Shown piece by piece: positions 1 through 41,200 of a stretch of 41,200 nt of DNA; the first letter of the stretch is position 1; each line of letters opens with the position of its first letter. The stretch is from the IMG/VR virus record IMGVR_UViG_3300048592_000919, positions 1 through 41,200 of that record; one strand, given 5' to 3'. The notes under the pieces are model-generated. The model did no database searches and was not told the DNA's origin. It worked only from the letters and a program-made list of their open reading frames with translations. Source of the DNA: a virus. The position numbers and the translations under genes were made by a program.

Positions 1-207
1 ATGGGACTGAAACTCGCACCTCCGAGCCCGACCGAGGCCCGTTTCTGGGTGATTCTGCTCGGAGTGATGCTCGTGTGCAGCGGTTTCGCGCTGTGGAGTC
101 TTCCTGCGGGAGTGGTCATGTATGGCCTCTTCCTGGTCGCCTGCGCGATCTACGGAGAGTGGCACCATAACCGGCCGCGAGGCAGCAACAAGGTGCCGTT
201 GGAATGA
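1..207 (+). CDS. small two-segment membrane protein upstream of portal
   Basis: Encodes 68 residues. I do not recognise a named family. Two hydrophobic stretches (about residues 16-34 and 36-50) are separated by a short Pro-Ala-Gly turn, and the tail is basic and polar (HHNRPRG), so it is probably a small inner-membrane protein with two spans. The stop overlaps the portal start by four bases (ATGA), which implies translational coupling and makes it a genuine gene of the head cluster. The ATG is the first base of the window, so a start further upstream cannot be excluded. Small membrane proteins between terminase and portal occur in other siphoviruses; their role is unknown. Confidence 0.6.
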   Translation: MGLKLAPPSPTEARFWVILLGVMLVCSGFALWSLPAGVVMYGLFLVACAIYGEWHHNRPRGSNKVPLE

Positions 208-1601
208 GCTTCTTCCGTGACTTCCTCGGGCTCGGCACCCCTGCAGCAGCCGATATCCCCAACAACTACTCCAGCACGAGCGCCTCCGACCCGGCGAAGT
301 GGTTGATCGACCTGCTTGGCGGCACCGTCACCGCCTCCGGCATCCGAATCAACGCGCAAGTGGCGCTTTCTGTGCCTGGCATCAATGCCTGCATCAATGT
401 GCTGGCGGAAGATCTGGCAAAAGTGCCGTGCATGCTGTATCGGCGCAGCAAGGACCGCAAGCGCAAGGATCTCGCGACCGATCACCCGCTGTTCCCGCTG
501 CTCAGCTCGCACCCGGCGCCCTGGCTGAACACATTCACGTGGCGCCGGGCCAAGATCGCGGCAGCTTTGACGCGCGGCAACGCCTATTCGCGCGTGATTC
601 GCGACCCGCAAGGTCGCGTCAACCGCATCACGCTGCTCAAGCCCGGCCGCACCACGCCGAAGTGGACGGAAGAGGGCGAGCCGTTCTACGACGTCATGGA
701 GTCCACCACCAAGACGACGTATTCGTGGCAGGACGTCCTGCACATGCCCTACCAGGCCGACGCGGAGCCTTCCGCGCGCTACGCGGGCGTGATTGGGGTG
801 TCGCCGATCGCCCGCCACAGCGAAGCCATCGCCCTGGCAGTGGCCGCTGAGCGTTTCGCCGCCGCGTTCTTCCGCAATGGCGCCAAACCCAGCTTCGTCG
901 TGGAGATGGACGGCAAGCTGCCCAAGGATGAGGTGGCCAACCGCATCCGCGCCAGCTTGGAGCGCGCCTATTCCGGCCTCGACAATGCGTTCCGGGTCGC
1001 GGTGCTCGAGTTGGGCATGAAACTGCGGGAAGTCGGCACCAACAACAACGACTCGCAGCTCGTGGAGGTCCGCAAGGAGGCGGCCGTCACGATGTGCCAG
1101 ATGTTCCGGGTGCCGCCGCACAAGGTGGGCATCCTGGACAAGGCCACCTTCAGCAATATCGAGCATCAGTCGATCGAATACGTCACCGGACCGCTCTCGG
1201 CGCTCGCCCAGGCGCTGGAGTCGGCGATCGAGACCTCCTGCCTGTCGGAAACTGAGCGCGAGGAGTACTTCGTCAAGCTGCACCTGGACAGCCTGATGCG
1301 CGGCGACGTGCAGTCCCGCTATCGCGCCTACGCCATTGGCCGGCAGTGGGGCTGGCTGAACGCCGATCAGGTGCGCGAGTGGGAGGATCTGGATCCGCTG
1401 CCCAACGGCAAGGGCCAGGAATACCTCGTGCCGATGAACATGAACAACGGCGAAGAGCCGCAGAACGACCCGCAGACCAACCCTGCGCAGGACAACCCGA
1501 TGGTGCCGCGTCCCGCGCAGCCACCACAGCGTAATAATCGGCAGCGTTCCTCGCTGGTCGGGCTTACGGGTGAGACGCTTTTCCTGGATGTCGCCGAATG
1601 A
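204..1601 (+). CDS. phage portal protein, HK97-type
   Basis: A 465-residue portal: the dodecameric ring at one capsid vertex through which DNA is packaged and ejected and to which the connector attaches. The family shows in the N-terminal block with VPGINACINVLAEDLAKVP (typical 'aV..ci..iA..va..p' portal signature), a central region with repeated WR/GNAYSRVIRD elements, and the C-terminal 'LNADQVREWEDLDPLPNGKGQEY' type ending found in HK97-group portals. Length is normal. The tail is Gln/Asn/Pro-rich and probably disordered. The start overlaps the previous gene and the stop overlaps the protease start, giving the portal-protease-capsid order usual for HK97-like phages. Confidence 0.93.
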   Translation: MSFFRDFLGLGTPAAADIPNNYSSTSASDPAKWLIDLLGGTVTASGIRINAQVALSVPGINACINVLAEDLAKVPCMLYRRSKDRKRKDLATDHPLFPLLSSHPAPWLNTFTWRRAKIAAALTRGNAYSRVIRDPQGRVNRITLLKPGRTTPKWTEEGEPFYDVMESTTKTTYSWQDVLHMPYQADAEPSARYAGVIGVSPIARHSEAIALAVAAERFAAAFFRNGAKPSFVVEMDGKLPKDEVANRIRASLERAYSGLDNAFRVAVLELGMKLREVGTNNNDSQLVEVRKEAAVTMCQMFRVPPHKVGILDKATFSNIEHQSIEYVTGPLSALAQALESAIETSCLSETEREEYFVKLHLDSLMRGDVQSRYRAYAIGRQWGWLNADQVREWEDLDPLPNGKGQEYLVPMNMNNGEEPQNDPQTNPAQDNPMVPRPAQPPQRNNRQRSSLVGLTGETLFLDVAE

Positions 1602-2542
1602 GCCGCGCCTTCAATGCCGTCATGGCCGAGGTCTGGGCGATCACGCCGGAATACCTGCAGGTCATCGCTGCGCTCTCCGCCCGCATGCCGGATCACCCGT
1701 CGGTCGCTGCGATGCGCGAGCAGAAGGGCTGGCAGCCCGGCGCCAACCTGACCAATGAGGTCCGGCAGAAGGTCAATGCCGGCTTCGACACCTTCTTCGT
1801 CAGCGCTGCAGCGCAACGCCTGCCGGGCGGCTCCGGCAAGGCCTCGCTTTCCGGCAATGTTGCGATGATCCCGGTGATCGGCCCCATCTTCCCGCGTGCC
1901 AACATGATGACGGACATGTCGGGCGCGACCTCGCTGACCGATCTGCAGCGTGACCTCAGTGCCGCGCTCGGCAACGACAACGTCAACGCCATCCTGCTCT
2001 GCATCGACAGCCCTGGCGGCGCCGTCAGCGGCGTGGCAGCCGCCGCCGACGCCATCGCCGGTGTGCGCGGCAAGAAACCGATCGCCAGCCACGTCTCCGG
2101 CACCGGCGCCTCTGCTGCTTACTGGCTGCTCTCGGCCACAGAGCATGTGAGCCTCGACCGCACCGCCATGGTCGGCTCCATCGGCGTGGTCGCGGCCATG
2201 CCCAAGCAAGTGGCGCCCGACAAGAACGGCGACATGCTGGTGGAGATCGTCTCCTCCGGCGCCCCCAACAAGCGCCCGGACCCGACCACCGAGGACGGTT
2301 ACGCCAACATCCGTTCGCGCCTGGACGACATCGAGTCCCACTTCATCGAAGATGTCGCTCGTGGTCGTGGTGTTTCCACAGATACTGTTCGAACCAGCTT
2401 CGGGCAGGGTGGGCTTATGATCGGGAGCGCAGCAGTCAAGGCGAAGATGGCCGACCAAGTGGCCTCACTCGAGCAGGCTGCAGCGCGGATGGAACGGATC
2501 GGCAGGGCGCATCAGAACCGCATGGGTGCGGGCCGCAGCTGA
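1598..2542 (+). CDS. S49-family prohead protease (SppA/ClpP fold)
   Basis: A 314-residue serine peptidase of the SppA/protease C group, expected to mature the prohead by removing the N-terminal delta region of the capsid protein. Visible signatures are IDSPGG at residues 136-141 (oxyanion-type loop), the nucleophile region GTGASAAYW with candidate Ser172, GSIGV at 193-197, and a Lys at 225 in GAPNKRP, 53 residues after the Ser. That spacing fits the Ser-Lys dyad of S49 peptidases. No signal peptide is seen, unlike cellular SppA, which fits a virion maturation enzyme. It overlaps the portal stop by four bases and precedes the capsid gene. Confidence 0.9.
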   Translation: MSRAFNAVMAEVWAITPEYLQVIAALSARMPDHPSVAAMREQKGWQPGANLTNEVRQKVNAGFDTFFVSAAAQRLPGGSGKASLSGNVAMIPVIGPIFPRANMMTDMSGATSLTDLQRDLSAALGNDNVNAILLCIDSPGGAVSGVAAAADAIAGVRGKKPIASHVSGTGASAAYWLLSATEHVSLDRTAMVGSIGVVAAMPKQVAPDKNGDMLVEIVSSGAPNKRPDPTTEDGYANIRSRLDDIESHFIEDVARGRGVSTDTVRTSFGQGGLMIGSAAVKAKMADQVASLEQAAARMERIGRAHQNRMGAGRS

Positions 2543-2557
2543 AAAGGAGATCGCGGA

Positions 2558-3943
2558 ATGAAGTACGATGTCGCCGGGCTCCGTCAGGCCCGTGCAGGCC
2601 TGCAGAGCCAACTGGACGGGTTCGGGCCGATCGACGCCAGCACCACCACGGACCAGCTCGACCAGATGGACGCGATCTCCGCGCAGATCAACGAGATGGA
2701 CCGCCGCATCGCCGCCGCCGAGAACGCGCAGCGCCTGCGCGCGGCCGGCGCCGTTCCGCAGCGTCCGCTCGACGTGCAGCCCGGCAGCGACGACTCCGCC
2801 GACGACTCCCGCCCGGCGCCGCAGCGCCCCTTCGCGCAGGCGCGCGACGCCAACGAGCCGGGCCTGGGCATGGCTCAGATCACCCGCTGCCTCGTGCTCG
2901 GCAAGGGCAACGTCGTCGCCGCGCATCAGTCGGCGGTTCGTCTCTGGGGCGAGCGTCACCCGGCTGCCATGGAGCTCGGCGCCGCGATGCAGACCAACGA
3001 GGGCGCCAGCGGTGGCTTCCTCGTGCCGGAGCGCTACTCGGCAGAGATCATCGACCTGCTCTGGCCGATGACGGTGGTGCGCCGCAACGTGCGGGCGGCC
3101 GGTGGCGAGGTCCCGCTGGTCGGCGGCACCGACAACTTCCCGACGGTGGAGTCCGGCACCAGCGCCTTCTACATCGGCGAGGGCCAGGACATCACCAGCA
3201 CCGAGCCGCAGTTCGGCGTGCTGCGCATGACCGAGCGCGAGATCGCGGCGCTGGTGCCGATCAGCAACAAGCTGCTGCGGCATGCCTCGGTGGCGGTGGA
3301 TCTGATGATCCGCAATATGCTGGTGCGCAGCTTCGCCCAGACCGAGGATCTGGCCTTCCTGCGCGGCGCCGGCACCGGCCCCTCCCCGAAGGGCATCCGC
3401 TACATCGTGCCGTCGGCCAACGTGTTCTCGGCCAACGCCACGGTCAACCTGACCAACATCGATGCGGACGCCCGCAAGGCCGAGCTCCTCATCATGGAGG
3501 CCGACATCCCGCTGACCAACGTCGGCTGGGTGATGGCGCCGCGCACCTTCACCTACCTGCGCGATCTGCGCAACGCCAATGGCGTGCTGGTGTATCCGTC
3601 GCTGTCCGAGAATGTCGGGCCGATGGGCAACGGTGGTGGCGGCGTGCCGGTGCGGCCCATGTGGAAGGGCTACCCGGTCGAGGTCACCAACAACATCCCG
3701 CGCAATCTTGGCGGCAGCTCGGACGAGTCCGAGCTGATGCTGGTGGCCTGGGACCAGTGCATGATCGGCGACAGCTACTCGATCCGCATCGACGCCAGCG
3801 ACACCGCCGCATACGTGCAGTCCTCCACGCTGGTCTCGGCCTTCAGCCGCAACCAGACCGTGATCCGCGCCATCGCCGGCCACGATTTCGGCATGGCGCG
3901 CAGCAAGGGCGGCGTGGTCGTCACGGGCGTCAAGTGGTTCTGA
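2558..3943 (+). CDS. major capsid protein, HK97 fold
   Basis: The 461-residue capsid subunit. Residues 1 to about 115 are helical, charged and rich in Gln/Asp/Ala/Arg, like the delta/scaffold region that the upstream protease removes. From about residue 140 the HK97 pattern follows: EGASGGFLVPERYSAEII, then LLWPMTVVRRNVRAAGG, the E-loop/P-domain region with FLRGAGTGPSPKGIRY, and a C-terminal part ending in QTVIRAIAGHDFGMARSKGGVVVTGV. This is typical of phage_capsid family members. A strong ribosome site (AAAAGGAG, 2542-2549) lies 8 nt before the ATG, fitting high expression. A hairpin follows the stop codon. Confidence 0.95.
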   Translation: MKYDVAGLRQARAGLQSQLDGFGPIDASTTTDQLDQMDAISAQINEMDRRIAAAENAQRLRAAGAVPQRPLDVQPGSDDSADDSRPAPQRPFAQARDANEPGLGMAQITRCLVLGKGNVVAAHQSAVRLWGERHPAAMELGAAMQTNEGASGGFLVPERYSAEIIDLLWPMTVVRRNVRAAGGEVPLVGGTDNFPTVESGTSAFYIGEGQDITSTEPQFGVLRMTEREIAALVPISNKLLRHASVAVDLMIRNMLVRSFAQTEDLAFLRGAGTGPSPKGIRYIVPSANVFSANATVNLTNIDADARKAELLIMEADIPLTNVGWVMAPRTFTYLRDLRNANGVLVYPSLSENVGPMGNGGGGVPVRPMWKGYPVEVTNNIPRNLGGSSDESELMLVAWDQCMIGDSYSIRIDASDTAAYVQSSTLVSAFSRNQTVIRAIAGHDFGMARSKGGVVVTGVKWF

Positions 3944-3950
3944 TGAGCTA

Positions 3951-3970
3951 GGCGGCGCTCCGGCGCCGCC
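3951..3970 (+). terminator. hairpin just after the capsid gene
   Basis: A perfect 8-bp stem (GGCGGCGC with GCGCCGCC) is closed by a TCCG loop, a member of the UNCG tetraloop class. It begins 7 nt after the capsid stop and is followed by only TT, so it may be a leaky terminator or an mRNA-stabilising hairpin rather than a full stop of transcription. Confidence 0.55.
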
Positions 3971-4003
3971 TTCCGCAACCGGAAGAGGGAAGGGGTCTTT
4001 CCC

Positions 4004-4483
4004 ATGTACAGCCTGAACCGGGACATCCTCTCGTCCCTCATCATCGTCCCTGCCGCCGCCGCCCGCACCATCACGGCAGGCTCCGGCACTGACAACGTCG
4101 CCGCCAACGGTCTCTCCATCGACCAGCTCTCGCAGGTCAAGGCGGAGACGCTGGCGATCCTGCTCGGCTGGGAGGCCACGCTCGCCAACGCGGCGACGCT
4201 GACGGTCGCCTGGAAGCTGCAGGACAGCGCCGACAACAGCGCCTGGGCCGACATCGTCGTGCCGCCGGTCGGCAACCCGATCGACGTCTCCGGCACCACG
4301 GTGTTCACCGCCACCTCGGCGACCACCTTCCGTGGGGTCATCCAGGCGGAGTGCCCGTTGGAGTACTGCCGCCGCTACGTGCGCATCACCTACACGGCGG
4401 ACCTCAGCGCGGCCAACACCGACACCGCGAACTTCTCCGGCATGGCGCTGTTCGGTGGCTTGAGCCGCCTGTCGGCGGTCTGA
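4004..4483 (+). CDS. probable capsid decoration/cement protein
   Basis: Encodes 159 residues. No family is recognised with certainty. The protein is Ala/Thr-rich and looks all-beta: alternating stretches such as TLTVAWKLQDSADNSAW, FTATSATTFRGVIQ and YVRITYTADLS suggest a beta-sandwich. Its place directly after the capsid gene and its size match decoration (cement) proteins that sit on the outer shell; this role is inferred from position and fold impression. The ATG at 4004 is preceded by a purine-rich stretch (GGAAGAGGGAAGGGG) that can act as ribosome site. It is separated from the capsid gene by a hairpin, so it may be transcribed at a lower level. Confidence 0.7.
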   Translation: MYSLNRDILSSLIIVPAAAARTITAGSGTDNVAANGLSIDQLSQVKAETLAILLGWEATLANAATLTVAWKLQDSADNSAWADIVVPPVGNPIDVSGTTVFTATSATTFRGVIQAECPLEYCRRYVRITYTADLSAANTDTANFSGMALFGGLSRLSAV

Positions 4484-4503
4484 TCTCGGCGCAGGAGCTC
4501 CGC

Positions 4504-4755
4504 ATGTCGGACCTGGTCTCCATAATCTTCGAGCGGGACATGCTGCCCTACGCCGCAGGCGAACAGGCAGGGTTCCCGCCGGCAGAGGCTGCGCGCAAGG
4601 TCGAGCGTGGCTTCGCGCGCTACGCGCCGGCCCCCACGCCCGAGGCGCCCGAGGCCCCAGAAGCCGCGCCGGCCCCGGCGCCCGCGCCCGAGCCGACTGA
4701 GGCCCCGGCGCCCACGCCTGCGGCGGCAAAGGGCAAGCCGGGCAAGTCCGACTGA
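4504..4755 (+). CDS. small Pro/Ala-rich phage protein
   Basis: Encodes 83 residues from the ATG at 4504, chosen because AGGAG lies 6 nt upstream and the N-terminus then begins with a recognisable block. Residues 1 to about 38 contain MLPYAAGEQAGFPPAEAARKV, a pattern of 'pYnaGE.AGF....A..lv..G.A' that I associate with short conserved phage proteins from head gene clusters. The remainder is a low-complexity linker of Ala, Pro and Glu ending in a basic GKPGKSD tail, probably disordered. The function is unknown; a small adaptor of head or fibre proteins is possible. Confidence 0.7.
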   Translation: MSDLVSIIFERDMLPYAAGEQAGFPPAEAARKVERGFARYAPAPTPEAPEAPEAAPAPAPAPEPTEAPAPTPAAAKGKPGKSD

Positions 4756-4772
4756 CCTGACGGAGGACCATC

Positions 4773-5096
4773 ATGGCGGGGCAACTGTACGCCGCCACCG
4801 GCACAACCCGCTCGCCCTCGAGCGGGTTTCCCATGCCGAAAGGCGACTTCAATCTGACCATCGTCGGTGATGGTTCCGCGTCCGGAACGGTGACGCTGCA
4901 GCGTCGCTTCACCAGCGACGACTCGCCGACCTGGCAGACCGTCTCGCTGGACGCTGGCGGCACGCCCGCCACATTCAACGTCGTCAACAACACCGTCTCA
5001 TTCGACGGGGTGCTGTTCGAGCCGGAGAGTGGCGTGGAGTACTCCCTCCTGCCACAGCTCTCCGCCGGCACAGTCAACTGGAGGGTTGGTCAATGA
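4773..5096 (+). CDS. small beta-rich virion-associated protein
   Basis: Encodes 107 residues of unknown family. Composition is Ser/Thr/Gly/Val-rich with alternating strands (FNLTIVGDGSASGTVTLQRRF, WQTVSLDA, VEYSLLPQ), suggesting a compact beta-sandwich. Homologues of this style sit before phage fibre or esterase genes. The stop overlaps the ATG of the SGNH-hydrolase fusion (ATGA at 5093-5096), so the two are translationally coupled and probably made in equal amounts. It may anchor or fold the following protein; this is inference from position only. Confidence 0.65.
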   Translation: MAGQLYAATGTTRSPSSGFPMPKGDFNLTIVGDGSASGTVTLQRRFTSDDSPTWQTVSLDAGGTPATFNVVNNTVSFDGVLFEPESGVEYSLLPQLSAGTVNWRVGQ

Positions 5097-6766
5097 CCGT
5101 TTTCCGCTACGGCTCTGGGCGCGCAGGCGCTGGCATCACTGCAGTCGCGGCGCGCGCACTCAGCAAGCGCCCGCCCACCACGCTGGACGATGTCGATCAG
5201 GGCCATGCGGTCGGCCACCTCTGGTCCAACTTCGGTGGCGGCAAGCCGGCCCGCACCTACCAGGCCGTCGTCACCACGCGCGGCTTCGCCCGCTGGCGCG
5301 TGCTGGAGACTGCCAAGCAGCTGCCGGGTGACATCGTCTCCGCCACGGGCCTGCGCGGCGTCTATGGCCTCATGAAGCTGGTGGATGGCTACTCCGGCAA
5401 CTGCCTGCGCATGGTGCGCACTACGGACAGCGCCACACTGGATGTCGGCTTCGTCAAGATCGAGCTGCCCAACGGTGTCGTCGTCGAGGTGGTGGACGAA
5501 CGGGCCATCAACAACTTCCTCAATGGCACGGTCGGCCAGGTCGACATCTGGTATGACCAGTCCGGCCTGGGCAACGACGCCACGCAGACGACGGCGCTCT
5601 CCCGGCCGCAGTGGTACGGCAACCGGGTGGGCTTCCTGCCCTCGCTCTCCTTCAGCACCAACCAGAACAATGGCGTCGGTCACAAGTTCCTGACGCAGGT
5701 GACGGGCAGCACGATCGACCTCGCGCGCCGCGCCATGTCGGTGGTGTTCGCCGGGCGCAATCGCGGCAGTCTCGTGCAGTCCTGTCTCTTCCAGGCAGCG
5801 CCCGGCGCCGCCAACACCTCGCAGGCGCGCTTCAATCTCGGCCTGGGCCTCACCACGGCGCAGCCCAGCATGGGCATCCAGACCGAGTGGGCCGGCTTCC
5901 TGGCGCCCTCCGATGAGCTGATCTGCGGCATGGTCACCTCGACCGCGCCCAATGTCACCTTCTGGGCGAACAGCCGCCGCACGACGGTGTCGATGGCCGC
6001 TTCCGCCATCTCGCTGACGGGCTGGAACCTGGGCACCAACGGCGCCGCTGCCAGCACGACCTCGCACTTCGATGCGCTCGGCTTCCTGATCTGGAACCGC
6101 ACGCTGTCCGAGGACGAGCAGCGCCTGGTGACGGCAGCACTGTCGGAAGTCACCGGCATCATGCTGCAGAAGCCGCGCAACCGCATCGTGATCGTCGGCG
6201 ACAGCATCGCCATCGGCACCGGCACGTTCGGCAACCAGAACCGGCCGTTCTTCGAGAAGGCACTCTACGACACAGACGTGGAGTACGTCAATCTCGGCGT
6301 CGCCGGCCGGCAGATCGCCTCTGATTACGCGGACCGCACGACGATCTGGTCGACTGCCTACGACCAGACCTTCCCGCGCACGGTGGTGGTGCTGCAGTCC
6401 AACGGTGCCGACATCCTTGCCAACCGCACCGGCCAGCAGGTCTACGACGACACGCTGGCCCTGGCCAACTACCTGCGCACCCTGCCGGAAGCCAGCCAGC
6501 GCATCCGCATCGTCGCCAGCACCACCACGATCAGCACGCAGCCTTCCGGCGGCCAGATCACGGAGGGCGCCGACTTCCGCAACCGGCTGCTTGCGGGCGC
6601 CTTCAACTTCGATGCGGTCGTGGACATTCTCGGCGACCCGATCTTCGGCCAGCCGGGCGCGGAGAGCGACACCACGCTGGCGGCGGACGGCACCCATCCG
6701 ACGCCGCTGGCGTACATGTACTACGCGCAGCTCTACGCCAACGCCATCCGCCCGCACCTGGCCTGA
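5093..6766 (+). CDS. virion SGNH/GDSL hydrolase fused to an arabinofuranosidase-like domain
   Basis: Encodes 557 residues. The middle part (roughly 85-340) carries LVDGYSGNCLRMVR and VDIWYDQSGLGNDATQ, which match the pattern of the alpha-L-arabinofuranosidase B catalytic-like/LamG-type module seen in phage receptor-binding proteins. The C-terminal part (about 363-557) is an SGNH hydrolase: block I is VGDSIAIG with nucleophile Ser371, NGADI is a block III-like element, and the block V element DGTHP gives Asp532 and His535. Together they suggest binding of a surface polysaccharide followed by removal of ester (for example O-acetyl) groups during adsorption. It belongs to the spike block between capsid and connector genes. 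Substrate is unknown. Confidence 0.82.
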   Translation: MTVFRYGSGRAGAGITAVAARALSKRPPTTLDDVDQGHAVGHLWSNFGGGKPARTYQAVVTTRGFARWRVLETAKQLPGDIVSATGLRGVYGLMKLVDGYSGNCLRMVRTTDSATLDVGFVKIELPNGVVVEVVDERAINNFLNGTVGQVDIWYDQSGLGNDATQTTALSRPQWYGNRVGFLPSLSFSTNQNNGVGHKFLTQVTGSTIDLARRAMSVVFAGRNRGSLVQSCLFQAAPGAANTSQARFNLGLGLTTAQPSMGIQTEWAGFLAPSDELICGMVTSTAPNVTFWANSRRTTVSMAASAISLTGWNLGTNGAAASTTSHFDALGFLIWNRTLSEDEQRLVTAALSEVTGIMLQKPRNRIVIVGDSIAIGTGTFGNQNRPFFEKALYDTDVEYVNLGVAGRQIASDYADRTTIWSTAYDQTFPRTVVVLQSNGADILANRTGQQVYDDTLALANYLRTLPEASQRIRIVASTTTISTQPSGGQITEGADFRNRLLAGAFNFDAVVDILGDPIFGQPGAESDTTLAADGTHPTPLAYMYYAQLYANAIRPHLA

Positions 6767-6770
6767 GCCG

Positions 6771-7118
6771 ATGCCAGCCTCAGTCATCAACCTCACGATT
6801 GAGGCTGGCGCCAGCTTCTACCAGGCGCTGCGCCTCCGCAACAAGGTCGACGACACGCCTTTCTCGCTCGTCGGCTGGACCGGCAGGGCGCAGATGCGGC
6901 GTCGTTCGCGCAGCGCCGAGCCGGTCGTGGACTTCACCGTGGAGGTCCCCGACCCGGCCGACGGCACAATCGTGATGCGCCTGACAGCACCGCAGACCGG
7001 CGCCATCACCGTGCCCTCTGGCTACTACAACCTGGAGATCCAGAGCGACGCAGACCCTGACACGGTCATCCGCCTCGCGGAAGGCACGGTCGTTGTGAAG
7101 TTGGATGTGAGCCGTTGA
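6771..7118 (+). CDS. BppU-like beta-sandwich adaptor of the tailspike
   Basis: Encodes 115 residues from the ATG at 6771, four bases after the preceding stop; longer in-frame starts lie inside the hydrolase gene and would give Arg/Ser-rich nonsense. The pattern 'tieaGasf...l.l.n..dtPf.l.GwtgraqmR.....' followed by 'DGtivmrLTapqTgaitvPsGyYnleiqs' and a closing 'lAEGtVvVkldVsR' is that of small BppU-N-terminal-like proteins which accompany phage fibres and spikes. The likely role is attaching the next gene's spike to the virion. Its stop overlaps the TTG start of the spike gene. Confidence 0.72.
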   Translation: MPASVINLTIEAGASFYQALRLRNKVDDTPFSLVGWTGRAQMRRRSRSAEPVVDFTVEVPDPADGTIVMRLTAPQTGAITVPSGYYNLEIQSDADPDTVIRLAEGTVVVKLDVSR

Positions 7119-9931
7119 GTGACATCATCGTCCAGGTTGACCCGTCCCCGACAATCCAGGTCGACATCGGCTCGGCTGCCAATGCCGCTGCTGCTGCAGC
7201 CTCCGCACGCGCCGCCGCCGACTCAGCGGCGCGCGCCGAGCTCGCAGCCTCCGCCGAAGGCGGCGCCGGCTTCCCGTTCGCCTCCTCCATCGCTGCGCTC
7301 AAGGCGGTGAGCCCAGCCGCCGCCGCGCCTTACAACGAGATCTATGTCTCCGGCTACAGCGGCATCGGCACGCGTGGCGGCGGCAACTTCCAGTGGCGTG
7401 ATGGCGTCAACGACCCGCTGGCGTTGGCCACTCCGGACGATGGCTTCATAGTCCTCCCCAACGGCGCCAATCTGAACACGCGTGGGCGCTGGGTGCGCAA
7501 GATCGAGGACGGCAAGCTGCGGCCGTTCCACTTCAACGCATCCGGCGACTTCGTCGCGGGCAACTTCGGTGGCAACCTGGCCAACACCAGCACAGGCACT
7601 GGCTTGTTGGCCAATTGGGCAACTGCCAGCGACGACAGCAGCTATCTCGCGAAGCTCTGGACCGCCGCCATGACCTACGGCATGGCGATCGATCTTGGGC
7701 CGTATGGCTACATGCTGGCGGGCGACGCCAAGCTACCCCACATCACGCGCCCGATCTCCATCGAAGGTGTTTCTGCCGCGCAGACCATCCTCGCTATGCA
7801 CCCGGAAACCCACCGTGGGCCGGCAGTGGTGATCCGCGACACGCAAGGTCTGGACACCGACCCGAGCAAGTTCGGCGGTCCGCGCTTCGCCAAGTGCCTG
7901 ATCCTCGGGCGCCGCAAGTACCTCAACAACACCACCTTCGTGCCGGAAGGCTCCCAGCACGGACTGATCGTCGCCGAGCGCGTGGATCGCCACGTCATCG
8001 AGGAAGTGACGATCGAGACGGTGCGCGGCTGGGGTGCCTGCTTCTCCTGGATGTTTGAGGTGGACAACACCTACATCCGCGAGTGGAAGCACAAGGGCAA
8101 CCGCATCCGCGAGTGCGGCTCGCGTGCGCGCTTCCCGGGCATGGAGTGGTTCGGCTGGCCGACCACCGAGTCCACAAACGAAGGCGACATGCTCGGCTGG
8201 CAGGTGGTCTTCTCCTATGGCTGCAACATGCGCTTCAACAAGCGCGAGGCCAACAAGAGCGAGACCCACAAGACCTTCTTCGGCGGCATGTCGCATGGTT
8301 GGTCGAATGTGCTGGATGCTGACGAGGACGGCATCGACTACACGGAAGAGTCGCTGAACGTCCTGGACGGCGAGATCTACAACCATGACTTCGAGGGCAT
8401 GACCCTCAACGTCTCGCGCGAAGGCCAGTACCTCTGGGAGCTGCGCAACTCCACCATCATCCCGGTGACGGTGCCGACCGGCCAGACAGTGCCGCTGCGC
8501 TCCCTGGCGGCGGGCAACCGCTTGCTGGAAGTGGAGCTGCCGGCGCTGCCCACGCGCGTGCTGCAGAATGGCGATGTCACCACGCAGGAGGGCTCGCCAG
8601 ACCTTCTGATATACTGGCCGGGTCACGGCTTCTCGCGCCGCGACTTCGTCACCTTCGACATCCTCTCCGGCACCACCCGCTCTGTCACGCCCGTTAACTT
8701 CAACGGCATCCTCGCGCGCGGCGAGGGCCAGGTGTCCCGCGTCCTTGACGCTGACAACATCTTCGTCCGCTTCAGCCGAGGCCTCGCGACCTCCACGGCG
8801 CCGGTCGATCTCTCGGCGGTGCCCGCCAACCAGCGCACCCTCAAGCGCAGCTATGGCCTGATCGGTTCCATCAACGACACGGCCCGCTTCAGCTCAATGG
8901 GCTTCGATCGACGCGTCGGCGATCTGATCTACGGCCAGCGCATGCCGAACGACCCCACCACCGGCCTGGCCGTCGGCGGCAGCGAGATCGGTGGCACCTA
9001 CAACGTGCGCTACCTGCGTGATAGCTTCAACATCGTGCAGATCCTGGCGCCACTCTCGCAGATCCCCAGCAGCGTCGAGGAAGTGCTGCTGCCGGCAGGC
9101 CGCGTCATCACCTGCGGCGACGGCTCGGTGGGGCCGCGCTTCAACCGCTTCAAGGGCAACGCCAGCAACGGCGCCAATGGCTTCTGGATCCGCCACGGCG
9201 AGTTCAACACGATCGACGTGCCGCTGCAGACCACCGGCGTCGACATCAAGATGGACGAGACGGTACGCGGCCCCAACTTCTACACTGCGTCCGGCCCGGA
9301 AGGCGACCTCGACCTCTACACCTTCGACCTGCACCCCAACGTCGCGCATCTGCTGCGGGCGCCCGGCTCCACGAGCTCGATCTTCGTGCCGCACTGGTCG
9401 ATGCGCCGCATCCTGGGCAATCACCCGCACAACAACTCCGACTCCATGGTGTTCTGGCGGCTGTTCGTCAGCCCCACACCGGTCTCCCTCACTGATAACG
9501 GCTTCGCGGCGCGTCCCGACTTTCTCAACATCATGCCGCTGCGCGTCGGTGTGCCGGTGGACTTCGACTACGAGGTCGACATTCGACTCTCGCAGGCGCC
9601 CAGCACGCCCACCGGGCGCAACAAGGCCAGATGGAAGGTGAAGTTCTCCGGCTACTACACTGGCGCTGGCCTCCCCGTCATCGAGGAGATCAACGATGAT
9701 CCGGCGCTGGTCGCGTTGGCTTCGGCCGTCGGCGCAGGCTTGCCGCCTGACTTTGCCGGCCCGGTGCTTGGCACCACCACCAGCGCGGCGAATGCGCGCT
9801 TGTTCCTGGTGCCGGTCGAGGACGTCATCTCCGGCAATGCCTCCATTGACATCCGCCTCGCCGGCCCGCAAGCAGTTCGAGTGATTGCCCGTGCCACGGT
9901 GCGGCGTGACCTGACGGGGTCTCTGCAATGA
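7115..9931 (+). CDS. large tailspike / receptor-binding protein
   Basis: Encodes 938 residues from a TTG start that overlaps the upstream stop (TTGA). Residues 1-50 contain an Ala-rich helical stretch typical of trimeric fibre stalks. Next comes a head-binding-like element (YVSGYSGIGTRGGGNFQW, then DDGFIVLPNGANLNTRGRWVR) common at the N-terminus of tailspikes. From about residue 165 to 700 the sequence is rich in Asn/Gly/Val/Ile short repeats with ISIEGVSAAQTILAMHPE and VERVDRHVIEEVTIETVRGWG, consistent with a right-handed beta-helix. The C-terminal 200 residues are beta-rich. It is probably the main receptor-binding or depolymerase spike. No catalytic residues can be assigned. Confidence 0.8.
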   Translation: MSDIIVQVDPSPTIQVDIGSAANAAAAAASARAAADSAARAELAASAEGGAGFPFASSIAALKAVSPAAAAPYNEIYVSGYSGIGTRGGGNFQWRDGVNDPLALATPDDGFIVLPNGANLNTRGRWVRKIEDGKLRPFHFNASGDFVAGNFGGNLANTSTGTGLLANWATASDDSSYLAKLWTAAMTYGMAIDLGPYGYMLAGDAKLPHITRPISIEGVSAAQTILAMHPETHRGPAVVIRDTQGLDTDPSKFGGPRFAKCLILGRRKYLNNTTFVPEGSQHGLIVAERVDRHVIEEVTIETVRGWGACFSWMFEVDNTYIREWKHKGNRIRECGSRARFPGMEWFGWPTTESTNEGDMLGWQVVFSYGCNMRFNKREANKSETHKTFFGGMSHGWSNVLDADEDGIDYTEESLNVLDGEIYNHDFEGMTLNVSREGQYLWELRNSTIIPVTVPTGQTVPLRSLAAGNRLLEVELPALPTRVLQNGDVTTQEGSPDLLIYWPGHGFSRRDFVTFDILSGTTRSVTPVNFNGILARGEGQVSRVLDADNIFVRFSRGLATSTAPVDLSAVPANQRTLKRSYGLIGSINDTARFSSMGFDRRVGDLIYGQRMPNDPTTGLAVGGSEIGGTYNVRYLRDSFNIVQILAPLSQIPSSVEEVLLPAGRVITCGDGSVGPRFNRFKGNASNGANGFWIRHGEFNTIDVPLQTTGVDIKMDETVRGPNFYTASGPEGDLDLYTFDLHPNVAHLLRAPGSTSSIFVPHWSMRRILGNHPHNNSDSMVFWRLFVSPTPVSLTDNGFAARPDFLNIMPLRVGVPVDFDYEVDIRLSQAPSTPTGRNKARWKVKFSGYYTGAGLPVIEEINDDPALVALASAVGAGLPPDFAGPVLGTTTSAANARLFLVPVEDVISGNASIDIRLAGPQAVRVIARATVRRDLTGSLQ

Positions 9932-10545
9932 CCATCCGCGTCTTGACGCCAGCCACCGCGACTGATCTCGTCGCGCTCGCCACCCTCAAGGCCGAGCTGG
10001 GCATCACGGACACCTCGCAGGACGTCGCTCTGGCACGCTTGATCCGGCAGGCCAGCCAGCGCCTGGCGACGTTCTGCTCGCGCACGCACTTCGGCCGCGA
10101 GACCGTCCGCCAGATCTCCCGCTTGCAGCGCGACGCCGACCGGCAGGCGCTGATCCTGGAGCGTGACCTGGAGCCGACGATCTCCACCGTCACCGAGGAC
10201 GGCGAAGTGCTGGTGCAGGACGAGGAATGGGAGCAGGACGGCAGCGTCCTGTTCCGCCTCGACGTCTCCGGCTGCCGCCAGCCCTGGCAGGGCACCGTCA
10301 TCATGGTGGACTACGTCGTCGGGTTCGATCTGGCGACGCTGATCCCGCCGGACCTGGAGCGGGCTTGCATCGACTGTGTCGTCGCCATGCGCGAGGCCCA
10401 GGGCCGCGACGCCATGCTCAAGAGCGAGTCGGTGCTTGACCTTTCGCAGCGCACCTGGTTCGATCCTGGCACAACCAACGGTCTGCCGCCAGCCGTTGCC
10501 GCCAGCCTTGCAGGGTCGCCTTATGTCTATCGGGTGATCGCATGA
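9928..10545 (+). CDS. head-tail connector protein, gp6-like
   Basis: Encodes 205 residues. The N-terminal half (LVALATLKAELGITDTSQDVALARLIRQASQRLATFCSR) follows the 'lk.hLgi...d.D..l..li..A...ie..c.r' pattern of the HK97 gp6/SPP1 gp15 connector family that forms the ring below the portal. The C-terminal half adds a beta insert (TISTVTEDGEVLVQDEEWEQD) and a helix with ERACIDCVVAMREAQGRD. The gene overlaps the tailspike stop by four bases and the next start by four, and it leads the connector to tube series in canonical order. It is somewhat longer than minimal gp6 proteins. Confidence 0.8.
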   Translation: MTIRVLTPATATDLVALATLKAELGITDTSQDVALARLIRQASQRLATFCSRTHFGRETVRQISRLQRDADRQALILERDLEPTISTVTEDGEVLVQDEEWEQDGSVLFRLDVSGCRQPWQGTVIMVDYVVGFDLATLIPPDLERACIDCVVAMREAQGRDAMLKSESVLDLSQRTWFDPGTTNGLPPAVAASLAGSPYVYRVIA

Positions 10546-10883
10546 GAGCGCTGGGCCGTTCCCTGGACGCCACGTTGCGCTCTGTCGGCTTCCCTGCGCA
10601 GCTGCGTCGCCGCACCGGCACGACCGGCACCTTCGTCGAGGTCTCGCTGCGCGCCGCCCAGATGGCGCCGGTCAGCGGCACGGAAGTCACTGAAGGTCGC
10701 CCGGCTGCCGAGACCGAGTTGACGATCTCCGCCACCGAGCTGCGCGCTGCCAACTGGCCACTGCCGCCGCGCAAGGGCGACCTCGTGGTGTGGTCCGGCC
10801 GCTCCCGCACGATCTCCGACCCGGTGCGGGAGCTGGACGACAACGGCACTGTCTATGGCTACCGCTTCCCGGTGGTGGCCTGA
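10542..10883 (+). CDS. head closure / head-tail joining protein
   Basis: Encodes 113 residues. The segment PLPPRKGDLVVWSGRSRTISDPVRELDDNGTVYGYRF follows the 'P.kGD.v...g..y.i..p..d..g....yr..v' pattern of head-closure proteins (lambda gpFII/SPP1 gp16 type beta-barrels). Position between the connector and tail-terminator genes, with four-base and one-base overlaps respectively, supports this assignment. It would sit on the connector ring and plug DNA exit until the tail docks. The N-terminal 35 residues are basic. Confidence 0.68.
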   Translation: MRALGRSLDATLRSVGFPAQLRRRTGTTGTFVEVSLRAAQMAPVSGTEVTEGRPAAETELTISATELRAANWPLPPRKGDLVVWSGRSRTISDPVRELDDNGTVYGYRFPVVA

Positions 10884-11287
10884 TGGCGACCTTCAGTGCC
10901 TATAACGCTGTCCGCACCTACCTCGCGGCCAACTGGACAGCCACGCCGATCTGCTGGCCGAACGAGGACTTCACGCCGCCGGACCAGGGCGCTTGGGTGG
11001 CAGTGGAGATGGAAGGTGGCCTCTACGAGCAACGCTCGATCGGCGCCGAGAACCAAGCCAGCAATCGTTGGGTGGAAGAGGGCACACTGCAGCTCCATGT
11101 CCTTGTGCCGTTCGGCACTGGAGAGCTGCAGGCGTCGCTCTATCTTGAACAGCTTTCCACCCTATTGCGTGGCCTGGAGTTACCAGGTTCGACGATCTTC
11201 GAGTCGATGCATCTGGGCGTCGGCATCGGTGATGACACCGGGAAGTGGTGGCGCAAGACCTTGCGCGCCCACTACGAGCGCGGTTAG
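10883..11287 (+). CDS. tail terminator protein (DUF4128-like)
   Basis: Encodes 134 residues from the ATG at 10883 (TGATG overlap with the preceding stop). The pattern 'PICWPNEDFTPPDQGAWVAVEM', then 'NRWVEEGTLQLHVLVPFGTGE' and a closing 'GIGDDTGKWWRKTLRAHYERG' matches the DUF4128 group of tail-terminator/minor tail proteins related to lambda gpU. Such proteins cap the tail tube once it reaches the tape-measure length and form the interface to the head. It lies directly before the tail tube gene, the usual order. Size is typical. Confidence 0.78.
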   Translation: MATFSAYNAVRTYLAANWTATPICWPNEDFTPPDQGAWVAVEMEGGLYEQRSIGAENQASNRWVEEGTLQLHVLVPFGTGELQASLYLEQLSTLLRGLELPGSTIFESMHLGVGIGDDTGKWWRKTLRAHYERG

Positions 11288-11296
11288 GAGAGGGCA

Positions 11297-12769
11297 ATGC
11301 AGAGCAATCGCGTCCGCGTCTCGCTGGTCCGTGAGGCCACCATCGGCACGCTGCCGGCCTCCGCCCGCATGCGGCTCGCCCGCTACACGGGTGAGTCGAT
11401 GCAGGCCTCGCCGGAGTTCTTCGTGCCGGAGGAGATCCGCTCCGACCGCATGCAGGTGGATCCGACGCGCGTCGGCCTCAACAACCGGGGTGGCCTCAAC
11501 TTCGAGTTCAGCTACCCGAACGACCAGGCCTGGCTCTCGGAGATCCTGCGCAGCGCCTTCTTCGCCAACTGGTCGAACCTTCCCAACTGGGACAACTCCT
11601 TCGTCACTGGCTCCATCGCTGGCATCACCGGCCAGCAGGTCACGGTGCTCGACCAGTCCGGCAGCGGCGGCTTCGCTGGCACCTCGGTGACGGCAGCGTC
11701 GCTGCTGCGCTTCACCGGCTTCGGTGTGGCCGGCAACAATGGGGTGTATCCCTCCACCGGTACCTTCACCTCCACGACCTTCTCGGCGGTGGGCCTCAGC
11801 ACGGAAGCCTCGCCACCGGCCACGGCCCGCATCAAGATCGTCGGCATCCAGGCGACCTCCGGCGATGTCGTTGCCACCACGACCGGCCTGACCACGACCA
11901 CGATGAACTTCGTGGCCAATGGCTTCCAGGCCGGCATGTGGATCAAGATCGGCGACGCTGCCAACGCCGCCTTCAACTTCGCCAACGCCGCCAACAACAC
12001 CTGGGTGCGGGTCGCGGCGATCAACAGCATCAATTCGATCACGCTCGACAACCTGCCGGCTGGCTGGGCGGCGGACACCGGCACCAGCAAGACCATCCGC
12101 ATCTTCACGGGCGACATCCTCAAGAATGGCCTGACGCGCAACAGCTTGGCCATCGAGCGCTCCTTCCTCGGCCAGACGACGCCCACGCACATCCTGCACC
12201 TCGGCATGGTGGCCTCCCGCTTCAGCGGCTCGCTGCTGCCGCGCCGGGCCTTCACCAGCTCCGTCGAGTTCATGGGCCTCGACACCACGCAGGGCACTGC
12301 CGCTAACGGCACGACCTATGTGGCGGCGCCCGACGAGCCGGTGATGAACGGCAGCGTCTCGGTGGCGCGCATCGCCGAGGCCAATGCGGTGGTGGCCTCG
12401 CCCAACTGGGCGCGGCGCCTGGATTTCAGCATCGACAACAACCTGCGCATGATCGAGTCGCTGGGCGAGGACAACTACGTAGACGTCCAGGATGGCGAGT
12501 GCGCGGTCTCCGGCACCATGGAGACCTACTTCGGCAGCAACGCCTTCTACGCCAAGCTTCTGGCTGGCACCGTCACCAACATCAACTCGCGCCTGATCGT
12601 GGGCTCGCGCGCGATGCACCTGCAGTTCCCGCGCGTCACCTTCCTGGACGGCTCGCCCAATGCGGCCGGCAAGAACCAGGATGTGGTGCTGGCGATGCCC
12701 TGGCGGGCCAGCTTCGACTCGGTTACCAACTCCCATGTGGTGTTCCAGCGTACCGAGTACTTCAACTGA
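11297..12769 (+). CDS. major tail tube protein
   Basis: Encodes 490 residues starting at ATG 11297, with AGGAG 9 nt upstream. It resembles the large tail tube family of siphoviruses (phage_tail_tube_3-like). The start is VSLVREATIGTLPASARMRLARYTGESMQ, a SDRMQVDPTRVGLNNRGGLNFEFSY block follows, and the C-terminus contains FTSSVEFMGLDTTQGTA and VSVARIAEANAVVA...RRLDFSIDNNLR. About residues 105-270 contain Thr/Gly/Ala-rich beta segments (GQQVTVLDQSG, GFQAGMWIKIGDAAN) that look like inserted surface domains projecting from the tube. The position after the terminator and before the chaperone pair supports the call. The gene is followed by a structured non-coding region. Confidence 0.82.
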   Translation: MQSNRVRVSLVREATIGTLPASARMRLARYTGESMQASPEFFVPEEIRSDRMQVDPTRVGLNNRGGLNFEFSYPNDQAWLSEILRSAFFANWSNLPNWDNSFVTGSIAGITGQQVTVLDQSGSGGFAGTSVTAASLLRFTGFGVAGNNGVYPSTGTFTSTTFSAVGLSTEASPPATARIKIVGIQATSGDVVATTTGLTTTTMNFVANGFQAGMWIKIGDAANAAFNFANAANNTWVRVAAINSINSITLDNLPAGWAADTGTSKTIRIFTGDILKNGLTRNSLAIERSFLGQTTPTHILHLGMVASRFSGSLLPRRAFTSSVEFMGLDTTQGTAANGTTYVAAPDEPVMNGSVSVARIAEANAVVASPNWARRLDFSIDNNLRMIESLGEDNYVDVQDGECAVSGTMETYFGSNAFYAKLLAGTVTNINSRLIVGSRAMHLQFPRVTFLDGSPNAAGKNQDVVLAMPWRASFDSVTNSHVVFQRTEYFN

Positions 12770-13036
12770 TGCCGCTGTCCGCTGCGCAGCGCCCGAAAGG
12801 GCTCCGCCCGGCGGACATAAGCGGTCGGGCGCCCCTTCCCCGCTTCCCGGGCGGATTGGGGCTTCCCTGGCCACGGGAGGGCCGGCAAACCGCATTCCGC
12901 CGCCCGCCCAAAGTTCCGTCGCGCGACCGTCCTGTCGCGACGGGAAGCACCGGCCGGTGCAGAGGGGCGGCGGAATCGGGCTCCGCCGCCCCTCCACTTC
13001 TTCGCCCGAGACTCCAACCCCGATAGGAGAACCACA
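12770..13036 (+). other. 267-nt structured non-coding region between tail tube and chaperone genes
   Basis: The longest gene-free stretch of the left arm, extremely GC-rich. Visible elements on the plus strand are: CCGCT+GTCCGC (12772-12782) pairing with GCGGAC+AGCGG (12811-12816, 12820-12824) with a 3-nt bulge and enclosing a GNRA hairpin GCCC-GAAA-GGGC (12791-12802); GCCCC (12831-12835) with GGGGC (12858-12862); CCGTCGCG (12916-12923) with CGCGACGG (12936-12943); the 14-bp palindrome GCACCGGCCGGTGC (12947-12960); and a 13-bp hairpin (12962-12994). It then leads into AGGAGA and the GTG of the next gene. The density of helices suggests a structured RNA, terminator or processing region. Confidence 0.6.
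12962..12994 (+). terminator. 13-bp perfect hairpin downstream of tail tube
   Basis: A perfect 13-bp stem (GAGGGGCGGCGGA pairing with TCCGCCGCCCCTC) with a 7-nt loop ATCGGGC. The following bases are pyrimidine-rich (CACTTCTTC) but are not a clean T-run. It could lower read-through from the abundant tail tube message into the chaperone and tape measure genes, or protect the 3' end of the tube message. Confidence 0.55.
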
Positions 13037-13489
13037 GTGCCCACCGAGATTTCCACACTGCGCATCGACCACCAGCGTGTCCAGGACGGCGAGTGGATGC
13101 CGCTCGGCGACGAGTATGGCGACGTCGAGGTGCTGGTGCGCGGCCCCACCGACCGCTACATGGACGCCATCGGCGCGCGCAGCCGCGCAGCTGCGCGCGG
13201 CCTCGGCGGCGACGCCACCAAGCTGCCTACGGCCGTCTCGCGCCGCATCATCATCGGCTGCGTGAACGAGTTCCTGCTGCTGGACGTGCGCAATCTCACC
13301 AGCAACGGTGAGGCGGTCCCCATCGGGCAGTTCAAGGCCCTGCTCGAGCAGCCCGACTACTACCCGCTGGTGTCCGCCGTGCTCGGCGCCGTGGCGAAGG
13401 TTGGCCAGCAGCGCCCGGAGGATCTCATGGAGGCCATGGGAAACTTCGCGAATGCCTCCGATGGAGCCTCCGACAAGGCGGCGAGCTGA
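13037..13489 (+). CDS. tail assembly chaperone, short (unshifted) product
   Basis: Encodes 150 residues from a GTG start with AGGAGA 7 nt upstream. The sequence is helical and acidic (LRIDHQRVQDGEWMPLGDEYGDVEVLVRGPTDRYMDAIGARSRAA) and contains the 'v...g.w....d..g.ev.vrg....y.......r' pattern of lambda-gpG-type chaperones. It lies directly before a second reading frame without its own good start and shortly before the tape measure gene, the canonical place for the gpG/gpGT pair. Such chaperones coat the tape measure protein and recruit tube subunits. Near its 3' end it carries a -1 slippery heptamer in the correct phase. Confidence 0.85.
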   Translation: MPTEISTLRIDHQRVQDGEWMPLGDEYGDVEVLVRGPTDRYMDAIGARSRAAARGLGGDATKLPTAVSRRIIIGCVNEFLLLDVRNLTSNGEAVPIGQFKALLEQPDYYPLVSAVLGAVAKVGQQRPEDLMEAMGNFANASDGASDKAAS

Positions 13490-13818
13490 AAGAGTGGCTT
13501 GCTGAGGTCGCCGAGGAAGACCCAGAAGCCCTGCAGTTCGCCCAGGAGGTTCTCTCCGAGGCACCGCAGCTAGATCCGGCTTGGCGTTACATCTGGCGGG
13601 CCTGGCTGCGCCTTTCCCTGGAGCGCCCGTTCTACGGCGCTGGTCTCGCTGGCTTGCTGCCCGGCCGCATTCCCTGGCCTCTCATCCAGGAGTGGTGCGA
13701 TCGGGAGCAACTCACTGAGGATCAGGCAGTCTTGCTTGATGCCTGCTTGGTGATGATGGACGGCGAGTTCATCAAGGACCAAGTGGAGCGGCGGCAGCAG
13801 GAGTCGGCGACCAAATGA
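13037..13818 (+). CDS. tail assembly chaperone, -1 frameshift fusion product (gpGT-like)
   Basis: Expected product: 136 codons in the first frame (13037-13444), a slip back by one base, then 124 codons in the -1 frame (13444-13815) to the TGA at 13816-13818, about 260 residues in all. The -1 frame stays open from before the slip site and encodes a plausible protein (WLAEVAEEDPEALQFAQEV, then AWRYIWRAWLRLSLERPF and DQAVLLDACLVMMDGEF) rich in Trp/Leu, like gpT-type domains that contact tube subunits. It has no convincing start codon or ribosome site of its own. Its stop overlaps the ATG of the next gene, so translation of the fusion would deliver ribosomes to it. Confidence 0.83.
13438..13444 (+). 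promoter_or_regulatory. -1 ribosomal frameshift slippery heptamer GGGAAAC
   Basis: The heptamer reads G GGA AAC in the zero frame of the chaperone gene, the exact X XXY YYZ phase for tandem -1 slippage and one base different from lambda's GGGAAAG. Two Shine-Dalgarno-like GGAGG motifs lie upstream in the coding sequence (13417-13421 and 13429-13433). Internal Shine-Dalgarno elements upstream of slip sites are known to raise frameshifting in bacteria (as in dnaX). No strong downstream hairpin was found by eye. Confidence 0.85.
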
Positions 13819-14465
13819 GCGGCAACTTGCGGTTCGCAGCTCGTCAGATCCGTGCATTCGCCGACAGAAGCCTCAGTGATGAGGCTCTTTCCCGCATTCT
13901 CGCTGATGGCGCTCGCGATGAACTCGTGAGCGCCATCAAATCTGGGGAGGCACCCAACAGTTTCGTCAAATACGTTGATGGAGTTGAAGGGGCAGACGAA
14001 TACCGCGTCAAGCCTAATGGCTACATTCTCTATGACTTCAACTATATGCCGGACGCAATCTCTCTGGCGATCGAGTTCTTGCGGGCACGCTCCCCCAAGG
14101 GCGGGCGCGCGCCGCACATGCGTGACATGTTCTTCCTGGCCAATCAGCGCACAGGAGAGCTCATCGAGTACGGCGCTATCAACTATGCTGAGCTGGACCC
14201 GCAAAGCAGTTGGTTCATAGGAAATGCTGCGCCCTACAACCGCAAGGCAGATGTTCAGTTCGTCGGGAAAGAGCGGCTTCGGTTCCGGGTCCCACCTGAA
14301 ATCTACCAGGATGCTTCGGACTTCATCAACAAGACCTATGGAGAGGTCATCCGTGCCCGCCGCTTCTACTCCATCGTATTCCCTGGACAGTACGTTCTCA
14401 AGCAGGGAAGGCGTGAAGGCCAGCGGGTGGAAAGCCCTGCGCTTCTGATCGGGCCGCGTCGTTAG
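13815..14465 (+). CDS. hypothetical protein between chaperone and tape measure genes
   Basis: Encodes 216 residues. I do not recognise the family. It looks folded and mixed alpha/beta: an N-terminal helical part (FAARQIRAFADRSLSDEALSRILADGARDELVSAIKSGE), a central aromatic segment (YRVKPNGYILYDFNYMPDAISLAIEFLRARSPKGG) and a C-terminal VIRARRFYSIVFPGQYVLKQGRREGQR with many basic residues. The start overlaps the chaperone stop (ATGA). Base composition is visibly less GC-rich than neighbouring tail genes, and the first 450 bases of the tape measure gene share this. A minor tail or tail-assembly role is likely from position only. Confidence 0.7.
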   Translation: MSGNLRFAARQIRAFADRSLSDEALSRILADGARDELVSAIKSGEAPNSFVKYVDGVEGADEYRVKPNGYILYDFNYMPDAISLAIEFLRARSPKGGRAPHMRDMFFLANQRTGELIEYGAINYAELDPQSSWFIGNAAPYNRKADVQFVGKERLRFRVPPEIYQDASDFINKTYGEVIRARRFYSIVFPGQYVLKQGRREGQRVESPALLIGPRR

Positions 14466-14479
14466 CTTAGGAGCCTGCC

Positions 14480-17400
14480 GTGGCAACCCGCCTTGAGCAA
14501 ATCCGCGCCGAGCTGGAGGTAAAAGACAATGCCTCGGAGGCTGCCGCTGCAGTGGCAGCTGCCATGGAGCGCGCAGCCAAGGCATATGAGCAATCCGATC
14601 AGGCTGTCCGCAAGGCCAATCCAAGCTTCGAGGCAGTCAACCGGAAGATCGACGAGAATGCCCGCCTGACGGCGCAGCTGACGAAGATCAATAACCAGTA
14701 CGAAGCCTCGGTCCGCGCAGTAAACGATCAGCTCGCCAAGAAGAAGATCAATGACGAGGAGGCCGCAGAGAAGATCCGCCGTCTGACACTCCTGCAGGAG
14801 GCAGCGGTCGCCGCTGCCAAGAAGCAGGCAGATTCGATGGCGCGCACATTCGGCCTGGCGAACGACCAAGCGGAAGCAGTCATTCAGAAGGCCCAAGCGG
14901 TCGAAAAGCAAGTCGATCAGGTCGTCCGGCAGTCGCAGCAAGCGACGGCAAACTGGCGGTTCGCCTTCTTCAACATCCAGGACCTGTTCAACCAGCTGAT
15001 CTCCGGTGGCAGCCCGCTGGTGGCGCTCTCCCAGCAGGGTCCCTCCATCGTCCAGAACCTGGGCGGCATCGCCAATTCGTTCCGCTTGCTGTCAGCCGCC
15101 GTCACCGGCAACCCGATCGGCATTGCCGTCGGCTTGATCGTCACAGCCTTCGGCGCGCTGGCGGCGGCCACGACGCTCTCCGACAACCGCATGGGCAATC
15201 TGCGCAACAGCTTGCGCTTGATCACCACGGACTTCCGCGCTGCCGCCGACGAGATCTCCAAGGACGCCAAGCGCATCGCAGACGCGACGCCAGGCGTCAG
15301 CCGCAGCGACGTGCAGAGCGTCGCTGTCGCGGTGCGTCGCAACGCGCCCTCCGGTCTGCGCGAAGACCTGCAGGCACTGGTCAAGGACGTCCAGGACTTC
15401 TCCCGAACAATCGCCAGTGACTTCTCCGGCGCGACCGAGATGATGGGCCGCGTGCTGCGCGACCCGCTCAGCATCGTCAAGGAGATGGCCGAGCAGCGCC
15501 TGCCGGGCTTCAATGAGCGTCTGCGCGACACCGTGGAGCGCCTGCTGGCGACCAACCAGCGCGCTGCCGCTGCGCAGCTTGTGCTTGAGCAGCTGCGCAC
15601 CAGCACCAAGGGTGCCTCGGAGGATGTGGCGCCGCTGACTGCAGCCTGGCAGAGCCTCGGCAAAGAGTTCGGCATTCTGTTCGGCCGCATCAGTGATGGC
15701 CTCGCGGGCGCGGGCGCCAAGTTGCTTGAGTGGATGGCCGCGCTGGTGCGCATGCTCAATCGCGCCGTTGAGCTGATCCCGCAGCTCGGGCGCCGCGTGG
15801 AGGCAGGGCCGCTGGCGCCGGGTGAGCAGTACGGCGGCGCCGGCACCACAGACTTCCGCACCGCGCTGGCCGACGCCGAGAGCTCCGGGCAGCCCAGCCG
15901 CGTCAACCAGTTCGGCTACACGGGCTTGTACCAGTTCGGCACGGCACGCCTGGCAGACCTCGGACTCTACCAGCCGGCTGCTGGCGAGAGTCTGCGCAGC
16001 AACCAGTGGCTCGGACAGGTCACGGTGCCGGGCTACAGCCCGATGACACAGCAGGAGTTCCGCTTCAACGCAGCGGCGCAGAATGCCGCCTTCGACATCC
16101 ACCTCGCCGACCTCGATCGCGCCATCGATCGACTGATGATCAACGGGCAGCCAGCGCTGGCCTCCGGTGCAACCATCGACGGTCTGCCGATCAACCGCAA
16201 TGGCCTGCGGGCGGTCGGCCACATGTACCCGAGCCTGCTGCAGTCGTTCGTCAACAGCAATGGCCGGCCTCTGCGCGCCGACGGCACGCCTTACGCCGAC
16301 GGCAACGGCACTTCGCCGCTGGACTACTTCCGGGCCTTCTCCACGACGCAAGCGGTGACCATCACGACGCCGCAGGTGCAGGTCGGCAATCCGGGCGACC
16401 CGCCGACCGTGACGCTGCCGGGCGCCAGCGTCTCTCCGTCCATGGACCAGCAGGAGTTTATGCGCCTGCTCGGCATGGGACGAGGCTCGGTCGGGCTCGA
16501 TCTGCCTTCGCTGACGGGCGACCGGCGCGAGCAGATCGAGTACCTCATGGGCCGCAGCAATGCTGCGCTGCCCATGGCAGCTGACGCGCGGGAGACTGAG
16601 GCTCTCTTGGAGCTCCAGCGCAAGCTCCGCCAGGAGCTGGAGGCCACCAAGTCTCCGTTCGACGCCTACATCGAAAACCTGCAGCGCAGCGCAGCGGTGG
16701 CGGAGCAGACCACGCCTGCGCAGCAGGAACTCACCCGTGCCCTGCAGGACTTCGAGCAGAGCATGGCGCGGGCCGGCGTGGTCGTCACGGATCAGATGCG
16801 CAGCCAAGTGCAGGCTGAGGTGCTGCGCAACCTGAACGCAGAGTACCGCAAGGCAGGCGACGAGGTCGACCGCAGCATCGCTGCGCAGGACCGGCTGCAA
16901 GCCGCCTACCAAGGCGGCAGTGCTGCTGTGGCGGAGGCCACCGCGCGCGAGCAGGCCATGGAGGTCGTGCGGCGCTCCGGCATCACTGGCGCCACAGAGC
17001 AGGCTGCCGCCATCGACGCACTGGCCGGCAAGTACCGCGACCTGGCGCGGGAGCAGCAAGCCTCCGTCAGCGCGCAGCAAGCCATGGAGAACCGCCGGCA
17101 GACGGGCCTCGCGACCATCGAAGGCGGCTTGGTCGGCGCTTCCCCGCTGACGCGGCAGCTGACGATGGCGCGCGCCCGCACCGCTGCCGGCATCCTGGGT
17201 CGTGGCGGCAACCTGGAAGACGCCGAGAGCAGCAGCTTGCTGCTTTCCGTGGAGGAGCTGACCCGCGCCCAGTACGAGACGCAACGCCTGCAGACTGCCT
17301 GGGATGACCTGCAGCGCATCGGCGTGCAAGCCTTCGACCGCATCGGCGAGGCCATCACCGAGGCTTTCGCCCAGGGCAAGATTGAGGCGCTGGACTTCGC

Positions 17401-19633
17401 TTCTGTCGGCAAGGCAGTCATCAGCGAGCTCCTGCAAGCCTTCCTCAAGTTCGCTGTGCTCAACCCACTCAAGAACTACCTGTTCGGTGGCGGTGACACC
17501 ACGCTCGGCAGCATCGTGACTGTGCTTGGCGGTGGCGGTGGCGGTGGCGGAGCCTTGCTGTCGGCGCTCAGCGGTGGCGGCGAGATCTCCGGCAGTGCGA
17601 TCAACATCGGCGCCGGCTCTCTGCCGCTGCTCGGCAGTGTGCTCGGCGGCGGCAGCGGCATCTCGGCGGGCGGCACTTACGCGTTCGGCGCGGGCGGCGG
17701 CGCGGCCTCCGGCGGCATGGGCAACTTGCTCACCTACGGCGGCTCCGGCCTCGGCCTCGGTGCGCGGCTGCTCAACTTCGGTGGCTACAACTTCAGCAGC
17801 ATCGGCAGTGCCCTCACCGGCATCGGCGTGCTCTCGCGCTCCGGCATCGGCATGGTGGACAGCTTCCTCAACACGCCCATCAGTTCGCTGCCGGTTAGCG
17901 CAGGTGAGTCAGCGTTCCGCAGTGCAGCTGGCCTCAGCTCCGCGCCGCAGTACACGCTCGGCAACGCCATCGGTGGCGTAGCGGGCGTGGCCGGTGGCGC
18001 CTACGGCATCTACTCCGGCATCCAGAAAGGCGGCATCGGCGGCGGCATCACCGCAGCCGGCGGCGCGATCTCCGCCGGCCTCGGCGCGGCGTCGCTGGCC
18101 AGCGGTGCGGGTCTGCTCAGCTCCGGCGCCACCGCAGCACTCGGCGCGCTCGGTCCTTACGGCTGGATTGCCGCTGCGGTTCTGGCGGTTGTCGGCGCTC
18201 TGCTGCCGGGTGCCAAGCCCAGCAACATGGAGGGCAATGCGCGTGTGGACCTCGGCACAGGCGAGGTCGTGGTGGACGGCCAGACCGGCAAGAAGTACAG
18301 CCAAGCCAACCGCGACGCTGCCCGTTCCATGACGGATCAGGTCTACGACTTGGTCCTGCAGGTCAGCGAGCGCCTGGGCGCCTCCGGCATGTCGGGCGGC
18401 TTCACCATCGGCGTCGGCAACCGCGACGGCATCTACTACAACTACATGGGCAACTCGCGCCACGAGTTCTCCCGCACGGACGATGGCGCCAAGGCTCTGA
18501 CGCGGGAGCTCGTCGAGCGCATCACCATGAGCAACCTGCTCGGTCTCTCCGAGGTGGTTGATCGGGCGCGCGGCGGCATCCGCTGGGACAGCCTGGAGAA
18601 CGCACTCACCGACATCAGCTCCATCGCGGCCGTCACCAACAACGGCAAGCCCACCGAGAACCAGACCATTGCCGCCCGCACGCTGACCTTTGAGGGCAAT
18701 CTGCAAGGTGCCCTGGGTGAGCTGGCGTGGGTGAAGGATGTCTATGAGCCGCTGGTCAACGGCGGCATCAACGACCGTCTCTCCAGCTTCCGCCAGCAGC
18801 TCAAGGCGCTGGACGATGAGTGGTGGCCGCTGATCGAGCGCACCGAGCGCCTGGGCCTCAGCAGCAAGGTGCTGCGCGACACGATGCAGGATCTCAAGGA
18901 CGAGATCATCGCCACGAACGACATCGCAATCCGCAGCACGACGGGCGGCTTTCGCGCGCGGGCGCTTCGCGCCGGCAACCTCACCAATGACCCGGCGGTC
19001 GCGCAGCAGGCCGACCTTCTGACGTTCGATCTGCGAGCTGAGCAGGAGCGCATCGACTACAATGCGCGCATGCGCACTCTGGGCGCCACTGCGGAGCAGA
19101 CCGCCGAAGGGCTGACGGTGCTCGGGGAGGCGCTGGCACTGGAGCGCAACGCCATCATCGCCGGCTACCAGGACATCAAGAAGCAGCAAGAGCAGCAGCG
19201 CGCCGCCACAGCCGCCGGCATCATCAGCTCGGTCGGCGACTATGCCACCAGCTTGCGCATCGGCGACCTATCGCCGCTCTCCGATCAAGCCAAGTACGGG
19301 CAGGCCCGAAGCAACTTTAACTCGGTGCTGCAGCGGGCGCTGGGTGGTGATCCGGATGCGCTGGCCGGCAGCACCTCGGCCATCAGCGAGTTCCTGGCCG
19401 CCAGCCGCGCGATCAACGGCAGTGGCGCCGCCTACGTCGCCGACTACAACCAGAGCCTCGCCTACCTCGAAGGCATTGGCAATCTCTCGCCCGACACGCT
19501 CACGCAGCAGATCTACGTGCAAGAGCAGCGCGACACGCGTGACGTGCTCAAGGAGGAGCTGCAGCGCCTGCGAGAAGAGGTGGTGGCCCTGCGCAGGGAG
19601 GTCGCCATGAACAACTTGGCGCCGCAGCGCTGA
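14480..19633 (+). CDS. tape measure protein with transglycosylase-like domain
   Basis: Encodes 1717 residues from a GTG start with TTAGGAG 6 nt upstream. Residues 1-150 are charged coiled coil. A hydrophobic tape-measure block follows (FNIQDLFNQLISGGSPLVALSQQGPSIVQNLGG, then GIAVGLIVTAFGALAAAT, about 165-235). Near 455-610 sits a soluble lytic transglycosylase-like domain: ALADAESSGQPSRVNQ with candidate catalytic Glu467, then TGLYQFGTARL. A lambda gpH-like C-terminal element (AFDRIGEAITEAFAQGKIEALDFASVGKAVISELL) is at about 950-990, followed by Gly-rich hydrophobic sequence. By the usual 0.15 nm per residue the tail would be about 260 nm long. It sets tail length and probably opens the cell wall at injection. 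Confidence 0.93.
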   Translation: MATRLEQIRAELEVKDNASEAAAAVAAAMERAAKAYEQSDQAVRKANPSFEAVNRKIDENARLTAQLTKINNQYEASVRAVNDQLAKKKINDEEAAEKIRRLTLLQEAAVAAAKKQADSMARTFGLANDQAEAVIQKAQAVEKQVDQVVRQSQQATANWRFAFFNIQDLFNQLISGGSPLVALSQQGPSIVQNLGGIANSFRLLSAAVTGNPIGIAVGLIVTAFGALAAATTLSDNRMGNLRNSLRLITTDFRAAADEISKDAKRIADATPGVSRSDVQSVAVAVRRNAPSGLREDLQALVKDVQDFSRTIASDFSGATEMMGRVLRDPLSIVKEMAEQRLPGFNERLRDTVERLLATNQRAAAAQLVLEQLRTSTKGASEDVAPLTAAWQSLGKEFGILFGRISDGLAGAGAKLLEWMAALVRMLNRAVELIPQLGRRVEAGPLAPGEQYGGAGTTDFRTALADAESSGQPSRVNQFGYTGLYQFGTARLADLGLYQPAAGESLRSNQWLGQVTVPGYSPMTQQEFRFNAAAQNAAFDIHLADLDRAIDRLMINGQPALASGATIDGLPINRNGLRAVGHMYPSLLQSFVNSNGRPLRADGTPYADGNGTSPLDYFRAFSTTQAVTITTPQVQVGNPGDPPTVTLPGASVSPSMDQQEFMRLLGMGRGSVGLDLPSLTGDRREQIEYLMGRSNAALPMAADARETEALLELQRKLRQELEATKSPFDAYIENLQRSAAVAEQTTPAQQELTRALQDFEQSMARAGVVVTDQMRSQVQAEVLRNLNAEYRKAGDEVDRSIAAQDRLQAAYQGGSAAVAEATAREQAMEVVRRSGITGATEQAAAIDALAGKYRDLAREQQASVSAQQAMENRRQTGLATIEGGLVGASPLTRQLTMARARTAAGILGRGGNLEDAESSSLLLSVEELTRAQYETQRLQTAWDDLQRIGVQAFDRIGEAITEAFAQGKIEALDFASVGKAVISELLQAFLKFAVLNPLKNYLFGGGDTTLGSIVTVLGGGGGGGGALLSALSGGGEISGSAINIGAGSLPLLGSVLGGGSGISAGGTYAFGAGGGAASGGMGNLLTYGGSGLGLGARLLNFGGYNFSSIGSALTGIGVLSRSGIGMVDSFLNTPISSLPVSAGESAFRSAAGLSSAPQYTLGNAIGGVAGVAGGAYGIYSGIQKGGIGGGITAAGGAISAGLGAASLASGAGLLSSGATAALGALGPYGWIAAAVLAVVGALLPGAKPSNMEGNARVDLGTGEVVVDGQTGKKYSQANRDAARSMTDQVYDLVLQVSERLGASGMSGGFTIGVGNRDGIYYNYMGNSRHEFSRTDDGAKALTRELVERITMSNLLGLSEVVDRARGGIRWDSLENALTDISSIAAVTNNGKPTENQTIAARTLTFEGNLQGALGELAWVKDVYEPLVNGGINDRLSSFRQQLKALDDEWWPLIERTERLGLSSKVLRDTMQDLKDEIIATNDIAIRSTTGGFRARALRAGNLTNDPAVAQQADLLTFDLRAEQERIDYNARMRTLGATAEQTAEGLTVLGEALALERNAIIAGYQDIKKQQEQQRAATAAGIISSVGDYATSLRIGDLSPLSDQAKYGQARSNFNSVLQRALGGDPDALAGSTSAISEFLAASRAINGSGAAYVADYNQSLAYLEGIGNLSPDTLTQQIYVQEQRDTRDVLKEELQRLREEVVALRREVAMNNLAPQR

Positions 19634-19635
19634 TC

Positions 19636-21276
19636 ATGTCTCGGCGCTTCTTCCTGCTGGAAGCTGAGGTCTACCGGGCTGGCCAGCCGGTGGCGGCGGA
19701 GCGCGGTCACATGACCAAGGCTCACATGGAACCCTACCCGCTTCCGCAGCCACTCGAGTCCACTGAGATCATCCGCGCCTCCGACCTCGGCTACTGTCCG
19801 CTGCCAGGCGATGCGGTGCAGGAGCCTTACCTGCCGCTGCTGGACTCTGCGTTCGAGATCGACCGGCAGATCTACCTGCCGCCGCAGCAATCCGCCACTG
19901 GCTTCTCGGTGGGCTATGTGCGCTTGCTGAATGCCAATGGCACCTGGGACACCATCGCGCCCACCCGCAACATTGACGGGCGCTTCCTCACGGTGCGCAC
20001 CGGCACCAAGATCTACGACCATACTCGCGGCATTGAGAAAGACCCGGCTTACGCGACGCTCCGCACGATTTACGCGGGCACGGCCCGGCCATGGTTCCTT
20101 AGCGAGCGCGAGCTAGTGATCCCAGTGCGGGATGCCAGCTACCTTCTTGAGGTGCCCTACCAGAGCAGCTTCTACCAAGGCTCCGGCGGCTACGAAGGTC
20201 CGGCCGAGGTGCGCGGCGTCCCCAAGCCGCGTGCGCGCGGCGGCACGTCCACCTTCCCGATCCGCAATGTCACCCCGGTGCTGGTGGATCCCATCAACCG
20301 CATCTACCAGGTCTCCGATGCACCCGTGACCTTCGCGGCACTCTATGAGGGCGGCACCACCAACATCCCCTTCGACTCCGACACGACCAATCTCTACTCT
20401 GGCGTCACGCCGCCCGGCTATTACCGCACAGACCGCAGCAAGGCAATGTTCCAGCTGGGCAGCACGCCGCAGCGGCAGATCACGGTGGACTTCTACTGCA
20501 GCTTCCCGATCGCCGGCTACGTCACCTCGGCGCCGCTGATCGCCCGGCACATCATCACGGAGGATGTGTCGATACAGACCTCCATGATCGACACGACCTC
20601 CTTCGCGGCGCTGCACGCCTCCTTCCCGTATGACTCTGGCTGGTACTTCGGGTCGCAGCAGATGCAGACCTTCCAGGCTGTGGACCTGTTCCTGCGCTCG
20701 ATCGGCGCCAAGCTGCTGCCCGGCCGCGACGGCAAGCTGCGCGCCTTCAGCCTCCGGGCGCTGGCCGGCAGCACCGTGCCGTCGCTGCAACTGGACACTA
20801 CCAACGTCGTGTCGCTGACGCCACGCCAGCTCGACAGCATCGTGGATCCGCCGCCCTTCCAGATCCAGTCCGGCCACAGCTACAACAACACGATCCAGAG
20901 CGCCTCCGACTTGTTCGCGGCGGTGTCCGATGCCAACCGGCAGTATCTCGGCAAGCAGTGGCGCTACGCGCCTTGGTCCTCAAACCAAGTCCTGCTGGCT
21001 TACCGGCGGCCCAACAACCCGCCGCCCGTCGAGACAGCGCTGGTCAACCCGACGCAGGCGCAGCTTCTGTCTAGTGCGCTCGGGGCGCTCTGGGGAACGC
21101 AGCGCCGACTGTATGATGTGACGGTGCCGCTTGAGGTCGCGCTCGATGCCGATCTCGGGATGGTCGTCAGCCTTACCTATCCTGCCGAGAGCCTGCGCAG
21201 CGGCCGCATCGGCCAGATCGTTGGCGAGTCGTTGCGCTCCTCCTCCAACACCGCTGTCCTGCAGGTGCTGATCTGA
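19636..21276 (+). CDS. distal tail / baseplate hub-type protein
   Basis: Encodes 546 residues. It is not matched to a named family with certainty. The protein is beta-rich with no membrane segment. The first half contains RRFFLLEAEVYRAGQP and an FEIDRQIYLPPQQSATGFSVGYVRLLN block; the second half ends in RLYDVTVPLEVALDADLGMVVSLTYPAESLRSGRIGQIVGESL, a pattern of strands found at the end of tail hub proteins. It follows the tape measure gene by two bases and its stop overlaps the next ATG. The position matches distal tail and hub genes of siphoviruses. No protease or lysozyme motif was seen. Confidence 0.72.
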   Translation: MSRRFFLLEAEVYRAGQPVAAERGHMTKAHMEPYPLPQPLESTEIIRASDLGYCPLPGDAVQEPYLPLLDSAFEIDRQIYLPPQQSATGFSVGYVRLLNANGTWDTIAPTRNIDGRFLTVRTGTKIYDHTRGIEKDPAYATLRTIYAGTARPWFLSERELVIPVRDASYLLEVPYQSSFYQGSGGYEGPAEVRGVPKPRARGGTSTFPIRNVTPVLVDPINRIYQVSDAPVTFAALYEGGTTNIPFDSDTTNLYSGVTPPGYYRTDRSKAMFQLGSTPQRQITVDFYCSFPIAGYVTSAPLIARHIITEDVSIQTSMIDTTSFAALHASFPYDSGWYFGSQQMQTFQAVDLFLRSIGAKLLPGRDGKLRAFSLRALAGSTVPSLQLDTTNVVSLTPRQLDSIVDPPPFQIQSGHSYNNTIQSASDLFAAVSDANRQYLGKQWRYAPWSSNQVLLAYRRPNNPPPVETALVNPTQAQLLSSALGALWGTQRRLYDVTVPLEVALDADLGMVVSLTYPAESLRSGRIGQIVGESLRSSSNTAVLQVLI

Positions 21277-23366
21277 TGGCTGCTCCACTGTTCGGCTGGA
21301 ACAACTGGCTCCTGGAAGGCAGTCTTGTCGCTGGCAGCGCCAACCCTTCCTACCCTGCAGAGAATCTGCGGCGGCCGCACGGCACCCCGTCCAATGCCTG
21401 GCGGACGCTGCCAGGCGACATCGGTCCGCTGCGCGGCGCCTGGCTCTACAGCGCGCATGCAGCGCCGCGTCCGTGGCGGGTGCTCGGACTGTTCCGCACC
21501 AACTTGTCCCCTGCAGCTTCCGTTCGCTGGCGGGTCGGCAGCCGGGCAGCGCTCGTTCCAGTGCTGCCGACCTATGATTGGAATTGGGCTGCCGGCGCCG
21601 TCACGCTGCCGGCCGGCTTCACCTGGAATGACCGTGGCGATGACACTGGCTGCTCCACGCTGTTCGACGAGAATGGCGACCTGCAGATTGTCGCCGGCAA
21701 CGCACCGCGCATCCACTACGACCCAGTCACCTTCGCGCGCGAAGGGCTCCTGTTCGAGCCGACCCGCACCAACAGTGTGCGCAATGCGCGCATGCGCAAT
21801 GCGGTTGTCGGCACGCCAGGCACTGCACCGACCAACATGGGGATCGCCGCAGGTGGCGGCCTTTCCTGGGCAGTCGCTGCGACGGGAACTGAGAACAACT
21901 TGCCCTATGTCGATATCCGGGTGACGGGCACGGCTGCTGGCGGCAACTTGTTCTTCTGGTTCGAGACCAATGCAGGGATTCCCGCAGTCGTCGATGAAGA
22001 GTGGACTCTTTCCGCATTCACCCGGATCGTCGATCAAACTGCCGGTTCAGCAACCACCTTGCAGGTTGCTTGCCGGGAGCTCGTCAGTGGCACGACGATC
22101 CTCGGGACCCAGACTGCAGTCGTCGCCCTCCCCGACGACGCGCCTTTGAGCGCCAACCGTCGGCATGCCAGCTTCACCGTCGCGCAAGCCACGACCTCGT
22201 CGATCCGCCATGGCCTCATCTACATATTCGCCAATGGCACCACCGACATGACCTTCCGCTTCGCCGGCCCGCAAGCGGAGCTCGGCGACTTTGTCACCAA
22301 CCTCATGCTGCAGCCAGAAGGCGTCAGCAACACCACCGTCACACGGTCGGCGGACGGTTGCAGCCTCGTCCTGACGGGCGACGCGCTCGCGGGTGCCGCC
22401 GCCTCCTTCGGCTTCTACTATGAGGTCAAGACAACTGGAATCACCGACAACGGTGGCTTCCAGAGTGCACTCCAGATCAGCAACGGGACGACCAATGAGC
22501 GCGTCTGGTTCGCGCATGCCGGCACCGCGACGCCTTACACAACTGTCCGCGTTCGCACCGGGGCCACAGACACTTGGTCACCGTCTTTCTGGCTGATGCC
22601 GGTGCCTGTTGACTCTGCAGTGGAGAAGTTCGCCGGCTCCTTCCGTGCCAATGACCACATCATGGTCAAGAACGGGCAGTCCGAATATACCCAGACGTCC
22701 GGGCCTTATCCGGTCGGGCTCGACCGCTTCCAGATGACCAACATCGTCCATCGCCGCTACATACGCCGCGTCCAGCTGTTCTTCACTGACATGACCAATG
22801 GTCAAGCCATCGGCCTCGCTTCCACAGGAGAGGCGCTCGATCAATCCGGCGTGCTCTACGACTCGGCTTATGTTGGAGTCTCTGGTCAGCCGGGCGTGCA
22901 GCAGACGCTGTGTGTCTTGCCGCAGGAGTTGCAGGCCGAAGCCGCGCGCGTCGACATCGCCGACGTCTACAACCCGGACAACTACATCGAGGTGGCACTG
23001 GCTTACTTCGGCCCGGCCTGGCAGCCCACCTATGGCCTGGGCATCGGCAGCAGCCAAGGCTTCGAGGTCAACGTGGAGGACCTGCGCACGCGTGGCGGCC
23101 AGTCCTACCCGACGCTTCATTGGTCGGCGCGTCGATGGGAGGTCTCGCTTTCCGCGCTGCGCAATGAGGAGTTCTGGCCCTACGCCATGGAGCTGGCCCG
23201 CTACGTCAACTTGCAGAGCAACGTTCTGTTCGTCCCTGACGCTGCGGACGAGGCTTACCAGGAGGAGGCCATCTTCGGCCTCGCGCGCCTCCAGAGCAAC
23301 TTCGAGTTCCTCGTGCGGACCAAGCAGTTCCGCAGCATGCGCTTCCAGATCACAGAGAGGCTCTGA
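21276..23366 (+). CDS. minor tail protein with inserted carbohydrate-binding-like module
   Basis: Encodes 696 residues. Residues 1-95 (LFGWNNWLLEGSLVAGSANPSYPAENLRRPHGTPSNAWR, then WRVLGLFRTNLSPAASVRWRVGS) and 525-696 (LYDSAYVGVSGQPGVQQTLCVLP, then YIEVALAYFGPAWQPTYG and RRWEVSLSALRNEEFWPYAMELARYV) look like two halves of one tail protein. Between them lies a module with LLFEPTRTNSVRNARM and repeated beta segments, the 'EP.RTN' type found in carbohydrate-binding/concanavalin-like domains of phage spikes. This suggests a glycan-binding insertion in a distal tail structural protein. It overlaps its neighbours by one base on each side. Confidence 0.72.
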   Translation: MAAPLFGWNNWLLEGSLVAGSANPSYPAENLRRPHGTPSNAWRTLPGDIGPLRGAWLYSAHAAPRPWRVLGLFRTNLSPAASVRWRVGSRAALVPVLPTYDWNWAAGAVTLPAGFTWNDRGDDTGCSTLFDENGDLQIVAGNAPRIHYDPVTFAREGLLFEPTRTNSVRNARMRNAVVGTPGTAPTNMGIAAGGGLSWAVAATGTENNLPYVDIRVTGTAAGGNLFFWFETNAGIPAVVDEEWTLSAFTRIVDQTAGSATTLQVACRELVSGTTILGTQTAVVALPDDAPLSANRRHASFTVAQATTSSIRHGLIYIFANGTTDMTFRFAGPQAELGDFVTNLMLQPEGVSNTTVTRSADGCSLVLTGDALAGAAASFGFYYEVKTTGITDNGGFQSALQISNGTTNERVWFAHAGTATPYTTVRVRTGATDTWSPSFWLMPVPVDSAVEKFAGSFRANDHIMVKNGQSEYTQTSGPYPVGLDRFQMTNIVHRRYIRRVQLFFTDMTNGQAIGLASTGEALDQSGVLYDSAYVGVSGQPGVQQTLCVLPQELQAEAARVDIADVYNPDNYIEVALAYFGPAWQPTYGLGIGSSQGFEVNVEDLRTRGGQSYPTLHWSARRWEVSLSALRNEEFWPYAMELARYVNLQSNVLFVPDAADEAYQEEAIFGLARLQSNFEFLVRTKQFRSMRFQITERL

Positions 23367-24613
23367 TGCTCGGCAACTTCATCGAGGAGTCGGCCAACGC
23401 GCCGAGCACCAACGTCAACGTTAACTTGGCTGGCGCTCCCGCCGGCCGGCAGCGCTTCCGCTCCACCTTCGTCAATGGCGCCCAGCTGTTCTATGGCATC
23501 TATGACGGCACGCAGGCCGAGTGGGGCATCGGCAATCTTACATGGGGCAGCCCGGACGTTCTGTCGCGCACGACGGTTCTGCGCAACACCGCCGGCAACA
23601 CCAACCGTCTCAACTTCACCGGCGCGGTGCGCGTCTTCAATGAGGTGCCGGCGGAGCGCTCGGTCTACATCGCAGCCAACGGCTTGCCCAACCTTGATGC
23701 GGGCTTCTTCACGGTGCCGTCCCTGGCCACGGCCAGCGGCAGCGGCAACGTCTACCAACTCTCGCTCAACCCACCAATTGGCGCGTACGCGCCCGGTTTG
23801 ACTGTCCGCTTCTTCGCGCCGTTTGCCCACACTGGCATCGCCTACATCAACATCAACAGCAAGGGTGCCAAGCCGATCGTGCGGCGCATACCGCGCGCCG
23901 GCACGAATCAGTGGGACCTGCGCGGCGGCGCCATCCGCGCCGGGCAGCTCGTTGAGGTGATGTACGACGGCTCCAACTTTCGCCTTCTGGCGCCGCTTGA
24001 GTCCGACATGCTGCCGGTCGGCGCCATCATCCCCTACTGGGGCTGGTATCTGCCGCCAGGCTACGTTTGGCCGGTCGGACAGAACCTCTCTCGCTTCACC
24101 TACCCGGCGCTGCATGAACTGGTCGCGGCGTCGGGCTATCCGAACGGGGCTGGTGACGGAGTCAACACTTTCGGCATTCCAGATCTGCGCGGTCGGGCTG
24201 TGTTCGGTCTTGACAACATCGGCGGCATCGGCGATGCGCAGCGCCTGATCAATGGACTGCCGGCGGCGCGCGGCACGCTGGGCGCTGCCGGCGGCGATGA
24301 CCGCTTGGCAGCACACAGCCACTCTGGCGTGGTGGCAGCGGCCACCGCCAACATCACCATGGGAAATGCAGGCAACCACATCCATGGCTACGTTGACACG
24401 ATCGCGCAGGGAGGCGGTGGTGGCGCCCAGGGCGGCTCTGGCGTCAACTTCCCGGACGCAGGCCGCGCCACCGACATCGCTGGCGATCACGGCCATCCGC
24501 TTTACGATCCGTCGCACGCCCATAGCCTGACCATCTACAATGCTGGCGCCGGCGGCTCGCAGAATGTCCCGCCGGCCATGATGCTCAACTACATTCTCCA
24601 CGCAGGGACTTGA
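23366..24613 (+). CDS. tail fibre protein with phage tail-collar domain
   Basis: Encodes 415 residues. The C-terminal half is a typical tail-collar domain: MLPVGAIIPYWGWYLPPGYVWPVGQNLSRFTYPALHELVA, then FGIPDLRGRAVFGLDNIGG and AAHSHSGVV, with several His residues (HIHGY, HGHP, HAHSL) that in the family coordinate metal and hold the trimer tip, and NVPPAMMLNYIL at the end. The N-terminal half (GAPAGRQRFRSTFVNGAQLFYGIYDG...VLSRTTVLRN) resembles the start of short phage fibres. It is probably a distal fibre or baseplate component. The start overlaps the upstream stop by one base. Confidence 0.83.
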   Translation: MLGNFIEESANAPSTNVNVNLAGAPAGRQRFRSTFVNGAQLFYGIYDGTQAEWGIGNLTWGSPDVLSRTTVLRNTAGNTNRLNFTGAVRVFNEVPAERSVYIAANGLPNLDAGFFTVPSLATASGSGNVYQLSLNPPIGAYAPGLTVRFFAPFAHTGIAYININSKGAKPIVRRIPRAGTNQWDLRGGAIRAGQLVEVMYDGSNFRLLAPLESDMLPVGAIIPYWGWYLPPGYVWPVGQNLSRFTYPALHELVAASGYPNGAGDGVNTFGIPDLRGRAVFGLDNIGGIGDAQRLINGLPAARGTLGAAGGDDRLAAHSHSGVVAAATANITMGNAGNHIHGYVDTIAQGGGGGAQGGSGVNFPDAGRATDIAGDHGHPLYDPSHAHSLTIYNAGAGGSQNVPPAMMLNYILHAGT

Positions 24614-24617
24614 GGCC

Positions 24618-25034
24618 ATGTCTGACTCGCTGCCGGAGACGCCCAAGCTGCGCATGCTCCGCTCCGCCTACGACGCGTGGGGCGGCCAGCTGGAGGCGCG
24701 CGTGGAAGCCTTCCGCAAGGCTCTGGACGACCACCAGTTCACGGTCGACGTCCCCGCTCCGACCGAGATCGAGGACGATCCGGCGCCGCCCGCTCGCCGC
24801 ATCCGCATGGAGGAGCTGTTTCTGCAGCGGCTAACTCGGAAGGAGCGGCAAGCAATGATCGAAACGGCAGCGGTTCAACTGGCCGATGGCAACGGAGAAC
24901 TTCACACCATACTTGCTGATCTAAGGATGTCCGAATGGGCTTACCTTGATGATCCGCAATTGACGAAAGACCTGGCGGCATTCGCGGATGCCGGCGCCTT
25001 GGAGCCGGAGCGTGTTGCTCAGGTGCTCGTCTGA
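24618..25034 (+). CDS. hypothetical helical protein after the tail fibre gene
   Basis: Encodes 138 residues of unrecognised family. The sequence is charged and mainly helical (LRMLRSAYDAWGGQLEARVEAFRKALDDHQF; EELFLQRLTRKERQAMIETAAVQLA; LTKDLAAFADAGALEPERVAQVLV), with an acidic Pro-rich stretch in the middle. It has no signal peptide, membrane segment or catalytic motif. Its stop overlaps the ATG of the holin-like gene (ATGA), so it may be a fibre chaperone or a regulator of lysis; neither is supported by sequence similarity. Start ATG 24618 follows the previous stop by four bases. Confidence 0.65.
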   Translation: MSDSLPETPKLRMLRSAYDAWGGQLEARVEAFRKALDDHQFTVDVPAPTEIEDDPAPPARRIRMEELFLQRLTRKERQAMIETAAVQLADGNGELHTILADLRMSEWAYLDDPQLTKDLAAFADAGALEPERVAQVLV

Positions 25035-25381
25035 TGAGGCGCAAGATGTCTGATGAATCTGAGCTGACCGGCTGGTTGGCCTGGTTGGCCAAGTTCCCAG
25101 ATCTCGTCGCGGTCCTGGCCGGCCTCGCCGCCAGTGCCGCGTCTGTGACGATCCGTGCAGCCTCGCAACGCGAAGCTCGCCCGATCGGGGAGGCCCTGGT
25201 GGACTCGGGCGGGACAGCAGCACTCAGCTTCGTCACCTTCGAGATCCTCTTCGGCCTCGGCATGAATGTGCACTTCTCGTTCGGCGCTGCCGGCATGATC
25301 GGGGCGCTGGGTTGGCCGTTCATGCAGAAGTACCTGGTGCCGATCGTCGTGTCGGCCATCAACCGCAAGCTCAACGGCTGA
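25034..25381 (+). CDS. putative holin (LydA-like membrane protein)
   Basis: Encodes 115 residues. After a short charged N-terminus it has hydrophobic stretches at about 27-45 (LVAVLAGLAASAASVTI), 62-80 (ALSFVTFEILFGLGMNV) and 83-110 (FGAAGMIGALGWPFMQKYLVPIVV), then a basic end. The size, three short membrane stretches and place after the tail genes fit a phage holin, with a look of the LydA/phage_holin_3 group. Holins open the inner membrane at a set time to start lysis. A second possible start is the ATG at 25046. Two starts a few codons apart also occur in holin/antiholin dual-start genes. Confidence 0.6.
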   Translation: MRRKMSDESELTGWLAWLAKFPDLVAVLAGLAASAASVTIRAASQREARPIGEALVDSGGTAALSFVTFEILFGLGMNVHFSFGAAGMIGALGWPFMQKYLVPIVVSAINRKLNG

Positions 25382-25404
25382 GCCTGCAAGCACGGAGATC
25401 TCCG

Positions 25405-25662
25405 ATGGACAATGCCTTGCATCTGGTCCGTTGCCTCGCCCTGGTCCTGGCGGGCTCACTCGCCACCTGGCTGGGCTTCGTCGAGCAGGCCCAGAAGGAA
25501 GCGCTGGCTTCCATCGTGGGCGCGGTCCTGCTCTATCTCTGGTCGCGCTACGAGCGCAGCCGCGCCCAGGCGACGGTGCCGCCCGGAGTCGCGGCCGAGC
25601 TGGAGAAGGCCAAGCGCCTCTTGGCGGAGCAGAGCGCCAAGCTTGCTGCTCTGGGAAAATAG
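25405..25662 (+). CDS. small membrane protein of the lysis module (holin/spanin-like)
   Basis: Encodes 85 residues from ATG 25405, preceded by GGAG 10 nt upstream. There are two hydrophobic segments, about 6-24 (LVRCLALVLAGSLATWLGF) and 34-46 (LASIVGAVLLYLW). A charged helical C-terminus (AAELEKAKRLLAEQSAKLAALGK) looks like a coiled coil. Such architecture occurs in antiholins, in second holins and in inner-membrane spanins (Rz-like), but no lipoprotein partner (Rz1) with a lipobox was seen in any overlapping frame. It is the last gene of the plus-strand cluster. Confidence 0.6.
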   Translation: MDNALHLVRCLALVLAGSLATWLGFVEQAQKEALASIVGAVLLYLWSRYERSRAQATVPPGVAAELEKAKRLLAEQSAKLAALGK

Positions 25663-25678
25663 CCTTACGGCCCTCATA

Positions 25679-25706
25679 AGGCGGCGGCGGTACAACCGCC
25701 CCGCCT
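25679..25706. terminator. intergenic hairpin between convergent gene clusters
   Basis: AGGCGG-C-GGCGGT-ACA-ACCGCC-CCGCCT forms a 12-bp stem with a single bulged C and a three-base loop. An alternative outer pairing (AAGGCG at 25678-25683 with CGCCTT at 25709-25714) is also possible. It sits 17 nt after the last plus-strand stop and 55 nt before the last minus-strand stop. A bidirectional terminator for the two convergent transcripts is likely, although no T-run follows on either strand. Confidence 0.6.
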
Positions 25707-25760
25707 GACGCCTTGTGCGGCTCCTCCACCCAAGGCGCCCACGGAAAACCGCAAGCCGGC

Positions 25761-26063
25761 TTACTCCTCCTCGGCCGCCCCGGTGGTCTTGTGGAGGACG
25801 AACTCCCCGGCAGGCGACAGGTCGCAGAAGTTGACGTCGTCGCTGAGCACGTCGACCGTCGCCCAAGCCTTACGCGTCATCGTGAAGCTCTTGCCGGCGC
25901 TCTTGCCGCTGCTCTCGATGTTGCGCACCGTCACCGGGATGTCCAGGACAGTCCAGTTGCCGTCTGGCAGCTGCACCTGAAGCGCAGCCGTTCCTGCGCC
26001 CTCCCCGGTCGCCACCAGCAAGCGGGTGCGCAGGGAACTCACCGTGGCTGTCTGCTCGCTCAT
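25761..26063 (-). CDS. small hypothetical protein, last gene of right arm
   Basis: Encodes 100 residues of unrecognised family. It looks like a small beta protein (RTRLLVATGEGAGTAALQVQLPDGNWTVLDIPVTVRNIESSG) with an acidic end (AAEEE). The ATG overlaps the stop of the SNF2-type helicase gene and has an AAGGAGG ribosome site inside that gene's last codons. The central 'v.lpDG.W....ipV..r' stretch recalls the unrelated-looking 99-residue protein at 40193-40492 (VEVLMPDGQWQPIRCVIS), so the two could be distant paralogues; this is a by-eye impression only. Confidence 0.65.
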   Translation of the reverse strand: MSEQTATVSSLRTRLLVATGEGAGTAALQVQLPDGNWTVLDIPVTVRNIESSGKSAGKSFTMTRKAWATVDVLSDDVNFCDLSPAGEFVLHKTTGAAEEE

Positions 26064-27487
26064 GCTGCCTCCTTCAAGTTGAATCGCACATCACGCAAGT
26101 TGCGGAAGTCCGTGACCAAGGACTGCTTGGCCATGAGCTTCTTCAGGATGTACCGGTCCAAGGTGCCGGCGGCATAGAGCGAGAAGTGTGTGACCTTGTC
26201 GCTCTGCCCGATACGGTGGTTGCGGGCCTTGGCCTGCTCGCGGGACTCGAACGACCAGCCGTGGGAGTAGAAGATGGTCGTGCTGGCCTCGTTGAGCGTC
26301 AGGCCGGTGCCGCCGGTGGACTCCGTCATCACGATGGCACGGCAGGCCGGGTCGCTGCGGAAGCGCGCCAAGTTGCGGGCACGCTCCTCCTCGCTGATGG
26401 GGCCGTAGTAGGGCACCGCGCCGATCTTGCGCTTGCCTAGCGTCTCCATGAGCAGCTCGACGTCGTACTGGAAGCGACAGAACACGATCACCTTACCGCG
26501 TGCTTCCTCGACGAGCTCGGCGCAATGCTCGGCGCGCGGGCAGGGCATGACCAGGACGCTGCCGTCGTCCGCCCGCAGGAAGCCCGACAGGATCTGCTGC
26601 AAGCGCAGCAGACGGGAGGCCACGATGGTGGCATCGACCAGCCCGCCGGACTCCAGCTCGATGATCAGCTCTTCCTTGAGCTTGCGGTAGGTGCGGGCCT
26701 GCTCCGGGGAGAGCTCCACCTCCTGCTCGATGTCCATGACGTCGGGCAGGTCCAGGCACTCCTTCTTGAGCACCTCGAAGCTGCTCGGGTCAATGAGTGC
26801 CCGCAGCCCTTCCATGTTGCGATAGTCGACGATGCTGCGGTTCTCGAAGCCACCCATGATGCAGTACTCGGCGCGGAACGACGAGTAACTGTTGTGGCCG
26901 AGGATGCGCTTGTCCAGGAAGCGGAACGGCGCGTAGATTCGCTCCAGCCCTTCATGCCACATCGTGCCCGTCAGCACGCGCCGGATGGCGCTGCGCTTGC
27001 TCAGCTCTACGACGTGCTTGGTGCGCCCGGCGGTCGGGTTGCTGATCTTCTGGCACTCGTCCACAACGACACAGGCCCGTTGCCGGCTCGCCAGCAGCCG
27101 GCGCGCGAAGGTGAACCCACTCTCCGTGGACATCGCCTCCACGTTCATGCTGACGATCGGCAGCACACCTTTCTTGCTGAGGAGCTCCCGCACCTGCTTG
27201 ATGGCCTTGTCCGGGTTGCCGGAGCGATAGACCATGACCTCTGCCGGCACCGCCTCCGACATGTGGACGCCCACTTCGCCGTGCCAGTTGCGGTGCACAC
27301 CGTTAGGCGCGATCACCAACCCGAGGTCGATCTCCTTGGCGGCTGCCAACTCACCCATCTCGTCGATGGCGACCTTGGTCTTGCCGGTGCCCTGCTCCAT
27401 GAAGTAGGCGAACGCAGCCTTGCCGCGCGCCTTGGCCTTGCCGACGGTCTGGTGATTGTAGTCAGGGTGGCGGGGCTGGTAGGTCAC
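26060..27487 (-). CDS. SNF2-type superfamily 2 DNA helicase/translocase
   Basis: Encodes 475 residues. Helicase motifs in order: motif I EQGTGKT (31-37), motif Ia in GLVIAPNGVHRNW (56-68), motif II DECQ (143-146) in place of DEAH, motif III LTGTMWHEG, motif IV KVIVFCRFQYDVELL, motif V VMTESTGGTGLTL and motif VI ARNHRIGQ (421-428). HRIGQ is the hallmark of SNF2-like ATPases. Phage versions are short single-module translocases thought to act in replication, recombination or protein removal from DNA. The stop overlaps the following gene and the start overlaps the stop of the DUF4031 gene, so it is part of a tight operon. Confidence 0.9.
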   Translation of the reverse strand: MTYQPRHPDYNHQTVGKAKARGKAAFAYFMEQGTGKTKVAIDEMGELAAAKEIDLGLVIAPNGVHRNWHGEVGVHMSEAVPAEVMVYRSGNPDKAIKQVRELLSKKGVLPIVSMNVEAMSTESGFTFARRLLASRQRACVVVDECQKISNPTAGRTKHVVELSKRSAIRRVLTGTMWHEGLERIYAPFRFLDKRILGHNSYSSFRAEYCIMGGFENRSIVDYRNMEGLRALIDPSSFEVLKKECLDLPDVMDIEQEVELSPEQARTYRKLKEELIIELESGGLVDATIVASRLLRLQQILSGFLRADDGSVLVMPCPRAEHCAELVEEARGKVIVFCRFQYDVELLMETLGKRKIGAVPYYGPISEEERARNLARFRSDPACRAIVMTESTGGTGLTLNEASTTIFYSHGWSFESREQAKARNHRIGQSDKVTHFSLYAAGTLDRYILKKLMAKQSLVTDFRNLRDVRFNLKEAA

Positions 27488-27831
27488 TTGCCGTTCCTGT
27501 TCTGCGCGCCGATCGTCGTGCCCTTGGCCCGCCCGCGAATGATTGAGGCTTCCGCCTCGGCCGGCGTGGGCAAGCGCCCGGTTTCCGCCCGGATGCGCCG
27601 CATGCGGGCCATGACGCGGAGCTCCACCTCAATGGCCCCGTGGTAAACCGCGATGGCGCGCCTGGACATGGACACGTCGTAGTGGTCAACTTGGTAGTGC
27701 TTGCGGTCCAGGCCGATGCGGTCAGCCATCTCGTGGAGCTCTTGCTCGCTGTCCGCCAGCATATGCGACATCTTCATGCGGCCGAACCGGCCCATGGCGC
27801 GCTTGTACATGCCGTCGACGTAGACCGTCAC
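27484..27831 (-). CDS. DUF4031 family protein
   Basis: Encodes 115 residues from a GTG start at 27831, chosen because it begins exactly at the conserved TVYVDGM block and overlaps the upstream stop (GTGA). Longer in-frame starts would add Arg/Pro-rich sequence that is a shadow of the neighbouring gene. The core RFGRMKMSHMLADSEQELHEMADRIGLDRKHYQVDHYDVSMSRRAIAV matches the DUF4031 pattern ('kmsHl.adt..ELh.fA..iGl.....q..HyDls...r..Ai'). DUF4031 proteins are common in phages and actinobacteria; their biochemical function is not established to my knowledge. The C-terminal part is basic. Confidence 0.8.
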   Translation of the reverse strand: MTVYVDGMYKRAMGRFGRMKMSHMLADSEQELHEMADRIGLDRKHYQVDHYDVSMSRRAIAVYHGAIEVELRVMARMRRIRAETGRLPTPAEAEASIIRGRAKGTTIGAQNRNGK

Positions 27832-28016
27832 CTCAGCTCTTCCTTCTGCGGCGCTTCGGCAGGGGCGCTGCTGCGGCGCTTCTTCTCGAGCAGCAAGTCC
27901 CAGCGGACGCGATGGATGGACTCGCGCATGTCGCCGCGTGCGCCCACGCAAGGGTCGCCGGTGCGGGCGTGGCAGCGGTGGCAGCGCACCGACAGGTGCC
28001 AGGCGTCAGACGTCAA
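27828..28016 (-). CDS. small zinc-finger protein
   Basis: Encodes 62 residues. CHRCHARTGDPCVGARGDMRESIHRVRWDLLL contains a C-x2-C ... C ... H arrangement of the short phage zinc-finger type ('C..C.a..G.pC....G.....H..R'), which in other phages and actinobacteria is a nucleic-acid- or protein-binding element. The C-terminal part is charged. The start overlaps the upstream gene by 11 bases and the stop overlaps the GTG of the DUF4031 gene. Its function is unknown. Confidence 0.7.
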   Translation of the reverse strand: MTSDAWHLSVRCHRCHARTGDPCVGARGDMRESIHRVRWDLLLEKKRRSSAPAEAPQKEELR

Positions 28017-28203
28017 TGTCGTTCTTCCTCAGCCACCAAGTTGCCACATGCAGCTCTTCATCATCCTCCTCGATGCTGTCGCCGTCCTCACAGACCGAGC
28101 GCGGGATCCAGGTGCTCTCGCCTTCCTCTAGCTTCACCAGGACCGCTTTGTCGGTGGTCTGTTCAACGAGACCGCTGACGAGGGTGTACTGAGGCTCAGA
28201 CAT
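28006..28203 (-). CDS. small acidic hypothetical protein
   Basis: Encodes 65 residues from the ATG at 28203, preceded by GGAG. The middle part is very acidic (CEDGDSIEEDDEELH) and the first half (YTLVSGLVEQTTDKAVLVKLEEGESTWIPRSVC) looks like a small beta-barrel of the kind seen in short phage proteins with 'kAi.v...g...WiPkS.i' pattern. It lies four bases after the polymerase stop codon. The family is not named with certainty. Possible roles include a DNA mimic or accessory replication protein; this is speculation from charge alone. Confidence 0.65.
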   Translation of the reverse strand: MSEPQYTLVSGLVEQTTDKAVLVKLEEGESTWIPRSVCEDGDSIEEDDEELHVATWWLRKNDIDV

Positions 28204-28207
28204 TGCT

Positions 28208-31081
28208 TCACTCCGCTGCGATTGCTGGGACTTGCTCGGGCTGCGCCGCCGGCTCGCCGAGCGGGCAGTCCTCCAGCTTCCGCCACCGCTCGATGTAGAC
28301 CTTGCGGAAGCCGGCCTTGACGTTGCCACGCCAGAGGAACCATGTGCCGATCGGGTGGTCGTCCACCAGGGGTCGGCCCCACTTGGCGTAGTCGAAGCGC
28401 CCGACGGTGCCGATGATGCTGCCGGTGTCATCCTCGATCGTGATGTTGAGGAAGATGTTGTTGTTTGCGACCTTGCGGCCGCCCCGCTTGGCCAGGTTCT
28501 TGATCTCGTTCAGATCGCGCAGGTTCTTCTCGACCAGCTTCCCGATGAACACCACGGTGCCGCCGGAGTCATCGATGTCGATGATCTCCTTGATGGTGCT
28601 GCTGATGTTGTGGGCCTTGGGGTCGGCCAGCAAGGCGCCGAACCGGCGCGTGCCCTCGAAGATGCTGTCGAACGGGGTGACTGGGTCGGCCAGCTTCTTC
28701 TCCTGCGCGGGCGTCAGCGCCACTCCGTTGGCGCGGCGCATGATGATGTCCTGCGCCATCTTCTCGCCGATACCCTTGATGTTGGTGAGACCACCCACCA
28801 GGGCGCCGTCCTGCACCGACCAGTCCTTGAGGCTGCGCTCGCGGTCGAACACCTTGAAGGTTCGGCCGGCGCGGTGCAGCTCCCGCAGCAGCTTCACCGG
28901 CGCGATCTCGTCGCGTGCGTGGCGGAGCGTGGCCGCCGCGAACTCCAGCGGGAAGTGCGCCTTCAGAACCAGGCACCAGTAGCTCACCAGCCCATAGGCT
29001 ACCGCGTGCGACTTGTTGAACGACCAGGACCCCATCGTGTTGATCTGGTCCCAGATGCGCCGGGCCAGGTCCTCCTCGATGCCCTGCGACGCAGCACCGA
29101 CCTTGAACCGCTCCCAGAACTGGTCGAAGAACTCCTTGCCCATGGACTTGGACATGGCCTTGCGCAGCGTGCTGACGTCTTCCCAGGTCAGCTTCCCGAC
29201 CTCGCGCGCGATCCGCATTACCTGCTCTTGGTACAGGATGATGCCGTAGGTGTCGTGCGAGCAGTCCTCCACGATCGGGTGCAGGTAGCTGACGGGCGCT
29301 CCCATGCGGCGCTTCACCCACTCGGACGCGCCGCCGGAACTCAGCGGCCCCGGCCGCGCCAGCGCGGTGATCGCCACGATGTCCTCGAAGCGATCCATGT
29401 GGATCTGCCGCGTCAGCGACTGCAGCGCGAAGCCTTCGAACTGGAAGATGCCGGCGTACTGCTGTGCGTTCAGCACGTCGAACGCGGCCTGGTCGTCACG
29501 GCGATAGTCCAGAAGCTGCTCGCGGGTCCAGCCGATCTGGTCGAGGCAATCCTGGATGACCGATAGAGTGCGCAGGCCCAGCGCGTCGATCTTCAGCAGA
29601 TTGATCTTCTCGCCGTCGTACTTGTCGATCTGCAGCGTGCCGCTGCGCCCGTCCACCGCGACGAAGTTCTCGATGGGCTCGGCGGTCACGACCACGCCGG
29701 CCGCGTGCTGGCCGGAGCCACGGGCGTGCTGCTCCAGCTGCGCTGCCAGGGCCATCTGCGGATGCGCCGCCATCAGCCGCTTGCCGGCCTCCAGAAGCTC
29801 GAAGCTGTCCATGATGCAGAAGCCGGCACGCGAGTCGCCCGAGGAGCGCTCGATGATCTGCGACTTGAAGTCCTGCACTTCCCAGGAGGGGATGCCGAGC
29901 TCCTTGGCGACGTCGCCGACCGCGCTCTTGGCCTTGTAGCGCGAGACTGTGCCGATGCGCGCCACGCAGTCCGCGCCGTAGCGCTGCCGCAGGTAGTCGA
30001 ACACCATGTCGCGGCGCTCGTCCTGGAAGTCGATGTCGATGTCCGGCAGATCCTTACGGGTCAGGTCAATGAACCGCTCGAACAGCAGCCCGTAAGGGAT
30101 TGGGTCGATGTCGGTGATGCCGAGCAGGAAGCAGACCAGGGAGCCACAGGAAGATCCACGTGCTGGGCCAACCAGCATGTGCTGCTTGGCGTAGGCCACC
30201 ATGTCGGCGATGACGTAGAAATAGTCCTCGAACTTCTTCTGCGCAATGAGCCCCAGCTCGCGGTCCAGTCGCTGTGCGTACACCGGATCGTTCAGGTCGA
30301 TGCCGCGTCCCGCTGCCGCTGCCTCGCACATCTCGCGCAGGGAGCGCTCCGCCGGGAACTTCACCATTTCCGCAAGGCCCGGCGCCGCGTCGCACACGTA
30401 AGCCAAGTTGTCCCCGACCGCGAACGCCGACTCGTCGAGCCAGTCCAGCTCGCCCATCAGGTCCCACTGGTCGATCAGGTGCATGGGCGCGATGCGGTTT
30501 TGCCGGTCGCGCCCGACGCAGACCTCGTAGATCCGCCGGTCCTCCAGGGCCGGGAAGAAGTTGTCGGAGCAGGGCATCAACGGCAGCTTGCCACTACGGC
30601 CGAAGTCCAGTACCTTCTTCTGCGTGGCCGGGTGCGCCTCGATGAACATATACTCCCGGTTGCGCGGCACCATGCCGATGTCCGGGTTGCTGCCGAGCAG
30701 CACCACCACGTTGTCGGTCACGGAGTGCAGCCAGGAGTAGTCCACCCTTGGCACATAGTAGAAGTCCTCGGTGGCTTTCCGCACCGCCCGGTTGATCTCG
30801 CGCAGGCCCTCGTTGTTCCGGGCGATCAGCGAGATCCAGTTGATCGCCTGCTTGGTCTTCTCCGAGGAGTCCTCCACCAAGCCCAGCTCCACGCCGAGCA
30901 ACGGCTTGATGCCGGCTTCCTTGCAGTGCTTCATCCACTGCACATGCCCGAAGGTGCTGCCGCGATCCGTGATGGCGGCGTACTTGCAGCCCAGCTGCTG
31001 CAAGCGCCCGACCACCTTCTTCAGCGGACCGTAGGCGGCGCGGAACGAGTACTCAGTCCGGACCTTCAGTTGCGCACGCAT
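28208..31081 (-). CDS. DNA polymerase III alpha subunit-like (family C) polymerase
   Basis: Encodes 957 residues, shorter than the roughly 1160 of E. coli DnaE. The palm signature is intact: GPARGSSCGSLV (305-316), PDIDIDF with Asp349 and Asp351, and LLKIDALGLRTL with Asp499, equivalent to the three catalytic Asp of family C. The N-terminal PHP domain starts VRTEYSF, so the usual HxH metal motif (HvHSeYS) is missing. The C-terminus has an OB-fold segment (GGTVVFIGKLVEKNL...FLNITIEDDTGSIIGTVGRFDY). GAGGAGG lies upstream of the ATG. The adjacent DnaQ-like gene probably supplies proofreading. This is the phage replicative polymerase. Confidence 0.95.
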   Translation of the reverse strand: MRAQLKVRTEYSFRAAYGPLKKVVGRLQQLGCKYAAITDRGSTFGHVQWMKHCKEAGIKPLLGVELGLVEDSSEKTKQAINWISLIARNNEGLREINRAVRKATEDFYYVPRVDYSWLHSVTDNVVVLLGSNPDIGMVPRNREYMFIEAHPATQKKVLDFGRSGKLPLMPCSDNFFPALEDRRIYEVCVGRDRQNRIAPMHLIDQWDLMGELDWLDESAFAVGDNLAYVCDAAPGLAEMVKFPAERSLREMCEAAAAGRGIDLNDPVYAQRLDRELGLIAQKKFEDYFYVIADMVAYAKQHMLVGPARGSSCGSLVCFLLGITDIDPIPYGLLFERFIDLTRKDLPDIDIDFQDERRDMVFDYLRQRYGADCVARIGTVSRYKAKSAVGDVAKELGIPSWEVQDFKSQIIERSSGDSRAGFCIMDSFELLEAGKRLMAAHPQMALAAQLEQHARGSGQHAAGVVVTAEPIENFVAVDGRSGTLQIDKYDGEKINLLKIDALGLRTLSVIQDCLDQIGWTREQLLDYRRDDQAAFDVLNAQQYAGIFQFEGFALQSLTRQIHMDRFEDIVAITALARPGPLSSGGASEWVKRRMGAPVSYLHPIVEDCSHDTYGIILYQEQVMRIAREVGKLTWEDVSTLRKAMSKSMGKEFFDQFWERFKVGAASQGIEEDLARRIWDQINTMGSWSFNKSHAVAYGLVSYWCLVLKAHFPLEFAAATLRHARDEIAPVKLLRELHRAGRTFKVFDRERSLKDWSVQDGALVGGLTNIKGIGEKMAQDIIMRRANGVALTPAQEKKLADPVTPFDSIFEGTRRFGALLADPKAHNISSTIKEIIDIDDSGGTVVFIGKLVEKNLRDLNEIKNLAKRGGRKVANNNIFLNITIEDDTGSIIGTVGRFDYAKWGRPLVDDHPIGTWFLWRGNVKAGFRKVYIERWRKLEDCPLGEPAAQPEQVPAIAAE

Positions 31082-31096
31082 GCGCCGCCTCCTCGT

Positions 31097-31636
31097 TCAG
31101 ATGTGACCCTGGCTCTTCAGCCAGAGGTAGCACTTCACCAGCGCCTCAACGTCCACCATGGCGCGGTGCGCCCCGCTGAACCGCTCGCTGAATGCCAGCT
31201 CGTAGAGGTCACCCAGGTTGAGCTTGTAACCCTTGAGCTGCAGGCTACGCTCGACAGTGCAGATCTGCCGGGGCGGCCAGGGGAATGCCGTCAGCTTGCC
31301 CAGGCGCTCCGCTTCATAGCGGAGCACTGACAGGTCGAACGGCAAGTTGTGGGCGACCAGCACGCTGGTGCCGACCATGAAGTTGGCGATGCGCGGCCAG
31401 ACCGCCGGCATGCGCGGCGCGTCCTTAACCATTTCGTCGGTGATGCCGGTGATGCGCTGCGCCTCCTCCGGGATCAGCATGCCCGGATTGACCAGAAGGT
31501 CGAGTCGCTCCAGCTCGTCGCCGTTGGCGTCCAGCTTGATGGCGGCGAACTCGATGATGCGTGGCTGCTGCTCGATGTTGGCCGCGTCCACCATCGTGAG
31601 ATTGGTGGTCTCAGTGTCGAAGACGACCGTGATCAT
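31097..31636 (-). CDS. DnaQ-like DEDDh 3'-5' exonuclease
   Basis: Encodes 179 residues from the ATG at 31636, which overlaps the previous stop (ATGA) and puts ExoI near the N-terminus as usual. Motifs: ExoI FDTET (Asp7, Glu9), ExoII AHNLPFDLSVL (Asp101), ExoIII GAHRAMVDVEAL (His157, Asp162), giving a complete DEDDh set. The size is that of an exonuclease domain alone, without a separate alpha-binding tail of clear type. Situated 15 bases upstream of the family C polymerase gene, it is most likely the proofreading (epsilon-like) subunit of the phage replisome. Confidence 0.92.
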   Translation of the reverse strand: MITVVFDTETTNLTMVDAANIEQQPRIIEFAAIKLDANGDELERLDLLVNPGMLIPEEAQRITGITDEMVKDAPRMPAVWPRIANFMVGTSVLVAHNLPFDLSVLRYEAERLGKLTAFPWPPRQICTVERSLQLKGYKLNLGDLYELAFSERFSGAHRAMVDVEALVKCYLWLKSQGHI

Positions 31637-32175
31637 GCCGCCTCGTCCTCCCGGCGCTCGGTCATGAAGAAGCAGCCGGGGCCGTGCGAGCACAGCGCCA
31701 TGCTTGGCTCACGGACGCCGCAGCGCGGACAGGGCCAGCCGTTGGAGGCGCCAATGGCCGCCGCCGGGCCTTCGCCCGCCGCCGGGCCTTCTGGGGCTCC
31801 CGCGCCCACGCCTGGGCCGGCAACCGCCATCTCGTCCGAGGTCCGGGGCTGGGCGGCGCGCGCCAAGATGGCGTCCTCGTCGAGCTCCCGCAGCATGGCG
31901 GCATACACCGACACATCGTCTAGCGAGTCGGCGTGCCCGCCCGCGTGGAAGCGGGGTGCGTAGCGGGAGATCTTCCCGACCACTTGAACGAACACGCCGA
32001 AGCGATTGAAGTCCTCGGCGGTGCGCAGCTGCAAGCCGTTCGGGAACAGCGCCAGCATGACCTGTCCGAACCACTTGTAGTTGTTGGTGTAGGCAGCGTT
32101 GCGGTCGCGATAGAGATCGCCGAGCCGCGACAGGTGCTGCGGGACAGAGAAGGCGACAGGGCTGTCGTCGGGCAT
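31633..32175 (-). CDS. putative nucleotide-pyrophosphohydrolase-like protein with zinc ribbon
   Basis: Encodes 180 residues. The N-terminal half (LSRLGDLYRDRNAAYTNNYKWFGQVMLALFPNG, then FNRFGVFVQVVGKISRYAPRFHAGGHADSLDDVSVYAAML) follows the 'l..l..lf..Rna.Yg.ny...G......p.g......d..r......k..R........ha.Dsl.DlavYa.ml' pattern of DUF6378/DUF1599-like proteins, all-alpha relatives of MazG-type NTP pyrophosphohydrolases. A Gly/Ala/Pro linker with a tandem repeat leads to a Cys-rich end (CPRCGVREPSMALCSHGPGC) likely to bind zinc. It may alter the dNTP pool, for example by removing a normal nucleotide. Family assignment is by pattern, not by search. Confidence 0.62.
   Translation of the reverse strand: MPDDSPVAFSVPQHLSRLGDLYRDRNAAYTNNYKWFGQVMLALFPNGLQLRTAEDFNRFGVFVQVVGKISRYAPRFHAGGHADSLDDVSVYAAMLRELDEDAILARAAQPRTSDEMAVAGPGVGAGAPEGPAAGEGPAAAIGASNGWPCPRCGVREPSMALCSHGPGCFFMTERREDEAA
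31758..31791. repeat. two-copy 15-bp tandem repeat in the linker of the pyrophosphohydrolase-like gene
   Basis: CGCCGCCGGGCCTTC occurs at 31759-31773 and again at 31777-31791, with an 18-bp period that keeps the frame and encodes two Glu-Gly-Pro-Ala-Ala units on the minus strand. It is a coding micro-repeat of a flexible linker. Confidence 0.7.
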
Positions 32176-32177
32176 GA

Positions 32178-32531
32178 TCAGAAGGGCTCCGTGGCGACGG
32201 TGCGCTCGTTGGTCTTGAGGATGTGGTTGCGGTAGCGTTCGCCGAAGAACAGGATGCGCGCCAGCACCAGGACAATACCGTAGGTGGCGAGGTCCTGCCC
32301 GATCTGCCGCGCCGCCAGCAGAATGATGCGCTGCGTCATGCGCTGCCGCTCGGTCGCCGGCATGCTGTCTTCGGGCATCACCAGCGGCGGCGGCTCGCTC
32401 GGGGCCGGTGGGCGGATGGGCCGGTTGGCGATCGTGTCGAGGTCCGGCTTGCGCTTGCGCTTCAGTCTCGGTGTTGCCTTCTGCGCTGCCTTGATGCTGC
32501 CAGCCGAAAGCGCGCTCTTGATTCGGGCCAT
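32178..32531 (-). CDS. hypothetical protein with basic N-terminus and hydrophobic helix
   Basis: Encodes 117 residues from the ATG at 32531; GAGGAGA lies about 10 nt upstream, and the longer frame would run into the upstream gene. Residues 1-32 are very basic (IKSALSAGSIKAAQKATPRLKRKRKPD), a Pro-rich linker follows, and the C-terminal half is helical with a hydrophobic stretch (LATYGIVLVLARILFFG). It is not recognised. A DNA-binding tail combined with a helical oligomerisation or membrane helix is what the sequence shows. The stop lies two bases before the start of the next gene. Confidence 0.62.
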   Translation of the reverse strand: MARIKSALSAGSIKAAQKATPRLKRKRKPDLDTIANRPIRPPAPSEPPPLVMPEDSMPATERQRMTQRIILLAARQIGQDLATYGIVLVLARILFFGERYRNHILKTNERTVATEPF

Positions 32532-32545
32532 CTGTTCCGTTCTCC

Positions 32546-33064
32546 TCAGAAGGTGCCGGGTCGCACCTGCAAGCAGCGGAAGCCGGCTTTCCGCCAAGCC
32601 TCCACCACCTTGTCGCGGTCATCCAAGACCAACAGCGTGTTGTCCGGCCGCAGGCCGGCGTCCTCCGCGAGCCGCAGCTTGATGCGGACGTCGCTGTCGT
32701 AATTGCCCTGCGGCCGCATCAGCAGCCGCTCCGACGGCACATTCAGGCCGTGCTCGCGCAGCCACTGCTCGGTCGCGGCGCGGTGCCCGTCGTCGCGACC
32801 GGTGCAGATCCAGATGGCGTAGCGCTCCGCTAGCAGCACGACCAACTCGAGCACGTCATCGTGCGGCATGTCGTGCTTGGACTCGCGGTGGAAGGCCTGC
32901 CAGTCCGGCTTGAACTCCTCGCGGCCGGGCGGCGCCTTGATGAAGGTTTCTCGCCACTCGCAGTCCGCGACTGTCCCGTCCAGGTCAACGATGACGTTGG
33001 CCTTGGTAGGGATCATGAAGACGCCCGAGCCGCGCTCCGGCTCGGACAGATCCACGGAAGACAT
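32546..33064 (-). CDS. HAD-superfamily phosphatase, PNKP 3'-phosphatase-like
   Basis: Encodes 172 residues. HAD motif I is VIVDLDGTVAD with Asp27 and Asp29; motif II is ICTGRDD; a Lys follows in DVRIKLRLAE; motif IV is LLVLDDRDKVVEAWRKAGFRCLQV. The order and the end of the protein closely follow the C-terminal phosphatase half of T4 polynucleotide kinase (VIFDVDGT, then VVSGR and [23 protein letters not shown]). The kinase half is absent. It could repair 3'-phosphate ends or hydrolyse a phosphorylated nucleotide in the putative base-modification pathway. AAGGAGGG precedes the ATG at 33064. Confidence 0.85.
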   Translation of the reverse strand: MSSVDLSEPERGSGVFMIPTKANVIVDLDGTVADCEWRETFIKAPPGREEFKPDWQAFHRESKHDMPHDDVLELVVLLAERYAIWICTGRDDGHRAATEQWLREHGLNVPSERLLMRPQGNYDSDVRIKLRLAEDAGLRPDNTLLVLDDRDKVVEAWRKAGFRCLQVRPGTF

Positions 33065-33067
33065 CGC

Positions 33068-33820
33068 TCAACCCTCCTTCCGCAGGATGTCGATCTCCTT
33101 GAGGAGGTCCCATCCCAGCTTGTCGTTGAGCTTGCGCACCTCGGCCGCCAGCTCCTCCAGCCGCTTCCAGGCATCCCGCCCGCGCGGGAACAGGAAGGCC
33201 TCCGCCCAGGGGTGCACCGCCAGCACCGCATTGACCATGCCGTCCACCACCTCACGGTACTCGTCCTGGGTGCGGCCGCCGGTGCGGGACTTGGCGATGT
33301 CCGACATCGTGCGCAGGTTGAACTTGACGACGATGTTGGTCTCGATGTTGGTGGGGAGGAGGCCGCGCGCATCCTCCGCCTCGATGCCCAAGCTGAGGAT
33401 CTCGCCGTAGGTGTCGGCGATCATCATCATCGCTTGCTCGTACTTGGCCTTGGCGACCGCCGCGTTGTGGCGCTTCCCCGGCTCCTGGGTGTTGAAGCTG
33501 GGGCCGGTGCGGTACTTGAACCGCCCGTTCTCGTTGACGTTCAGCTTGCGCATGGTCTGCTGCGCGTAGGTGCCGGTGCGGGTGCGCACCTGCTGGTGGG
33601 TGTAGGCGCGCGTCACGCCTTCCACCATGAAGACGTAGTCGACGAACTCCCAGCTGCTGGGGATGGTCCGCGACATGTAGGAGAGCGCTTCCAGCTTGCG
33701 CTCCTCCGGCCAGGCCTTGATGGCAGCCAGTCCGTCGGGCGACATCTGCAGCCGCGTCTCCTTGGTGAAGATCAGCAGCTCGGCAGCGTCGCTCGTTTGG
33801 TTGATCAGTGTGATGCGCAT
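33068..33820 (-). CDS. thyX: ThyX-like flavin-dependent thymidylate synthase homologue
   Basis: Encodes 250 residues from ATG 33820 with GAGGGGAG upstream. The central block VDYVFMVEGVTRAYTHQQVRTRTGTYAQQTMR matches the ThyX core ('.f.f.ie.vsR...hQlvRhRtas.neqS.Ry'). A C-terminal block has LLPTNIETNIVVKFNLRTMSDIAKSRTGGRTQDEYREV, equivalent to '..LP....t.......R.l.hf...R....aQ.EiR'. The ThyX motif RHR-x7-S reads R79-T-R81-x7-T89, so His and the conserved Ser are replaced by Thr. ThyX makes dTMP from dUMP with methylene-folate and FAD. Here it may make thymidylate or a modified pyrimidine, given the carbamoyltransferase neighbour. Confidence 0.86.
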   Translation of the reverse strand: MRITLINQTSDAAELLIFTKETRLQMSPDGLAAIKAWPEERKLEALSYMSRTIPSSWEFVDYVFMVEGVTRAYTHQQVRTRTGTYAQQTMRKLNVNENGRFKYRTGPSFNTQEPGKRHNAAVAKAKYEQAMMMIADTYGEILSLGIEAEDARGLLPTNIETNIVVKFNLRTMSDIAKSRTGGRTQDEYREVVDGMVNAVLAVHPWAEAFLFPRGRDAWKRLEELAAEVRKLNDKLGWDLLKEIDILRKEG

Positions 33821-33834
33821 GGCGCTAGCTCCCC

Positions 33835-35562
33835 TCAGCGCTGGCGAACGTAGAAGCGGCCCTCGGCCCAGACCGCCGCGATGCTGGTCTGGGCAGCGAA
33901 GGCCAACGCGTCCTCGACCGACGGCAGGAAACCCTTGCCGGGGAAGTTGGCCGAGGTGTTGCAGAGCAGCGGCGGACCGCCGGCCTCCACATGTCCTTGC
34001 AGGATGCGGTAGGTGATCGGGCACTGCGACTCGTTGACCGTCTGCAGTCGGGCACTGCCGTCGCTGTGCACGATGGCCGGAACCTTCTTGACTCGCTCCT
34101 TCCGCACCATGTGCTCGAACAGCATGTAGGGGTCAGGTGTGCCAGGAGCGAAGAACTCCGGCGCGTGCTCCTCCATGCAGATCGGCGCCACCGGCCGGAA
34201 GCCTTCCCGCCCCTTCACACCGTTAAGGTAGGACTTGTTGCTGTCCATCTCCGCCGACATGAGGATGCTGCGGTGGCCGAGCGCACGCGGGCCGAGCTCG
34301 GCGCGACCGTGCATCGCGATCACAGCACTCAGGCGATTGCCCTGGAGCCACCGGCCCAGGTGCTCCGGCTCCATCAGGGACGACGTCCACATGGCGTGCC
34401 GGTCGTTGTCCTCCAGGATCAACTTAGGCCCGGCGTAGTGACTCCACTTGAGCGACCAGTCGCCCTCGTAGGCCATCATGCACGCCGCCGCGCCCAGCGC
34501 CGAGCCGGAGTCGTTGGGGAACGGCGGCACCCAGACGTCCGGGAACATGCCGCTGTTGCGCAGCATGGCGTTCCACTTGATGTTGAGGGCGCTGCCGCCG
34601 GTGAAGATCAACGGGGTCGATAGCGATTTGCTGTGGGCGTAAATGGCATCTTCCAGGCCGCGAAGGAGGTGCTGGCCGAGCTCGTGCTGGATCGTAACCA
34701 GAGCGACGTCGTCGGGGACACTGAGCATGCTGCAGACTCTCTGAAAGGCCCGCAGGATCTCGTGCTCATGGACGCCACCCTGGCGCCGCCGCACCGCGCC
34801 CCACTCCGGCACCTCCGTCAAGGCCCGGTCCATGGAGTAAAGGTATCCCCGGAAGATGTCCTGCAGCTGCGCGTCGCGCCGCGCATCACCGATCCAGGCC
34901 ATCAGCTTGCCTGGCCACTCGTAGGTGCCGAACACGTTGTCGCGCAGCAGCGACGGGTTCATTGCAGCACCGCACATCCCCCAATCCCTGTAGGGACCGA
35001 AGTAGTAGCCCATCATGCTGTAGATGTAGCCGAAGATGCAGGTGATCTCCTTGACGAAGGTCACCTTCTCCCACGGATCGTAATGGTTGGGGTCCACGAA
35101 GTAGAGCCGGGCGCCGGTGCCGCCGTCCCAGACCAGCACGTAAGCCGGCTGCTTGCTGGCTGCGTAAGGCGACGTCACGTAGGAGCCGACGATGTGCCCC
35201 ATGACGTGGCTGAACGAAACGTAGCTGCCAGGGAAGGGCGCAGGGTCGCGGAACGGGAGCTCGGTCGGCTGCAGCGGATAGTCGAGTCGCCTGCCGTCAC
35301 CTTCGTGATAGGGAGCAACACACGTCGGGCCACCAGGCCAGTTGGCGTTGCCGACCTTCCAGCCGTCGATGACGAAGTGGTCGATGTGGCTGGGCTTCAG
35401 TCCCTCGCTTTCCAGCACATCGAGGATCGCGCCCCATGCCGGCATCTTCGTGTAGCGCGGGTTGTTGCCGACCTTCTCCAGCTCGGTGCTGAAGATCAGC
35501 TCACCGTCGGACACGAACGCCACAGCGGCGTCGTGGGTGAGCTTGATTCCGAGAATGTTCAT
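33835..35562 (-). CDS. NodU/CmcH-family O-carbamoyltransferase
   Basis: Encodes 575 residues from ATG 35562. The full two-domain family pattern is present: MNILGIKLTHDAAVAFV (Kae1-like start, His10-Asp11), SYVSFSHVMGHIVGSYVTSPY (the 'HH..HA.sAfy' element), VLVWDGGTG, FTGGSALNIKWNAML, GRAELGPRALGHRSILM, KGREGFRPVAPICMEEHAPEFF, and HSDGSARLQTVNE leading to GGPPLLCNTSANFPGKGF. These enzymes make carbamoyl-adenylate from carbamoyl phosphate and ATP and move the carbamoyl group to a hydroxyl. In a phage next to a thymidylate synthase homologue, the likely acceptor is a hydroxymethyl pyrimidine. The ribosome site is AGGAC, and an own leader of 55 nt separates it from the gene before. Confidence 0.93.
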   Translation of the reverse strand: MNILGIKLTHDAAVAFVSDGELIFSTELEKVGNNPRYTKMPAWGAILDVLESEGLKPSHIDHFVIDGWKVGNANWPGGPTCVAPYHEGDGRRLDYPLQPTELPFRDPAPFPGSYVSFSHVMGHIVGSYVTSPYAASKQPAYVLVWDGGTGARLYFVDPNHYDPWEKVTFVKEITCIFGYIYSMMGYYFGPYRDWGMCGAAMNPSLLRDNVFGTYEWPGKLMAWIGDARRDAQLQDIFRGYLYSMDRALTEVPEWGAVRRRQGGVHEHEILRAFQRVCSMLSVPDDVALVTIQHELGQHLLRGLEDAIYAHSKSLSTPLIFTGGSALNIKWNAMLRNSGMFPDVWVPPFPNDSGSALGAAACMMAYEGDWSLKWSHYAGPKLILEDNDRHAMWTSSLMEPEHLGRWLQGNRLSAVIAMHGRAELGPRALGHRSILMSAEMDSNKSYLNGVKGREGFRPVAPICMEEHAPEFFAPGTPDPYMLFEHMVRKERVKKVPAIVHSDGSARLQTVNESQCPITYRILQGHVEAGGPPLLCNTSANFPGKGFLPSVEDALAFAAQTSIAAVWAEGRFYVRQR

Positions 35563-35617
35563 GGTCCGTCCTGTGTTGGCCGGTCGTCGCTTCGGGCAGC
35601 TACCGGCAGGTGGTTGA

Positions 35618-36616
35618 TTAGGCGGCGGGCTTGCGCACCGCGCCGTAGTGCAGCCGTCGCGCATACGAGGAGCGGCTCTTCATCAACGAGTCGATGACGC
35701 GCAGATCCTCGGCGACGTCGTCGAGCAGGATCTGCCGCCACGTGGCGAACCGACCCAGCGAGTAGATGCCGAACTCGTCTGTGAGGCCAATGATGAAGCT
35801 CTTGCGCTCTGCATCGTCGATCGGCATGATCTTGCCGTAGGGCTGGTGCTTGAACGAGAAGGCACCGCGCTGCGGCACATGGTCGAAGAGCCGGGCGCAG
35901 AACGTCTCGTACTGCGCCTTGACTTCCGCTGGGTTCGGCTGGTAGGCGTACTCCATGATCAGCTGATTGCCGCTCGTGGATATGCGGTAAGGGCCAGGAC
36001 CTTCGCCGTGCTCCCGCCGATCGTCGATCGCTGTGAACCGCAGATCATGCCACGGATTGTAGACCGTCTGGTAGACGTCCACGCCCTCCATGCAGGTCCA
36101 CACCGAGGTGATGGCCTTGTGCCGGAACTTCGGGCGTTGCTCAGCTGGCACACCGAGCAGGCTCATCATCGCCGGCATCGGGATGGTGCTGATGATCGTC
36201 TCACCATTCTCATGGTGCCGTCGCAGGTCCATCAGCATCGCGGTGTAGCTGTACCGGATGTCGGTGCCCTTGGCCAGTTCGCAGGTGAAGTCGTCCGGCG
36301 CGACATAGCGCTCCGCCGGGGCCAGGTTCATGATGCTACGCGGCAGGATGCTGCCGGTGACCTTGCGCGAGTAGGCGTTTTGGTGCAGCAGCGTGGCGCG
36401 ATCCGACAGTGTGCCGTCACGCTCCATGACTGCCTTCTGAACGTGCACCTTGCGCAGCGGAATGCCCGAGGTCTCCCCGACGATATTGCTGCGGAAGCGC
36501 AGCAGCGCCCGGTGGTTGTGCGGGATCGCGCTCTGGGCTTCGAGCACGACCGGGGAGTGGTGGCGGAAGTAGCGGGCGGCAAGCAGGCCGGCCAAGCCGG
36601 CGCCGATGATGATCAT
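35618..36616 (-). CDS. FAD/NAD-dependent oxidoreductase of unknown substrate
   Basis: Encodes 332 residues from ATG 36616. The N-terminus MIIIGAGLAGLLAARYF is a Rossmann dinucleotide-binding motif (Gly5, Gly7, Gly10), followed by VVLEAQS with the Glu that binds the FAD ribose. The rest (TIPMPAMMSLLGVP, VDVYQTVYNPWHDLRFTAIDDRR, LIMEYAYQPN, IGLTDEFGIYSLGRFATWRQILLDDVAEDLRVI) resembles phage-encoded amine-oxidase/UDP-galactopyranose-mutase-type flavoproteins only in architecture. It lies directly upstream of the carbamoyltransferase. FAD-dependent oxidoreductases are known parts of thymidine hypermodification clusters in other phages, which fits a DNA-base role. The substrate cannot be told from sequence. 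Confidence 0.82.
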   Translation of the reverse strand: MIIIGAGLAGLLAARYFRHHSPVVLEAQSAIPHNHRALLRFRSNIVGETSGIPLRKVHVQKAVMERDGTLSDRATLLHQNAYSRKVTGSILPRSIMNLAPAERYVAPDDFTCELAKGTDIRYSYTAMLMDLRRHHENGETIISTIPMPAMMSLLGVPAEQRPKFRHKAITSVWTCMEGVDVYQTVYNPWHDLRFTAIDDRREHGEGPGPYRISTSGNQLIMEYAYQPNPAEVKAQYETFCARLFDHVPQRGAFSFKHQPYGKIMPIDDAERKSFIIGLTDEFGIYSLGRFATWRQILLDDVAEDLRVIDSLMKSRSSYARRLHYGAVRKPAA

Positions 36617-36777
36617 GTGGATCTGCCCGTCTCGAGGAGATTGCTGCCGGGGATGCCGCCCCGGCCCGCCCACCACTAGCGCAGGTGGCGCTCAAACCCA
36701 GGACAGGCACCGGGGCCGGCTGCGGAGCCTAGGGTAACTCCGCACATGCACCGGTGCGCCGCCACTGGGCAGCTCGA
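36617..36777 (-). promoter_or_regulatory. structured leader between Lys/Ala-rich gene and oxidoreductase gene
   Basis: A 161-nt non-coding gap, the largest in the right arm. It contains three inverted repeats: GCCGGGG/CCCCGGC (36646-36652 with 36659-36665, loop 6), TGCGGAG/CTCCGCA (36721-36727 with 36738-36744, loop 10) and the palindrome GCACCGGTGC (36748-36757). No good ribosome site precedes the oxidoreductase ATG. It is probably a terminator of the upstream gene and/or the start of a new transcript for the putative modification genes. No promoter can be named. Confidence 0.5.
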
Positions 36778-38283
36778 TCAGGCGGCCTGCGCGGTCTCCG
36801 CCTCCGGCTCGGCCGCCGCGTTCGCGGCCGGCGCCGCCGACTCGTAGTGGTGGACGGTGCCGTCCGGCTCGACCACCTTCATGTGGCCGTGCTTCAGGTC
36901 CCACTGCAGGTCGCCACGCCGACCGCCCTTGTCCTGGAAGTCCTTCACGGTGATGCCATCGGGCATCGCCGCCAGGACGATCTTGTGCGAATGCCAGCCG
37001 TGGCTGCCCTCGCGACGCGGGTTGCCGTCGCGCGTCGAGAAGATCTTCCAGTCGGAGCCGATCGCCAGACCGAGCGAGTTGCCGCCGCCGGAAACCTTCG
37101 GGGCCTTCGGCTCCTTGGCCTGCGCCGCCTTGGCCGCCTTGGCCGCCTCGCGCGCCGCCTTGGCCGCCGCCCGCTCCTCGTCCTTCTTGGCCTTGGCGGC
37201 CTCGCGCTCGGCCTTCTTCGCCTCGGCCTTGCCGGCCTTGGCCGCCTCCGCCGCCGCGCCGAGCTCCGCCAACTTCGCGTTCACCGCCTCCAGCCGCGCG
37301 TCGCGGTCGGTGATGATGACGTGCTCGAGGTCCTCGGGCGCCTTGCTGCCGGACGCCTCGCGCGCCGCCGCCTCCTCGCTGGACATGATCCAGGGGAGAC
37401 CCTGCTTGACGGCGAGCCGCCGCAGCTTGCTCTCCTCCATGGTCAGCTCGTACTGACCCTTGCTCGTCTTGGGGGCCGGCGTCTCGGCCGGCGTCTCGGT
37501 CGTCTGCGCTTCGGACATTCTCGCATATCCCTTCAACACGTCACGGTGTGGGATCGGCCACACCACCGCTGATGCCCTCAAGGACCGTTCTGGGTGTTCG
37601 CGCAGGGCCAGGGCGGCCGCCGCGTTCATCAGGTCGGGCAAAGAGTTCAACGCAAGACCACCCAGAAAGGCTGTGCGACTAGCAGGCAATATGTCGGAGG
37701 AAACGACCACCATTTGCCCAGTCGGAACGTCCTGGTGGATCGCGAACCATGGCCCCTCCGTTTCGGCCGCAGAAGCATCTTCGCTGATCGCGGCCCTGCG
37801 GAAAACCTGAAACTGCGTCCACATGGGCACAGTTCGTTTGCTCCAACGAGGAGCGTCCTTCATGTTCAACCAGCGCGCCGTCAACAGCATCCGATGAGCG
37901 ACATGCAGGTCAGCGACAGAGGAGAGGTCCACGCGATGCGCCTTGAGTTGGCGCGGGAAGTAGAACTGATCCGGCTCGCAGTAGTGGTGATCCCACTGCC
38001 GGTAGCGGGCCATGTCGGATTGGGCCGGATGGTCAGCGTTGAACCTGCGCTTGTACTCATTGAGCAATGCAATGAAGTAGTGCAGGCACCAGCCCTTGAT
38101 GCTGTCGCGCGCCTCCAGGGCATAGGTGAGTTCGTCCGGCGCCGGCCAAGGGCGCTTGCGCGCGCGGTCCGGCGTGGCCTGTCGCGCGAGCTCGGTGTGG
38201 AGATACTCCAGGGACGGGCGCAGCGCCTCGTCGTCCAGCGCCTCCACACAGGCATACGGATTGCCGTAGGGGATATACAGCAT
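36778..38283 (-). CDS. two-part protein: glycosylase-like N-half and Lys/Ala-rich C-half
   Basis: Reads as 501 residues without a stop. Residues 1-255 (MLYIPYGNPYACVEALDDEALRPSLEYL, then SIKGWCLHYFIALLNEYKRRFNADHP, FYFPRQLKAHRVDLSSVADLHVAHRMLLTARWLNM and APRWSKRTVPMW) weakly recall the pyrimidine-dimer DNA glycosylase/DUF group of phages. At Met256 (nt 37518) a good second start exists: GAAGGGA 9 nt upstream of ATG, followed by MSEAQTTETPAET, a typical disordered N-terminus. The second part contains an AEAKKAEREAAKAKK-type histone-H1-like Lys/Ala coiled tract and an end with TVKDFQDKGGRRGDLQWDLKHGHMKVVEPDG. It may be a fusion, or two genes that share the frame with the first stop lost. Confidence 0.65.
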   Translation of the reverse strand: MLYIPYGNPYACVEALDDEALRPSLEYLHTELARQATPDRARKRPWPAPDELTYALEARDSIKGWCLHYFIALLNEYKRRFNADHPAQSDMARYRQWDHHYCEPDQFYFPRQLKAHRVDLSSVADLHVAHRMLLTARWLNMKDAPRWSKRTVPMWTQFQVFRRAAISEDASAAETEGPWFAIHQDVPTGQMVVVSSDILPASRTAFLGGLALNSLPDLMNAAAALALREHPERSLRASAVVWPIPHRDVLKGYARMSEAQTTETPAETPAPKTSKGQYELTMEESKLRRLAVKQGLPWIMSSEEAAAREASGSKAPEDLEHVIITDRDARLEAVNAKLAELGAAAEAAKAGKAEAKKAEREAAKAKKDEERAAAKAAREAAKAAKAAQAKEPKAPKVSGGGNSLGLAIGSDWKIFSTRDGNPRREGSHGWHSHKIVLAAMPDGITVKDFQDKGGRRGDLQWDLKHGHMKVVEPDGTVHHYESAAPAANAAAEPEAETAQAA

Positions 38284-38285
38284 GA

Positions 38286-38540
38286 TCAACCGTCCGACAG
38301 AAGCCACGCCCAGAAAAGAGCGATCAGATAGAAGCGGTGCGGACCGTTGCGCTCGCTGACTGTGAGGCCGTAGCGGACCTCCACCCAGTAGCCGTCCTTG
38401 TCCTTCTGAATCTCGGTCGTGACCAGCATTGCCTCTTTTCCTTTCTGCTCTTCTTCGGCCATGCACTTGCGCTTGAGAAGGCACTCTGGGACGCGGGAAC
38501 AATCGCACTCCGCCATGATCTGCCCCATGTGCACCATCAT
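38286..38540 (-). CDS. small Cys-containing hypothetical protein
   Basis: Encodes 84 residues starting at ATG 38540 (or the next codon at 38537), with GGGAGA 4 nt upstream. The N-terminal third has CDCSRVPECLLKRKC, four Cys that could bind a metal. The middle is acidic and basic (EEEQKGKE), and the C-terminal half contains VEVRYGLTVSERNGPHRFYLIALFWAWLLSDG, with a hydrophobic aromatic stretch. Not recognised. The stop lies two bases from the start of the next gene, so it is within the operon. Confidence 0.6.
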   Translation of the reverse strand: MMVHMGQIMAECDCSRVPECLLKRKCMAEEEQKGKEAMLVTTEIQKDKDGYWVEVRYGLTVSERNGPHRFYLIALFWAWLLSDG

Positions 38541-38550
38541 TTTTCTCCCG

Positions 38551-40020
38551 TCATAACGTGTAGTGGCGTGGCGTGTGCGGCGCGACAGCCACCAGTCGCT
38601 CGCGCACCCTGGTCAGGCCCACATAGAGCACGCGTCGCTCTTCGTCGGTGTCGCGCTGCTCCCAGACCCGGCGGCTGATGTCCATGACTAGCGCGACGTT
38701 GTCGGCTTGCGCACCCTTGGCGCTGTGGATTGTCTCGATGCGGATGCGTGGCGACTCGGTGGCGCGCTCGCCCTTGGCCATGACGGAGCGAATGTACTCC
38801 CGCTCCTCCGCTGGCATCAGCGGCAGTGCTTCCATCCAGGTCAAGCCGCGCAGCCCTTCCGGCACGCCGGCTTCCGTCAGCGTCGCAGGCTTGCGCACAT
38901 CGATCGTGATGCCGGTCGGAAGCAGGCGCTGGATCTCCTTGAGCTCCTTGGGCCGCAGCTGCTCATTGCGGCGGCCACGCTCCCAGGCGCGGGCGGCGCG
39001 GTAGTGCGGCGTGTCCAACGAGCTCTGCCCGCGCAGCGCGTAATGCCGGCCCTGCGCGCGGCACAGCCGGGCATAGCGACCTAGTTTGCTGCCGTTGCGC
39101 GCCAGCAGCAGCCACTCGTCGCGCTCCCCGAGATCGATGTACTCGACCTCCCGCACATGCTCGATGGCGCCGTCAGCGGCGCGCGGGTCGAACGTCTTGG
39201 GCTCGCGCGTGCGGATGCGGCCCACCACGTCTAGCGCCAAGGCGGCAGCGCGACGCGGCAGACGGTGCGACTGCTTCAGGAACTCCTTCTCGCCGTTCCA
39301 CGCCAGGAACGCACGAGCGTCAGCGCCTGCCCAACCATAGATCGCCTGGTCATCGTCGCCTGCCATATACACCCGCAAGGCGGCGCGGGCGGCGCGGCGC
39401 GCCATCCGCCACTGCAGAGCCGAGAGATCCTGCGCTTCATCCACGACGAACACCTGCACAGGCAGCTCTTCATCGAACATCTCCAGCAGGTCGGTGAAGT
39501 CCAGCTTGCCGCGCGCCTCCTTGAACACGCGCAGCGCGCTGGCGTATTGCTGCACGACCGTGAGGCTGGTGTTGCGCGGATTGATCAGGCGGAACAGGTC
39601 GGCCGGCTCCTGCAGCGTCAAGCGCGCGAGAGCGTCGATGCGGATGCAGACCTCCGGCACACTGTCGCCGAGCGGCAGGCCGGTATTCTCGTCGAAGTTG
39701 GCATGGAAGGCCGAGGTCAGGCCGAGCACCATGAACAGCTCGCGGTAGTCCTCCGGCCCCATCATCTCGTCGGAGCCGACCGCCGCTGCACGGAATGCCA
39801 CCGAGTGCAGGGTGCGGAAGTGCGGTAGCTGCTCCTCCTGCAAGGCCAACTCGTCGCACACCCGTTGCACCGCTTCCTTGATGGCGCGGCGCGTGAAGGA
39901 GCAGAAGGCGATCTGTTCCGCCGGCACACCGTCCCGGATCTCCTGCTCGACGATGCGCAGGAGCCGGTGGGTCTTGCCGGTGCCGGGCGGGCCGAACACC
40001 TTCCGCACCCGGCCGGTCAC
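38551..40020 (-). CDS. UvrD/Rep-family superfamily 1 DNA helicase
   Basis: Encodes 489 residues from a GTG start at 40020 that overlaps the upstream stop (GTGA) and puts the Walker A motif near the N-terminus. Motifs: I GPPGTGKT (10-17), Ia IAFCSFTRRAI, II VFVVDEAQDLS, III GDDDQAIYGWAGAD, IV FLKQSHRLP, V IETIHSAKGAQADNV, VI RRVLYVGLTRVRERL. All are typical of UvrD/Rep/PcrA helicases. At 489 residues it is shorter than cellular UvrD (about 720) and lacks most of the 1B/2B insertions, as is usual for phage forms. The likely role is 3'-5' unwinding in phage replication or repair. Confidence 0.93.
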   Translation of the reverse strand: MTGRVRKVFGPPGTGKTHRLLRIVEQEIRDGVPAEQIAFCSFTRRAIKEAVQRVCDELALQEEQLPHFRTLHSVAFRAAAVGSDEMMGPEDYRELFMVLGLTSAFHANFDENTGLPLGDSVPEVCIRIDALARLTLQEPADLFRLINPRNTSLTVVQQYASALRVFKEARGKLDFTDLLEMFDEELPVQVFVVDEAQDLSALQWRMARRAARAALRVYMAGDDDQAIYGWAGADARAFLAWNGEKEFLKQSHRLPRRAAALALDVVGRIRTREPKTFDPRAADGAIEHVREVEYIDLGERDEWLLLARNGSKLGRYARLCRAQGRHYALRGQSSLDTPHYRAARAWERGRRNEQLRPKELKEIQRLLPTGITIDVRKPATLTEAGVPEGLRGLTWMEALPLMPAEEREYIRSVMAKGERATESPRIRIETIHSAKGAQADNVALVMDISRRVWEQRDTDEERRVLYVGLTRVRERLVAVAPHTPRHYTL

Positions 40021-40196
40021 TTGCGCGTCGTCCAGGTGTGCTTGCAGATCCGGCAGCGCCAGTCGGCGGACTTCTCGCTGAAGTCGCGCAGCTCGATCTG
40101 CTCGTTCTCGCACTGCTGGCAACGCAGGCTCTGCGCGGCGCGGCACCAGGCCTCGCGCTGGTCGGCGCGGTCGGCGGCGCGCTGGAAGCGGCTCAC
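40017..40196 (-). CDS. 59-residue zinc-ribbon protein
   Basis: A short gene from a GTG at 40196, which overlaps the stop of the gene before (GTGA); its own stop overlaps the helicase GTG in the same way. The protein has 59 residues, with a helical N-terminus (FQRAADRADQREAWCRAAQS) and a clear zinc ribbon: C-x2-C in LRCQQCEN and a second C-x2-C in WRCRICKH, 20 residues apart, closing with TWTTRK. Such ribbons bind nucleic acid or partner proteins. It may be an accessory factor of the following helicase. It would be missed by a 60-residue length cut-off. Confidence 0.72.
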   Translation of the reverse strand: MSRFQRAADRADQREAWCRAAQSLRCQQCENEQIELRDFSEKSADWRCRICKHTWTTRK

Positions 40197-40492
40197 TTGC
40201 GGGTCTCCTTCGGGATGTCCAACGGTGACAGCGGGAACACCTGCCCGTCATCCTGCCGAGCGAGCACCCGCAGCGCCTCCTTCTCATTCGGCGCGATCAG
40301 CCGAATGAACGGCTGCTCCAGCTGCAGGACGAGGCAGGCCATCGGGCTGTCTGTGCTGATCCGCGCCTCGGCGGAGATCACGCAGCGGATGGGCTGCCAT
40401 TGACCATCTGGCATGAGTACCTCGACCTTTGTGCTGTGGGCGAGGCCATCGCAGGTGAGCCGGACATCGCCGGCAACGGGGACGCGGTTCAT
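40193..40492 (-). CDS. small hypothetical protein
   Basis: Encodes 99 residues of unrecognised family. It appears beta-rich (DVRLTCDGLAHSTKVEVLMPDGQWQPIRCVISAEARISTD, then MACLVLQLEQPFIRLIAPNEKEA) and resembles small phage proteins that store or bind a ligand, with an Asp-Gly-x-Trp turn as in the protein at 25761-26063. GGAGGAG lies upstream of its ATG, inside the end of the primase gene, which it overlaps by one base. Function unknown. Confidence 0.65.
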   Translation of the reverse strand: MNRVPVAGDVRLTCDGLAHSTKVEVLMPDGQWQPIRCVISAEARISTDSPMACLVLQLEQPFIRLIAPNEKEALRVLARQDDGQVFPLSPLDIPKETRK

Positions 40493-41200
40493 CAGAACTC
40501 CTCCTCCATGTTCGGCACCTTCAGCGCCGACTCCTCATAGAACTCAGGCTTTGGCAGCGTCCACACGCGCACCTTCTTGCCCTTGACGCGCAGCTGCGTG
40601 GACTCGCCGCCCCGGCCCTTCACCCAACCCCAAACCGTCATCGGCTCTGAGGTAAAGTGCAACGAGCGCAGATAGGACAGCAGGTCCTCGGAGCGGAACA
40701 CGATGCGCTGTTCGGCTTCGTTCAGCCAGCAGTTGCCCTTGATGATCTCGTCGCGGTCGCGCGCCAGGGCGCCGCGCGTCAGGAAGGCGTCGAGCAGGTT
40801 CTCGAACTGGCCTTCCGTGCTGGCGTCCTCCGGCGCCTGCACGACCTCGACGTTCTCGACTAGCTTCTCCACTGCCTCCAGCCATTCGTCCATCTTCATC
40901 GGGTACATGACCCTCTGGAATCGCTCCAGGATGATCTTCTGCAGCCGACGTTGGTCGAGCAGATCCTCGGTGGTGAGCGGGAAGCGGACGCCCTCGAAGT
41001 CAGCGTACCAGCGCGTGGTGCCGAGCGACTGGCTGGCGGTGAGACCTTCCAGCTGCAGCCCGGCGGAGCCACCCTTGGTGCGGCCCCAGCCGATGCCGAA
41101 CTCCCGCTTCATGCAGGCCCGCTTGTGGCAGTGGTTGCAGATCGGCGGCTGCTTGCAGGTGAAGTGGTAGTCCTTCTTGGTCAGCGACTTGATGACGTTG
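40492..41200 (-). CDS. C-terminal part of a probable phage primase / primase-polymerase (cut by window edge)
   Basis: The frame is open from the window edge (first whole codon at 41199) to the TGA at 40492-40494, about 235 residues, and no start is visible, so it is a partial gene. Near the beginning it reads KKDYHFTCKQPPICNHCHKRACMKREFGIG, a 'y.y.Ck.ppi..fC.k..C..R.fGIG' Cys motif that I associate with the C-terminal region of phage primases of the PrimPol/PriCT type. The remaining part (LLDQRRLQKIILERFQRVMYPMKMDEWLEAVEKLVENVEVV) is a helical end, and it has a last VWGWVKGRGGESTQLRVKGKKVRVW beta segment. The assignment rests on this motif and on gene context. Confidence 0.6.
   Translation of the reverse strand, partial: NVIKSLTKKDYHFTCKQPPICNHCHKRACMKREFGIGWGRTKGGSAGLQLEGLTASQSLGTTRWYADFEGVRFPLTTEDLLDQRRLQKIILERFQRVMYPMKMDEWLEAVEKLVENVEVVQAPEDASTEGQFENLLDAFLTRGALARDRDEIIKGNCWLNEAEQRIVFRSEDLLSYLRSLHFTSEPMTVWGWVKGRGGESTQLRVKGKKVRVWTLPKPEFYEESALKVPNMEEEF

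Follow-up and report, generated by a model that had tools for sequence, protein, structure and literature searches.

A backward slip of one base by the ribosome is common in tailed phages, where it allows one gene to yield a tail-assembly helper in two lengths, short and long. The heptamer of phage lambda is GGGAAAG. Lambda G and GT have roles in tail assembly, with a ratio of 30:1 (PMC5009743). Frameshifting measured in two HK97-like chaperone genes is 6–7% (PMC3711429), and in Burkholderia phage KL1 the gp18/gp19 pair carries GGGAAAC and is separated from the tape measure gene by an intervening gene (PMC3483164). Conservation of the frameshift in tail genes of dsDNA phages was described by Xu, Hendrix and Duda in 2004, as cited in PMC3483164 and PMC3711429.

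The window analysed here is the whole 41.2-kb stretch of viral DNA, and its genes include those for portal, protease, capsid, connector, tail tube and tape measure proteins. An overlapping pair of open reading frames in a −1 relation, G and T, sits between the tube and tape measure genes, and one extra gene precedes the tape measure gene. Because of this location the pair is almost certainly, as judged from sequence, a programmed −1 frameshift of phage tail chaperones of the lambda G/GT type. The features of the locus are as follows.

11297–12769, + strand: major tail (tail tube) protein gene (Pfam Phage_tube_2, 9.7e-33; phrog_290)
13037–13489, + strand: G, predicted short tail assembly chaperone of 150 aa with a GTG start (phrog_19222, 7.6e-19); in relatives, homologues lie upstream of the heptamer
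13438–13444, + strand: slippery heptamer G_GGA_AAC, close to the 3' end of G
13444–13818, + strand: T, −1 frame extension of 124 codons that only a frameshift would reach (Phage_TAC_18, 1.7e-9; phrog_3817, 2.9e-14)
13815–14465, + strand: gene for a 216-aa protein between the chaperones and the tape measure (phrog_16336, 6.3e-41)
14480–19633, + strand: tape measure protein gene (Pfam TMP_2, 8.6e-15; phrog_24)

The locus shares with lambda G/GT the order tube, G, T, tape measure, a heptamer near the end of G, a −1 shift, the absence of a start in T, and a T part that is a tail assembly chaperone. It differs from lambda in its heptamer, GGGAAAC, in the 216-aa gene that separates T from the tape measure gene, and in its proteins, which belong to Phage_TAC_18 and phrog_19222. 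The combination of a GGGAAAC slip site and an extra gene ahead of the tape measure gene was reported earlier for KL1 (PMC3483164), and the window is a further case. Achromobacter phage 83-24 (L006) has this combination as well, and its T is a detectable homologue of the window T. In both KL1 and 83-24, however, G stops immediately after the heptamer, whereas the window G continues for another 14 codons. Genes 40–42 of Azospirillum phage Cd (CU468217, L005) include homologues of G (gene 41) and of the protein that follows T (gene 42), and the region also has a homologous T, an in-phase GGGAAAC and a leader hairpin; it differs in that G stops directly after the heptamer and T is unannotated. This T lies at 2995–3375 of CU468217, between genes 41 and 42, and is missing from the annotation of that record. 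T is likely to have been left unannotated in other records as well. The 216-aa protein occupies the same position, immediately behind T, in several of these phages, including Azospirillum phage Cd and the closest relative of the window (L003).

Slip site and reading frames

The G frame reads ATG GGA AAC at 13436–13444, and the heptamer is in exact −1 phase relative to the open reading frame that begins at GTG 13037. From 13444 the −1 frame stays open through 124 codons to TGA 13816–13818, and it overlaps the ATG at 13815 of the next gene. The earliest ATG, GTG or TTG in the T frame is TTG 13654, 70 codons in, and none of the three occurs in the open −1 stretch before the heptamer (13312–13443). 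An earlier note on this DNA had claimed the phase, the length and overlap of the second frame and its lack of a start, and all of these were borne out. Its reading of the locus as a programmed −1 frameshift stands on these three features together with the chaperone homology, the conserved slip site and the fused PHROG profile described below. The note had not recognised the G/GT tail chaperone system.

Each strand of the 41.2-kb window has a single GGGAAAC, and for this reason only ~0.0014 in-phase copies would be expected (our own arithmetic) within the 178-nt stretch where both frames are open. Chance origin is further removed by the retention of a heptamer in −1 phase in 20 other pairs. The other XXXYYYZ sites examined in the window are either out of phase or open in the −1 frame for fewer than 10 codons.

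Identity and conservation of the chaperone pair

The match of T to Pfam Phage_TAC_18 (E = 1.7e-9) is over the curated (gathering) cut-off, and T also matches PHROGs named tail chaperonin or tail assembly chaperone (phrog_3817, phrog_8233). A tail assembly chaperone match is seen in seven of the eight aligned T proteins, that of the window included. The sole profile match of G is phrog_19222, for which no function is given. When the 260-aa GT fusion is compared with phrog_8233, the match covers residues 61–254 and spans the junction at residue 136/137, and it strengthens from 1.8e-6 with T alone to 8.6e-11 with the fusion. By homology with lambda we infer two products, the 150-aa G and a GT fusion of ~260 aa, together with their ratio.

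Relatives were gathered by means of T, the 216-aa protein and a DNA pattern of the leader. Searches with BLASTN using the region and TBLASTN using G gave no matches among phage records, and G alone as a query retrieved no relatives from viral and genome contigs. Altogether 22 distinct G/T pairs were read, including that of the window, from isolates, prophages and metagenomes. The T proteins of the relatives are only ~28–46% identical to that of the window. The −1 frame relation is present in all 22 pairs and an in-phase heptamer in 21, so that the slip site withstands the comparison across relatives that the earlier note had proposed as a check. The heptamer is GGGAAAC in 17 pairs and AAAAAAC in four, always in −1 phase. 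The remaining pair (L025) has no recognisable heptamer: its homologous G/T overlap at 2576–2654 keeps the −1 relation and contains no in-phase X_XXY_YYZ, just a CCTTCC-like sequence. Homology in G ends with the residues ...GN and homology in T picks up at the next residue, L, which places the frame change at the heptamer. Most relatives have the stop of G immediately behind the heptamer; G extends 8 to 20 codons further in the window, L003, L021, L014 and L015.

It is extremely improbable that T is translated from a start of its own, or that the break in frame is a sequencing or assembly indel. General possibility is all that speaks for either, whereas the T frame runs for 70 codons without ATG, GTG or TTG. 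A conserved start at the head of T, which the earlier note had named as evidence that would count against a frameshift, was sought in the relatives and none was found. An indel would not explain the recurrence of the frame relation across 22 pairs, 21 with the heptamer, from isolates, prophages and metagenomes. A CTG at the stop of G was also considered as a start for T and is not conserved in L003.

Candidate stimulators of the shift

Two internal Shine-Dalgarno-like motifs lie just upstream of the heptamer, at the positions given in the earlier note.

13417–13421, + strand: GGAGG, 16 nt before the heptamer
13429–13433, + strand: GGAGG, 4 nt before the heptamer

The note proposed that pairing of these motifs with 16S rRNA sets the frameshift rate in lieu of a downstream structure. 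Both strong motifs are genuinely present, each with a pairing energy to the anti-Shine-Dalgarno of about −9.3 kcal/mol, and two GGAGG inside 36 nt occur at 0.28% of window positions. In bacteria, −1 shifting can be stimulated by an internal Shine-Dalgarno, for example in dnaX (PMC5009743), and one relative (L017) has GGAGGT at ~13 nt. Stimulators of −1 shifts act from a distance of 9–14 nt, which includes that of the L017 motif, and stimulators of +1 shifts from 3 nt (PMC5009743). In the window, however, neither copy falls within 9–14 nt, and the copy at 4 nt is near the spacing of +1 stimulators. Functional stimulators also lack competing motifs just upstream (PMC5009743). E. coli dnaX resembles the window in having a −1 shift on a heptamer with a Shine-Dalgarno-like motif upstream, but in the window the spacing differs, the motif is not conserved and downstream folding is weak.

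The lack of conservation is evident even in L003, which reads CAGAAGACCTCATGGAGGCGGTGGGAAAC at this place and therefore keeps the copy at −4 and has lost that at −16. No GGAGG occurs within 36 nt of the slip site in 10 of the 15 pairs scanned, and in the other five the distances vary (window 16 and 4 nt, L003 4 nt, L014 7 nt, L016 7 nt, L017 22 and 13 nt). Alignments A3 and A4 were too divergent for pattern scans. When the 13 codons before the slip in the window were recoded synonymously, with codons drawn from the same genes, at least two GGAGG appeared in 27% of the recodings, and the anti-Shine-Dalgarno pairing was equal or stronger in ~90%. Across 12 sequences, no spacing class held more of the motif than synonymous recoding would give (combined p above 0.98). 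Control of the rate by the GGAGG motifs is thus very unlikely. From the recodings, the pair is best read as a by-product of the peptide EDLMEA, that is, of Glu codons in a gene that prefers GAG.

Other roles for these motifs were considered and set aside. The arrangement GGAGG-5 nt-ATG could provide an internal start at 13427, but it is not conserved, and a product begun there would still need the shift since this ATG is in the frame of G. In a 91-nt fold (z −1.97), GGAGG pairs with a GCCTCC beyond the slip site, but a ribosome on the heptamer would cover the bases of this helix. The downstream GCCTCC copies are explained by codons of the T frame, and the GGAGG-GCCTCC pairing was dropped.

Downstream of the heptamer, folds of the window give z values of −0.35 (35 nt), 0.37 (50 nt) and −1.78 (70 nt), in fair agreement with the earlier note, which had found no hairpin there. 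RNAalifold found no common base pair downstream of the heptamer in nine aligned sequences. A downstream stimulator in the window, either the small hairpin CTCC-GAT-GGAG ~11 nt past the heptamer or a longer fold at ~+22 to +75, is conceivable but rather doubtful. Several relatives do have such structures, namely strong hairpins 5–10 nt past the slip site in L004 (z −4.2), L010 (z −6.3) and L021 (z −3.8), and a larger fold spanning +5 to +75 in L008, L009, L016 and L026 (z −3.7 to −5.1), and the authors of the KL1 study predicted a downstream structure with Mfold (PMC3483164). Against this stand the low window scores and the lack of a shared pair, and the small hairpin is explained by the codons for LRWS, where synonymous differences separate the window from L003. 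The occurrence of strong hairpins in L004, L010 and L021 and not in the window suggests that stimulators turn over quickly. Neither the upstream GGAGG motifs nor the downstream folds established a stimulator specific to the window, and the heptamer itself is most likely the main determinant of slippage.

A leader hairpin upstream of G

The leader between the tube gene and G contains a hairpin and two short sequences complementary to its loop.

12962–12994, + strand: leader hairpin of G, with a perfect 13-bp stem and the 7-nt loop ATCGGGC
13004–13009, + strand: GCCCGA, first candidate loop target
13019–13024, + strand: CCCGAT, loop target touching the Shine-Dalgarno of G (AGGAG, 13025–13029)

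The hairpin ends 42 nt before GTG 13037. The fold of the 96-nt leader has a z of −3.36, and none of 200 shuffles is as stable. A search of Rfam with the leader returned no family. The hairpin is not a standard terminator, since it is followed by no T run.

Relatives carry a hairpin at the equivalent position, with an apex complementary to bases next to the G Shine-Dalgarno. Leader regions with such a loop-complementary hairpin are the following, with loop and target for five of the relatives.

Window: 12962–13036
L005: 2532–2600, loop TTTGGTCGG, target CCGACCAAA
L008: 1533–1591, loop TTGTCGGG, target CCCGACAA
L009: 1529–1591
L014: about 2510–2591, loop GCACAGT, target ACTGTGC
L015: 2530–2603, loop ATCGTCGGG, target CCCGACGAT
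L021: 1831–1900, loop TGGGCA, target TGCCCA

The loop and target sequences vary between phage lineages yet remain complementary. In tests of this pairing, whose p-values are not blind since the hairpin was noticed before the tests were designed, the longest loop-target matches of the seven loci sum to 54, whereas 5000 shuffles averaged 34.3 and never exceeded 45; when six lineages are re-paired, their own pairings top all others (1 of 720, itself); and the single-locus p is 0.13 for the window and 0.24 for L021, so that these two depend on the group as a whole. Such a hairpin is absent from the leaders of L006 and L010.

Across the whole viral collection the hairpin pattern was found in 11 contigs. 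Ten were checked, and in all of them it lies 41–50 nt upstream of a G that bears GGGAAAC; the eleventh, L036, duplicates contig L023. Among ten aligned leaders, four stem pairs vary in both partners, where shuffles averaged 1.1 and one in 500 reached this count, and within this clade the loop-target helix is nearly invariant.

The leaders that resemble that of the Azospirillum phage (alignment A7: L031, L034, L035, L040, L032, L033, L037, L038, L041 and L004) have a second hairpin further upstream, CCCG-CGACCAA-CGGG, and its loop could form a kissing contact with the TTTGGTCGG loop. A switch between loop kissing and pairing near the Shine-Dalgarno is possible in these leaders. L015 shows a similar arrangement, with CCCGCG-TCCCGAC-CGCGGG facing the loop GTCGGGA.

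Based on these observations, the leader hairpin may be an undescribed leader RNA. The loop would pair with one or two short repeats by the Shine-Dalgarno, forming a pseudoknot or a switch that blocks or opens the ribosome site. Alternatively, the hairpin could possibly be a DNA-binding site with inverted copies, or serve in protection of the mRNA end. On balance, we lean slightly towards the amount of chaperone being set by the frameshift plus a leader RNA, in which a hairpin ~30–50 nt before the start pairs through its loop beside the Shine-Dalgarno.

Model and significance

As for the frameshift itself, the majority of ribosomes would terminate at the G stop (13487), yielding the 150-aa chaperone. 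A minority, estimated by analogy at a few per cent, would have both tRNAs re-pair one base back on G_GGA_AAC and continue in T, giving the GT fusion. By extension from lambda (PMC5009743), G would be in excess, and both G and the minor GT product would act on the tape measure protein, with G coating it and the T part of GT recruiting the tail tube protein; the G:GT ratio would matter for tail assembly.

The comparison assigns the tail chaperone pair of the window to a known system, and it removes as unsupported a tempting claim of control by Shine-Dalgarno motifs. The T half of such a pair is easily missed, as in the annotation of Azospirillum phage Cd. Should the leader RNA prove real, it would add a second, new layer of control over the stoichiometry of phage tail assembly, and one that is directly testable.

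Follow-up and report, generated by a model that had tools for sequence, protein, structure and literature searches.

A run of minus-strand genes in a viral DNA, IMGVR_UViG_3300048592_000919 (the window, i.e., the whole stretch of 41,200 nucleotides that was analyzed), probably represents a phage cassette for nucleotide or DNA hypermodification, in which a ThyX-type hydroxymethylation would be followed by carbamoylation, with 5-carbamoyloxymethyl-dU as the probable product. This reading is based on gene content, conserved linkage, residue losses, and one protein fold, from which we infer every chemical step. A sequence-only reading had proposed a base modification cassette beside replication genes, a ThyX start, and a role for the carbamoyltransferase (CARB) within it; its interpretation holds for the cassette (as probable), for the tie of CARB to it, and for ThyX; the link of CARB to a published phage enzyme acting on 5hmC is one of reaction type and not of orthology.

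Cassette locus and its counterparts in other phages

All of the named cassette genes are present in the window, tightly packed on the minus strand from position 36616 to 31633 (Table 1), and both these coordinates and the Pfam, PHROG, and TIGR matches agree with the earlier description of a single run next to the polymerase genes. The exonuclease ORF matches PF00929 at 100.4 bits (cut-off of 24). As had been suggested, the start of the putative pathway is of the ThyX type rather than the ThyA type: a PF02511 gene is present, and a scan of 19 ORFs of the window (10 in Pfam, PHROGs, and NCBIfam and 9 more in PHROGs only) detected no ThyA-type family. Window positions 28000 to 41200, compared with phage records at near identity, gave zero matches. 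The window contains no end repeat of at least 25 bases and may therefore be incomplete.

Table 1. Genes of the putative hypermodification cassette and its downstream neighbors in the window
Feature	Coordinates	Strand	Basis
FAD enzyme, predicted UDP-galactopyranose mutase/amine-oxidase fold	35618..36616	-	phrog_4828, AlphaFold2 model
CARB, O-carbamoyltransferase, NodU/CmcH superfamily	33835..35562	-	Pfam, motifs
Variant ThyX	33068..33820	-	PF02511, TIGR02170, residue alignment
HAD phosphatase, PNKP type	32546..33064	-	PF25109, phrog_415
Small ORF, no assigned function	32178..32531	-	Profile comparison
DUF6378-like helical protein	31633..32175	-	phrog_4889 C-terminal part
DnaQ-type 3'-5' exonuclease, conserved downstream neighbor	31097..31636	-	PF00929
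DnaE-type DNA polymerase III alpha subunit, conserved downstream neighbor	28208..31081	-	Pfam, conserved neighborhood

The arrangement FAD-ThyX-HAD-DUF6378-like-DnaQ-DnaE is a widespread phage cassette, found in Pbunavirus and Wifcevirus among others. At 80 loci collected through ThyX alone, several of them on incomplete contigs, the FAD gene was present in 75, HAD in 72, the DUF6378-like gene in 57, DnaQ in 66, and DnaE in 63. In Pbunavirus 14-1 and in Wifcevirus Bas100, a single ORF contains both the HAD and the DUF6378-like domain, and the gene order in the latter phage is FAD-ThyX-HAD/DUF6378-SDR-VOC-DnaQ-DnaE. Many related phages likewise carry a short-chain dehydrogenase (SDR) and a VOC/glyoxalase-like protein within the cassette, and a radical SAM gene was seen once in the same stretch of these relatives. 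SDR occurred at 1 of 15 CARB loci versus 35 of 62 others (Fisher p of 4e-4), a count that left out the duplicates L001, L055, L091, and L104, loci L106 and up, and loci without FAD, ThyX, or DnaQ in view. This exclusion fades on collapsing ThyX at 90, 80, 70, and 60% (p of 0.007, 0.015, 0.19, and 1, respectively), and locus L003, which falls outside the count with DnaQ not in view, carries CARB and SDR together (profile E of 1.1e-29). The apparent mutual exclusivity of CARB and SDR/VOC is weakened by this test, since it vanishes once related loci are collapsed.

Predicted roles of the variant ThyX and its companions

The window ThyX matches PF02511 at 98.6 bits (cut-off of 24.8) and TIGR02170 (thyX) at 91.1 bits (cut-off of 87.9); some of the PHROGs that it matches carry only the name "thymidylate synthase." In place of RHRX7S, the ThyX signature motif, which is seen in the Mtb chain, the window protein has RTRX7T, and its K92 occupies the position of the lid tyrosine (Mtb Tyr108). 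Residues R71, R79, R91, and R179, corresponding to Mtb Arg87, Arg95, Arg107, and Arg199, are all retained, and R189 aligns with Mtb Arg209. Across the family alignment (102 rows, 87 distinct), Arg95, Arg107, and Arg199 are retained in 102/102 and Arg87 in 101/102, with the lid tyrosine present in 0/102 and the motif histidine in 6/102. Among 19 control ThyX proteins, 16 have the lid tyrosine, 18 the motif histidine, and 18 Arg199; loss of the lid tyrosine thus also occurs outside phages, as two threonines and one histidine in these controls. Mtb Arg199 is presumably the equivalent of T. maritima R174. According to an excerpt of PMC6514825, Mtb Arg87, Arg95, Arg107, and Arg199 touch dUMP, and Tyr108 screens C5 and the flavin N5 from solvent; an excerpt of PMC8316439 describes a flavin carbinolamine intermediate in the ThyX reaction and activation of dUMP by R174. 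A ThyX family with the dUMP arginines but without the water-shielding lid tyrosine is what a hydroxymethylase might look like. Because the uracil-activating arginine is conserved, U is favored as the modified base. In the proposed first step, the variant ThyX would use its flavin to carry a one-carbon unit from methylene-tetrahydrofolate to position C5 of the pyrimidine in a deoxynucleotide, and, because the lid tyrosine is missing, water would trap the intermediate to give 5-hydroxymethyl-dUMP rather than dTMP, the dCMP analogue being less likely.

For the FAD protein, Pfam gave Rossmann matches below threshold only, and phrog_4828 was matched with an E of 1.4e-64. Its AlphaFold2 model (mean pLDDT of 89.6) aligns with 4dsh_B at a VIA Z of 20.5 (300 aligned, rmsd of 4.0) and with protoporphyrinogen and monoamine oxidases at Z of 16 to 18; as modeled, the protein has a UDP-galactopyranose mutase (UGM)/amine-oxidase fold. 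The HAD phosphatase matches PF25109 (HAD_PNKP) at 87.9 bits (cut-off of 27.6) as well as phrog_415, and it covers the N-terminal part of phrog_4889, the C-terminal part being matched by the DUF6378-like ORF. The latter ORF, which the sequence-only reading took for a possible nucleotide pyrophosphohydrolase, is the least supported of its assignments. The window copy had zero Pfam matches; of the 33 members of its family, 28 have a DUF6378 match at E up to 0.5 (best of 9.1e-6), and the predicted fold had no Foldseek match at E of 0.001 and a Z of 6.1 to an iMazG chain, which is the noise level among unrelated helical proteins. For the small ORF, the sequences compared gave profile matches in the window and in L001, its copy, and in no other. 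In the proposed pathway, the phosphatase and the DUF6378-like protein would handle the nucleotide pool, and the FAD enzyme, a companion of nearly every version of the cassette, would perform a further flavin step. CARB would then use carbamoyl phosphate and ATP to place a carbamoyl group on the hydroxyl so exposed, either at the nucleotide stage or within DNA, the simplest product being 5-carbamoyloxymethyl-deoxyuridine; in related phages, the SDR and VOC/glyoxalase-like pair may be an alternative finishing module.

The carbamoyltransferase and the weighing of alternatives

CARB matches PF02543 (168.4 bits; cut-off of 24) and PF16861 (146.8 bits; cut-off of 27) and contains the motifs THDAA, HVMGH, GGSALN, GPRALGHRS, and NTSAN; its sole NCBIfam match, NodU NF041651, reaches 455.7 bits, below the equivalog cut-off of 1000. 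Twenty viral loci were fetched with CARB (36 to 45% identity), corresponding to 17 distinct CARBs once near-copies are collapsed, and each of the 20 has one or more further genes of the cassette (FAD in 17, ThyX in 17, HAD in 18, the DUF6378-like gene in 17, DnaQ in 18, and DnaE in 18), versus 0/13 loci with a distant viral CARB and 0/80 bacterial loci. Because of this distribution, CARB probably acts on the cassette product. The claim that the carbamoyltransferase belongs to the cassette is therefore upheld, and its homologues, whose settings were checked through neighborhood alone, divide into a phage clade inside the cassette and bacterial relatives outside it. Linkage to the cassette also speaks against a cell-surface or small-molecule role for CARB, which is disfavored.

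CARB is a rare insert whose position in the cassette varies among loci. One locus (L097) has CARB, FAD, and HAD with ThyX absent within 11.8 kb, and a 7.4-kb fecal scaffold, MT837218 (L229), carries CARB without any cassette gene. In a tree built with a quick method from 60 of 79 bacterial rows and 12 distant viral rows from 13 loci, with sequences over 900 aa dropped, a set of 20 cassette CARBs, window included, lies on one side of a branch (SH-aLRT of 86, under the tool's star), and this clade adjoins bacterial NodU-like enzymes; the long branches of the window, L103, L002, L105, L102, and the published 5hmC enzyme are flagged as possibly misplaced. Bacterial L123, L133, and L187 fall outside the main bacterial group, a second CARB-like ORF having been used for L123 and L133. 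The phage records listed for the CARB searches (40 of 134, 15 of 140, and 15 of 134) are mostly cyanophage, Pelagibacter, and marine, and include this fecal scaffold, in which the cassette genes were looked for; the list pointed to no cultured phage with CARB and the cassette, and Stenotrophomonas, Xanthomonas, and Bacteroides records fall outside it.

Pbunavirus JG024 carries FAD and thymidylate synthase genes. The SacII site consists of G and C only, and the ScaI, NdeI, and BsaI sites all contain T. In an excerpt of PMC10913387, JG024 virion DNA is uncut by ScaI, NdeI, and BsaI although sites exist, for which the authors suspect methylation, and it is cut by XbaI; SacII also cuts it (PMC3008698). 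As SCUT-S1 was moreover typed through HindIII/EcoRI/XbaI maps (excerpt of PMC6521218), the DNA of core-cassette phages is not all protected, and plain methylation could be an alternative cause of the JG024 resistance. Yeast-made JG024 DNA yielded phage in RM-deficient hosts only, a dependence that is not specific because the unrelated phage DMS3 likewise needed RM removal in PA14 (PMC10913387). The Wifcevirus genus is insensitive to all tested RM systems except EcoP1_I, by a protection mechanism that the excerpt of PMC11990801 gives as not known. We found no chemical data on any phage of the cassette set.

The core could instead supply ordinary dTMP for replication, with CARB as an auxiliary enzyme acting, NodU-like, on a small molecule, LPS, or the cell wall. 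We consider this unlikely: although ThyX exceeds the TIGR02170 equivalog cut-off and retains the dUMP-binding arginines, the lid tyrosine is gone from the whole family and the motif histidine from 96/102 members. Similarly, such a cassette is absent around the bacterial relatives of CARB (80/80), but the closer viral ones lie within one at 20/20 loci, at several positions, and relatives hold SDR, VOC-like, and once radical SAM genes in the same stretch. Cutting of JG024 DNA by XbaI and SacII counts for this alternative, and failure of ScaI, NdeI, and BsaI counts against it (PMC3008698; excerpt of PMC10913387).

A cytosine route, in which the variant ThyX would hydroxymethylate dCMP and CARB would form 5-carbamoyloxymethyl-dC, the reported product of a metagenomic phage enzyme, seems quite unlikely, as Mtb Arg199, whose role is to activate N3 of uracil, is retained in 102/102 and CARB is not orthologous to the 5hmC enzyme. 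JG024 DNA is also cut at the G+C-only SacII site, and the sites of the three failing enzymes have T. What favors cytosine, and counts against the 5-carbamoyloxymethyl-dU reading, is that the characterized phage carbamoyltransferase uses 5hmdCTP and refuses 5hmdUTP, as stated in an excerpt of PMC8670742. Still more improbable is a larger side chain, where CARB would act on a group built by the FAD enzyme rather than on a bare hydroxymethyl. A dedicated UGM/amine-oxidase-fold flavoprotein does stand beside ThyX in 75/80 loci, and phage SP-15, with ThyX proteins and dihydroxypentyl-uracil, shows that such a phage can have one (excerpt of PMC5977210). However, hydroxymethyl alone is enough for an O-carbamoyltransferase, and a scan of 13 minus-strand ORFs detected no family of amino-acid transferases, PLP enzymes, or kinases other than polynucleotide-kinase ones, for which the protein matched is the phosphatase or its neighbor.

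Comparison with known modification systems

We tentatively suggest that the cassette may belong to a large, unrecognized, modular hypermodification class in which a variant ThyX and a UGM-fold flavoprotein replace the ThyA-type hydroxymethylase, with the core alone (Pbunavirus 14-1), with CARB (the window phage, whose product would be a carbamoylated thymine analogue), or with SDR/VOC (Wifcevirus, Pluto, and Kyle), and that this explains the restriction resistance of JG024 and Wifcevirus. If so, "thymidylate synthase" and "hypothetical protein" genes of widely used phages, such as Pbunavirus (used in therapy) and Wifcevirus (BASEL collection), would be parts of a base modification pathway, ThyX would be a second enzymatic origin of hydroxymethyl-pyrimidine DNA, and nucleic acid chemistry would gain a new carbamoylating enzyme. 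The uncut JG024 DNA and the RM insensitivity of Wifcevirus, both unexplained in print, would become testable.

The phage 5hmC carbamoyltransferase mentioned in the sequence-only reading exists: the excerpt of the MetaGPA report (PMC8670742) describes conversion of 5hmC to 5cmC. Both this enzyme and CARB are phage O-carbamoyltransferases with PF02543/PF16861 that adjoin a thymidylate-synthase-type enzyme, and a carbamate on a pyrimidine hydroxymethyl, here predicted, is common to both systems. That excerpt also reports a PF01503 pyrophosphohydrolase-domain neighbor. The MetaGPA partner is PF00303 (ThyA-type), whereas the window partner is PF02511 (ThyX) together with the UGM-fold flavoprotein and the HAD phosphatase. 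Against 119 CARB homologues, the best-scoring match of the published enzyme is bacterial (24.9% identity), and its best-scoring match to cassette CARBs is 28.7% over 171 residues; in the tree it is far away, with a branch length of 5.8 of the kind that the tool warns may be misplaced. Low identity and distant tree position argue against CARB as its orthologue, and the link, as judged from these sequences, is one of reaction type, which is the part of the suggested parallel that stands.

Bacillus phage SP-15, with dihydroxypentyl-uracil DNA, has two Thy1/ThyX proteins, one of which, gp130, is the authors' proposed hydroxymethyl-uridylate synthase (excerpt of PMC5977210). SP15_129, annotated as an acyl carrier protein reductase, directly precedes the gp130 gene; neither protein matches the cassette ThyX or SDR profile at E of 1e-3, and no match to the cassette FAD or CARB profile was found in the 16 kb of SP-15 viewed. 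The NodU nodulation carbamoyltransferase shares its superfamily with CARB, but the context of CARB is phage replication and not Nod-factor synthesis. In T4, SP8, phiW-14, and ViI, the hydroxymethyl handle is made at the nucleotide level and is often decorated afterwards. Their ThyA-type dCMP/dUMP hydroxymethylases, whose pathways are covered in part by PMC7653180 and PMC8670742 (excerpts), have a fold unrelated to that of the ThyX proposed here for the first step.

A conserved gene run beside the polymerase genes

The 41.2-kb IMG/VR virus record has portal, protease, major head and tail matches on its plus strand and its replication genes on the minus strand, and no end repeat of at least 25 bases was found in it. 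ORFs, Pfam and NCBIfam confirmed what the sequence-only reading had noticed, namely that an FAD enzyme, a carbamoyltransferase, ThyX and a PNKP-type phosphatase lie in one minus-strand run by the polymerase genes, with intergenic gaps of at most 55 bases from the FAD enzyme to DnaE.

Genes of the minus-strand run in the window
Feature	Position	Strand	Remarks
FAD enzyme	36616-35618	minus	first of run
Carbamoyltransferase (CARB)	35562-33835	minus	Pfam well over cut-offs
ThyX	33820-33068	minus	Pfam well over cut-offs; NCBIfam narrowly (91.1 vs 87.9 bits)
PNKP-type HAD phosphatase	33064-32546	minus	Pfam HAD_PNKP well over cut-off
Small ORF	32531-32178	minus	
Small ORF, DUF6378-like family	32175-31633	minus	
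DnaQ-type exonuclease	31636-31097	minus	Pfam exonuclease well over cut-off
DnaE	31081-28208	minus	Pfam polymerase well over cut-off

Eighty viral loci were retrieved with the ThyX protein alone, and profiles built up from the proteins of the window were run over them. Several of these loci are cut by contig ends; the counts out of 80 were 75 for FAD, 72 for HAD, 57 for the 31633-32175 family, 66 for DnaQ and 63 for DnaE, and most loci share the order FAD-ThyX-HAD-DUF6378-like-DnaQ-DnaE. FAD, ThyX, DnaQ and DnaE occurred together in seven of eight named phages examined by profiles (Cronobacter phage Ss1, Vibrio phage VA-RY-3, Pbunavirus 14-1, Wifcevirus Bas100, Luteibacter phage Pluto, Pantoea phage Kyle and Burkholderia phage WTB), with the HAD and DUF6378-like domains fused in one ORF in 14-1, Bas100, Pluto, Kyle and WTB; in the eighth, a Rhizobium phage (L086), the stretch compared shows FAD, ThyX and a match of the DUF6378-like type. 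By tblastn, ThyX was matched in 449 phage records and the FAD protein in 359, 291 in each being Pseudomonas phages by name.

Several neighboring genes were also seen. A Lys/Ala-rich protein upstream of FAD in the window (36778-38283) has weak DNA-binding or transposase profile matches only; its profile also matches 10 of the 80 ThyX-fetched loci, and a protein of this type precedes FAD in CARB loci L092, L093, L095 and L096. Locus L082 has a second DnaE-family match upstream of FAD, and an ADP-ribosyltransferase-domain protein (PF03496; L052:5572-6912) occupies the slot between FAD and ThyX in another.

The carbamoyltransferase and alternative genes

CARB was present in 2 of the 80 ThyX-fetched loci, the two being near-copies. 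Viral contigs were searched with an alignment of four CARBs: that of the window, those of L002 and L003, which a CARB search had found, and that of L054, which came from the ThyX search. This gave 33 loci, 20 closer (36 to 45% identity) and 13 distant (25 to 32%). Allowing for copies or near-copies (L002/L003, L095/L096 and L091/L104), 17 of the closer loci are distinct. Every one of the 20 has one or more further cassette genes (FAD 17, ThyX 17, HAD 18, DUF6378-like 17, DnaQ 18, DnaE 18), and the neighborhood survey of ThyX plus carbamoyltransferase in other phages, put forward earlier as a check, found both in 17 of the 20. Within the DNA compared, no cassette gene lay beside any of the 13 distant viral CARBs or of 80 bacterial relatives (the best 80 of 150; 35 to 41% identity). 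CARB is part of the cassette. Its position varies: it lies in the FAD/ThyX, ThyX/HAD or HAD/DUF6378-like gap, or follows the DUF6378-like gene or DnaQ. Two exceptions are L097, with CARB, FAD and HAD but no ThyX found within 11.8 kb, and MT837218, a 7.4-kb fecal scaffold with CARB and without cassette genes. The ORF directly after CARB in L097 (8637-9218) appears to us to resemble an S-adenosylmethionine methyltransferase, and one upstream of the CARB-bearing cassette of L003 (2433-2978) looks like a putative HD-domain nucleotidase.

The window CARB keeps THDAA, HVMGH, GGSALN, GPRALGHRS and NTSAN, which we take to be active-site motifs. In the tree, a branch with SH-aLRT 86 (the tool's star is at 95) has 20 cassette CARBs on one side, the window's among them, and these are neighbors of NodU-like enzymes from bacteria. 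The published 5hmC carbamoyltransferase from a metagenomic phage (PMC8670742) lies elsewhere on a very long branch, has GPRALCNTT in place of GPRALGHRS, and finds its best-scoring match in a bacterial homologue (24.9% identity over 449 residues).

Many CARB-free cassettes carry two further genes in the stretch before DnaQ, one for a short-chain dehydrogenase (SDR; PF00106, E 1.2e-34 in one member), the other for a protein of VOC/glyoxalase type (PF13669, E 1.3e-5 in one member, just under the Pfam cut-off). The two are nearly always paired (both in 35 of 77 loci, SDR alone in 1), and SDR occurs in 1 of 15 CARB loci versus 35 of 62 others, a contrast that is not robust once related loci are collapsed; L003, which lies outside this count, also holds both CARB and an SDR. 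Wifcevirus Bas100, Pluto and Kyle carry this version; neither gene was found in the viewed stretch of 14-1, WTB, Ss1 or VA-RY-3. In one relative, ThyX and DnaE flank a radical SAM/SPASM protein (L072:9831-10850), a possible third finishing module.

The variant ThyX and the FAD enzyme

Residue numbers were checked against the Mtb ThyX chain, and the family sample comprised 102 rows, 87 of them distinct. The equivalents of Mtb Arg95, Arg107 and Arg199 are invariant in all 102 and that of Arg87 is kept in 101; Arg199 is presumably the R174 of a second published numbering. All four arginines are described among the dUMP contacts (PMC6514825), and R174 is reported to activate dUMP via N3 deprotonation (PMC8316439). 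Because this uracil-activating arginine is kept, the residue pattern favours dUMP as the substrate of the variant ThyX.

None of the 102 rows has the lid residue Tyr108, described as keeping solvent off dUMP C5 and flavin N5 (PMC6514825); Val mostly takes its place, and Lys does so in the window. The His of the RHRX7S motif is T, S or N in 96, and the Ser105 position holds T, S or A. Of the 19 controls, which were SP-15 gp9 and 18 ORFs of bacterial genomes, 16 have the Tyr, 18 the His, all 19 the Ser and 18 the Arg199. By spacing, Ser105 and Tyr108 match the Ser88 and Tyr91 that are described as within reach of the hydroxyl of the flavin carbinolamine (PMC8316439). Judged from these positions, the cassette ThyX has changes that could suit a hydroxymethylase, and its opened site would admit water, which would take the one-carbon intermediate. 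Water is reported to attack the methylene intermediate in T4 dCMP hydroxymethylase (PMC8670742), and the opened site would be the ThyX counterpart of the difference between that enzyme and thymidylate synthase.

For the FAD enzyme, Pfam gave Rossmann matches, all sub-threshold, and PHROGs assigned it to phrog_4828, a family of unknown function. An AlphaFold2 model (mean pLDDT 89.6; input of 43 window and viral sequences) matched UDP-galactopyranose mutases (VIA Z 20.5, 300 residues, rmsd 4.0), protoporphyrinogen oxidases (Z ~17-18) and monoamine oxidases (Z ~16), with a best Foldseek E of 5e-9. These matches of a predicted structure establish the fold, not the reaction.

Restriction phenotypes and known systems

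The cassette of Escherichia phage HansTraber_Bas100 (L225; PQ850605.1 33282-49947) reads FAD-ThyX-HAD/DUF6378-SDR-VOC-DnaQ-DnaE, and its genus, Wifcevirus, is reported to be unaffected by the RM systems tested other than EcoP1_I, with no mechanism of protection known (PMC11990801). Pbunavirus JG024 matches the FAD protein by tblastn of phage records (row H100) and has an annotated thymidylate synthase (PMC3008698). ScaI, NdeI and BsaI are reported not to cut its virion DNA, in which sites for them are predicted, and the authors suspect methylation; XbaI (PMC10913387) and SacII (PMC3008698) are reported to cut it. Another Pbunavirus, SCUT-S1, was typed with HindIII, EcoRI and XbaI, in a passage that does not state how complete the cutting was (PMC6521218). 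As an alternative to methylation, the resistance to ScaI, NdeI and BsaI could come from the product of the FAD-ThyX cassette. JG024 DNA made in yeast yielded phage only once host RM systems were removed, but the unrelated phage DMS3 likewise depended on RM removal in PA14 (PMC10913387), and the yeast result is therefore not specific evidence. The 5hmU DNA of SP8 is reported to resist just 8.3% of type II enzymes, EcoRI included (PMC7653180). A thymine modification that is small or incomplete, made by the core cassette, would agree with partial resistance, which methylation may also explain.

On balance, the locus is probably best accounted for as a specialised nucleotide-modification cassette ending in carbamoylation, in which the variant ThyX would hydroxymethylate a pyrimidine nucleotide and CARB would then carbamoylate it, probably giving 5-carbamoyloxymethyl-dU. 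The modified pyrimidine proposed in the sequence-only reading remains plausible to that extent, as a carbamoylating cassette with a ThyX start; its analogy with 5hmC fares less well, given the kept arginine, which favours U, and the distant place of the published enzyme in the tree. A bolder reading is that the cassette may represent a whole modular ThyX-based class.

No description of an FAD-ThyX-carbamoyltransferase cassette was recognised in the literature searched, with subscription papers and preprints largely outside it. SP-15, a phage with hypermodified uracil, has the reductase-like SP15_129 directly before and touching its divergent ThyX gp130 (L224; KT624200.1 115025-116910). This gp130, the candidate hydroxymethyl-uridylate synthase, differs in its weak PF02511 match (26.4 bits), and at E 1e-3 the profiles of the cassette families matched neither protein. 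For hydroxymethyl-pyrimidine DNA, carbamoylation is already known (PMC8670742). The SP-15 genome authors proposed one of its two Thy1/ThyX proteins as a hydroxymethyl-uridylate synthase (PMC5977210), and a ThyX route to modified thymine has therefore already been suggested.
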